Source of the DNA: Saccoglossus kowalevskii | Lineage: Eukaryota; Hemichordata; Enteropneusta; Harrimaniidae | NCBI RefSeq assembly: GCF_000003605.2 | Contig: NW_003114957.1 | Span: 196,761 to 260,760 of the forward strand | DNA length: 64,000 bases | Direction: 5' to 3' | Shown here: piece by piece, positions 1-64,000 of the stretch | Position numbering within the stretch: the first letter of the stretch is position 1 | How the letters are laid out: each line of letters begins with the position of its first letter | Notes under the pieces: generated by a model | Told to the model about the DNA's origin: nothing | The model's input: the letters and a program-made list of their open reading frames with translations, nothing else | Database searches by the model: none | Made by a program: the position numbers and the translations under genes

Positions 1-1725
1 TTTCCCTCATACTATATTGAGACACAGCGCAGTGAAAATTAGATTCACATGTAATGCTTGAAAACATGTCAGCAAAAATAAATTAAGTGAAATTCTACGT
101 GACTTCATAATAGTTGGAAATGAACACATTACACCCGACCCTACCACTCCATATACAATGTAAACTACACCCCAAAACATCCTTTCACCCACAGTTACTA
201 CCGTGTTTCACCAGTGTATTCTATTTGACGTCAGGAGAAATTGAAATAAACAAATTAATTATAATTTCAGCCTCTAGTTGACCACTGATTAAATAAACTA
301 CCTCGTCTTTATGTCAACTTGCAGTTATTCGTTGCCTACATCAGTGACTTCAAAATATATGTTTCAATCCCAGGAATTTCACTCGCTGTTAATTGCATGG
401 GAGTGGCAGTCTTTAATGAATTTCTATTGTCATGTCAATTTCTTGCGATTACTCGAACATTAAGCTGTAACCACATACCGCCTAGGTGCTGTAATTAAAT
501 CCTGGTGTAAGCACCATATGAACTATGAACAATGCATGTGAAGCCAGCTGTCGGGTATATTCAATCCTATAGATTTCTCATTGTTTGGTAACTATTTGCT
601 GCAAATGCAACAAAAATCAATATAAAAAATATTACCCACACAGTATTCTACAGGTTACTTGTATTGTACATACATAGGAAAGATAATGAAGGTGCATGCA
701 TTATCATCATTTTTATGCCAAGTTTGAGTAAAATTAGTTGATGCACCTTTGGCAAAACATGATTATTCAACAACAAAAATTTACCTAAATTTCGCCTTAA
801 AAGACCTTTATGCGTGCAAAAACTTTGATCAAAATAGATGTCCTGACACAAATTGAGAATTCTCATTAACTTTCATCATTGTGGGTGAATGAAAAAACAT
901 GCATCGTGATAATAATATATTAGGTCAACATAAATTTGTTTCTAGTTTCATCGTTTGTGTCAGTTGAAGCAATTCATGACACCCCCCATACTAAATCCAT
1001 ATATCCAATTCTGAATCTATGTAATGAGAGAACCAGAAAACTTGTTTGTTACACATATGCAATGATACGTGCTCTGTAACACATATGTACGGTATTAATA
1101 CATGCTGAGAGTCAGTGAAATTTAATTGCGTTATATTTGGTGGTAACATGTGTTCACCATAATTGGTTAAAAAATGAAAATTACATTTTTACTTATTCTA
1201 AGATTTGTATGCATCTACTTTATCAAACTTGTGCCATTATGATACTAAGTTATCATGGAATCAACATAGGAATGTGACAAATTAGGCAGCAAGCACAGAC
1301 ATTGACTATGTACAATGTAACATCTAATTTTAATGCATACACTTCTGTATATATATATAAAAACTAAAAGTAAAAAATAAGTAACTTGTTAATGATCTAT
1401 CATACAATGAATGCAATTTTTTGGTTTATGTGCACTTCTAATAGAACAAATACTGTAATAGCTAAAGATGCCAACATGACAGATCAATTGATGCAGACAA
1501 TATGGCTGTGTACCATACGTGTTCTCAATAGATTCCTATGTAGGGCTGTTAGAAAATTATAAAATATCTAAAGGCTATTCCACTACATGCTTGTTTATAT
1601 AAATAAACTTGCTATTATTAGTATGGATATTGAAATATTATCTCATAAGATTCTCTTTAATTACACAAGAGATTATCATTTGAGTTTTGTATCAACCTGT
1701 AGGTATATAACCCCCCCCCTCCCAA
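1..1725. other. AT-rich non-coding stretch
   Basis: No coding exon, RNA gene or complete transposon is recognised here. Around 700-750 there is one unit of a degenerate motif (a 'gccaagtttgagtaaaatta'-like phrase) that recurs several times at 8.36-9.0 kb. The stretch lies downstream of the last visible exon of the minus-strand gene at 2760-2888, so it may be intron or 3' flank of that gene. Confidence 0.5.
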
Positions 1726-1752
1726 AACCAGCCAGCCAACCAACCAACCAAC
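1726..1752. repeat. CCAA/CCAG microsatellite
   Basis: Short tandem run of CCAG and CCAA units, directly preceded by a run of nine C at 1711-1719. Confidence 0.8.
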
Positions 1753-1915
1753 GTATTTGAGGAAAAGTGCTTTGAGGAAGAGTACCAGTACCTTTCGGCG
1801 GACCTTCCTTTGCCAGCACGGTAGCTGGTAGAGTAGCATACCCGCCATCAGCATGACCAAATTTATTAGCAGTTTTTATATTTATTCATATTTTAGTGTT
1901 TCCCTTTTGCACTTA

Positions 1916-2128
1916 CTGTAGAATACATTATTTTCGCTTGGAATTTATTTCTATGGAATTATTTTCGCTGAAGGAATGATTCCGTGAAAATAAAATCCAG
2001 CGAATATAATTTGTTTCGTATTTTTTACTTTCAACTCGTTAAAAATCAGTGAAAATAAATTTCGTACAAAAGGCCCAAAAAGCCTTTTCAGCGAAAATTA
2101 ATTCCAGCAAAAATAAAGTATTCCACAG
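1916..2128 (+). mobile_element. Tc1/mariner-like MITE, copy 1
   Basis: A 213-bp palindromic element. Its left end reads CTGTAGAATACATTATTTTC and its right end is the reverse complement with few changes, giving inverted repeats of about 20 bp. It is flanked by TA on both sides (1914-1915 and 2129-2130), as expected for TA-target Tc1/mariner-type elements. There is no coding capacity. A second copy in opposite orientation lies 300 bp downstream. Confidence 0.75.
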
Positions 2129-2427
2129 TATTTTAGTTTGTGGTTTCTCATATCTATCATGTGTGATGCATTACCGTATTAGTCAGTAGTATGCAACACC
2201 AAACATGATCTGTCCCCTGAATACACAATATGTTATAATGTACATTACCAGCTAAAACAGCCACAACATCCGGTCAGTGCAGAAACAAGAAATACATAGG
2301 CTATAGTGGTTTCAACATACCATCATAAACATTTGAATGTTAAACCTCCATATATTAATGCACATAAAAATAGCATATACAAGCATATGCACTTTAAATA
2401 GTAAATTAACCACTATAAATTACTAGT

Positions 2428-2634
2428 CAGTTATACATTATTTTAGCTGGAATTAATTTTTCGCTAAAAAGACTTTGGGTATTTTGTGTGGATTTTATTT
2501 TCACTGATTTTTTTGACGAGTTGAAAATAAAAAATACAAAACAAATTATATTCGCTGGATTTTATTTTCACTGAATCATTCCTTCAGCGGAAATAGCGAA
2601 AATTATTTCCAAGCGAAAATAAAGTATTTTACAG
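2428..2634 (-). mobile_element. Tc1/mariner-like MITE, copy 2 (inverted)
   Basis: Same family as the element at 1916-2128 but in opposite orientation. The shared core phrases (ATTCGCTGGATTTTATTTTC, TTCAGCG-A-AAAT and the AATAAAGTATT end) are all present. The right end, TTTTACAG followed by TA, is well kept; the left end has diverged. Confidence 0.7.
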
Positions 2635-2759
2635 TATAATAATTCATACCTCAAAGGAGATAATTAAACTAGACCGATGTAAAGCCAGACTATTGTATAC
2701 GTGTGTTACCAATATTCATAGTCTGTACTTATCTTGTTGGATACTTTTATATATCTTAC

Positions 2760-5700
2760 CTCTGTTTCACCTGGAGGTGCTGTTTGTTTCAGCTTCTCTA
2801 ATTCCACTTTTAGTGCCTGTTTAGCGTCTTTCTTGGCCAACGTTTGAAACTCGATCACACTCTTATTGGTCCTCATGGCTGCATCAGCCTGTGATGAATG
2901 TAAAGAATTCCAGTTATTCCATATTTCAGAGAGCATAGTCGTGAAATGATGTGCACAGGCGTATGCATGTGCAAGTGCGTGTGTAGAAAACTGACTGGTA
3001 TCACTAGAAAAAAATGAGGGTATGGGTCTATCAATTATAACCGAGTTCTGCACATATTTACATAGCAATGCATTGTGGGAACAATACCAAAACAGTCAAC
3101 AGAATTAGTATATTTGTTATAAACTGAGGAATAATTCCTAGATCATATCATCAGCGAAGATATGTGATTTTGTAATTATATATTAATAAATCCACATTAA
3201 TTTAAACAATAAAATGTCCAATGTCTTTGTGTCAGCCAAACTCAAGACTGCATTTTTGTTTGTTTTAATATCAGATAATTATCATGATCAAGTGTTTGTA
3301 AGCCACTGTTTGGATAACACTATTAGTGCACTATATGGACTGCAATTTGACCTCAGAAAATAGAGAATTTAAAAAAAAATATTGTTTATTAATCATGTAG
3401 TAATACCGATATATCAGTGACATAAAGTCATGTAATATTATCTTGAACCCCTTAATGGCAAATCTGATTAATCCTTACATACAATTTAAGATTGTGACAT
3501 TATAAACTGTTCAACTCCTTAAACGCAAAAACATTGATTGGTGAACAGACAATTTTTTTTTTTTATTACTGTTTGAGATATAATCAAATTGAATGTTTTT
3601 TATATATATACATTGTACTAAGGCATCTATTTACCAGTGTAATATTAGGTCAAAAAAACCAACAACTTATGTTGCCCTCAAGTCGGAAAATTTAAAAATT
3701 GGATCGGTCAGTCAGTTTTTTTTTTGTTTTTTTTTAAACTCGTATTATCGCAAATAGCCAAGGTATATGGGAACAAAAAAAAAAACGCGACCTGATATTT
3801 CATATTTTTCGGTCGGTCGCTGAGAGCAACAATACAATTTTTTTTTTTTGGCCTTAAATTGTATGTGGATTTCACTGTTTCTATTAATTCTCTCATCTTT
3901 ATCTTGGTAAGGCCAGACTTTTTTTATTCCTTGTTTCTCAAGTTTTTATATCATTTTTTATTAGAAGGGCGAAAAAATAAAAAAATTAATTCTTTTTTTC
4001 CCATTACATTTGTGTGATTCTCAAAGAATTGTAAGTGAGATCATTGATCAGGGAGAAGAAATGAAACAAAATAAAATTGTATTCCATGTATAACCTGGTT
4101 GGCAATGTCGTCAATTGTGGCAAAATTTTCAGCAATAATGAGGGATTTCTCGGTTTTTGACGATGGAGTTTCACGGTGTGTCACCACAAACATGATACTT
4201 CCATAAAAATGCAAGCAATTAAGCAATTTTTTGCACTCACAAGTCGGCGGGCGCAAGAAGTTACGCTGAAATAAAATTTTATTTTTATTTCATTTACGGC
4301 TCCTGTTCATTTGACGGCTTCGCACAACAAGGGATAATATAAGTCTGGCCTAATGCTTAATTGCCAATTTACTATTGATGTGTGACTGCTGATTTCCAAA
4401 AAACATTTTAAACCAGCCGCAAAGTGCTTTTAGGGATCAGTATTCTTCAATACAACACCATATTTGCGAAATGTATACAGAGGTGATATATAGAGAATAC
4501 CTAATTGAGTGACATGTCATATCACATTTTATTAAATAAATGTAGTACATTTCATATGTTCCAAGCATATGGTACGTTTGGCACAAATATCAATCACATG
4601 TATTCGTTTTGCGACTATTTCCTCAATAGTTCACATTCATAACTTGTGTGTGCATTTATCCTAAGATTATTAGCGCATCTAATTTGCATACAGGAATCCG
4701 CTCTTCGAACACAGTATTATTGTCAGATTAGCGCCTGCGATTGAAAAACAGTTCATTTATGGAGTTTTAGCAACACATTGGGAACCTCTTCACACAATTT
4801 TGAAGTAGTTTATCAGTACTATCCCACATTTCACGAATTGTGATATTGATATGAAAACAGCCTTTGATGAATATCTGAAACTATTCCCGATAACATTCAA
4901 ATACGATATATTTATATATACAAATATATATTTTTAGTTGGCAAACAAGCCATGTTTTGAAGCCTTAAGTGATGAACAGTCAGTGATGTTACATCACTGT
5001 CTCAAATATCATGCAAGAATCAATCAAATTACTAATATAACACGTGTGATTTTGAATGTGTGATATAAAAAATATAAAAAATGAATTTATCACATATTTT
5101 ATCAACATATTTATCATGAGATACACGTGTTAAGTAAAACATTAAAGTTCATGACCTATGTTTATTACATCTGATATTTACGTTTGGAGATTAATTGCTA
5201 TGTATCATATCCAAAAACATGGCATGTATGATCTGTGTAACCAGACAGAAATGATCATACTATAATGCAAACAAAAATTGAACAAACTATGTTTCCTGCT
5301 AAGGTATATGTATTGACTAGTACATGTAAATATATGTATCCATCGATATTTATGAGGGTGGGTGGGAGTTCCAATGATTTTGAAAAAACTGACTTATAAT
5401 TAGCAAATAATCATAACAAATTAACAAGTGTGAACATCATATTCTGTATGGGTTCCAGTGCGATGGATATGTGTATGAAAGTACAACAAATACAAAAGAC
5501 GAGTTGCACAATTAGCACCACTCTTTAAATAGAAAAATTGGTTTTAGTTGCTCATGCATGTGCGCACTCTGAAAATAGAATTGATGAGAATTCCAGCAAT
5601 CAATCAATACTTTATTTAATAATGAAACCATAAGACTGTTATTTGTATGCACTGTTAATCTAGCAGCTTTTGATTAAAGCGATTATATATTTTATTTGTC

Positions 5701-8700
5701 ACAAAATGGTATATCCCAGTGACCATAATTTTAAATATATTTGGCCCAGCTGATAGCTCATGTCAGATATCCACAGGTTGATATATTTAATCAGATTAAC
5801 TCAATCTGCCTTAAATACTAATACTATGATTCATAGGGTCCTTTTCAGACTTTGCTGCTTATAAAGACATCATCAGAGATAATAATTGTATACATCTTAT
5901 GAAATTAATAACAGTGCTTAGTGTACACATACCAGTAATCCATATCCACAAAATATTTAAATTCAGACATCAAACAGTTCTATCGGTATAACTAAACAAC
6001 TTAATCAACCACAGTAAATACTTCATATGAACATCAAGAGCTACAAAATTATTCACTCTACAAGGGGGAAACATCAAGTAAAGTACATCAAATTACTTAA
6101 ACCGTCTGTCACAATTCATAGTCAAATTACCTGCACACAAGCTGGCATTAGTCCAATGGTACACACTAGGTACTATAAAAACCCTTCACTTATGTTGGCA
6201 TTTACCGGTACTACCAATATTTTGAGCAATTTCAGGAATTTGCCAGAGAAACAATGAGTTCTTAGACTATTATTAGTTTATAGGGGTTTAATTAGAAAGG
6301 ATTTTACTTATTACCGGTAGTGGAAATTATAATCAAGTGAATAATTAAGTAATTTATAGTATGATGCTATAGTATGCTGAGATTGTACATACACTAACAT
6401 TCCTGACTGTAATGTACAAAGGTTTAACCTGACATTGAATCTGTCACATTATTATTAAACACCATACTGAGTGATGTAGCCATTATGGCGTATCAAAATA
6501 AAACGCTAACAGTTGATGCAATTCCAAAACCGAAATTGTATAATAATAAACATACAGTTAAAAATACTGTACTGAAGGTCACCACAACAGCAGTTACCAC
6601 ATCATCTATATAGTAACCTACTGTCAACATAGCCAATGTATCAAATCACTGAAAGTCCTTAAAAATAACAAACCCAGAATATACAGAAATGAGGAGATAT
6701 GAATGCAGTAGTCGTGTACATTACCTTCGTGAGGATATCCACTAATGACAAACTCTGAAGCATGGTTGATTTTTATGTAGGGACAGTGTTAATGTTTCCA
6801 CGTTCAAACTACATGTACCTATGGCTCCACATAACAGTGTGAATACATTTAAATACTACGTATTGTCAGATAATCCCCTCCCCATCTGATATGTGTAAAC
6901 AAAACAAAAATGTTTTACATCAGCTGTCACCTACCAATAATTCTTTGAATAAAAGTGAACATGTGGCAGAGTGTTTTCATCATTCATGATTTGTGAAAAG
7001 GAAATGGTACTCAAAGTATATACAAGAATCAAATGGGGAAATATGATAGAATACAAATTAAAGCCATAATATAAAGTTTTGATCAGTTTTTTGGAAGGAA
7101 ACAAAATCAGGAAATGTTTGAAAAATTTAAAATTTAAATTATCAGATTCTGTACCAATACAAGATAACCCCCCCCCCCCAAAAAAAAACTATATGAAATA
7201 AAAATAAAAATATTTTGTTCTTATTCTTCATATACCAGTACTACCAATATTTTGATTTAATAGATGATAATAACTATGAATGTACTTTTTATGTGATATG
7301 ATACAGATTGTCAGGAATGCAGTCTAATAGTTGCTTTCCTGCGCCAAAAAATATAACAAGATCTCAGTCCTGAATGGTGATGAGATCCAACACACATCAA
7401 GGTTGATGTGTGTATGTGAACATTCAACAGGTGTCAAATTCATCCCTCAGTGGTGAACATGAGAGAAAATGGTGCAAATGGACACAAACACAGCTTCAAA
7501 ACTAAGAACTTATATAAAACAGTTTAAAAACAGAGATAGCTTCGAGTGACATTATCCAAAGACAAAACATAGCTCATAAATAAGTATAAATTCACCAAAA
7601 CACATTTTTGTTCTAAAATCTCATACTGATTCGGTGTAATTCTCTCAACAAATTCATACACATGTAAATAAAGACCACAGAATTACTTAAAGATTAAAAA
7701 AATATGTTACCAAGCATCTCCAAAAACTATATTAATGGCTTGACGCTTCAAACAAAATCATAAGTGAGTAGTGATCTCCATGCAACAAGTGTTGTGTAAA
7801 CAAATATTGTACATTACATGTATTGCATATGGCAAAACTAACTACAAAGTTTGCTAGGAGAATATATATGGAACTTTAAAAACTATATTTAGATTAACAA
7901 GACTTGAATAAATAAGAAATTTAATTTGTTCTGAATCAATGAACAAGCTATTTTAGTAAGTATTAATTTACATTTGAATACATTCAAGGCTTCTGCTATC
8001 AATTAACATCCAAAATACACTACACAAAATTATTATGCAAATTGATCTAATTAATAAGCTAACTTGTCCAAAAGCATCTGGGCACTGATTCAGTATTCAT
8101 GAAACAAGAATTGTTACTAAAAGTATGATGCCCTCTACAGTTTAGAAATGAACTAGTTTGCTTCCATATGGAACTACAGAGGGCGCAATTTAAGTGCCAC
8201 TAATACTACTGCTACAAGAAATAATTTTCTATTTCTTTCATCTTTCTAAATTTATTTTCTTAAATACAATTGGATTTGAGTTGATTTGCAAAAATGGCTA
8301 CCAGTTCGTTCAATTTCATTTAAAATTCAAAATAGCTAAAGAAAACATTCATCCCATTATGCTTGTCTTATCTTCATACCAAATTCAAACAAAATTGATG
8401 AAAACGAGAAAACAAGAGACACATAAACATAATTGCTGTATATCAAACAAAACAACTTTCATCAGTAACACAATATGATTGATCAGATATCAAGACCAGC
8501 TTTGAATGAAATTAGCTTAGGCGCACCTGAAAAATAGTTGATGACAAATTCAAATTTTTTTCTGTTTTAATGGGAAAATGTTTAGTTGGCACCAAAAGTT
8601 ATATGTGCATACGTCTTGTCTTCGTACCTACTTTGAATGAAATCAGTGAAGGTACATTCAAGAAATAGCTATGGACATAAAAAATTAAATCAACACCAAT

Positions 8701-11700
8701 TTTTCTGGTTTTTGTTGTTGTTGGAGAAAATGACTTAACTAAACAGAACCAGTAACCTATATATAATATATCATGCCTATGTACCAAACTTTCAAAAATA
8801 ATCTGTAAAAGAAACAAGAACTTGAAGAAGCACACTTGTTTAAAAAAAAATGACCACCGGTTAGCCAATCAAATAGCAAAAAAAAATGATTTGCATCAGT
8901 AACCCACTATGAATGAGCCCAAGAATGCCTGAGAAAAAGTTTATGCCATGTTGAGATGTTGTCTTTATACCAAGTTTGAACGAAACTGTTCTGGACATGT
9001 CCAAGAAATAATGAGAATGTATGGAAACACAGACAGTTGAAACAAAATGGTGATGTCCAAAACAGGGACTAACAAGCCATGCATGGCACAGCCTCATTAG
9101 TTAACAAAGTTAAGATATATAAATTTTTTTATAGTAATATAGTTTGAACATAAACATGTCAGAGATATTCATTCAGAAGCTTGATTATGATGATATTGAT
9201 ATGTATAATATTTTGTATTAACGATGCATAAAGTAATGTATGTATGTAACCAGTCCTGGCATCTCTAAGAAATTACACCTATTGGGTATATGATAAAACC
9301 TTTATGGACTGGATACGGCTTTTCCTGCCCTTGGTCGTACAGCTTAAGTGCCTGAGTATGCTTGGGTGCTTCTGCCCCACAACCCCAGGTTACAAAAGCT
9401 GTATCCAGTCCATGAAGAATAAGATCACCATTTCTGATTGCAGGGGAATTTAAAAAATTAAATACCGGTAATTAATGTTTATGTACCAACTATGACAAGT
9501 CATTTTTCATGATTTCTTAGCTCCTACCGTATTGGATGTGATTAACAGCTATACATGTACTTGTGGAGGCAGTGACTGTAATTAGATCCACTAATACCGA
9601 TGATTAAAAACAGTGACCAATTTAGAGTAAACTAAAAGAATTATAATAGGATATTTCAGTCTTGCATTGGTTTGTTTAATTGTTTAATTGCTCCTCAACA
9701 ACTAGGTCAACCCAAACCAAAATAAGTATACAAATCAGTGAAGCAGTATTTATAAAAACATCAAAATAACACCAAAAATATTCACAAAGATATAGCCATA
9801 AAATTAACAAATTAGATTGAGGACAAGCCAATACACATACACTCTAAATAATAAAGAAATCTGAATAATAATTCTCTTTAGGATATCAGCAGTTGACACT
9901 GGCCAATCAAAATGCAGGGGTGGAAGCAGACATGTGTATATTTTATTTCTACATTTACGAACCATGCAACATGGCAAACAATCCTACTGAATGACACATG
10001 TCCAAAAGCTGAAACAATCAGCTGAACTACTGAGTACTTCAGAATTGGTCAGTGCAATGAGAGGCTATCAGATTTTAGATATCCCTTAGATAAATGTGTT
10101 TCATTGTGTTACTGAGATCAGAATGAGTAAACACCCATGACCTAGTTAGCAGCTCAGTCAAACAATAATTAGGAATGTGTTAATTTTACCCATGAAAATA
10201 TTATCTCCATGACTTAACCGCCAGTGTGATGTTACTAGCACTTGCATAAACAATTTTTTTAAATATTGGCAAACAACAGAAAAAATAGTTCTATTCTATT
10301 TTTCTTATTTTTTATTGTTTAGTAAAGTTGTTTATCTGGTTTGAGAGATGTTTAGTGCTACAAATTAAATATTAGTGTTGAGTTTACCCAACAGACATCA
10401 CTTCTCACGAAAATATTTATGAAGTTGAATTTAAATGTCAAACTAGATTGTACATGCAGTGGTTTGGCATTAAAAATATGAATGACAATTTTATGCAAAG
10501 AAGAAAAACAATATGTTGCTCATGTTTGTCACCACAGCCCTAAGCAAATCCAATCAAACGTGCCAATCATCATTTCACACCATAAATTAAATAAAAAGTG
10601 TTCAAAGCATACGATCATTATATACACATTGAAGACTAAAGAAAATCTTAATTAATTCTTCTGAAAACTTCTGAAGAGAGGGAGGCGTGACATTGTCTTT
10701 TTACGTTATCACAAAATTAAATGATAATATGCGACTGGATGTACAGCAAGCATTGTATTAAAAAAAAGAAAATGTTACAGTGGTTGCAAACAAGATACAT
10801 ACAGATGGTTAGAAAACTCCCTCGAAAAGTTTGTATAAACATTGCAATATAGCGAGGGACTTTCTTATTGCCTATCAAATGATCCAAATTTGCTATATTT
10901 TATGACAATATCCCTCCGCTAGCTCCAATTGATTTTGGACTAGTTAACTCGCATCTAGGTAGTACATGTACTATGTCTATGTTGTTATCTGTTTTCATAT
11001 TGCAACATTGTTGTGACTATACAACAAGAGTTGCTTTAACTGTCAGGAGGAACTTGCTTGGGTTATTGGAACATTGATGGACAAAGGGAAGTTGCAAGTT
11101 ACCTATAGATATCTCGTTTGCATGTATGTATAGAGCACAATTATTGCCTGGGTTTTTATTTTTGCCCATTTGTCTGATAGCTAAATTTGCTGAATTAAAC
11201 TCAGTGAATACACAAAGTAAACAGTAGAATGTATATCACAATAGAATATCTAAAGCGTAAAATCTACTAAAAATTAACATAGAAAATATTAATCTTTCAA
11301 CACTTGGCAAAATGTATAAGGCTATCAGAAATCTATTAAATTCAACGAAAATTATTGAGAATATGATTACTAGTATACGAGAATTTGATAGTAAATATAA
11401 ATTCGAAACGATAAACATTAATGCTGAATATACTTATCCAGTACGCACCATCAAGTTTAGAGGGTGTGTGTAAGGATTCAGATAAAGCCTTTGGTTCTCC
11501 ATAGTTCTCAACGAATGTTTCTCGTCAAAGGCCGACACGTCATGTGTTTGGATTGACGGAAATCGAATTGGCCGAATTAACTCTACATAAGCGTGTTTGC
11601 ACGAGTCGATCAGCTGACACCAAATGCATAGTTCAGTTTAATCAGATGATAGGTTACAGTGGGTTAACCAATAGATGCGGTGCGATCAAGTTTTAGGTTT

Positions 11701-11900
11701 AATATTAACGACGGTAAACAGAATTATCGCAATATCGATTATATTTTTTTTTTCCGCGCCAATATTCGGAATGGAAACAGCATATGTCTGTGGTGTGTAC
11801 AGTGTCATGAAAAAAAACAGGGTATTACTAAAACTTAAGCTTATACTATACGATATTATGATACCTCTGCTTTTCGTTGTGCTTCTGCGAGAGCCGCCAT
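2760..11900 (-). CDS. Unrecognised gene, first two recognised coding exons
   Basis: I do not recognise the product. Exon 1 (11900 down to 11865) starts with ATG in a strong context (CAAGATGGCGGC) and encodes MAALAEAQRKAE, ending at a GT donor in phase 0. The next exon found (2888 down to 2760, 129 bp) has an AG acceptor after a pyrimidine-poor stretch and a GTAAGA donor, and is also phase 0 at both ends. It encodes 43 residues beginning ADAAMRTNKSVIEFQTLAKK and ending APPGETE. Joined, they give a charged, helix-favouring N-terminus rich in Ala, Lys and Glu, possibly a coiled coil. The link between the two exons is inferred from strand, phase and composition. The intron is about 9 kb, and further exons may exist inside it. 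The 3' part of the gene would lie left of base 1. Alternatives are two unrelated exons or a pseudogene. Confidence 0.45.
3645..3857. mobile_element. MITE with TAAGGCCA-type inverted ends
   Basis: About 212 bp. The left end (TTAGGTCAAAAAAACCAACA then TTGCCCTCA) matches the reverse complement of the right end (TAAGGCCAAAAAAAAAAATT then TTGCTCTCA) over about 35 bp with mismatches. Inside are repeated GGTCGGTC-type phrases. Non-coding. Confidence 0.65.
3908..4352. mobile_element. MITE with TAAGGCCAGAC inverted ends
   Basis: About 445 bp. The left end TAAGGCCAGACTTTTTTTAT pairs with the right end, whose reverse complement starts TTAGGCCAGACTTATATTAT. Matching continues through the CCTTGTT phrase, about 30 bp in all. 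It starts only about 50 bp after the related MITE at 3645-3857; the two share the TAAGGCCA start, so they probably belong to one superfamily. The minus strand has a 71-codon open frame starting at 4256 that I take to be chance. Confidence 0.65.
4353..8128. other. AT-rich non-coding stretch
   Basis: No exon or complete element is recognised. A C-then-A homopolymer pair sits at 7168-7188. If the minus-strand gene model is right this is intron. Confidence 0.5.
8129..8187. repeat. Short inverted repeat
   Basis: Arms TGCCCTCTACAGTT and AACTACAGAGGGCGCA flank a loop of about 28 bp. GCCCTCT ends of this type are common at small transposable element termini, but no target duplication is clear. Confidence 0.5.
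8360..9010. repeat. Degenerate tandem repeat array
   Basis: The phrase 'taccaagtttgaatgaaatt' recurs in diverged form near 8378, 8489, 8624, 8778, 8899 and 8968, at intervals of roughly 70-155 bp. A further unit is near 710. It is a worn repeat array with irregular spacing; open frames across it are not credible genes. Confidence 0.5.
9301..9416. mobile_element. Small hairpin element (MITE)
   Basis: Arms of about 22 bp (TTATGGACTGGATACGGCTT and its inverted partner at 9393-9416) match at about 20 of 22 positions and enclose a GC-richer core of about 70 bp with no coding potential. Confidence 0.6.
9417..11864. other. AT-rich stretch, probable intron
   Basis: No exon or element recognised. 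It lies inside the proposed long first intron of the minus-strand gene. Confidence 0.4.
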
Positions 11901-11904
11901 CTTG
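11893..11904 (-). promoter_or_regulatory. YY1-like initiator/start site
   Basis: On the minus strand the start codon sits in CAAGATGGCGGC, which matches the YY1 site often found at the start of metazoan housekeeping genes and is also a good Kozak context. It supports this being a true 5' end. No TATA box was seen upstream. The role is inferred. Confidence 0.4.
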
Positions 11905-14806
11905 AACTTTCTTGTATTCACGTCTACCGGTGTCCCGGTTTTCTGTCAATCTAAAATTACTGTCGTTTGCGAGATGCAAGCTTCTTACAGCACGCGATAG
12001 TTTTTTTTTGTAATATTTATACCATAAGTAACAACATCAAGCGAAAGTGGATGTAATATGTTACGGTCGAAATGCCCTCTCTGTACTTCAGTACAATGTT
12101 CTATAAATAAATCGATTCTTGAACTCCCTATCTTATTCAATAATATGAAATTCGGCAATATTCATACACAGGAAGTACTGAGTAATAGTATACTAAAGTA
12201 TACTAAAATGTGTATACATTTGTATATTATTGCATTATTGCCCTAGTTCCTATTGTTATGCTAATAATGTTAATAAATTTGCAGACATTTTCAAATACGT
12301 TTTACTATAATAGTGCAATAACTAGGGGACTGACATCTGAACTATTATCGATTTGTTCCCTTCTTCGACGCACTGCCTATTATGCAATCTGGTTAAAAAC
12401 TTATGTAAATTTTAAATATTTTTATACATGTATTATATTTATATTTTTATTCAGATTACGTATATTATATTATATTATCTATTGTTACATGTGGGCGACA
12501 TCTGTCACGTTGCGTAATACCTATAATGATATGTCTCTTGTTTGTTTTGACGTGTGTTTTTTTTTTTTCTTTTGTGTCAATAAAATGAAATATTATATAA
12601 ATGTGTAAATGGCGAAAGCCGGGCTACCGAGATTTTCAGCCCTCGAGTGACTGATTGTAGAATCTATTAATGATGTGATTAGTGAAACAATATATTCTAC
12701 CACATATGAATCACTCTATTCAGGAAGGATTGTAAAAGTCTGTAGAAGTGAACTGGAATCCTCAGACATGGGCATTTTCATGAGAATTTACATGTAATTG
12801 TTTTTGTTTTGTTTTTGCTTTTTGTGTTTAATGCGTTTTGTTTTTTGTTATTTTAGTTGGGTTGTTCAAGGTTATGATACAGTTTACTCTACTGTCACAA
12901 ATATGTTATAATATACGAAAACTCGGCGAAAGCTAACTGAAGACTAAGAAGGTTTTGACGACTAGTTTTTCTCAATATTAACACTCAGAAAATCCACTAG
13001 TTATCAAAACTGTTTTAGTTGCCATAGACCTTGTCCCTTAGTTTTTGAAGACTTACTTTGAGAGCTTGCCGATAACTTAATGATAGCTATCCATTTTGGT
13101 AAGGGATACTTTGGTAAAACGTTTTGTAATAGAAACATTGTTTAAATTTAAAACATTTTCATCTGTCACGGGCACGAAGTTTCCAGATTGAGCAAGTGTT
13201 TTCGCTTAGAGGGGATTGCGGTGATGACACCCATACAGAAAACAAACTAATCCACTGCAATATTGTATGCACCTGAAAAACCTGTCATAAAATATGAAAT
13301 TACCAGAAAAATGATTGTTAACTAATAAATCACTTATGTAAGGTGCACTGATTAGTTCTTGATCAAAATACTAATATTATTATTATTTCAAATTCATTGT
13401 CCTCCTTGTACATTAGTTTAGGTAGCAGGATGATTAACCCACCGTATCAAATGCACAGTTGAGAGAAGCTGCAAGAGCATTCCCCAATATATCCCCCCCC
13501 CCCCAAAAAAAAATTCTGATGTTATGAATTTCCTTTAAATTATCTTTTTTGTTCCTAATATTGTCTCATTGTATTCATTGATATTCTTTTTTTAAATTAG
13601 TATACTTATGTTTCCACAACTATTAGGGAAATAGAATCACATCCATTTCCATTCTTCTCCTCACCTACCCTCAACATTATGACTACTATTCTTGCACTAA
13701 AATGATATCATCTTTTCGTTGACAGACAAATTTGAATACCGCTTTTCTCTTGATAAACGAATGTTTCGAACACTAAACTTTAAAACTTTAAATTTTAAGA
13801 GAGTTTATAAAGAAAAGAATAAGAGAAATAGAAACAACATCAACAGATTCATTATACTTTGATGTACATATGTGTATCTTTTCACCAATGCATAACACAT
13901 ATTGACCCAAAAGTTATAGATACTATTGAAACCGCGACCATTTTAAACATTAATGTGAAAATTAGCACTCGATACTGGTGGGAAAACCAAAACAGTCAAC
14001 AAGATTAACCATGACCAGGTTTAAGATCATACAAAGCGAATGACTAGGGAACGTTTTTTTTTTAATTTTTGTATGCGTTCACACAAGGTAATTTTCTGTA
14101 TTTTGGTTTTCTAGTTACATCATCATTACTTCTGGGTAAGAGCGATGGTAGAATAGAAGAAAAAAAAAACGGCACACCTAAATCTAAGAAAAAATGTCAC
14201 AAAGTAGGGAAAACAAAAATATTAGCACAAAAAACAATTGTACAGTTTTTCACCCCAACAGTTTATAGTGTCCTATCCCTTAAAAGCTACTACCGGTATT
14301 AAATGAGTTCCCAGAATAACCATACCTGCAAGCGAGATTTAGTTTTGAATGTGGTAGAATGTGCCTGCAGGAATTTATTAATTTTTACCACTACCTGCAA
14401 GACAGTATTCGTATTGCTTATAACATTAGTAATAATACCGAGTGATGGTGGAGTTAAACTTTCTGTGATGAGTTTAAATTTTGTGTACACAGTGTATTCT
14501 GGTGTTAGACTTGCGTTGTCCATGCTGTTAAGAAACCACGACCAACACGTTTACGGGCAAAAAAAGTGCTGGTTTATGCTTGTAACTCACATGGGATCAA
14601 TGTACTATACATAAATCGATCATTGACCTCGTCTTGAACTCCCTATCTTAGTCTATAATACGAGATTCAGTTTCATTCAGGGTAAATCAGAGTAATTGAG
14701 TTTATTTATAGAGCGTGACCTTTATACTGCCAAGGCTGACTGAACAAGCTTTACGCCGTACAGGCACTTCCTTCAGAAACATCATTAAAGCGGCAGGCCC
14801 GTAGCC
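11905..14806. other. Non-coding stretch with a short dispersed repeat
   Basis: No gene is recognised. The phrase CTTGAACTCCCTATCTTA, preceded by ATAAATCGAT, occurs near 12105-12150 and again near 14610-14660, so a small dispersed repeat is present. A C-run then A-run lies near 13494-13511. The last bases before the gap, CAGGCCCGTAGCC, are the start of the TIR found at 19066. Confidence 0.5.
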
Positions 14807-14856
14807 NNNNNNNNNNNNNNNNNNNNNNNNNNNNNNNNNNNNNNNNNNNNNNNNNN
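14807..14856. other. Assembly gap (50 N)
   Basis: Fifty unknown bases. The left side ends in the first 13 bases of a TIR transposon end (CAGGCCCGTAGCC), so the gap probably hides a repeat copy. Confidence 0.95.
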
Positions 14857-15245
14857 GTAAAAGCGGAAGGTTGGGCGAAATGGGTACTGTATGACCATGT
14901 TTCTCCGACGAAGTCTCGACTGACACTAATGCTGACAATGGACGTTAGATAAACACGCATTGTTTGCGACGGGAAGCTTATCATCCGTTATATCAGAATC
15001 GTCAACAACAGAGTATACAGATAAGATTTTATCATTTAATCCCTCCCAAAGATAAACATTATGCAAATATCCACGAAACGCCAGTTGCAGTCTTTTCTGC
15101 TAGTGTTTTAAAACACTAATTTGAGCGACGTTATTTCGCAATTTCGATCTTTTGTAAACCTGGGGTGATGTATCAAGGTCTAAAGTAACCGTTTTATCAA
15201 TTTTTGAAAAATCAAGAAAAAAGTGAAAATTTCCCTTCTCGCTAC

Positions 15246-18200
15246 CTTAAAAGACTGAACTTTATACGTTCTTTGAAACTGGTTAAAGGGTCAGGTGACG
15301 GTTATTGCATCTACGAGGAATTGTGCTTTTCAGCAGTGCTTGTAGTGTTCCCCTAATGGAACTAATCTAATAGAGGTCCATCCAATGTAAACTAATATTA
15401 ATATCAAAGCAATTTTAATAAGAGGTCAACATTTTTGACAAAACATATTTTTTTTTCTCGAAAAATAGACAATTGAAGATATTGAAAAATCTGATAGAGA
15501 TTCAGCCAAGGGACACACATACCGAGTATCAATGCAATTGAGTTGGTAGTTTTCAGGAAGAAGATGGAAAGGTAATTGCTGATAAACGGGTAACGACAGG
15601 CAACATTACCTATGTGACCAGTCGCAACTATATATGAACCACCATAGTTTGATATCTCAGCACGGATCAAACGAAAAGGCTTCGAGCGGGCAAAGAGGGC
15701 GTTGTTGGACGAGCATTAAAAACATGTAGGGTCTATATTATTGAATTAGGTCCAACAGTCCAAATTGGAGAGAAAGATGCCAACCTGGTAATAACATTTA
15801 GAAATTTACTTCCATTTTTTCTATTTTTTATTATCGACATATTTTTAATGACGTTCACAGTCCGATAGACTCAATGTAGCGCTTGGGAAATGAAAACTGC
15901 GGAGTTCATGTTAAATTTGTAAAAATATATGTTGCGTGTTTCCGCGGTTAACGAGTGACATGCATAGACATAGACATATTGACTTATTTGCATCGTATAA
16001 ACACACAAGTATGATAATACGATAGCTTGCAGACTCGTCCACGCATGTCTCCAGCTTCCAGCTCTGTCCTTGTACGTCCGTCTTATTCTTAGTGGACTAT
16101 GAGAAAAATGACGCAATGCGGCTTTCAAATCAAAACAACAACAAATATTAAAACTAGCATCTACACATTGTAGAAGATTCACAAGTCAATACAATAATAA
16201 AGTTGTTGTTGCACCCATATGTTAAGGCAACTCATAAGGCAGCGTGACAAGCAAACTCATACCTTGCACGAGTTGTCCCGTGTGTATGTTATAACCGCGT
16301 CGCCAAATTGGTTTAGGAAAAGCAGGAGTAAAAGTCTTTCTACAAAATGGTGTATTGAGTGTTGTTGACAAGAGAGTTGGATCATATTCCTGTCTTGCCA
16401 AGCGTTAGACAAGATCACTCTATAAATATGGAAAGAGTTGCATGCCAAGTTACCAGTAAAAGATAAAATTGGTATGCTTAGCATAGCAAAACATGACATT
16501 TTCTTGTTATTTATTTAGTATTTATTTATATTATTATTTGAACAAAGTCTATTCTAAAACGTTCATTTTAGATTAACGGTAGCACATTTAGCCATGTTAC
16601 TCTTTCAGCATTATGATTATTTAGAACAACGCTGTTGTAAGATCTGCGCCTTTTAATATTTATTCTTGATCTTTTTCTACATCATAGGCAGTTTATTCAA
16701 ACGCAATACACTTGAAAGATTCCTGACAGTAAATAACTAATACTTTGTCACAAAAAACTATGATCTAGAACGACACATAATTTTGAAAATTATTTGAAAT
16801 GCGCAACTGGCTTCTATCGGACTTCTATCATTATATCAACACTCATTGTTGTCCGAGTTCTCCAAAGGTACATTCGCAGTTATGGTGACAGTTTGGCTTT
16901 CTCAGTCCAGTGCAAGGCGGAGAAGTAAAAAATAGTAAAAACCAGCGATAACCTCGCTCGCTATGGCAGTAATGCTAGTAAGATTGAACGCGAGAATAAT
17001 TACGTTTAACTAATATTTGTCGTACGAGCTTAATCGGTATATTATAAAACATGCACTCTGTTGAAAATCAGCTTTCTTCAAAACACGTGGTCAACAAGAC
17101 TTGGACAGAAACTTCCTACATCCCAACACAGTCTTGATGAGGATACACGCCATTTTGTCGAATGACCTTTTCATTATATCTCGTTATCAAATTCTTCAAA
17201 TACTCTCACAAGTGATATAAATTAATAAAAAAAATCATTGTTTTGTTGAAATGTTGTGATGCTCTTGGATTGTACAACATAGAACGAATTGGCAACATTG
17301 TGATGTTCATTTACCATGTTATTAGTTAAAACTAGAAAATCCGCTGTAATTGTGGTTTGTTGATACTGAAGATAAAACAAATCGCATCTTTACGACAGTT
17401 TACAGTCCAATCAATGCACAATATTTACAGCTACTTCCCCTTTTTTTCAGATAATAATTTGACCAAGTATAAACCCGGCATTTAAATATACATTTCCAGT
17501 AATTTTCATGTTAATTTACATATAAATTCTCAACATTATTGTCTCTGCCTACAACTTTACTTTCAGGGGTTGGTTTGAGTGAGTCTGACCTTGATTTTTT
17601 GGAGGTGGGGGTTGTCTGATTTTTTTTTTTGTCCACAACGCTCATGATTTGTGTAGTAATCCAGTGGCAGTGTGCCAAGTGAATGATAGTACGAACATCA
17701 ACAGAATGAATTTCAACATAATAAATTAACACCATGAAATACTTCAACTAATTAGCAAAATACATCCATTTTTGAATGTAATTGACCACCGTAGTTTAAC
17801 ATAGCATAAATGTTTTCGAACACGCGACGATCACGCACATGACCGTTTCGTCTTTGTTATTTCATTCATAAAGTAATATGCTTGTAGTTATCAAGAAGTC
17901 GAAAATATCATTTTCATGTTAGCTGAAATCAGAAAATTGAAGATACCGTCATGAAACGAGAAAAATTCTGAGAAGATATTTGTAATGAAATTAGAAAACA
18001 ATCTAAGAAGCGGTTTGGAAGAAAATATCGAAAATCAGTGTTGACCAAAAGTACAAAATTGGAAATATTGGCACAAAACTAACAAGTACTCTTATTAGTG
18101 GTTCTCAAGAAAATGAAATTGTTGTGTAATTATTGATGGACGGATAACGTACATGAACAACTCCGCTGTGTCATTTTTGACAGCCGAGCAAAAAAGTTAA

Positions 18201-18710
18201 CACAACACAAAACAAAATCATTTTTAATAATATAAAGCCTATTTTTGAAAGCAAAAAGCAGTTTTCGCTCGGGAAAATACCAATATTCTCCCATGCATCC
18301 TATAGTTATTATTTGTCATTGAAGTATTTATCAACACTATAGTAAAAATACATTCGAAGTTGCCAGCCCATGATTTAAAGAAAAAAACAACACATTTTCT
18401 AAGTCAGATTATGCAAAAATACAAGCGATATAAGGTGTAATTCCCAAAGGATGCAGCCGATGGTTGAAAACAACATGAAGAAACATTTGTAAAGATTTGT
18501 TGTATACATAATAATTCAGGCAATTTAAACAGGTTCATGTACTATACATGTATAATATTACCGACAGGACACAAAGAAGATTTCTATCACAATTCCTAGC
18601 CCTAAAATATCAGATCACAACACCTGTTTAGTAATAAAGTAGTAGTGCAAGAATCTTGGTGAATTGAAAACTTAAATGCAGATAATTATGATTTTTACAT
18701 ATAAACGGCG
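15246..18710 (+). repeat. Duplication block A, left part
   Basis: This matches block B (24161-28790) in the same orientation along its whole length, with many substitutions and small indels. Examples are the CTTTGAAACTGGTTAAAGGG phrase at 15270 and 24184, and the CCCCTAATGGAACTAATCTA phrase at 15350 and 24873. No intact gene is seen in either block. The block continues after an insertion at 22437-23162. Confidence 0.85.
16262..16330 (+). other. Conserved coding-like block (copy in A)
   Basis: One frame reads ELSRVYVITASPNWFRK. The same short peptide recurs in block B (25840-25890, ELARVYVITASPNWFRK) and on the minus strand at 60700-60775 (ELSSVYVIIASPNQNRK). The frame is open only briefly here. 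It may be a worn exon or part of a repeat; the product is unknown. Confidence 0.3.
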
Positions 18711-19065
18711 TGTCACAAGGCGGAATCAAGTGTGGCTACCAAACAAGACTTCCCTTGTGTTGTGGGTTCTTTTCTCCACTGCTACTTTTTAGCATTAATT
18801 GTGACTTGTATATTTGTATACAACCAACTGGTGACCCTGGTGTAGTCAGTGTGAACATATAACAGACGCAATCCTATACTAGCAGTTGTACGGTTTATTA
18901 AATATAACTGGAACAGATTTAAGGTCAATAGTAATTAAGTCACATCGGCACAAGGCTTGAATCCTAGCAGGAATACAAGTTTGACTAGAACCCTGTGCGT
19001 GTTAACCAATTCTCAACGAGCTAGAGCCCGTACAGTAACATGGAGCTTACATCAAAGTGTAAACA

Positions 19066-21097
19066 CAGGCCCGTAGCCAGCACTTTTGAATAGAGGGTTC
19101 GAAAACAAAAATACGTTTGACATGAAACGTGTGAATTTTATAATATTAAAAAAAGTGTCTTTGAGCTCTGTTACAGACATTTTTATATTCTCGGGTTTAA
19201 ATTCAATTGGTTTACTTTGTGTTACGTTGGTAAGTTATTTCACATATATCATTGAACTATTTTACCATATGATTTTAGAGAAGGGGTCTGAGCCATTCCC
19301 CACCCACAGACAAACGCACCGACACCCTAGATCCACTACGGCAAAATGTTGAACACAAAAAAGACAAGACTATACGTATCTTAGCATTATTGTCTAAGCA
19401 TTTTAAGGTTGGATGCTACTCACTAGTTTTTTCGCTCTTCGCACATGTTAGCGCACATAAAAGTGATACGATTTCATGTCGAAATCTGTCTACAATTATT
19501 TATTTTAGTATTTAGTCAATTTTGTATTATGTAGTTTTATTTCTGTACAGGGCCTCAGCCCATCGTAGAAAATGAAATGAGTAGAAAAGTGCATAGCACG
19601 TTTTAAAAACAATACAACATCCATATAAACATATGGTACTAAGTTAAGCTGGATTAATATTCATCTAGTCGCTCGAAAACTTTTAAAAGATACAGAACTA
19701 GTTGATAAATGGTGTGGCAGTTTGTGTAGCGACGAAGTAAGCCCAGACTGTCAGTATTTGCAAAATTGCATATTGCATTATTTGACAAAAGATCAACAAA
19801 GTGAATTTCATTTTCTACCATGCTAAATTCAAGCATATCACTGCAAAAACGTGCACAGTCTGATGATTGTGAAATTGAGGCATGCCATCCTTGCTGACAA
19901 ATTGTTTTTATTCTTTGAGTAAATATCTCTAAGAAGTTTGCAGTATCTCCAACTTGTTTTTCAAACCAGACAATGCCGAAACCATATTTGAACAGGCGAT
20001 TTTTATGTGGGTATCCCAAGTAAGTCTGCCGGTTTTGTCTAATCGTTTAAGCATGATATAACATGTTTTGGGGTTCCAGCTATTTTTTATTTCAACTAAT
20101 TTTAACCAATATGAGGATACAACGCTTAAAATAACCACAGCATAATCGCAGCCTTCCACGTTCATCCAACATCGCTACATTGTTAGTACAACTATTCACG
20201 CTAAGTAGATATCTGCAAAATGTTGTCTCTCGATTTCCGAATGTTTGTACCCCCATATCGCTACCATAAGAAATAGCTGGCACAATGATTAAATTAACAA
20301 ATTAAATGCACTAACCAATGGCATACCATGTATGTTTCTTACAGTATGTAAATGTTTTGGTTCATTGTAAATCTGTTTTTAGAGGGCGGTAAAATAATAT
20401 ACATATAGTGGCAGTTTAGCAGCAGTCTCAATAGACTTCAACGACTACATCTCCTTTTTATGAACCCACTAAAAATATAGTAAATTTTCTAAGACATCAA
20501 AACAAAAAAAAGTGTAAAAGAATATGCATAGTTTCAGTGCTGAAGCAACACAGTGGGGTAAATTGTTAGCTGCAAGGAGCTCTTCGACCTATACAACTCG
20601 TGATGATAAATCTTCGGCATTTTTTCAATGATCTGTTGAATCCGTAGCTATACACTATTGTCCAATAACACAGGCTACACGTACTAATACAATAAGTTGA
20701 CTACATTCGGCTGATACACTTGCAACAAAACAGTATATATGCCATCATTTAAAAATACAAAACTAATGAACCAAACTAGGAAAGTACAGTGTCGTGTTGT
20801 GTCAATCCCGTTCGATCCCCACCGTGGCACTTTACTAACTGAGCGAACACTCGCACAAGACAAACTGCCCTACTCAGGACCACCACATCATTCAGATTAT
20901 TATTTTTTTCAATGTTGTTTTAATATTTAACATCAGCTGCTGAATCTGATAGTTACCTCAATGATTTTAAACGATGGTAATTATTTTAATTAATACTTTT
21001 TATTTATTATGTTCTAATCTATGATAATAAATCTATTCACTTCCAAAATTTAGGAGGTTCGACCGTACCCCCCGAACCTCCTCAAACTACGGGCCTG
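19066..21097. mobile_element. 2.03-kb TIR DNA transposon (non-autonomous)
   Basis: Ends are CAGGCCCGTAG and CTACGGGCCTG, with sub-terminal GGTTCGA-type phrases on both sides, and it is flanked by a perfect 5-bp duplication AAACA (19061-19065 and 21098-21102). The CAGG start and 5-bp target duplication would fit hAT5-type elements, but no transposase is seen, so the superfamily is an inference. A LINE 3' fragment sits inside. The same end sequence abuts the gap at 14794. Confidence 0.8.
19490..20300 (-). mobile_element. LINE (non-LTR) 3' fragment
   Basis: Minus-strand frames give stretches typical of the C-terminal part of animal non-LTR reverse transcriptase proteins: AISYGSDMGVQTFGNRETTF, ERGRLRLCC, RLDKTGRLTWDTHIK, FKYGFGIVWFEKQVGD and FTQRIKTICQQGWHASISQS, in that order down to a stop near 19654. 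Below it a 3' UTR contains GGGCTGAGGCCCTGTACAG and AATAAA. The pieces lie in different frames, so at least two frameshifts are present. It is 5'-truncated and dead, nested in the TIR transposon. Confidence 0.75.
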
Positions 21098-21624
21098 AAA
21101 CAATGTACGAGTGACTCGTATAAACTGACGCCGTTCCAATCATTAAGTATTGCCAAATTTCCAAAATTGGGCAAAACACGTCAATAGAGTAACGGCAAAG
21201 CAGTACAAAATTACAGCAGTTATATAATAATTTGATGAATTAAATAAATGAAGTGCACTCCAAAATATACACAATAATAAGCTCAAAATATGAATAAAGT
21301 GTGTAACTGTCATGATTTATATTTCAGTCAGTTTGACAGTGGTTGCCATGACATATACTGATAAAGGTTAATGACAAGACCAGATGGCGAGCTGGTCGAA
21401 ATCAACCAAAAACATCTTATGACTCTGCAGTTTTTAAGATACAATACAGTAGCTGTAATCCTAAACCAATTTTGTTTGCGATTCTAACTAAGGCGGTATC
21501 TTTGTGGAATGTTAGTGCAAGACTATTACTCCATAAATATTAGTTAGTGTTGACAATATATAGTAGTGTTTTCTCTAGACAGCTTGACGAGTAATTAATT
21601 GATTATGATGTGTAAAACTTTCAT

Positions 21625-21850
21625 GTGATTGGTTGTTTGTTTGAAGGCAAGGCCTTGGAGTCTCTTATACTGATTGTAATTGGTTAAGGAGTGACAAGAA
21701 ATAAAGAGTGATTTAATGCTGTCTCGGGTGAAAACCAGGGACTTGGCAGAGAATCGTTTGGGAACGTGAATGGAGCTCGTGTGTGTCTTTTGTCAGCCTA
21801 GTGTGGAAACGACCGAATCCCGGTTACCTCAGTGAAAGGTTTTTAACCAT
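21625..21850 (+). repeat. LTR-like block shared with 61 kb
   Basis: The phrases GTGATTGGTT, GAAGGCAAGGCCTTGGAGTC, GTAATTGGTTAAGG and AATAAAGAG, then CCCGGTTACCTCAGTGA, align in order with the minus strand of 60816-61150. CCAAT-type boxes followed by AATAAA suit an LTR promoter region. Fossil; the family is not certain. Confidence 0.4.
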
Positions 21851-22436
21851 CAAAAATACCTATCACATAACCCTAACGTAGTGTTACTGACCGGTATCAT
21901 TCGACGAATGTCAATGTCTTGTAAGCAGAACTTGCAGTTGAACGTGAATAATTAATTAAACGTGTTCGATGAAGTCATATGGCTGTTTCAGCCACGTGTT
22001 GGCGTAATCTACGCGAAGACGACCCGCTGGCTTCCTCGGGGATACACAGACAGTAAGTTCCGTCGATGTGTTGTCCTAATCTTCGCAGCCAGCAATGGTT
22101 AAAGTCAGTTCGCCGTAATGTCAGTTCTACGAAAGGTCCGTTGAGACTTGTAACTTCTCTGCATTAGTTGTGTACGAGCTTCAGACAATGATGTCCAACG
22201 TGGTTACGCCAAATGGAATAGCCCCGAGCATGTAATCAAGGAGTACTTTTATATGAATCAATGTCCAGGTGCACATATTACTCGGTATTCAAACTTCCCC
22301 AACAAAACGATCTGTTCCCTGGGCCATACCATTCCAACAAGGGGTGTATGACCCATCATTAACAATATACACTTAAATTACCCAAGTATAAAATGCATCT
22401 AGGCAACTATGCAGCATTTCTAGTCACCTCATGACA

Positions 22437-23162
22437 CGGTGCATAAAATGAAATAAGTAGAAATAAGTGTTCACAATTTGCAAAATTTCACGAAAATATC
22501 ACACATAGAATTGCTATGACAGGGAGCAATCGACTTATTTTTTTAAGTAATAAAGCACAAAATACTGAACAAAGAATTTTGTGATCGTAAATACAGTTGA
22601 CTGCTCAATACGCGAAATACAAAAATGTATACAAAAGTTAAAACAACTGTCAAATGAACCTAACATACACAGGAATAAAATATTATCAGATACAAATTCA
22701 AACAAATTATGGCTGGATGGCAAAGATAACAATCTGATTACTGTGGATGAAATCTTATATAAAAGTTGGTAAAATCTTTAGGTAAACACATATGGCGAAA
22801 ACGAATGAAGTGCGCATGCGCGTAGACTAATGGTTTAGAACACGTAATTCATAACACTGAGTTTCCTGACCCCAGTGCACCGATATTTATTTATTGGAGA
22901 AGAAGGCTTTGTATGGGGGGGGGGGGTGTTGAATCCAATACCCACTGTTGTTGCACACTTAAGTTTGCTGACCGCAGTTGACCCGATTGTGTGACGTCAT
23001 GTCATTACTGACATTTTATTTTATTTCCTGACATTATATTTACTTTCTACCTCCTTTTTCGTAAACAATTAACAATGACTTAAATGTATATGCAGGTGAG
23101 TGTATGCGTGTGTGTGCATGTGTGTGTACGTTCGTGAAATAGTCAATACCTGCAACTGTATA
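22437..23162 (+). repeat. Duplication block A, right part
   Basis: Continues the match to block B (28791-29475), including GAATGAAGTGCGCATGCGCG at about 22803 and 29127. The match ends in ACCTGCAACTGTA at about 23160; in block B the sequence runs on into the 5' flank of sulfatase copy 1. A run of 13 G lies near 22916-22928. Confidence 0.8.
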
Positions 23163-24160
23163 AAAATCAACATAATTTGTATTTCGTTAACAAATAAGTA
23201 ATTCATATCTGAAAATATAGGTATTCTGATATACATAGAGAGCCTCCATCACCTATGAGTTAAGCGATTCTATGAATATACTCGGTCGCCGACCATTTCC
23301 CACCACACGTCAAATTCTACATTCAAAAATAGGTACGCATTTTGGTGTTCTATTCTTTTGTTCGTGGGTTATTTATTAACTGGATCACATTCATTAAGCG
23401 CACAGGGGTCCGCAAAACTAAAGACAAACAAATATGGTATGTGGGCGTACATTCTCTCGTGCCGCGTCCAATCTCTAGTAATAACTACCGCTGGAAGTGA
23501 GACAGTCACGGTCAACTCTATTTTTATGAACAAACTCGAGACTCACTTAGCTACAAGAAGTCATACTTTGACTTTAACATAAAATATTGTAACTAGTACT
23601 TTATTGTCATAAACACATGTTATCTATAACTAAGCACGACCTATTATTAAACTATTAATAATTAAATATCTAAGCTGATATTAGAACATACATTAATATG
23701 TCCCCACTAATATATATGCTAATTTCTCAAGAGATATGTTGCAATGCATGCTGCATGCAAATATATCAAGTTCATCAAGTTTTATGAAAAACGTACGTCC
23801 AAGATTGTGGCAAAATCACGTGTCTTAAAGATTTGGTATAGAGATGCAACATGGAACATTTTAAAATAATTGGATAAATGCGGCGTCAGTAAACAACACC
23901 TACTTCCTGTTTTGAACATAAACAACAAAATTGATTTATTAGTAAATATTCATTGGGACAACAGAACTGAAATGAAATTACACTGAATTATCATTTTGAA
24001 CCATATAATATATTACTTTAATTGATAGGTCGTGTCAGTAAAATAATTATAGCAGTGGATACGCGGTAAGATGTATTTACCTGGTGCTAGTTAACAATCA
24101 CAGAATCAAAAATGAAACCTTTCGCCATACGAGGGAATACATGCCTTATATTTTTATATT
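23163..24160. other. Unique spacer between blocks A and B
   Basis: Nothing recognised beyond short chance open frames. Confidence 0.4.
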
Positions 24161-24229
24161 TAAAAGACTAAACGTTTTACGTTCTTTGAAACTGGTTAAA
24201 GGGTCTGGTGACGGTTATTGCATCTACAA

Positions 24230-24852
24230 AGAATTGTGAGTTTAGCTGGAAACCGTTGTAAATTCTTCTTTGTGTTCACTATGCAAATCGTATAATGAAA
24301 CATTTGAACATCTGTTAGTCACCATGTTCAACAATTACGAAATGAAGGCAGGGTGTAGTAATATTCAACAAATATAGTGTAATTAAGTAAATACAATTTA
24401 AGGTATTTTAAATGATGAAAATCTAATTTTGAACCACTTAATTTTACTGTTCAAAAAGTATATTTATTACCTTTAGAAGATATGCAACAGTCGCTTCTGC
24501 AATTGCGTTTAAATCACTAGTTCGTCAAAATAGGAAAATAGAGTTGGAAATAGCCCTATATAAAGGAAAGGAACAATATCACTACCGTTAATGGGAGTGC
24601 TTAAATGATTGGTTGGCTCAATACAAGTAAATTAATCTTTCTTTTAGTTTTTCTCACCACCGTATACCAGTCAGGGTTTGTCATGTACATTTTTGGGAGG
24701 TTTGTCATTATTTGTTTTGTATCTTTTTCTTTATTGCGAAATAAAAAAAAAAACATGTTAATAACACACAAAAACGAAACCATTGTAAAATAAGAGGTTT
24801 TAATCTGCCAGTAAATAACAAGCGATCTGACGGTCGAAATAGCTCCGCTATT
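24230..24852 (+). mobile_element. LINE (non-LTR) 3' end inserted in block B
   Basis: Absent from block A at the matching site (near 15325). One frame reads SLCSLCKSYNETFEHLLVTM, the Cys-x2-Cys...HLL zinc-binding motif found after the reverse transcriptase domain of many LINEs. Further on, in open frame, comes ATVASAIAFKSLVRQNRKIE then LEIALYKGKEQYHYR and a stop near 24590, typical of the protein's C-terminus. An A-rich tail with AAATAAA is at about 24740. It is 5'-truncated, with a stop between the two coding pieces. Confidence 0.65.
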
Positions 24853-25839
24853 TCAGCAGTGTTTTTAGTGTTCCCCTAATGGAACTAATCTAATAGAGGA
24901 CCATCCATAGTAAACATATATCAATATCAAAGCAATTTTAACAAGAAGTCAACAACATTTTTGACAAAAAAAGAGAAACATGTTTGCTAAAAATTCACAA
25001 TTAAAGATATTATCCCGAATAGAACTTTTAGAGGTTCACCAAATGAACATACATACCAAGTAACAATGCAATTGAGTTGGTAGTTTTCAGGAAGAAGGTG
25101 GAAAGGTAATTGCTGACAAACGGTTGACGACAGGCAACATTACCTATGTGACCAGCCGCAACTATATATGAACTACCACCATAGTTTGTTATCCCAGAAC
25201 GGATCAAACAGAAAGGCTTTGAGCGGGCAAAAGAGGGCGTTGTTGGATGGCATTAAAAGAACTTTTTTAGTCTTTTATTGAATTGGGTCCAACAATCCAA
25301 ATTTGAAGAGGAAGATGCCAACATGATAATAAAATTTATTTCCATTTTTTGTATTTTTATTATCGGCATGTTTTTAATGACATTCGCAGACCGATAGACT
25401 CAACGTAGCGCTCGGGAAATGGAAACGGCGGAGTTCATGTCAAATTTGTGAAATTATATGTTGCGTGTTTCCGTGGTTAACGGAGTGACACGCATAGACA
25501 TAGACATATTGACTTATTTACATCGTATACGCACGCAATGCGATAGCCTGCAGACTCGGTCACGCATGTCTCTAGCTTCCAGCTCTGTCCTTATTTACGT
25601 CCTTTCTAAGGAATAGACCTTAAGTAATTTCTTATTTGAGTCTTAGCTCGTCTCATTTATAGTGGACTATGTAAGAAAAATGACCCAATGCGGCTTTCAA
25701 ATAAAAACAACAATAACAAAAAACAAACAAATATTACACATACACATTGTAGAATATTTGATAAGTGAATACAATAAAAAAAGTTGTTGTTGCACCCATA
25801 TGTTAAGGCAGCGTGACAAGCAAATGAATACGTTGCGCG

Positions 25840-25925
25840 AGCTGGCCCGTGTGTATGTTATAACCGCGTCGCCAAATTGGTTCAGGAAAACCAGTCTTTC
25901 ATGGAGTAAAAGTCTTTCTACCAAA
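25840..25925 (+). other. Conserved coding-like block (copy in B)
   Basis: Encodes LRELARVYVITASPNWFRK in an open frame of 99 codons (25662-25961) that has no other support. It matches the blocks at 16262 and 60700. Confidence 0.3.
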
Positions 25926-25942
25926 TGGTGTATTGTGTGCCT

Positions 25943-26098
25943 TTGTGTCAGCAAAATTTGACCCGCAAAATGCATGAAATATCGATTAATAGGGTCCAGA
26001 TTTCTAAACTTCTAAAGGGGGAGCATGTCCCCGGACCCCCGGTAAGGTCTGTGTTCAGATTTCGCCCCTCTATGTCAAATTTTGTGCCGCCGCCCCTG
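25943..26098. mobile_element. Truncated TIR element piece
   Basis: About 155 bp present in B but not in A. It contains a GGGGGAGCATG...CCCCGGACCCCC stretch and ends in CCGCCGCCCCTGG, the inverted form of CAGGGGCGG-type transposon ends such as the one at 38946. Confidence 0.5.
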
Positions 26099-27868
26099 GA
26101 GTTGGATCATATTCCTGTCTTGCCAAGCGTTAGACAAGATCACTCTATAAATATGGAAAGAGTTACATGCAAAGTTACCAGTAGAAGATATAATTGTTAT
26201 ACTAATGTCAATAAATACAGGGAAGGAACACATTGTTACGCTTCGCATAGCAACAACGACATTCTTTTCTTGTTAGTATTTATTTATATTATTATTCGAA
26301 CAAAGTCGATTCTAAAACGTTCATTTAAATTACTGGTAGAACAAGTTTATGTAGCCATGTTTAGGGATATTTAGAACAATATTGTTGCCCGATCTGCGCA
26401 TGTGCACATTTCAATATTCTACTCCTGTTAATTTACTACATCGCATGCAGTTCATTCAAACGCAATACACTTGAAGCATTCCTTACAGTAACTAACACTT
26501 GACTACGATAACTTCGATCTAGAACGACACGTAATTTTGATAATAAATTTGAAATTACTTGCTTGTTTATAAATGCGCAACTGGCTTCTGTCGGATTTCT
26601 AAAAATAACTATCATTATATCAACACTCATTGTTCTCCAAATGTGCATGCGCAGTTCTGATGACAATTCCGCTTTTTCAGTCCAGCGCAAAGCGGCGAAG
26701 TATAAAGTAGTAAAAACAAGCGATGGCAGTGATGCTAGTAACGAATAATTACGCTGAACTAATATTTGTCGTACGACCTTAATCAGTATGTTCTAAAACA
26801 TGCATATGGTTGAAATGCACGCCTTCTTTAAAACACGAGGTCAACAATTCTGGGACAGAAAATGATGACCGAAACTTCATACATCCAAACACCTTCTTTG
26901 ATGAGGATACACTAAATTTTTTCGAATGTCCATTTCATCGAATGACCATTTTGTTATATATCGTTATTAAATTCTGGGGTGATATAAATTAATGAAAATC
27001 ATTGTTTTGTTGAAATGTTGTTGTGCTCTTGGATGTACATGAAACATCAATGCTACTTCCCTTTTTTCGATAAATAATAATTTGACTTCAGTATATTATT
27101 TATTTTTAGTAATTTTCATGTAAATTTACATTTAAATTCTCAACATCATTGTTTAGGCCTACAACTTTACTTTCGGGGTGTATTGAGTTTGACTTTTTTT
27201 TTACTGTCTCGGAGATTTGATTGTCCCATAACGTCCATGATTTGTGTAGTAATCCAGTGACTGTGTGCCAAGTGATTGATAAATTAATACAATGAAGTAC
27301 TTCAACTAAATTAGCAAAATATATTCATTTTTGAACGTAATTGACCGCCGTAATTCAACATAGCATAAATGTTTTCCGACACGCGAAATCAGAAATTAAA
27401 GATACGGTCATGAAATGAGAAAAATAATGAGAAGGTATTTGTAATTAAATTCCAAAACAATCTATGAAGCGAGTTGGGAAAAATATCAGTTTTGACAAAA
27501 AATTACAAAATTACAAAAAAAGTTCAAAATTGGAAATATTGGCACAAAACTAAAAAGCACTCATATTATTGGTTTTCAAGAAAATGAAATTGTTGTTAGT
27601 GTAATTGTTGGTGGACGGATGACGTATATGAACAGCTCTGCCCTGTCATCATGAACAGTTAATCAAAAAACAGTTTTTATAATGATCATCTATCTTATGC
27701 AAATAATTATGTTTCATTGAATTTTTCATGAGTCGAATTTGCCAGCCCATGATTTAAACAAATTTCTAAGTTAGAGTTTGCAAAAATACAAGTTACTTAG
27801 TGCATTGTGGTATGGTGACTGCGATACACCGTGCAATTACCAAAATATGCAGCCCATGGTTGAAAACA

Positions 27869-28538
27869 AGCGTGATTTTAGTGATATACGCTGCGTTACA
27901 CATCGAATCTAGAACCGTATAAAACTAGGCAGCGGAGGATTTGTGTATGAATCAAAGCTGACATTGCGATCTGTGGCTAATGAAGATCGTGCACCAACAA
28001 CGCACTGACATGGCTGAGCATAGTTTAAGTTGACATGTGAGGAAATGCCAGTTCTTTGAACCAACAGAGCAACAGTACCAATTCCCCGGGCGTTGTGAAC
28101 CCTGGACACTTAAACATGGTTTATATGGACATGATCTAATTCATCGAGACAATACATTGATTTATATATGTTCCTACAATTGTACATCTCGCATCATGAT
28201 GTAACGCTGGGATATATGACACATGACAATGGTATAGAGTTCAATCAAGATACACGTATCCGATTTTTATTATTTCCTAATTCTGTGTGTATGACAAAGA
28301 TCCACTACAGAAAGTATAGGAAACACTGTTAAAATTAAATAATACCAGTTGGCATGTAAATGATGACATTACAAGTGGGATACAAAATACATTACTATGA
28401 ATAACTGAAACATTGTTAAAGGTCAAATACATGCAAGCAACCCAAACTGCACATTACTATTGTCAAAATATACAAAATCAATATCATATCAGAGAGATAA
28501 AACACGGAAATTATGCATAAACAAGGTGTTCATATACA
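27869..28538. other. 0.67-kb stretch unique to block B
   Basis: Inserted in B (or lost from A) between GGTTGAAAACAA and TGAAGAAACA. The minus strand has a GC-richer open frame of 66 codons (28109-27909; residues include ARGIGTVALLVQRTGISSHV) that I do not recognise. Ends show no clear inverted repeats. Confidence 0.4.
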
Positions 28539-29475
28539 CTACAGTATGAAGAAACAGTTGCAAAGAATGTTTGTATTACATAATAATTCAGTGAAAATTA
28601 AACAGGCCCATGTACTATAAATGTATAATATCAGGACACAACAAAGACGATTTCTATCCTCACAATTGACGATTTCTAGCCTCAAAATATCAGATCTTAA
28701 CACCTGTTTAGTAATAAAGCAGTAGAGTAAGAATCTCAGTGAATTGAAAACTTAAGTGCAGATAAGTATATTTTTTACAGATAAACAGTGCATAGAATGA
28801 AATAAGTAGAATAAGTCTTCACAATTTGCAAAATGTCACGAAAATATCACAGAATCGCTATGACAGGAAGCAATCGACTATTTTTTAAGCAATAAAGCAC
28901 AAAATACTGAACAACGAAGTTTGTGATCATAAATGCAGTCGTCTGCACAACACGCGAAATACAAAAATACAAAACAAAACAATACAAAAGTTAAAACACC
29001 AGTCAAATGTACCTAACATACGAAAGAATAAAATCTTATCAGATACAAATTCAACATGACTGGCTGGATGGCAAAGATAACAATCTGATTACAAATATTA
29101 CAATTAGGTAAACAAATATGGCGAAAACGAATGAAGTGCGCATGCGCGTAGACTAATGATTTAAAACACAGATTAACGCCCTCACAATGAGTTTCCTGAC
29201 CCCAGTGCACAAATATTTATTTATTGGTGAAGAAGCTTTAAATGGGGGAGGACGGGGGAGGGGTGGAATCCAATACCCACAGTTGTGGTGCACATAAGTT
29301 TGCTGATCGTAGTTGACCCGACTGTGTGACGTCATGGCATTGCTGACATTTTATTCACTGACATTAAATTTTCTTTCTACTTAATTGTTTGTAAACAATT
29401 AACAATAACTCAAATGTATATGCATGTACGTAAGTGTATGCGTGTATGTATGTGTACGTTCGTAAAATAGTCAGT

Positions 29476-31209
29476 ACCTGCAACTGTACGACCATGTTAC
29501 TACATGTCTCGAAAGCTCTTCTATTATTTTCGTTTTCGCAAGTGCAAGCATAAACCTTCTCTTGCAAGACGCTTTCTTGAAGACTCACAAAATAAAGAAT
29601 TATGTGTTCACACAATTGTCTGCGTGTCAGAAAAAGAAAACAATTTTGGGAAATTGTTTGTGTGTTGTGTATTTGACTGAAGATGTGGCGTAAATTATTC
29701 CTAATGTAATCAAATTATCAAATTAAGAATGCCTAACACAGCTTCATAACACAATTCAGAAGTTTGGTATCCTAATCGTAGCGCACAAAGTTATTAACAA
29801 ACATTTCTGTCATTAAAATTATATTAAATCGGTATTGGTTTCATATCATCGCCTGTTGTATGTTTTCTGCACGTGGTACCGTTTTTCAAAAGACCAACAC
29901 TGTTTTTCCGGTACCAGTTCTTTTCCTTAACACATAAATTTGTAACACACTTCTTTTTGTTTATCACACGCGACATGAATGCAGACACTTTTTCTGAACA
30001 CGCATAGAAACCCCATGAATGGTATATTATAACCGCAATTAATTATTCTGACGTTACAATAGGCTTTGTTTATAAAAACAAATTATATGGATTTACCAGT
30101 GAATGTTATTAAACAACATTAATTGTAGCATTGTAATTGCTGCCCAAATTAATATATTTCAATCCTCGGCCTCGATCTCTTAACTATTTAGAAAATATTT
30201 AATGGAACTTGTGCATATTATTTTAGCCTTGACACAACGGACACGTTATTGAACACACCACTAAATTCTCGGCCGGAACCACGATAAGTTCTTCATGATT
30301 TCGCAAGATTGTACATGTGTTGTTGTCAATGTTATAAATATGGCCTTTAGTTGTATGAGATACCTTGGTACACTGTTGCATGTCACGCAATATGCAAAGC
30401 ACTTTCACTATAGTTTTCGAATTAAAAACAATGCAGAAAATGTATATTTTCCATTTTTCAAAGTACAGAAAAAGAACTTCATCGCTTTCTAATTTCAATT
30501 ATTTTGTTAGAACCCATTTTTTAAATCCCGGATATTGCTACAGGGGCTCCCTGAAACAACTGAGATGCCGTATAGAAATTGTCACTGAGATGACACCTGG
30601 GAATTACCACTGGGATGCCACCTGGGAATTGCCACTGACATGCCGTCTAGAAATTGCCACTGAGGTGCACCTGGGAATTACCAATGGGATACTTTCTAGA
30701 AAATGCCACCGAGATGAATTAACACTGAGATGCCGTCTAGAAATTGGCACTTAAATGCCGCTCAGAAATTACCACTGAGATGCCCCTTAGACATTGCGAC
30801 TACAATGAAACCTGGACGCATACATACTTTCGGAAGCTTTTCATTATACGCTAAATAAACCTTTTCAACAAAACCACATATTTTATTCGAAAACGTTAAT
30901 TGATACGTCTGGAATTTGTAAATTGTAAAATACTGCACATTTGTCATGATTGCTGATTCCAATGTACCAAGCGAATATAATTAATATATAAATAATATAA
31001 ACTACACGCTCCTTATAAAATAAACTGATCAACTGTGTATGATTACTGTCATCTACAGGAAATAATTTATTCTGGTCCGTTTTTATTTTCGTGTCAGACG
31101 ATACCAGCAATTTGTTTGTTGCGTGACCGGATCAATAAATTTGGACTTCTTTGTATTACACGTTTATTCTTGTACACCGATATGTGTGATACAACACTAC
31201 ACCGATAAG
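29476..31209 (+). other. 5' flank of sulfatase copy 1
   Basis: Matches the 5' flank of copy 2 (42060-43660) along most of its length, for example TCACACGCGACATGAA at 29965 and 42443 and the ATTATTCTGACGT phrase at 30042 and 42520. So the duplication that made copies 1 and 2 took about 1.7 kb of upstream DNA. Confidence 0.75.
30556..30815 (+). repeat. 25-bp minisatellite upstream of copy 1 (about 10 units)
   Basis: Diverged tandem units of the consensus GCCACTGAGATG-CGCCTAGAAATT (about 25 bp). The same family is expanded upstream of copy 2. Confidence 0.85.
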
Positions 31210-31267
31210 TATATATATTAGACAAGTTCTATGCAATTGACAACGATCGCGAATCGAGGCAGTCACG
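31137..31267 (+). promoter_or_regulatory. Proximal promoter of copy 1 with TATA box
   Basis: TATATATA at 31210-31217, 51-58 bp before the ATG, inside a block conserved upstream of all three copies (CACCGATAAGTATATATATT then AGACAAGTTCTATG in copies 1 and 3, a variant in copy 2). Confidence 0.6.
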
Positions 31268-34200
31268 ATGAGTAGTCTCCATTGCATATTTGTTTTTCTG
31301 GCACTGGCAGTTGTCAGCAAGGTATGGAAAATGCTTAATTGCTTGTTTGTTTTAAGTTGACTACAGTATTTTTACTACATTAATTTTATTGGCTAATTGT
31401 TATGATTTATTGGTGGGCATTTATGATCGCAGGCTTGCTGATAAACATGGTTTCCTGCCAAGTCTGTGGCATGTTACTAAGGGTGCGTGTTCAAATTCCA
31501 TGTGGCTGGCACTGCAAATGTTTATTGGGTTGTACCAAAGTCTAATGAAAGAGAAAACATTGCATCCGATTAAGACGTTCAGTGTACCTTTTGTCAGTCA
31601 GTTGCCAATATTTGAATAAACTACAATCTTATTTTCGCCTCGCTTAAGACTTTTTGTTGAAATTTGTTAATAAAAAATGCAAATTAAGTATTCTTAAACT
31701 AACAAATATGATTAAAACAAATAGTGCCCCACCACAATCGGTGTCGATATTAACAGCTGCATTCACTCCCGTCGCCAATTGTGTTATCAACCTCGTGCAC
31801 CACGATTAATATATCAACATTTTGATATCTGTTTTTAGCAGACCTTTGAATTTTGTTATGAAGATATGTTAGACACTCTTAATTTTATAACCTGATATCA
31901 CTAAATGACAGTGCTTCTCGTTATAAACTTCGTGCGCCACGATTTATATATCAAACTTATGAATTTTGTTTTGTTTGTAGTGCATTCTTAATTTGATAAT
32001 CTGATTACATTAGAAATATTTTACGTCACATCAGATGATATATATTATAGAGGCTTAAAAAAGCAGTCACGATTTTAAAGTAGCTATAATTTCATATATG
32101 CATATCATTTTTCAAATTATTGTTACATTATGTTGGCATAGTTCCCTTCAGTTAATGACTAACATATCAGAAACAGAAGATACGGCAATTCATTGTTTTC
32201 GGCCTTCCACATATTAAAATTATAAGACTATTTATTTATTAACAAACTCTAACTAGCAATATGATAACGCTTTTCTTCGAATGTTTTTAAATGTATGTCC
32301 TCAGATACAGCTCCGTATGTTTTAGACTGATTATATCCGAATAGTACGTTTAAAAAAATGATGGATATTTCCATTTAACTATAGTTTTTTGAGGGTATGC
32401 TTCAATTTACCCTGAAATTTTTTCAAATAAACACTTTTTTTTAACTTTTCCGTGGCGTGTTTCTAGAGTAGTCGATTGTTGGTTATGTAATCATGCCATA
32501 TATATGTACTGCTATTTCCACTACCAGAAAGATATCTTTATAATATACCATAAATTAAATAAATTTGCGATTGTTGTTTGAATTCTTATTTAAATTTTAT
32601 GTAACCACGGATTAAAAACATTTTATATTATTGTTGATATAAACTCCTTGAATTGGTAATGAATATATTATTATAGTTGTAATAAAATGATGTTGCATTT
32701 ATTAACATAGAATTTAATTTATTTTGTATTACAGCCTAGCATTGCTGATGAAGGTAAGAATGTGTTTTTAATTTTTACGTAATTTGCGGAAGTTCCAGGG
32801 AACATTTAGTTACAGTATTTGTAATAAATGAACGAGCATTTTGGCTATAAGATGTTTTGAACATACCAGAAAATCCGCGAATCGATACTGTACGAAATCG
32901 CTCGTTTGTTAGATTTGTAGTTGTATGTAATTACCGCGTTGATTGGCTGTTTTTAGAATTGTCGTCTTTCGTGACAGGTCACCATCGTGTCGATAAGGTC
33001 TTATTGCTTAAGTATTGAATGTTCTTCGGTTGATGGTTAGCTGATTTTGTATGTATTATTTTTTGAATTTGTATCGTGTGGCACACAGTCACAATCTATA
33101 CTTACCAACATGGTCCACGATTCAACGTCCACAAGCATATGAGGTTACAGAGAGAATGTCATAAATTATGCACACAAACATTCGTTTGTTAAAACATTCA
33201 ATACCACATATTATGCACACAACATACTAGTTGTACTGCGTTGTAATGCTATACATTTAGATCTATTCATTTATTTTTATCAGATCAACCGCATGTTATT
33301 CTAATATTTGTGGATGACATGGGATGGAATGACGTACATTGGCACAACCCTGATATTGCAATGCCCAACTTGATGGATCTCGCCGACGATGGCGTCATAT
33401 TCGAACAGTCTTACACCCATCCCACATGTACACCGTAAGTGATAATATCGTTATTGTGAATGGAATGTAGTTAAAATTGTTCATTCAAGTGTAATACCAA
33501 TATGTGTAATTACATGATAGCATATAGGTTAAAGTTGAATTTTAGTGTCTTGCGTCAATCATAACTTTTGCGCTGGTACAGCATCACGACAAAAAGTGTC
33601 TCTATCCTGTGTATATGCAATATACATCTTAATTACTATACTATATATATATATATATGTAATTCTTTAGATCAAGAGCTGCTATGATGACGGGATTGTA
33701 TCCTTTCAAAACAGGAAATCAAGTAAGAATTTGTTTTTATATTTGAACACAATTTATCTTGCTTTCAATTCAGATTTACTTGCAAATTACGTTACTAAAT
33801 ACGTTTGACCAATATATTGATAAATGCCACTTCCCAATGTTGTCTTAATTCTCAATAATTAAATTTATTATATAGATTGTATTTATATTTATATTTATTT
33901 ACAGCATCAAATGGTGTTCAACCTTCATCCTAGTGGGGTTCCATTGAATTTCAAACTATTACCAGAAAAACTTAAAGAAGTTGGATACGCTACTCATATG
34001 GTTGGAAAGTAAGTAGACAAATTGAACGTGTTTATTACAATCTGATGATATTTGTGTTTTCAAAAAAAGACAGCAAACCATAACTCTAAAACAAACATTT
34101 GACATTAAGTAATTATCTTACTTTACTCATACAATTTTAGCACACCTTGTTTTGTGGATTTCAGAAACAAACCTAAATGCGATGTGATGCTTTAGGATAT

Positions 34201-37200
34201 CAGTAGCATGCAATGAAATACTGTAAATAACATATAATCATAATATAATATATATCAAGAATATTTCTAAATATTTCTATTATATATTTCTTATTTCTAA
34301 ATGTTTTCCAAATTTGTTTTTAGATGGCATTTAGGGTTCTGTAAAGATGAGTATCTACCAACAAATCGTGGTTTTGACTCACACTATGGTCTATGGACAT
34401 TGGGCGTCGGTGACTACGATAAATTGAACGGAGTACTATGTAAGTTAACTATTGACAAAACAGTATTTTGTCTAAGTACATTGTTTTGTTCACTTCAACT
34501 ATGTGTTACAAACATGCCAGAAAAGAGATTGTTATGTCGGATTTATAGTCTTTGTCACAAATGTTCTACAAATTTACTAATAAGTTTTGTTATTTTTCAA
34601 GTATTTCAGTTCAGTATTAAATAATACTAAAAGAAAGTTCTGCGCATATTCGGATGTTTAACTTTACGTCTGAGATATTGTTCATAATGCATCCTTACAA
34701 TAGAGTTCCATTGTACACCCTGTAGTCCCAAATTATATGTGACTACGAATGTTACAGTAATGGTATTATGCCACAGATATGATAACAAATTGTTGTGAGC
34801 GGGTCAATTGAGATGGATATTTGACTTGTCCAATTCACCCATCTTGATTTGTCTTTCCAGCTCCTTCGGCAGGATATGACTTCCGTGACAACTTGGAAGT
34901 GGTACCAAAAAGTGACGGTTATCTTGCAGTGAGTATATGTATTATTATCGTCATAATTTAATGTCTTTGTCATTTGGTATTTGAGATAGAGTCTCAGTAT
35001 ACACTCATTGATCAACATCTTATTTATACTGTTTATTAAAATTGTAGTAAAGATTGATGCCATGCATTCAAGATTCTGGTGAAAAACAAAGAAATAATAT
35101 ATTGTCAAATTATATCATATCATATCATATCTTTCTTTCTACAGTTAATGCTTGGTGATAGAGCAGAGGAAATAGTAAATAATCATTCCCCAGAAACTCC
35201 ACTGTTCCTTGTGTTTACGCTGGACATCCCTGCTAAGCATCTGGAGGTAAATATCTTATTCTGTTGGTTACAGTAAATTAACAACAATAGTACAATAAAG
35301 ATAAATTTAGTCTACTAGAAGGAACTCCTTTAAAGGAGATAATCAAAACATGCATATGATGTCAGTTTCTTATTATATGTGTACATGTTTTTATTTGTTA
35401 CGTGTATACATTTATATGTGTGTGACATTCTTCAGATTCCAGAAGAGTATGAAGAACTATATGCAGATATCGAAGATGATAGAACTAGGCAATTTTATGG
35501 TATGTGAAGCAATTCCATATGAATATAGTTGTATCTAAGGATATTAATACCTGGCTTGGGACACCACACGTCATTCAAGTAAAAATCAAAACAATTATCA
35601 CAGGGCATTCTTGGTCATTAGTACGATGATAAATGACACGACAAGGCATCATATGGCATTCCTTCCAATCCTTTCAGTTGTAATATATGATTGCCAAATT
35701 TGAAAATGAAAAGAAAAACATTTTAGTATTTTTACTATTACAGGAAAGTTGACTATGATGGACGATATAATTGGCGGTGTAGTGGATGCGTTGAAAGACC
35801 GTGACATGTATGACGATTCGCTATTCATATTCATAGGAGACGTAAGTGTCTAATGTGTGATATTTTTAGTTAATTTGTTTAATCATTGTAAACGTGTTGA
35901 TGTTTTACTCACTTTATGACTTTCTGTAGTTGAGTTCATATACGAATACACATTCACATGAGTAGTTAACCTCTCTCTCTTGAATAAAGTTTAAAGAAAG
36001 CATCGGCCTGTTTATATTTATTGATCTGAATTTTGAACCGTTGTTTATTTTTATTTATTTTTAAAAAATATTTTTTGTGGCAGGCGACAGTTCCGGACAT
36101 TTAGTGTAACTGTTGTCTCTCCTGACCTTTTTTCTGTATGTGCAAATTGCAAGTGCTAGTGCCATTTTGCCACATAAGTCATATTAATGTTTGGGACTAC
36201 ATAACAGGGCTGTGTGGCCATCTCTCTGTCAAATGGCAATTTAACCAAGGTTCCCCCAAAGTCGCATTCGTTAGTGAATGAATCGTCGGCCAGTGGAATT
36301 GGCCTTGCCATTGAGTCTGTGGCACACTCACCCTTGGTAGGAGTCGACCCTTTGATGTTCAGCCTAAGGTAGGATTTGAACTTGGGTCTACCGATCATGA
36401 GTCTGATGCGACAACCACTATGCTACCAGTTAGTGTTTATATTTATTTACACAGAATGGAGCGTTATCATCTCAAGCTGGGTCCAACTATCCATTCCGCG
36501 GTATTGCTGGAACGCTGTTTGAGGGCGCTACTCGCGTACCATCTATTGTCAGTGGGAAAGGAATAGAGAAGACTGGATATAAAAGCAATGAGTAAGTTGA
36601 GTGATTGACAATTTCACAACCGTGCTCACACCTAATTTTAATGTCTTAGTTGGTGTCATTGACAAAATGTAAACTATATAAACATATAATCTGATTCTGT
36701 TGAGAAGTCATTACTCTATCCGATTATTCATGTATAAGACTTTCCGCATTGTTGTTTTGAACCTTTAATTAAGTTAATTTCCACTTGGTTCATAGGTTAT
36801 ACAGCATAGTCGATATACACAGAACAATCCTTGATGTGGCTGGGGCAAAAGCTGGTGAGTTAATACAAGTATTTTGTCAACTTTTATGTTTCGCCATATA
36901 AGGTCAGATAATAGGCGTTTTGACATTTACAACGAATTACTATAATTTGTTAAATTGTATTTGATAGAGCCTGAACTTGACGGTTTAAGTATGTGGCCTA
37001 CATGGTCAGAAGATGAACCATCGCCAAGAAATGAAATTATCTATAATATCGATGATGATCCAGTGTCCCCTGGTGCTGCTATCAGGTAAGCAATGATATA
37101 TTTATATGTGTATGAGGGGTTAGTTGGGTAAAAAGCTGTTTTTATTTCTGGTTTGTGAACAAGAATTGAAAAATTAGTTTGTATTAATATTTAGAATAGT

Positions 37201-38270
37201 AGTAACTGAATAAATGATCCAGCAAATGAAAACGAGTGTGTTCTGCAAAACAATGTTCTATTCTATATATCACGAACCTATGGTGGAATATAACATATAT
37301 GCATACATACTCATCATGAATTATCTTTTGTATGTTTTAAGGATCGGAGACTATAAACTGATTACAGGACATCCGGATTTATTGTATCCATATCGGGATA
37401 TCCGTTTAACAGGTAAACATATATGCACCCAAAGAATTCTCGGTTGAAATTTTATCAACCAAATTACTGAAAGCTTATTGTATATGGATGTAGAGGGGAT
37501 AGTGAATACAGTGGATTTGCATTCACCATGTCTCATTATGATTACACGATCTGACACATGTCAATGTATATTTATTTCAGATAACTATTACAACTACGGT
37601 GACCCCCCAGCAAGCGGATTGCCAACTACAGATCAAGAAGCAAACGCACCGGCTCCACAGAACGTAGAATACTTGTTCAATATCGTAGGTAAGAATGATG
37701 TTTTGTTTTTGGAGAATGAAGACAGAATGATTAGGCAAATTATGAACATACAAACAAGCACAGCCACTAATTCGAAGCGTATAGTCCCTCGATGCAGACG
37801 CGCGCATTGATCGCCACTCACAAACGACGCTTCTAAACATGTTTTCAATGTGTATATACTGCCACTTCCAAAGTGAGTATTTTATTCATTCAATACAAAA
37901 ACGTGTAAATTGTGCAAAATCGTGAAATGCTACTCCTATCTTACTGCATGCTCATTTGAGATTATTTTCAGGTTAACACCAGTGGCATTAGTGGCCTCCA
38001 CGCTGTTTGACATGTTATTTTGTTATTTCCACTCATGAAAAACGAACATTGAAGAGGTGTCATATGAATAACTACTAATGTCTCTCTTTCAATGCAGATG
38101 ACCCAGAAGAACGACACGACATCTCCGCTGACAATCAAGATATAGTACAAGATTTACGTGATCGATTGGATGAACATCGTAAATTGCTACATCCACCAGT
38201 AAACCAAACAACAGAGCTAGCCGGTTCCGCCGCGAATTTTAATGATGTCTGGTCGCCTGGTTGGTGTTAA
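31268..38270 (+). CDS. Sulfatase (ARSB/I/J-like), copy 1, 16 exons
   Basis: Full-length 497-residue sulfatase-family protein (human ARSB has 533). Coding exons: 31268-31321, 32735-32753, 33284-33434, 33671-33722, 33905-34008, 34324-34439, 34861-34928, 35145-35246, 35436-35499, 35744-35841, 36455-36591, 36796-36854, 36968-37085, 37342-37412, 37581-37688, 38098-38270; all junctions are GT/AG and in frame. A hydrophobic signal peptide (about residues 1-22) implies secretion or lysosomal targeting. Seen motifs: metal-binding D35-D36 in [13 protein letters not shown], formylglycine motif C73-T-P-S-R77, K127 and H129 in MVGKWHLG, D276-N277 in GDNG, and C-terminal VWSPGWC matching the ARSB VWGPW end. 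In an ungapped alignment ARSB His242 corresponds to Ala218 and Lys318 to Ala294, so two normally invariant sulfate-contacting residues are missing. There is an N-Q-T sequon near the C-terminus. Enzymatic activity is therefore uncertain; substrate unknown. Confidence 0.95.
36055..36435 (-). mobile_element. tRNA-derived SINE in intron 10 of copy 1
   Basis: On the minus strand 36427-36368 is tRNA-like: A box TAGCATAGTGG and B-box-like AAGTTCAAATCC, with a CTCATGA loop. The body runs to lower coordinates and ends in an AAATAAA-type tail near 36050-36065. The matching intron of copy 2 (370 bp against 613 bp) lacks it, so it inserted in copy 1 after the duplication, or was removed from copy 2 by conversion. 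Confidence 0.75.
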
Positions 38271-38272
38271 AT
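37565..38272 (+). other. Gene-conversion tract, copy 1 side
   Basis: From about 37565 to two bases past the stop, this differs from 49078-49785 at only about ten positions by eye, with no indel, introns included (intron 15 is 409 bp in both). Flanking introns are much more diverged. Copy 3 has a different, 112-bp intron 15. Confidence 0.75.
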
Positions 38273-38490
38273 GGCCTGAAACATACACTCAAATCCTACG
38301 ACATCTCCATTCGTTTTTAATAAATTTTTAACTACTGAATCTATAGTATCCCTTACTATTCAATACTTATTTTCTGTCTAATATTACCTATTTAATCTGT
38401 TAATGTACAGACTATATTTCATTTGTAGCTTTCTGTAACACGTGACAAGAAATATCCCCTTGTAGGTTCGTTGGGTTTTCAAAGGTATCA

Positions 38491-38496
38491 AATAAA
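38491..38496 (+). terminator. Poly(A) signal of copy 1
   Basis: AATAAA about 220 bp after the stop. The surrounding phrase (ATCAAATAAAA...TCATTGTTAAGATGA) is conserved behind all three copies. An earlier AATAAA is at 38319-38324. Confidence 0.65.
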
Positions 38497-38945
38497 AGTT
38501 CATTGTTAAGATGACGAAATTGTGCTGCTCAGTAGTTCATTATGAGAACAGAATGTAAAATATATTTTTTTTTAATTTATACCTATGTTTCACACTAGAC
38601 TCTTTATAAATACAAAACCTAATTATTCTGAGGATTGAACAAATAATTTTTCAATGATATAATCTATATTTTACTGAATTGATAAAAATAAATCAACAAA
38701 AAATTCCGAATGCACATGGAACACAATAATCTTGCATTTTTACCGGAAAATGTATCAAGCGTGCCGAACATTTGAACATTGAAACAAAATGGCTGCCTGC
38801 TGATTATCCTTCATCGAAATTTCAAGAAGAACGTAAAATGTTAAGTGTTAGCCGAGCTCTGCTATCTGCAATGCATATTAACACGCGTCTAATCTATCAC
38901 CGTGTGATGGTTTGCTCACCGGGCAACAACATTTCATACCTGTGT

Positions 38946-39050
38946 CAGGGGCGGATCTAGGATTCTGGAATAGGGGGGGGGGGATAAGTTGGCCGAAGGC
39001 CAGGTTCGCGAAGCCCTGTTGGTTGTCGGCCCCCTCTAAATCCGCCCATG
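38946..39050. mobile_element. 105-bp MITE, CAGGGGCGGAT ends
   Basis: Left end CAGGGGCGGATCTAG, right end the inverted CTAAATCCGCCCATG, flanked by TGTGT on both sides (38941-38945, 39051-39055), a 5-bp target duplication. A run of G follows the left end. Non-coding. Confidence 0.8.
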
Positions 39051-42000
39051 TGTGTGGGCATTAGTACGCAACTACTCTGTGAGGTTCTGTGAGTTAGCCG
39101 TGTTAATTGAACTTTCCCCAGGTGGATAAAAAACCCATATATTATGGGTGACTCACAGTCCTTGGGAAATTGGCGAATACTGTTGCCCGAATAAGGCCAG
39201 TAAATAGTTATTTTTTATAACAAATCTCATTCGGATTCTACTCAGTAAATGTGGAGAAAACGGGCACTGGTGAATATTTGTCTGAGAACAATTGTATTTG
39301 ATGTTGAAATTATTATATATGGGCTATTTTATCTCCCGCGTCCTCTCTTCCCCAACTTTGTTTTAACTAGAGAAGATTAACTTTCTAAGCACTTTTTATA
39401 AAAAAAAAATACAACAGTTTGTCCAACTGTAAAGGCACATTGCAAGGTCTATATACCCATATGTAATACAGCGTCAATACATAATTACCATTTTCCATAC
39501 GGCAATATATATGAATATATGTGATACTTAATAGACTAATGCATCTTCAATTGATAATGTCAAACGTTCATTTGTATATTTGGACTATACGACTTTTGTT
39601 GAAAGATCTACGGTTTGGTATGCTATTTCCACTATTCAACGTGTGAAGTATTAACGTGACCTGTTGATGTTGGTTTGACCCATGTTTTTGTCACTACATA
39701 GTTTCGTGCTATATATACCTATACAGTCAGAAAATTGTCTACAAGTTGTTGGAGTTTTTACACAAAACAGTGTCAACAGTAATGGTGTTTAAAAAGTTTT
39801 TAAAAATTGATGAAAACTTAAGTTCATGTTTCGAACTATCCTCGAATACAACAAGGAGGTTCAAATGGTGTAAAAAGAACAAACGTTTTATCTCGCACCT
39901 CATTATGTTAACCACATGTCACAAAATTATATATACATTACTGTCCCAGTAAAAAAGTTCTTTGGAGTATTGGGCGAAATACACGTGGGTGAAATGTATG
40001 TTATCGTAATAGCGAACTGGTGACAAAATAGATCAATTAAACTGCACGGTTACTATGAGTTTCATGTTGTCTGCCATTTAAATAAGACAAGCAAATTATT
40101 TGAAAACCGCCCTCAATATGTGTAATATGTTGACAGTTGCTTTATTTAAACTGTTGTTTTGGTAATTGCTGATTTATACGCCGTATTTGTAAGAGAAAAG
40201 TAATCGCACAATCTAATTTGTATAAATCCATTATCTGTCGTGCATAATTTCAGAAGATGCATTTAATTTGGATGAAACATACAGTACACAAGACAACGTA
40301 TATTTCAGCAATATACTACCATTACACTCAGGACTATCAATTATGATCAAACATCAATTGTGAAACAAAAGTCTAAAAATTGACTTGTTTTGCACTCAAA
40401 TATTAAACTCAGTTATCAGTCAAAAGAAATGAGAAAATGGGGCATGTTTGAAAATAAAACAATGCAATGACGTGATTGTTATGAGAACTAGTTCAATACA
40501 ATACTCTCAATTTGAGTATCCCAGGAAGCCTTGAAAGTCGATCTTACGCATACGATTCTTTATATGCTAACGTTCGTCAATGCAATGTACATTATATCCC
40601 TAACTAAAAACAATAACGGCATTAACCACAATAGTATACATTGCGCAAAATTATGTTCTTAATGAATATATTAGAAATAATAATCTGGTAAATATGTTCG
40701 ATGTTTTCACAGTGATGGTTTAAAGCCTGGCCCGTATTTATTAACCTGGAACGTCTTTTGATTTAAAATTACATATATAAGGTTTTAACACGCTGATAAA
40801 TTAACATACTTATATTTTCGGGGCATGTTATTGCATGTATCACAATTTTTTGAACTTGTGTAGATATTTATATATAATAGGGGGAAGTAAACAGCGTGTA
40901 AACATTGGCTCCATGCTTTAATATAATAGTAACGCCGGTGCAAAGGTCAACATCATGTCATCTTAAAACTTTACTTTCCAGGGTATTTTGGCTGGCAAAG
41001 TATTGACTGAAACAAGATGGTACAAACGCACATAGACTTCATGAATGATCCAGTGAAATGACTTTGAGCGACGCTATCTTTGATCGATATAAACTGACGA
41101 GCTTAGTCTATGTTAGACGTAATTGACGGATTATACAGCCTAACCGTCGAAATGTGTACGAGCAGACAACAACCACGCACATTACATGTGTTATCTCCGT
41201 TCTGTAACAGGAATCAAAAACACGTCATCCTTGGAATAAATAAATTAACACATATGATAGCCATTTCGGTTAATACATTGCGTGTACATATGACGGCCTT
41301 GTGTACGTAAAATTAATACAAAGGAAAACGTGAAATACAAAATGACTCGTATATCGTAAAATAAAATTTGACTAATTAAAAATAAGGCAATACATACCCC
41401 TTCTAACGGTATGTTATCGCGTGTATCACCATCATGTTATCTAATCTCAAAATTAATTTTCAATACAATTTTTAGTATCAGTTGAATTTTGTTATTTTTT
41501 CAAGGGGAATGAACAATATGCAAACAAAAATCATCGTCATGCTCAAATAAAGTAGTGCAACTAGTAACAATATATAACACAATACAATAAAACAATGCAA
41601 CGTGACTGACACCGCAATGACTCGTGGGGATAATAATCTCTTCAGGATAACTTAATAAAACCATATTTGTTCCTACAATTATACATTAGTGAGAAGGAGA
41701 TACCCAATACACCAGTTACATTATTGACGTGCTGAAAACGTGTGTGTGAGCATGCGCATTACAACTCTTGTGGTAGTCAGACGTAATAAATATCCTTCAT
41801 ACTATGTAAAGACAACAATGTTATTATGAATGCATTAATAAACAAGAAACACTACCTTGGTTTCTTTTGTTTTTTCCCTCTGAAAATATGAATAAACGAA
41901 TTGAAAGTTTTCATTGCTGAGATATTCTATTTTTTACGATTACTTTTGCGTATGAATTATATATGTAATGTTCGTTTGTCATTGTGGACGTCACATATGC

Positions 42001-42059
42001 CGACATATGTTAGCGTATATTCTCAATTTGATATTTTTATTTGAAATAATTTCTGTCTA
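39051..42059. other. Spacer between copies 1 and 2
   Basis: No gene recognised. 41040-41160 (GTGAAATGACTTTGAGCGAC, then GACGTAATTGAC) matches the minus strand of 60130-60250 upstream of copy 3, so it is part of the ancestral 5' flank shared by copies 2 and 3. Confidence 0.5.
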
Positions 42060-42821
42060 TAAATTTACCAATACCTGCAACTTTACGGACATGTTGCCAC
42101 ATGTCTCGCAAGCCCTTCTAAAATTTTCAAGTCGTCTCTACCAGGGGTGATCATTGCTATATAAAGTGGTGTGAAACAAGCATATACGCTATTTTAATTC
42201 ACTGTTATACCAAATTGTATTGCACTTTTAAAAGCGACAACGAGTAATTCTGTCATTTAAATTGTATACAATCGTGTTTTACATTGGTTATTTTGTATCA
42301 TGTCATTGCATGTAGTATGTTTTTATTGCACATGAATATTTTTTTTTCAAAATTCCACTACACTGTTTGTTGAGTCATGGTACCAGTTATTATTATTCAA
42401 CTCATTAATTTTTCATACTCCTGTCACACACAACCTTGTATATCACACGCGACATGAAAGCGGATACTTTTGTTAAACACGCATAACAAACAATGAATGG
42501 TATGTTATACCCGCAATAAATTATTCTGACGTCACAGTAGACATTGTCTGGAACAACGGCAAGTCTTTCATGAGTCGATTGTACATGTGTTTATATAAAA
42601 GTTGAATAAATGTGTAGTTGAATGCGATTCCTTTGTACACTGCTCCGTATTTAGGCAATGCGCAAGACAATATCACTATAATATACAATTGTTTCCATTT
42701 TCCAAAGTATGGAAAAAGACCTTCATCACTCTCTAATTTCAGATAAACAATTATTTTGTTATAGCACATTAATATTTGTAGTTGTCTTGAGATGTCTTGA
42801 GAGAGACTGCATGAAAAAATT

Positions 42822-43420
42822 GCCGCATTTATGCCACCTAAAAATGACCACCTATAAATTGCCACTGAGATGCCACCTAGAAATTGTCACTGAGAAGGTC
42901 GTCTAGAAAATGCCACTGATATGCTGCCTAGAAATTGCCACTGAGATGGCGCATAGAAATTGCCACTGATACAGCCTATAAATTACCACTGGGATGGTCA
43001 TCTAGAAATTACCACTGATATCGCGCCTAGAAATTGACACTGGGATGCCGCCTGTAAATTGCCACTGAGATGGTCGTCTAGAAATTGTCACTGAGATGAT
43101 CGTCTATAAATTGCCACTGCTATGGCGCATAGAAATTGCCACTGAGATGGCGCCTAGAAATTGCCACTGAGATGGCGCCTAGAAATTGCCACTGGTATAC
43201 CGCCTATAAATTGCCACTGAGATGCCGCCTATGAGTTGCCACATGTATGCCGCCTAGAAATTACCACTGATATGGTCGTCTATAAATTGCCACTGGGATG
43301 CCGCCTAGACATTGTGACTGAATGGTCTTCTAGAAATTGCCACTAAGATAGCGCCTAGAAATTACCACTGAGATGTCGTCTATAAATTGCCACTGAGATG
43401 GCGCCCATAAATTGCTCTTA
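42822..43420 (+). repeat. 25-bp minisatellite upstream of copy 2 (about 25 units)
   Basis: Tandem units of about 25-26 bp, consensus GCCACTGAGATGGCGCCTAG plus AAATT; two neighbouring units near 43141-43190 are identical. The array ends about 300 bp before the ATG of copy 2. Confidence 0.9.
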
Positions 43421-43589
43421 ATATTTGAAACCGCAATGCCACCCAGAGGTATGCATGATGAAAAAAGTACACGCCAAATAAACCTGTTCTACAAAACCAC
43501 ATACATAATATTATAATATCTTATTCGAAAAAAATTATACATCTAGAATTAGTTTTGTCGGGAAAATACTGTTGTTGCGTGACCGGATA

Positions 43590-43721
43590 CTTCTTTATAT
43601 TACATGTTTATTCTTGGATACTGATATGTGGGATATTAATAGCACACTAAAACTACACGTATATATATATATATATTAGACACGTTGTATGTAATTCAAG
43701 TCGTGAATCGAAGCATTCAGG
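43590..43721 (+). promoter_or_regulatory. Proximal promoter of copy 2 with TATA tract
   Basis: Alternating TA tract at about 43660-43676, about 45-60 bp before the ATG, in the same conserved context as copies 1 and 3 but with an expanded TA run. Confidence 0.55.
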
Positions 43722-46700
43722 ATGTGTAGTCTACATTGTATAGTTATTTTCATAGCACTGGCAGTTGTCAGCAAGGTAAGTAACCAAAAACTGTTTCAAA
43801 ACATCAAATGGACTTTCTAATTTTTGCATAAATTTTATTGGCCAAAAATTTCGTTATTTTGAATATTACAGAATGGCAGATTTATTGGTGAACATTCATG
43901 GTCTCAGACTAGCTGGTGAAAATAGTTTACTTTACTATCCATGGCATGCGATGGTGTTTTCATGTAACGTATTTAGTTCAATTTATAACGTGCTCTCTGA
44001 TACAGAGGACGCGTGTTGTATCAGATTGTAGCCGACAATCTCCCTCAGAAATAATAGTTGTCAATATTTGAATAAATTACAATTTTATTTTTTGCGCCAT
44101 TTAAAATACTTTGTTATTTAGTTTGTAAATGTTCAGGAAGCATGAACATCTATCGCGACTACAAATCTGAAATATAACCTGACGCTATCCGAATTTGTAA
44201 TGTAAATTATGATTTCTTTTGTATTACAGCCTTGTATTGCTGGTGCAGGTAAGACTTGCTTATTCATATTTGGAGAATGTTTTAGGATTTCCTAATCTTC
44301 AAAGCACAAAGTTGGGGAAGAGGAACAGTCAATAAATTTGTAGTAACTGTAATCATGGAATGCGTATTTTCGCTATAAGAAGTTCTGAACATTCCAGAAA
44401 CGTGAATGTTTCAAATATTAACATGTTATGGAATGGCAAATGTTGGATTTGTAATTGTATCGAATGACCGCGTTGGTTGGCTGTTTTGTTATTATCGTCT
44501 TTCATTACCGATTGACACCATCGTGTTGGTAATGTCTCATATTCAACGTTCTCCAGTGAATAGTATTTATTTTGTATGTATTATTTTGAATTTTGTATCG
44601 AATGGCACAAAGGGAATAATGTTTCATGATTCAATGGCAACAAGTATATGACGTTTAGCAAGTATATCATGAATTATGCACGAAAGTAGTACGATGATCT
44701 TTGCGCATTTGTCCTGCCATAGTATTAAATTATACCGATTACTTACATTTGTTAAAACATTCCATACCACACATTATACATACAATATACTAGTTGAGCT
44801 ATGTTGCAATGTTATACATTTATATTCATTCCTTCATGATTTATCAGATCAACCGCATATTATTCTAATATTTGTGGATGACATGGGATGGAATGACGTA
44901 CATTGGCACAACCCTGATATCGCAATGCCCAACTTGATGGATATCGCCGCTGATGGCGTCATATTCGAACAATCATATACCCATCCCACATGTACACCGT
45001 AAGTGATAATATTGTTAATGTGAGTGGAATGTAGATATAAATTGTTCATTCAAGTTTAATATCAGTATGTGTAATTACATGATAGCATACTGTGTCTCGC
45101 TTAAAGTGTAGCTCATAGGCTGGTACAGCATGTCGAAAAAAAGTGTCTTGTTTCCTATGTATATGCAATATACATCTGAATTGTTATACTATATTTATAT
45201 TTATTTTTATATTTACATTTACATGCAATTTTTCAGATCAAGAGCTGCTATGATGACGGGATTGTATCCTTTCAAAACAGGAAATCAGGTGAGATTTTTT
45301 TTGCAGTATATGTTAAATTAATAACGTCACAAAATAAATTTGACGATTATCTTGAATAATGTGACATAACGCTCATTAATTGATAATTAATTAATTAATC
45401 AATCAATTCTGTTCATATGTATTTTACAGCATCAAATGGTGTTCAACCTTCATCCCAGTGGGGTTCCATTGGAATTTAAGCTTTTACCAGAAAAACTTAA
45501 AGAAGTTGGATACGCTACTCATATGGTGGGAAAGTAAGTAGAACATAGCATATAAAAATTAAACTTATATTTGTTTGGTGCACTATAAATTATACCATTG
45601 CAAAGCAGCGAGCCTAATCTAATTCTCAGCATTACGTATTTGTGTTATCAAACAAAGGCAGAAAAGAAACGTGATGCTACAATAACCAATTTTAATAAAC
45701 GTACCCTTGCTATAAGCTTAGATAATTTGAAAACATCTCGTTTAATGGCCGGGGTATTCTAAACACGTTGACCCATAGGCGTGAACGCCTAAACATGATG
45801 AGATGTTAAAAAATATCGGTAAATAACATTGTACGTGGGTGCTACTTTGACACAAAGTATAAGTCACACGCAATGATAGAAAGCAATTAATATATAGATA
45901 CAGTCAAGGATATTTCTAAATATTTCTATCATATATTTCTTATTTCTAAATGTTTTCTAAATTTATTTGTTTAGATGGCATTTAGGGTTCTGTAAAGATG
46001 AGTATCTACCAACAAATCGTGGCTTTGACTCTCACTATGGTCTATGGACATTGGGAGTTGGTGATTACGATAAATTGAATGGAGTGCTATGTAAGTCAAC
46101 TATTAGTAAAACAATACACTTATTCATATATGTGACATATGTATATGACATTTTGCGATGGTTATGAAAATAAATTCTTATGATCGGGTCAACTTAGATG
46201 GATGTTTAACTAGCTCAATTCTCTCATCTTTGAAATAATCTCTGTTTTTCTAGCTCCTTCAGAAGGGTATGATTTCCGTGACAACATGGGAGTGGTACCA
46301 AAGAGTAACAGTTATCTTGCAGTGAGTATAGTATGAAGTTATTACGAGAATACCTCAAAGTGTGCACGAAGACAGTACATCTAGAATATCGACCGACGCG
46401 CAGCGTACTGTCTGAGTGCATACTTTGAGATATTTTCGTATTAACCTGTTTAGAACAGAATCAGCATACTTTTTTGTGGAGGGTCCAGTCAAACGCTGGT
46501 GGCAGCCTCGTTTGTTTTTATTTTTAGAGGACGCTTACGCGCATAATCATTCCATATTTGGAATTCGTATTTTCTAATATGGTAGGATGAAAATACAACT
46601 TAAAATACCGCAAAATTACGGCTCGCTGTAACTTATGGCGTTAGGATGACAAATGTATAATAATTAGTATTATTGTTAATTAGATGCAAACGTTTTTGGC

Positions 46701-49700
46701 ATCGCGTATTTGAGATGGAACTCGCTATACACACATTGATCAGCAAATTCTTTCTTATATTGTTTATGAGAAATTAAGTAAAGAAGGATGCCAGCTTTTG
46801 GGATTCTCTTGAAAAGTTGATAATAATACATCGACAAATCATATCATTATATCTTTCTTCTCTACAGTTAATGCTTGGTGATAGGGCAGAGCATATAGTA
46901 AATAACCATTACCCAGGAACTCCACTATTTCTTACGTTTACTCTGGACATCCCTGCTAAGCATCTGGAGGTAACTATTTCATTCTGGTTGTTACAGTGAA
47001 TTAACAACAATAGTACAATTAACTTGAATATAGTCTGCTTGAAGAAAATCCGACAAAGCGGATAGTCAAAACATGCCTATGCTGCCAGTTTTTATTTTAT
47101 TTGTTACGGACATACACTTATGTGTGTTTGTGTTCCCAAAGATTCCAGAAAACTATGAAGAAAAGTATGCAAATATTAAAGACGACAGAACTAGACAATT
47201 TTATGGTATGTATTCCACATAAGCATAGTTATATTCAGGGCCATTACATCATGTTATCAAATGAACCCTTCAACTATAATCATAATGCATTCTTATTTAT
47301 TAGTACGGTGGTACATATACCCTTAAAATGCCAGACCATCTTCGGTTTATCACCCACTATTCAATGAGTATCATAGTGTACAACACAACCGGGGATTCGG
47401 GAACATTCCTCCCTGCCCTGGTCAAAAAAATACTAAAAAATGATTGCTCTAATGTGTCAAATGAAATAAACAAATATTTCAGTATTTTTACTATTGCAGG
47501 AAAGTTGACTATGATGGACGATATAATTGGCGGAGTGGTTGATGCGTTGAAAAACCGTGGAATGTATGACGATTCGCTAATAATATTCATAGGTGACGTA
47601 AGTGTCGGACGTATTATATGTTCAGTTGAATTTTTTTAATCATTGTAGTAATTTAGCCACTGCATGACTACCTTTAGTTGTCTTTCCATTGGCCAATCTT
47701 CTCTGTCATTTGAGTTCAGATCAGGAGACAGATTAATTGAGATATTTATGATCTTTTTATGTGGAATAATACTCAGTCAGGCTTAAAGAAAGCATCGCCT
47801 AATTTATATTTATCAGTTTGAATTCTGAACTTCATCGTCGAGCATAATCCATCTTTGCGTACAGATATATGCCAGAATGTTCTCACACAGATTTCATCAT
47901 TTATGACATGAGTTGTTTTCCCTGTTTGTATCCTCCAAATATCCATCTATTATGTTTATTTTGTACAGAATGGAGCGTTATCATCTCAAGCTGGGTCCAA
48001 CTATCCATTCCGCGGTATTGCCGGAACGCTGTTTGAGGGCGCTACTCGTGTACCATCTATTGTCAGTGGGAAGGGTATAAAGAAGACTGGATATGAAAGC
48101 AATGAGTAAGTTAATTGTGGTAATTGGAATTCTCATAACCATGCTCGTGACAAGGTTTATACTCCCGCTATCAATGTATGTCTTAGTTAGTGCCAATGGC
48201 AATATACAGCATAAAATACGCTTCCATAAAAGTAATGTAACCTGACCCGTCAGTCGTGTATGAAATATGCCGCATTGTTGTTATGAACTACTATTCTAAA
48301 TTTGGCATTTGCCAGATAAGTTAATTTACAATTACTTCTCAGGTTATACAGCATAGTCGATATTCACAGAACAATTCTTGATGTGGCTGGAGCAAAAGCT
48401 GGTAAGTTAACATAATTATTCAGTAGTATTTCATGTCTGACCGGAGAATGTTAGATGGTAGGCGTTGTTACATTTACATCGAGTATTTATAATTTGTTTC
48501 GTATTATACTTAACAGAGCCTGAACTAGACGGTTTAAGTATGTGGCCTACATGGTCAAAAGGTAAACCATCGCCAAGAAATGAAATCATCTATAATATCG
48601 ATGATGATCCAGTGTCACCTGGTGCTGCTATCAGGTAAGCACTGATATATGTATGCATGAGGGATTAATTGGGTATACATAACTGTTTTCATTTCCGTTT
48701 TTTGTAGAATAATTGAAATATTACTTTGTATTATATCATTTAGAATAACCGCATAAATGTTCTAGCAAATGAAACAAGTGTGTGTGCTGCAAAACAATGT
48801 TCTATTCTATATATGACGAACCTGTGGTGAAATATAACATATATGTATACAATCATGTCATGAATTATGTTTTGTATGTTTTTAGGATTGGAGACTATAA
48901 ACTGATTACAGGACACCCTGATTTATTGTATCCATATCGGGATATCAGTTTAACAGGTAAACACAACGATTTAAATTTTATCTTTAAGTTAACCAAAATA
49001 CTGAAAGATGGATATTGAAGGTAGTGGATTTGCATTTACCATGTCTCAATCTGACTACATAATCTGACACATGTCAATGTATATTTATTTCAGATAACTA
49101 TTACAACTACGGTGACCCCCCAGCAAGCGGATTGCCAACTACAGATCAAGAAGCAAACGCACCGGCTCCACAGAACGTAGAATACTTGTTCAATATCGTA
49201 GGTAAGAATGATGTTTTGTTTTTGGAGAATGAAGACAGAATGATTAGACAAATTATGAACATACAAACAAGCACAGCCACTAATTCAAAGCGTATAGTCC
49301 CTCGATGCAGACGCGCGCATTGGTCGCCACTCACAAACTACGCTTCTAAACATGTTTTCAATGTGTATATACTGCCACTTCCAAAGTGAGTATTCTATTC
49401 ACTCAATACAAAAACGTGTAAATTGTGCAAAATCGTGAAATGCTACTCCTATCTTACTGCATGCTCATTTGAGATTATTTTCAGATTAACACCAGTGGCA
49501 TTAGTGGCCTCCACGCTGTTTGACATGTTATTTTGTTATTTCCACTCATGAAAAACGAACATTGAAGAGGTGTCATATGAATAACTACTAATGTCTCTCT
49601 TTCAATGCAGATGACCCAGAAGAACGACACGACATCTCCGCTGACAATCAAGATATTGTACAAGAGTTACGTGATCGATTGGATGAACATCGTAAATTGC

Positions 49701-49783
49701 TACATCCACCAGTAAACCAAACAACAGAGCTAGCCGGTTCCGCCGCGAATTTTAATGATGTTTGGTCGCCTGGTTGGTGTTAA
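43722..49783 (+). CDS. Sulfatase (ARSB/I/J-like), copy 2, 16 exons
   Basis: Same architecture and length (497 codons) as copy 1. Coding exons: 43722-43775, 44230-44248, 44848-44998, 45237-45288, 45430-45533, 45975-46090, 46254-46321, 46868-46969, 47142-47205, 47500-47597, 47969-48105, 48343-48401, 48517-48634, 48886-48956, 49094-49201, 49611-49783; every exon has the same length and phase as its partner. Signal peptide [18 protein letters not shown]. Keeps D35-D36, CTPSR, K127/H129 and D276-N277. Like copy 1 it has Ala at the positions of ARSB His242 and Lys318 (in DIPAKHLE and [11 protein letters not shown]). The frame stays open past exon 15 into intron 15 for about 60 codons, so intron retention would give another C-terminus. 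No disabling change was found. The intron pattern groups with copy 3 in places and with copy 1 at the 3' end. Confidence 0.95.
46338..46445. mobile_element. Fold-back MITE in intron 7 of copy 2
   Basis: About 108 bp that is almost wholly palindromic: left arm GTTATTACGAGAATACCTCA then AAGTGTGCAC...GACAGTAC, right arm the inverted GTTAATACGAAAATATCTCA form, about 40 bp per arm. Absent from the matching introns of copies 1 and 3. Confidence 0.75.
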
Positions 49784-49785
49784 AT
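49078..49785 (+). other. Gene-conversion tract, copy 2 side
   Basis: Partner of 37565-38272; see that entry. Beyond the stop the two copies diverge at once. Confidence 0.75.
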
Positions 49786-50109
49786 TGGTTGATAATTTCC
49801 CTTCATTTGAATCTAATTACTCAATCGATCACATTCCTTTTTATTCACTACTAAAGTTCAGTATAATGTTACCTATTTGATATGTTATTGTACAGATTGC
49901 ATTGACAGTTTTCTGTTACATGAAAATGTTTGCTGGCGTCAACAATTTCCAGGCTCGATCAAATTGGCTAGATATTTGTGGAGCGAGGTTATTGTTCACT
50001 GCGTAACTGGCTACGATCAAGACAACAGATTGTATGACGTAGTCAATCATATGACGTGTTAATAATAATATTAAGTCATCAATAATTTAGTTGGGTTTCA
50101 TATGCATCA

Positions 50110-50115
50110 AATAAA
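50110..50115 (+). terminator. Poly(A) signal of copy 2
   Basis: AATAAA in the conserved ATCAAATAAAA...GTCATTGTTAAGATGAA context, about 330 bp after the stop. Confidence 0.6.
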
Positions 50116-50399
50116 ATGTCATTGTTAAGATGAATAATGTTTGTCTCTTAGTGGTTCAATATGAGAGCAGTATGTGTTATTTTAAAAGTCTCATTCTAAA
50201 TCATTTATAAAAATGACTACTACCATCTTTAAAAACAGCAACATTACATGCCTATTTGGTTATTAGGGTAGCAACATATGTCTGTTTTCCAAGATGATGT
50301 AATTGTCGCGTGTTAAATGTATATTCCTTTATGTCGCAAGCGGAGAGAATATACATATATAAGTGCTTATATCCCAAAGGGGAACTAAACTTTACAGTC

Positions 50400-50640
50400 G
50401 AAAAGGACACATCAATATTCAACATATTTCCACAAACCTATTTCAGCGAATTCATGCACTCTGACATTATGATTTAGTAATTGTTATGAATGTGTACAAC
50501 GTAGTAACTGACATATATGTCAGACACTGGTTATATGTCATCTCTTGTTGAAAATGAGTATTGATGAAACGAGAAACGTAGTCATATCACTGAGCATGAT
50601 TTTAAAGATAACATCATGGTAGAAGAAGTGAAACTAGTCC
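50400..50640 (+). repeat. 3' flank shared in inverted form with copy 3
   Basis: Phrases such as ATGTCATCTCTTGTTGA, TAGTCATATCACTGAGCATG and ACAACGTAGTAACTGA recur on the minus strand at 53350-53530, so the inverted duplication that made copies 2 and 3 extends past the genes. Confidence 0.75.
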
Positions 50641-50875
50641 ATAATGGGCTGTCGAAAAGGAATGCAGGGATACGGGCTTTTCTGAAATAATTGGCATTAC
50701 ATTCGTGGCTGTTGCTGACGTAGATTGAATTAAGACATTAAATTTAGTACAATGGTGGACTCAGTCATGAACAACTAATAATGGACAAATGTATCACAGC
50801 TCATAAATTACTTGGACTAATCCCGTTCGGCGGATCAGCCATTGTCGGAGAGGGGTTGGGTTAATGTAGAAAACA

Positions 50876-50934
50876 TTTAATTTAATTTAATTTAATTTAA
50901 TTTAATTTAATTTAATTTAATTTAATTTAATTTA
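50876..50934. repeat. (AATTT)n microsatellite
   Basis: Eleven or more uninterrupted AATTT units running into the assembly gap, so its true length is unknown. Confidence 0.95.
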
Positions 50935-50984
50935 NNNNNNNNNNNNNNNNNNNNNNNNNNNNNNNNNNNNNNNNNNNNNNNNNN
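50935..50984. other. Assembly gap (50 N)
   Basis: Fifty unknown bases at the end of an AATTT microsatellite, between the inverted gene copies 2 and 3. Confidence 0.95.
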
Positions 50985-52113
50985 CCACGCCTGATTTACG
51001 ACTTCAAAATCATCACCTGCAACGCCATCACTGAATGGCAACTTGTGCTGTCAGTCACTATATAAGTGCAAGGAACCGATGTCTCGTTGTGTTAGCTAAT
51101 TATATACCGGCTTGCAAGGTTAACATAATTTATCAATTAACAATTTCTCTAATTTCTACCATCTGTTGACACTGAGAAGCCAAGACCACTTCTGCTTTGC
51201 GACTTCACTGCTTTAAAATAACCCTTTCAACAATGTACAGAAACATTCAGGCCGGATGATTTAAATTTTGCAGCAGGAAATTATAACCAATAAAACCATC
51301 GCTTGTTTATCACTTTTATCACAATTTGCCACTCACACAGTTACCTGGTCAATATTCACAGACAATAACAGTGATATTACGGGTTAACCAAGCAATGAAA
51401 AAGTGAATAACAATAATACTTTTTTGTTCACAAAAGAGTCGAATATATACTAAATAAATACAAAGTATAGGGATACTCAAATTTTACTATAGGATTTTTA
51501 CAAAATTAAAACAATAAGAATAATAGTGTTAATAATCCAGTGTTCTAGAACTCCAGATATGGTTTGGAATACACTGAATTCACCGAATAGATAACTGTGA
51601 TGCTTTATATTCGCCATTAGGCAACATACCACGTTGGTCCGTTGTATCCTGGAAAGGTTACTGTTGTGGCAAACAAGAATTAAACAGGTTAACAAAACTT
51701 CTGAGGTTGTTCCGATTAAAATCATCATGTTATACAACACTAAAAATATAGTGTGGGAAATCCTCGTATTTAAAAATAATACTGAGTGGTATACTCTTCC
51801 TTCCGGAATTCAAATCAATCAGATCTGTTTTTATTAAATATGGTACATTTGTTTGTATGACGCCCTCTATGTTTCATCAGCGTCCAGGTATTCAAATAGT
51901 TTCCACTATGATAATCTCTAAGTGTATCTTTATACTGGTTTACTGTATAATGGCAGGATATAATTTAAGAGTTAACTGCATTGCAATGTCAAGCAAAAAG
52001 TGGCTGCTTTGTATCACTTTTAGCTGTGTCATGATGCCATGTGCTATATATGGCTTCAATTAACTATAACACATTACAAAAAGATATAAATATATTTTGG
52101 TTTATAAATTAAA
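50985..52113. other. Non-coding spacer
   Basis: No gene or complete repeat recognised. Confidence 0.4.
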
Positions 52114-52651
52114 TGTAATAGCGCCCTCCCATGTGTCTGGTTTGGACCATTGGTGGAGCTTTTAAATCCACAGTGCTTTTGCATAAGAGAGCCATGAATT
52201 TTGCTCTTACTTTTGGGTCGACGTCGACGTGGCTAGTTTCGTTTCTTTCCCTCTTGTTTCCTTTGTGAATTTAAAGCTTTTCGTTAGGTGTCTCCTGTTT
52301 CAAGCCGTTGCTGTGGTCCGCGAAACTGGTCAGAGCCGACCGAAGTCCCTATACGTACCTGCAATATTAAGACGGAGGAAACTCGCTCTACAAGTTTCGT
52401 GATAAAACAAAGATCAGTCACGTGGTGAGGACTTAGTCGCCAGTCGGACCAGCTGAAATATTCTTGATTTTTATTTGATAAATAGACCCTATTATTTTCT
52501 ATATTTAGAGCATATATTTGTATTGTGAATTTACTTATATATTTGAGTTGTGTAAATTCATTTATATGTTTATGGCCATATTGTTGGTTTATTTTCATAT
52601 ACTATAAATGAAATGAAATGAAATAAATGAAATAAATTATTATCCGATACA
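52114..52651 (+). mobile_element. Candidate LTR of an LTR retrotransposon (fossil)
   Basis: Starts TGTAATAGCGCCCTC and ends CCGATACA (TG...CA), directly followed by TTGGTGTCA, which resembles a primer-binding site. Length 538 bp, within the usual range for Ty3/Gypsy-type LTRs. It holds an AAATGA/AAATAA-rich tract near its end. No gag-pol coding region follows within reach, so only a remnant is present. The call rests on termini and the following site. Confidence 0.45.
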
Positions 52652-53339
52652 TTGGTGTCATTATTTGGTAATAGTTCAACCTGGGACACACAGGGGAATT
52701 TGTCCGACTATTGGCTTTTAGTTGAAATCTTTGCACCAGACAGTATTTTAAACATTTAACTTGTTTGTTTACGTGACCTGTCATTGTAAAGACTTTGACC
52801 TACATATGTGATATATGTTATACATGTTAATTATTGTCATTCTTCGTTAAATATAATATAAATTGGGCTATAAGATTTATCATTGAACGTTGAAAATAAA
52901 ATGTAATTAAATCAGGGCAAACGGGATCGATACAGGGTTAGGTTATACCTGCCTGTTAAAGCTGTAATGTTGACTTTATTGTGTTTTACACCTTTGATAT
53001 TAGGTTAATTGATGAATGTCTGTGAAATAAAGCAGTTAAACTATTCGCAGGATATTCGGACTAAAAGGCGATCAACTTAATGCGTCATCGAATACCATTT
53101 CAGAACGAGCTTCAAACATGAAAGCATTTTATAGATTATTTGTATTTAGCACACATCCAAAGTAGAAATCATTACTGATGCCGTAAATCCACGACTCGTC
53201 GCTCAAAAGCTCAATCTGATGTGTAATGCTTTCTGACAGGAACCAAAAGAAAGTGTACTACTCAGCACGCAGACCGAAAGTGTGCTACGTTTGGTCGAGA
53301 GAAATAACGAGAAAGATAAGAACATGAAGAGGAAATCTA
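52652..53339. other. Non-coding stretch
   Basis: Nothing recognised after the candidate primer-binding site at 52652. Confidence 0.4.
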
Positions 53340-54203
53340 AATTGAAAATCACTGCACAGTGTCACGCTTTCTACCATGCTCAGTGATATGACTAATTCCA
53401 CAGTGTTATTGATATTCATTCTCAACAAGAGATGACATATGACCTGTGTCTGAGACACACAATTTATCAGTAATAATTTCAGTAACTACGTTGTAGAGTG
53501 CATCAATTCGCTCGAAATGATATTTTTGTTTTTTGAATTTAAAATAGTTATCCTTCTGAATGTACTGAGCTGGTTGCTGGCTTTTTTTAACAGTAAACGT
53601 GAGTTCTCTTAGGGATGCGAGTCACATGTAATATATGTACTTTCATTCCGCCTGACCCAACAATATAGTACATCGGAAACGCAAACTGTTGCCCACATTG
53701 CCAAATATTTATGCATTTAGAAGCTTACTGCCCGTTACAAAAATACTTTTTCGACATTAGTTAACCGTAAGGCAGCTATTTTGCTCCCCAAGCAGTCGAA
53801 TTTAAATGTGAATTATATTCAATAGGAACTCGTAATAATTTGGTTTTGTATTTATAAAGTGTTTAGAATATGACATAAGAATGAATTAAAAATAATAATA
53901 TATCCTCCTCTCATAATGAACTACTGAACAGCACATTTTTTTCATCTTAACAATGAACTTTTATTTGATACCTTTGAATAAATTATAGTAGAGTTAAAAT
54001 TATTGCTAACGCGTGATTTGATTTGTCTGGGTACGTCATGCAATGTGCTGTCTCTTTCATAGCCAGTCACGCAGTAAACAACAACCTCGTTCCACAAATA
54101 TCTAGCCAATTCGAACGAGCTACAAGTTGCTGACGTATGTGGACAATTTCATGTCACGTGTATCGGAAACCAACAACGGAAGGGAATCGTCGTATGTTTT
54201 GGG
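53340..54203 (-). repeat. 3' flank of copy 3, inverted partner of copy 2 flank
   Basis: Minus-strand sequence matches the copy 2 flank in two parts: 54030-54150 with 49930-50040 (GGCTA...AACCTCGTTCCACAAATAT context) and 53350-53530 with 50440-50620. Contains the poly(A) signal of copy 3. Confidence 0.7.
53960..53965 (-). terminator. Poly(A) signal of copy 3
   Basis: AATAAA on the minus strand in the same conserved ATCAAATAAAAG...TCATTGTTAAGATGA context as copy 1. Confidence 0.6.
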
Positions 54204-57200
54204 TTAACACCAACCAGGCGACCAGACACCATTAAAATTACCGGCGGCACCGGCTAGCTCTGTTGTTTGGTTTACTGGTGAAACTAGCAGTTTACGATGT
54301 TCATCCAATCGAGCACGTAAATCCTGTACTATATCTGGATGATCAGCGGAGATGTCGTTTCTTTCTTCTGGGTCAACTGCATTGAAAGAGAGACATTATC
54401 ACCTTAGTATTGAATCAATAGAACTGACAAGTTACAGTGACAAGACGCTTTGCTTTAAAAGAAAACAAGAAAAATCCACCACTCTTACCTACGACATTGA
54501 ACAAGTATTCTACGTTCTGTGGAGCCGGTGCGTATGATTGTTGGTCTGTACTTGGCAATCCGCTTGCCGGGGCGTCACCATAATTGTAATAGTTATCTGA
54601 AATAAATATACATTGACATGCGTCAGATTGTGTCGTCAAATTGAGACATTGTAAATGCAATTCCACTGCCTTCAACATCCATACATACATCTTTGGTTCT
54701 AATAACATTTCAATCGAACATTCTATAGGTGTTACCTGTTAAACCGATGTCCCGATATGGATACAATAAATCCGGGTGTCCTGTAATCAGTTTATAGTCT
54801 CCGATCCTAAAAAAATACAAAACATATTTCAAGACATGATTGTATGCATATATGTTATATTCCACCATTGGTTCGTGATATATAGAATAGAACATTGTTT
54901 TGCAGAACATACTCTTGTTTTCATTTGCTGGATCAATTATTCAGTTATTCTAAATGATAATATAAAATCATCTTTCATGATATAATTACGAAACAACCCT
55001 CTCTGTAAATACATATATAATTATATCATTGCTTACCTGATAGCAGCACCAGGGGACACTGGATCATCATCGATATTATAGAGGATTTCCCTTCTTGGCG
55101 ATGGTAGATCTTCTGACCATGTAGGCCACATACTTAAACCGTCAAGTTCAGGCTCTGTCAAGTATAATACGAAACAGATTATATAGAAACTTGATGACAA
55201 ATCGGCCACTATTCAACAGTAAGTGACGAAATATAATACTTGGAAATTGTACTGAATTATTTTGTTAACTTACCAGCTTTAGCTCCAGCCACATCAAGGA
55301 TTGTTCTGTGTATATCAACTATGCTGTATAACTTATGAAAGTGGAAATAAACTTATGTTACCTGGGAAATGGTCAAAAGTATAGATCAAAACAAACCCGA
55401 CGAGCCTGTCAGGGTGCATGTTTCCTGAAATACTCACATTTTTAGAAAACGTATTTTATATGATATATTGTCATTGGTACTGACTGAGACATTAAATAAA
55501 CCGGGATATTATCTTAGTCATGAGTATCTTTGGAAAATTGTCAATTATCAAAATTAACTTACTCATTGCTTTCATATCCAGTCTTCTTTATTCCCTTCCC
55601 ACTGACAATAGATGGGACACAAGTAGCGCCCTCAAACAGAGTTCCAGCAATACCGCGGAATGGATAGTTGGAGCCGGATTGGGACGATAACGCTCCATTC
55701 TGTGTAAATAAATAAATAAATAAATATTTGGACGACACAAACTGGGAAATCAAGTCAATATTATTATCTTAAATGTGAAATCTGATAGAGGACATTTTGA
55801 AATATCTACGCGGAAAGATAGATTATGCTCGGTGAGAATGTTCAAAATTGAAAATTATAAATATATCTTTAAATCCGTATTTTGATTTGAAGTAAAATAA
55901 CACGGATACTGGCCAATACAAAGACAACTTCAGATAAAGTGGCTGTAACGTAAACGCGTTTACAATGATGAAACAAATTAACAGAACATATCACACGTTG
56001 GACACTTACGTCTCCTATAAATATTATTAGCGAATCGTCATACATTCCACGGTTCTTCAGCGCATCAACCACTCCGCCAATTATATCGTCCATCATAGTC
56101 AACTTTCCTGCAATAGTGAAAATACTAAAATGATTTTCTCTTCATTTGGCAATCATCATATTACAATTTAGAAATTGTATTTATTACCAGGGTAGGAAGG
56201 AATGTAGTTATATCCCTTGCCTTGTAATTTAACATCGTACTAATAATTACGAATGCATTATGCCCTAGGCCAGGAATTAAGTGTCCTAGATACAAATATG
56301 TGTTTATTGAATTACACCACTTACCATAAAATTGCCTTGTTCTATCATCTTCGATTTCGGCATACTTATCTTCATACTCTTCTGGAATCTGGAAAAACAA
56401 CACACACAAATGTATATAAGTTATAAATAAAAACAAACAAAGAAATACATATACATTTGTCATCAAAGACTTTTGTGTCCTCTTGGTGGATTTCTTCTAG
56501 TAGACTAATTGAAGTTGAGTTTACTATTGTTTTACTGTAACCAATAGAATATAATAGTTACCTCCAGATGCTTAGCAGGGATGTCCAGAGTAAACGTAAG
56601 AAATAGTGGAGTTCCTGGGTAATGGGTATTTACGATATGCTCTGCTCTCCAAGCATTAACTGCAGAGAAGAAAAATATTATGATATAATTTGTCGATTTA
56701 TTATTTCATATTTTGTTATATTTTCACCAGAATCTCGAAGGCGTGGCATCATTCTTTACTTAATATAAAAATGAAGATGCGATTCAATGCGTGAATAGCG
56801 ACTTTCTCAAAATACAATATGTCAAATATGTGTGTTTATAACAATAATATTAATCATACTCACTGCAAGATAATCGTCACTTTTTGGTACCACTCCCATG
56901 TTGTCACGGAAATCATATCCTGCTGAAGGAGCTAGAAAGACAAATCAATTCAAGGATGAGTGAATTGAATTCTAGTATAACTCGGTCGATTCGGCCAAAA
57001 GAAATTGTTATCATACCATGGTGTAATATAACTACTGTCATGATCATATTCACATATATGAATTGTTATTGTTTTTACTCAAAGTTAACTTACATAGTAC
57101 TCCATTCATTTTATCGTAGTCACCGAATCCCAATGTCCATAGACCATAGTGTGAGTCAAAACCACGATTTGTTGGTAAATACTCATCCTTACAGAATCCT

Positions 57201-59548
57201 AAATGCCATCTAAAAACAAATTTAGAACTTAGAAATATATAATAGAAATAGTATTAGAAATAGTTTTGATAGTATCTATATATTATTTGCTTTCTGTCCA
57301 TACGCGAAACTTTTACCGATATCATTTAATATCATCGTTCGTAGGCGTTCAAGCCTACGGGTCAATTTGTTTCTGAAAACTATTAAAATTAAACGAGATG
57401 TTTTCGAATTGTATGTTTATAGGAAGAGTATAGTTTGTATACAATGTTTGTTGTAGCATTATTGGTAACGTTACTTTCTTCCTTATGTTTAAAAACACAA
57501 ATATCACCAGTATGTAATGCTGGGAATGAGATCAAGCTATCAACAATGCAGTCGCATAACCCTTAGTACAGCAAACAAATGTAAGTTCAATGTGATACAT
57601 GCTATGGTCTACTTACTTCCCTACCATATGAGTAGAGTATCCAACTTCTTTAAGTTTTTCTGGTAATAGCTTGAATTCCAATGGAACCCCACTAGGGTGA
57701 AGGTTGAACACCATTTGATGCTGTAAGTAATTATAAAAAACAATTTATTTAGGATTTTTAAGTAATTAATAATTACTAAGTCATAATTGGGAAGTGACAA
57801 TTCAGATGTATATTACAAATACACAAAGTAGAGAGTGCGGGATTTACAATTCAAACAAGACACTGAAATCGAAATTAAACTGTTCGCTGTTATATAATTA
57901 CGCATGTTAATATTGAATTTAACTGAATGTCATGCATAGTAACGATATTATCACTTACGGTGTACACGTTGGATGGGTGCATGATTGGTTGAAGGTGACG
58001 CCATCAGCGGCGAGATCCATCAAGTTGGGCATTGCGATATCAGGGTTGTGCCAATGCACGTCATTCCACCCCATGTCATCCACAAATATTAGAATAATAT
58101 GCGGTTGATCTGATAAAAATTATTAAGGGAAGAATATGAAATTATTGAATTATAACATAGCTCAACATAAAAACATAGCCCAACTAGTATATTGTGCGTA
58201 ATGAATGGTATTGAATGTTTTAACAAATTAATGTAATTATTATGAATTAATAGTATTGCAAGAAAAACATATCGACCAATAAGATAATCGTACTTCTTTC
58301 GTGCATAATTAATAATATTCTCCATATAATCTTATATACTTGTTAATGTTGAATTGTGAAACGCACAAAATGAACTGGTGAAAAATTTGACAATATTTTT
58401 TTATCTTTTAAATTAATGTGTTCGCCATCATCGTCATATAGATACTCCTGTACAACTACACATCTAAATAACATGTCATTCCGACGCATCTTGATATTTG
58501 AGACACATAGGTTTTCTGGATCGTTCAGAACCTCTTATAGCGACATTCGTTGACCGATTAAAAATACTATAGCCAAATGTAGATAGTTCCCACTTCCCCA
58601 ACTTTGTGCTTTCAAGATTAGGAAATTGACAAAATTCTTTGACATTAACCGAAATTCCCGCCGCATGAATAAATAATTCTTACCTGCTTCAGCAATACAA
58701 GGCTGTAATACAAAAGAAACCAGTTATTAAATGAAGAAATAAAATATGAATGAAAATATATAAACATTTGTTGCCTTGGCAATACTAGTATATTCATAAT
58801 ATGATTACACGACCAGCCATCGTCTAATATGAATCACGTCATGGGTAATTTTGAAAGGAATTGATCTGTCCGGCCAAAATAAAACAACACTAAAAAACTT
58901 ATATGCATGAAAATATCCACTAATTTGTTGAAACCTATAATTTGGATAACATCAGACTAAAACATGCCACAATTTATCTTTTAAAAACGTTTGTGTATAT
59001 GGATTTTCAAGTATTCAAATTACGATCATATAATAATCGATTAATTGGATAATAAAAAAACAGAAATACGTTATCACAATTTTGAATATATAGCGTCACC
59101 ATTCCAAAATACATGACAACCGAACACGGAGAATCACCGTGCCATGTGATTCTAATAGTCAAAAAAAATTGCGGAACCTATCCAAGAATAACAGTCGTTA
59201 TAAAAGCGATACATTGTCCATGCAGAACTGAACGTCTTATTCAGATATAACGTCCTCTTCCATTGGATGTACACACTCTTCGGTAACGCCCTATACGCCC
59301 TATAGTTTTAGTGTCTGTCGCACGACACTTTAACACGCGCAGTGAACGCACTATATTAAGTTGAACTAAATGCAACTAAATACAATGCAGTAAACCCAAT
59401 ATTTTCCCTAACTTGTCTGAAACCAACAATTTTCAACAAGAAAATTTTCCAAACAATACATTTGGTATTGTTTTCTAAACATGTCGCTTGTTACCTTGGC
59501 AACTGCCAGCGCCAGAAAGACAACTATGCAATGTAGACTACTCATCAT
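54204..59548 (-). pseudogene. Sulfatase (ARSB/I/J-like), copy 3, lacking exon 4
   Basis: Fifteen of the 16 exons are present, high to low: 59548-59495, 58702-58684, 58109-57959, (exon 4 absent), 57720-57617, 57209-57094, 56931-56864, 56659-56563, 56388-56325, 56107-56010, 55699-55563, 55331-55274, 55154-55037, 54806-54736, 54596-54489, 54376-54204. Exon 4, which completes CTPSR and carries [15 protein letters not shown], was removed by a deletion of about 190 bp whose junction lies near 57797; joining exon 3 to exon 5 shifts the frame (52 bp lost). Exon 8 is 5 bp short (a 4-base loss after the LMLG codons and one C lost in the IPAK codons), and the acceptor of exon 12 is shifted by one base through a G-to-A change. 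A conserved Arg in GATRVP is Cys. Most other exons are intact and the promoter and poly(A) signal survive, so it may still be transcribed. A recent, decaying gene copy. Confidence 0.9.
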
Positions 59549-59690
59549 GGCTGCCTGGATTTACGATTGTTATCAATTGCATAGAACTTGTCTAATATAT
59601 ATACTTATCGGTGTTCTGTGTTGTGTAATATTCAAAATATCAGTGAACAAAAATAAACGTGTAGTACAAAGAAGTTCCAATTTATGAATT
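59549..59690 (-). promoter_or_regulatory. Proximal promoter of copy 3
   Basis: The minus strand carries ACACCGATAAGTATATATAT then TAGACAAGTTCTATGCAATTG as in copy 1, with the TATA tract at 59594-59603 about 50 bp before the ATG. It is kept although the gene is broken. Confidence 0.55.
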
Positions 59691-60129
59691 CGGTTACGTA
59701 ACAACCTGTAAATTGCTGGTACCTTTAGATACAGAAATAAAGAAGAGCCATAAGCCATAATAAATTATTTACGTGACAGTTTAAATAACCGGGTTTAACA
59801 CACCATTCACTGTCTTTTTATTCACATTCAACAAAATTGTATAAATAAACAATAGGATATTTGTGACAGATGTGTGGGAAATTCAAGAGTTAAAGTATAA
59901 GTACTGGTACCGTAACCGTATTGGCATTTTGAAAACCGATACCACGTGCAGGAAACAGGTTATCGCAATTGATCGCGCGTTTTTCCTATAAATGGCTTTC
60001 AACGCATTCATTTATGTGTATTTTTTTGATTTTGAAGAAGTGTTATCAATTCCGGTTACTTAACGGGTGTCATATTGAACCGTAATGAACTGTGCGTGAT
60101 CGTCGCGCGGCCGACACAAGTTCCGCCAA

Positions 60130-60250
60130 ATGACTGTTCAACTGTTTAAATCTGTCAATTACGTCCTCCGTAAACACACGTAAATGTCCAAAACCCTTGA
60201 TTTTATTTACCTTGATCAAGAATAGCGTCGCTCAAAGCCATTTCACTCAC
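60130..60250 (-). repeat. Distal 5' flank shared with copy 2
   Basis: The minus strand GTGAAATGGCTTTGAGCGAC and GACGTAATTGACAGATT match 41040-41160. In copy 2 the segment lies about 2.6 kb from the ATG and in copy 3 only about 0.65 kb, so sequence was gained (minisatellite and flank) or lost between. Confidence 0.65.
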
Positions 60251-60599
60251 ATGCATTGCACTCTGCTTAAACTAAAGGTTTCGTGAAATTTGCGTGCGTT
60301 TAGTTTGGACATAATTAAAGAGAAATTGTAAGTGCAATTGTATGATAAAGGTAACAATACATGTAGCAAAATAAACAGTAAACTTGTTGTAAGTCCCCAT
60401 TGTTTTCAAGCTTAGGTAATTGGTTGCATTAGTTGATGTTTTGTTCAAATCATTATCACGCACGAAGTGCACTGCCACTGAAACTCAAAATACCCCTGGA
60501 CAAAACATCACTGGTCAAAGCTGATCAAAAGACCCCCGAAATAAAAGTTGCAGGATGAGGCAAAAATAAATAAGCGGACTATTAACGATTATATCCAAA

Positions 60600-60849
60600 G
60601 GCCGCTTTTTACGAGGTTTTTCTTAAGGCAATGGGCCGAGCAGCGCATGGAGAATATCGGCGACAAGGTTACACGAGATAAGTTGTTTTCTTTTAGGCGG
60701 CGTTTCCTGTTCTGATTTGGCGACGCGATTATGACATACACAGAGGACAACTCACGAGACAATCTATGGGGTTCTCCACACTTGCCAGGGGGGAATCTCG
60801 TCTCGTCTCTATATCGCGTCACCTTGAGGTACGGGATCGGGAAAGTCAC
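60600..60849 (-). other. Coding-like block with RELSSVYVIIASPN
   Basis: An 86-codon minus-strand open frame, GC-richer than its surroundings, includes RELSSVYVIIASPNQNRKRR. The central 14-17 residues match frames in blocks A and B. Not recognised; perhaps the edge of an element whose LTR-like part lies just upstream. Confidence 0.3.
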
Positions 60850-61150
60850 TTAAGCCTCACAGTCAAATAAGACACACACAACGAAATACGTTTCAACTCT
60901 CGTCTTAGTCGGACAGTCGAGCACTCTATAAGACACAGCGCCCTGGGGAAAAGTCCCCAAGACTATCGCAAGGCTGAACCAAGACTCGCCCAAGACTCTT
61001 CAGGACTGGACCACGACTGCGTCTCTCGTGGAGTACTTGCCAAGACCAACTCAAAACTCTCTTTATTCATTTTCAAAAGCTTAACCAATTACAAAGCAGT
61101 AAAAAGACTCTAAGGCGCAACCTTCAATCATAAAGCCAATCACACTAAGT
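60816..61150 (-). repeat. LTR-like block (fossil)
   Basis: Minus strand aligns in order with 21625-21850: GTGATTGGCTTT, GAAGGTTGCGCCTTAGAGTC, GTAATTGGTTAAG, AATAAAGAGAG and CCCGTACCTCAAGGTGA. It may extend to TGTGAGGGTATC near 61462. Family unsure. Confidence 0.4.
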
Positions 61151-63294
61151 AATGAATACTTCATATCTTTTGATTAATCGTTCACTACATTAATAACTAC
61201 GAATACCAGCTGTCAGAAATCGTAGTCAGAATAGCGACGGTTATCTCGTAATTAGTTCCAAATCACTGAGCCAAGTTCCGTCCAAAACTTCAAATAGGTC
61301 TAAACGATGACAGACATAACACAGCAATTCGCTAATAATCAGCTAATTAAGTCAATTAACAGATACGCGAAAACAAATTCATGACAATATCTCTGCACAA
61401 TTAATTGTGTGTGAATGACTTTGGTGCCCCGGCTCAAGATCTAATGATACCCTCACACTAGAAGTGAGTATTTTCTAACCTGCCCTTGCATAGTAACCGG
61501 AACTAATTTCCCCTCTTACACTGTTTAATCAAAAATAGTCCAGTGTCGTTTCGTCTCAGTTGTCTAATTCCCATTCTGTTTCGTCCCACCGCTGTTTCGT
61601 TCCAATGTCGTGCTGTCTCAGTAAATATTTACAAATAAATGAATGGACATGCTCCATAATTTCTTTGTGAATTTTAAACACAAGATAATGAAACAATGTG
61701 TCGGCAACTATATATTTCCAAAATAAAAACAGAGGTACATATGGGCATATGCGATAGCAATGTATTATTATATACGAAAGTCCAACTTTTAAATATTCCA
61801 TATTCGCTAGCTTGACATAACGGCCAAGTTTATTTTTAATCGTACTATTCCAACGTAATAACATCAATATTTTAATTAGCGATACAAATTGTCTTTGGTA
61901 ATATGTATGTTTATGGTGTTAAACAAGAGTAAATTACGTCAAATGATATAATATGTGAGTTCCAACGATAGGAGTTTTTTATACTAGCAAAATAAGTCAA
62001 TAAAGTGGCACTCTCCCCGACGTTTCTCCTGAAAAATAAGCCAACCAATTCTGTGAAAATAATTACTGTATTAGTGTATTAGGCCATGACAGTAATGAAT
62101 TATCAGTGATATATAGTAAATCTCACTAGGATGACTTAAAGGGCGGCAGTCGTCGTGCCCGTCCTGTTCGATATGGGACTCATAGCGACGTATACAACGC
62201 TTGTAAAATACATTGTCTGTTTACATGAAATTAGAACACGCGCTGCGTGACGACCACCGCGCTTTAACTCACTAAATAATTAAGCAATAAACTCGAACAA
62301 AGAAATTTGAAGGATGCTCTGGAACGAAACAGTATCGGAGGCAAACCAGCTAGAACAAAACGTTTTTGACACCAAATTGTTATATGACAACAATATAACT
62401 CAATATTTTGAAATATATAAAAGATTACTTTCAATTGAAATATTTACATTAATTAAGTCTTATTAACTAACACAACCATCATATATTTCAAAACGAAACA
62501 TTTATTCACTGCCTTTTAATTTTGCTATTTTTGCTGATAAGTAAATTCCGCTAAATTAAATTAATGTAAACATGTAAAATAACAATATATGTCAATATGT
62601 CCCTGCCAAATTCGTGAATCTAAAACTAAGTTAATGTACTCAAACATCAAAACAGTGAACATTTAATACCAGTTAAATTTGTTCGAATATGGCCATCTGA
62701 CTGACGCAAGGTGGGATCCGGAACTATTGTGATCAACTGTACAAAACAAAAAACCCAAGTGCAAGTACTAGTACGAATAAGTGTAGAAATGTTAATATAT
62801 TGCGTATTCTGTGAGAAAACTCGCCATGAGAAAAGTATTCGTCATTGCAGCATACGTTCGTACCGACAGATCGACACATCATCATTGTCACTCACCCGGC
62901 CTGATGCCTGTTTTGTAATTCGACGTATAAGCAACGAATCACAACTTAAAACATTGCATTTTTTTGAGTTTCTTGCTTCGTTTATGTGCAGTGATTGGTA
63001 TTACTGCTAGCTCGTTGGAATACACTATAATTGCATAATTTTGTCATGTTCTATAGAGTGCGTTCTAGTTAAAAAATATATATAGAACACGCACTATACG
63101 GCGGATAAATTCTGATTCCTCAGAATGTATTAAAAGTTACACAAATGACCCCACAAATGCACGTAGAAATCATTATTTAAAGCAATATGGTGAAAAATGG
63201 GGGATTATGTTGTCAAAAGAAAAGACTTTAAGAGAATTATACATAGCAACGTGATATACGAGTATGTTATAATTAGGGTATAAACGGTTTGCCC
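61151..63294. other. Non-coding stretch
   Basis: No gene recognised. An imperfect 16-bp inverted pair (TATAGAGTGCGTTCTA and TAGAACACGCACTATA) lies at about 63051-63096. GTTTCGTCCCA-type phrases recur at 61540-61620. Confidence 0.4.
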
Positions 63295-63407
63295 GGGTAG
63301 TTTGTAGTGGATATGAGACTTTTATGGCTAATATTCGCATATTTGGGGGAAATAATGACCTCGTTTATTTTCGCCAGAGAGGCCTTATATCCACCATCAA
63401 ATACCCT
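63295..63407. mobile_element. Small hairpin element
   Basis: Left arm GGGTAGTTTGTAGTGGATAT and the inverted right arm GGGTATTTGATGGTGGATAT match at most positions; loop about 60 bp, non-coding. A MITE of unknown family. Confidence 0.55.
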
Positions 63408-64000
63408 CACTTGCAATTAATAACCTCGAAGAGTAAAGCTGTTACTGACGGAAATTCAACGTTTATAATATATGCTTCTAAATAACCACTGATTAATTTG
63501 GACAGAAAAAAAAATAAATGCATAAATACACGCTAATTTACGTTCAAACTGAAACGACATATACAGCTGTAATTTGTGTAACTGATCATTACGTTAGCGA
63601 TATAAGGCGCATTCTTCTGTTCTTCCACGTCATGTTCGCGGAATAAGTCCATTGTAAATTACATTTATTTTGAGGTTTTCTGAAAACGGTGTCGGCTTTA
63701 TATCCATTCATACTCGCTGTGTATGTTTCAACATAACCGTTTACAATTTAAAAGTGTATTAGGTATAATTTTAAGTTGAGCGTTGACAGTTTCCATGTAT
63801 GGCATGCATGTGTAGGCATCGCGACATTCAACTAATTCGTTATAATTATTAAATATGATTAAAACAACCCCGTATACTTTGACCTGTTTCTGAAAACAGT
63901 TGCGGAACAGAGAAATAAACAAATTAATCCGGAATCGTATATAGCGCCCTCGTGAGCTTGTTTTTAAATCGCGCGCGAGGTACCATTACACATCAAGCAT
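63408..64000. other. Non-coding stretch to window end
   Basis: Nothing recognised. Confidence 0.4.

Follow-up and report, generated by a model that had tools for sequence, protein, structure and literature searches.

The 64,000-nucleotide stretch of Saccoglossus kowalevskii DNA analysed here (the window; C843:196761-260760) carries genes resembling human arylsulfatase B (ARSB) in which two residues that contact the sulfate group are replaced by alanine, and the question it raises is whether the encoded proteins still work as sulfatases. The window is AT-rich animal DNA (34% GC) with three ARSB-like genes, copies 1 and 2 on the forward strand and copy 3 on the reverse strand (Table 1). Copies 1 and 2 are intact, each with 497 codons in 16 exons: the signal exon comes first, the second exon has only 19 nt, and another 14 follow, in consistent phase and with GT/AG at the splice borders. 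The Pfam match of copy 1 to PF00884 runs from position 1 to 301 of the 301 positions of the model and thus covers the whole catalytic domain. Copy 3 is a pseudogene, as it lacks the 52-nt exon 2, which bears SR of the CTPSR motif, has lost 4 bp from exon 6 and reads 'aa' at the acceptor of exon 10. A viral origin of these genes was rejected, one scan of viral contigs being without match and the genes having 16 exons.

Table 1. Features of the three ARSB-like genes, in positions of the window; residue numbers (among them Ala218, His220 and Ala294) follow the whole protein.
Feature	Position	Strand	Remarks
Copy 1, whole gene	31268-38270	+	Intact, 497 aa
Copy 1, signal-peptide exon	31268..31321	+	Hydrophobic, with donor; similar in copies 1-3; signal judged by eye
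Copy 1, 19-nt second exon (PSIADE+G)	32735..32753	+	Phase restored to next exon; match in copies 2 and 3
Copy 1, remaining 14 exons	33284..38270	+	473 codons, open frame, GT/AG borders; Pfam Sulfatase, E-value 1.6e-48
Copy 1, metal ligands Asp35-Asp36 (ARSB D53/D54)	33313..33318	+	From alignment to 1FSU
Copy 1, CTPSR formylglycine motif (Cys73)	33427..33677	+	Split by intron 33435-33670
Copy 1, Lys127 and His129 of GKWHLG (ARSB K145/H147)	34007..34330	+	Lys codon split by intron
Copy 1, exon with lost His242 position	35145..35246	+	
Copy 1, Ala218 (ARSB His242 position), Lys219, His220	35232..35240	+	Ala218 at 35232-35234; Lys219 invariant in subfamily, His220 not conserved
Copy 1, metal ligand Asp276 (ARSB D300)	35839..35841	+	From alignment to 1FSU
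Copy 1, Asn277 (ARSB N301)	36455-36457	+	From alignment to 1FSU
Copy 1, exon with lost Lys318 position	36455..36591	+	
Copy 1, Ala294 (ARSB Lys318 position)	36506..36508	+	From alignments to 1FSU
Copy 2, whole gene	43722-49783	+	Intact
Copy 2, signal-peptide exon	43722..43775	+	Similar to copies 1 and 3
Copy 2, 19-nt exon	44230-44248	+	Counterpart of copy 1 second exon
Copy 2, remaining 14 exons	44848..49783	+	Intact; Ala/Ala pair as in copy 1
Copy 3, pseudogene	54204..59545	-	Ala at both positions; signal exon present

Several other features of the window were recorded. Exon 13 is identical between copies 1 and 2 (37581-37688 and 49094-49201; 0/108 differences), while the other 13 exons differ by 2-17%; the identity extends into the flanking introns and is likely a gene-conversion tract. 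A 25-bp minisatellite (unit like CCTAGAAATTGCCACTGAGATGCCG) is found at 30559-30795 and at 42847-43415, in both cases 0.3-0.5 kb upstream of the signal exon of copy 1 or 2. There is also a segmental tandem duplication (15247-18706 and 24160-28786) with blocks that are 82-94% identical at a spacing of 8.9-10.1 kb, which looks non-coding, since differences in the ten blocks examined are mostly spread over the codon positions. A second duplicated pair (22539-23125 and 28881-29455) is 78-95% identical with a spacing of 6.3 kb. Among the 31 ORFs listed, the ten of at least 100 aa that lie outside the sulfatase genes had no Pfam match, and a search of the window against Rfam gave no match.

The initial annotation had placed Ala218 and Ala294 of copies 1 and 2 at the positions of His242 and Lys318 of ARSB. 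This placement was reproduced with phmmer and MAFFT against the ARSB structure 1FSU, with no gaps from PLFL to FEG, and by global alignment; ARSB numbering, taken as the 1FSU chain index plus 41, yields D53, D54, K145, H147, H242, D300, N301 and K318. Over the 94 residues of the PLFL-FEG span, the highest-scoring global alignment of copy 1 with ARSB is gap-free (BLOSUM62 score 179). Copy 3, described at first as having Ala at the Lys318 position, which is correct, has Ala at the His242 position as well, and both S-subsite residues are therefore missing in copies 1-3. The rest of the site was also as initially described for copies 1 and 2, with the metal ligands, CTPSR and GKWHLG retained and the formylglycine-binding Arg, Lys and His all present, while the CTPSR motif of copy 3 is broken. 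The role that had been assigned to the missing pair agrees with Table 2 of PMC4014121, in which ARSB H242 and K318 are given as 'sulfate binding' and matched to ARSA H229/K302 and PaAtsA H211/K375. These residues are rarely replaced, His211 being conserved in 99% and Lys375 in 96% of formylglycine sulfatases according to section 8 of the SulfAtlas paper (PMC5066984), and a passage of PMC10154612 calls the S subsite of S1 sulfatases invariant.

The 572-Mb, 4830-contig genome assembly was searched with copy 1, and at least 20 loci of the same subfamily were recognised, as judged by the first mature exon. Eight of these lie on contig C843, three on C3655 and two on C4507, with one each on C166, C2048, C2543, C1967, C367, C2602 and C3897; the total is a lower bound, as the genome search scores the best candidates only. 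Exons were read from all 20 loci, with C3655b consisting of N after exon 4. At the His242 position there were 13 Ala, 5 Gly and a single His (C3897) among 19 loci, and at the Lys318 position 12 Ala and 4 Ile among 16, damaged copies and pseudogenes being included in both counts. Relatives with the same Ala/Ala pair, which it had been suggested to look for, occur in the same genome among the members read of the clade of the window genes (A-clade), and a second clade (G-clade) has Gly and Ile instead. The loss is not special to the paralogues of the window but common to the subfamily, and an assembly or reading error in one copy was rejected because the pair is missing at many loci. The window holds part of a tandem array of this animal S1 sulfatase subfamily. 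Four canonical ARSB-like paralogues (L109-L112), fetched from among many in the same genome, keep both His and Lys (4/4), and L111 and L112 both carry GKWHLG.

Genome-wide, PF00884 gave 118 exon-level matches, and many sulfatase genes beyond the subfamily are present, with clusters on C2176, C3460, C1420 and C2107. A mitochondrial stretch with cox1, nad1 and cox2 (L114) was also encountered, and is best read with TGA as Trp, AAA as Lys, ATA as Ile and possibly AGA as Ser, a code that would suit a hemichordate such as an acorn worm.

Maximum-likelihood analysis separated the subfamily from human ARSB, the canonical paralogues and bacteria by a branch with 100% support in the newick file, the re-rooted printout having 84 at the subfamily node. 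Human ARSB clusters with the four canonical paralogues to the exclusion of the subfamily (100% support). When examined as possible ARSB orthologues, the subfamily members did not group inside the ARSB clade, and with rooting on bacteria the subfamily is the sister of the ARSB/canonical clade. From the double loss across the loci together with this placement, the pair would most simply have been lost on the long stem of the subfamily and not in the window array. This is an old subfamily marked by the loss of the pair, with many members intact and conserved, and the loss is more than chance, given the 99% and 96% conservation elsewhere, the disappearance of both residues together and its being common to the whole clade. 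The only locus with His at the His242 position, C3897, is the sister of C1967 inside the subfamily (99%); Arg replaces the Gly of its GKWH motif, and exons 8-14 were not found in the 8.3 kb read. It was considered as an ancestral form, which was rejected, and is read as a decayed fragment, being the sole result against a clean statement about all members. C367 groups weakly (33% support), which makes the position of the subfamily root uncertain, and the Gly/Ile state of the G-clade could be either ancestral or derived.

The same comparison bears on whether the pair has truly gone. An ordinary active sulfatase with a shifted pocket, where a bulge of one or two residues puts Lys219 or His220 at the place of His242, would draw on alternative alignments that are only slightly worse, since forcing Lys219 onto His242 costs 19 BLOSUM units and His220 costs 12. 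The His at 220, two residues past Ala218, is indeed present in copies 1 and 2, but among the readable core members it is found in only 10 of 17, the others having F, S or A, whereas the neighbouring Lys219 is invariant. The initial suggestion that His220 might fill the pocket thus finds no backing in the subfamily, and as a replacement catalytic residue it was rejected, being confined to one sub-clade and not conserved. Moreover, the loci read have P-x(10)-A/G where SulfAtlas gives P-x(10)-H, with the spacing unchanged, and Lys318 is without a substitute. Misalignment as the default cause was rejected, as the ungapped placement of Ala218 wins, though by only 12-19 BLOSUM units, and an active sulfatase with a shifted pocket appears improbable.

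The initial annotation had described the pair alone as lost, which holds for the A-clade. There, D35, D36, Cys73, Arg77, Gly126, His129, D276 and N277 are present in 9/9 loci counted, the four metal ligands (D, D, D, N) included; copy 3, C843_288k, C843_296k, C843_303k and C3897 were dropped from this count. Lys127, which has a split codon, is present in the six A-clade loci for which a spliced protein was obtained, and the Ser of CTPSR is Thr in one of the nine. Protein identity within the clade goes down to about 63% and 51% of sites are invariant, so that the chance of nine random sites all being invariant is 0.002 (about 0.004 for eight), although core sites are slow anyway. In the G-clade, further residues have changed. 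The first metal Asp is Glu in five loci and Gln in C3655a, where the formylglycine Cys is in addition replaced by Ser (S-T-P-S-R) while all 14 exons are open. The formylglycine Cys is therefore lost in one intact gene of the sister clade, and Ser is not known to be accepted by the animal formylglycine maturation enzyme. At single loci the histidine of K-W-H is also altered, to Asp in C367, whose exons are without visible defect, and to Asn in C4507b, which has a stop in its gene model and counts little.

A further possibility is decay, with neutral losses in a gene family that is dying out. Six of the 20 loci show damage in the form of stop codons, deletions, absent exons or a destroyed splice site (copy 3, C843_288k, C843_296k, C843_303k, C4507b and C3897), while eight are intact, with all 14 exons open and with splice borders (copies 1 and 2, C843_273k, C843_353k, C166, C4507a, C2543 and C3655a); the other six, C2048, C1967, C2602, C3655b, C3655c and C367 (in pieces), were incompletely read. 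The dN/dS ratio is 0.17 between copies 1 and 2, and between 0.14 and 0.37 in 15 subfamily pairs, among them C3655a with 0.27 against the intact C4507a and 0.33 against the damaged C4507b. However, pseudogene copy 3 also gives low values (0.26 against copy 1, 0.20 against copy 2), so a low ratio cannot vouch for any one copy but records shared history, and a recent death of more copies would be invisible to it. Catalytic residues lost under purifying selection, the mark of a pseudoenzyme, are thus found here, with dN/dS low for the pseudogene copy too. Against decay of the whole stand the eight fully read intact loci, dN/dS ratios that stay under 0.4 for every one of the 15 pairs computed, the constancy of the Ala/Ala pair across the deep divergence of the A-clade and the expansion of the array. 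Decay had been doubted from the start, and for copies 1 and 2, which are open and have the Ala/Ala pair beside a kept metal/formylglycine site, that judgement stands; it does not extend to all relatives, as copy 3, three other C843 copies with stops, C4507b and C3897 are decaying. The subfamily looks like a birth-and-death tandem family that is not dying as a whole, and neutral loss in a dying family is considered very improbable.

The vacated position is flanked by Lys219, which is present in 19/19 loci but in neither ARSB nor any of the four canonical relatives. Further subfamily-specific lysines are found at 134 (18/18), 160 (17/17) and 245 (17/18). A side observation concerns cysteines: a Cys follows GKWHLGF in 18/18 core loci (Cys133 of copy 1, 34340-34342) and in 0/3 canonical relatives read there, and copies 1 and 2 have a C-terminal GWC (Cys497 of copy 1, 38265-38267); the two cysteines may form a subfamily-specific disulfide.

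Such an invariant lysine invites the explanation of altered chemistry, whereby A-clade proteins would be formylglycine enzymes in which Lys219 does the leaving-group protonation or the sulfate contact, with a changed substrate or pH range. In its favour, the A-clade retains the other catalytic residues, the genome encodes homologues of PF03781, the family of the formylglycine-generating enzyme, and according to SulfAtlas a replaced His211 mostly becomes Lys, in ten sequences (PMC5066984). Yet Lys219 is equally invariant in G-clade loci with a changed catalytic Cys or metal Asp, so its conservation needs no catalysis; the Lys318 position has no substitute, being A or I in 16/16 loci, and the ungapped alignment sets Lys219 one residue off. 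Because it is fixed even where the formylglycine Cys or metal Asp has changed, we infer that Lys219 is a ligand or structural residue and not a catalytic one. Altered chemistry is considered rather unlikely.

As judged from their sequences, the subfamily proteins probably no longer work as ordinary sulfatases, and our preferred reading, to which we give a probability of about 0.57, is that of a sulfatase-derived family without normal turnover that binds sulfated ligands. The ancestor of the subfamily would have lost both S-subsite residues (ARSB His242 and Lys318), with an invariant Lys beside the lost His. The proteins are predicted to fold and to be secreted, and those of the window's clade may still hold calcium and probably formylglycine. 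With neither a leaving-group His nor a sulfate-binding Lys, they would not be expected to turn over sulfate esters as ARSB does, but sulfated glycans or metabolites could be held by the half-site of K127, H129, R77 and the metal together with lysines 134, 160, 219 and 245. The sister clade would have been able to dispense even with the formylglycine Cys, and it is these further losses that favour a non-catalytic role over changed chemistry. Against a purely binding role, the eight other active-site residues never vary in the nine A-clade loci; the core is conserved more than pure binding needs, so formylglycine and metal may still matter in this clade. A more elaborate and rather doubtful variant is a secreted family that kept the metal/formylglycine core and swapped the S subsite for a lysine-lined pocket. 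In this variant the formylglycine of the A-clade might catalyse a new reaction, or might let the proteins act as receptors that trap sulfated molecules, covalently or as ligands, and the G-clade would be purely binding.

The fold, the family and the existence of putatively inactive bacterial sulfatases are known already, the last from PMC5066984. Among the matches listed from the open-access literature, no sulfatase was found with the S-subsite pair lost and the core kept, and no open-access paper was found to combine 'arylsulfatase' with 'pseudoenzyme'. For a pseudoenzyme review (PMC10211241) no use of the word 'sulfatase' is listed, and passages of a paper on snail arylsulfatases (PMC5519703) do not touch on loss of the pair. 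With half of an 'invariant' site gone, the other half retained in one clade and no fewer than 20 loci in the genome, the subfamily amounts to a natural experiment that could reveal what each active-site residue is needed for and how a receptor arises from an enzyme. A further implication is that some proteins labelled automatically as 'arylsulfatase B-like' may not remove sulfate.

In comparison with known systems, human ARSB (1FSU) and the four canonical paralogues share with the subfamily the sulfatase fold family, the metal ligands, the C/T-P-S-R type motif and K145/H147, with identities of 35-45% between the subfamily and ARSB, L109 and L112; they differ in keeping His242 and Lys318 and in forming their own clade. 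The next-best solved relatives after 1FSU are the bacterial iota-carrageenan sulfatases 6BIA, 6B0J and 6B0K, with both residues kept. Among bacterial relatives found by patterns containing the DD and GKWH motifs, 78 of the best 80 of 570 confirmed have His and Lys. Two sequences from the Burkholderiales (Betaproteobacteria; L013 and L066) are like the subfamily in having Ala at the His242 position, in a PAQ that recalls PAK. Unlike the window genes, they have Arg at Lys318, Ser for the formylglycine Cys, and H/L or R/Q in place of the Lys/His of GKWH, which is a wider change and makes them candidates for bacterial pseudo-sulfatases on sequence grounds. Ser at the formylglycine Cys position can serve in some bacteria. 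The sea urchin Ars, reportedly an extracellular-matrix component of the sulfatase family proposed to bind sulfated polysaccharide, can be likened to the subfamily in the binding role proposed for both. A precedent for natural loss of catalytic residues is provided by the putatively inactive S1 sulfatases of Lentisphaerae and Planctomycetes, nine sequences in which the Arg of CxPxR is lost, as given in the SulfAtlas paper (PMC5066984); they differ from the subfamily in that the S-subsite pair is not what they lost. The phosphonate monoester hydrolase BcPMH also belongs to the superfamily and has an altered active site in which, as listed in Table 2 of PMC4014121, Tyr105 and Thr107 replace the formylglycine-binding Lys/His while His218/Lys337 are kept, and in this respect it is the mirror image of the subfamily.
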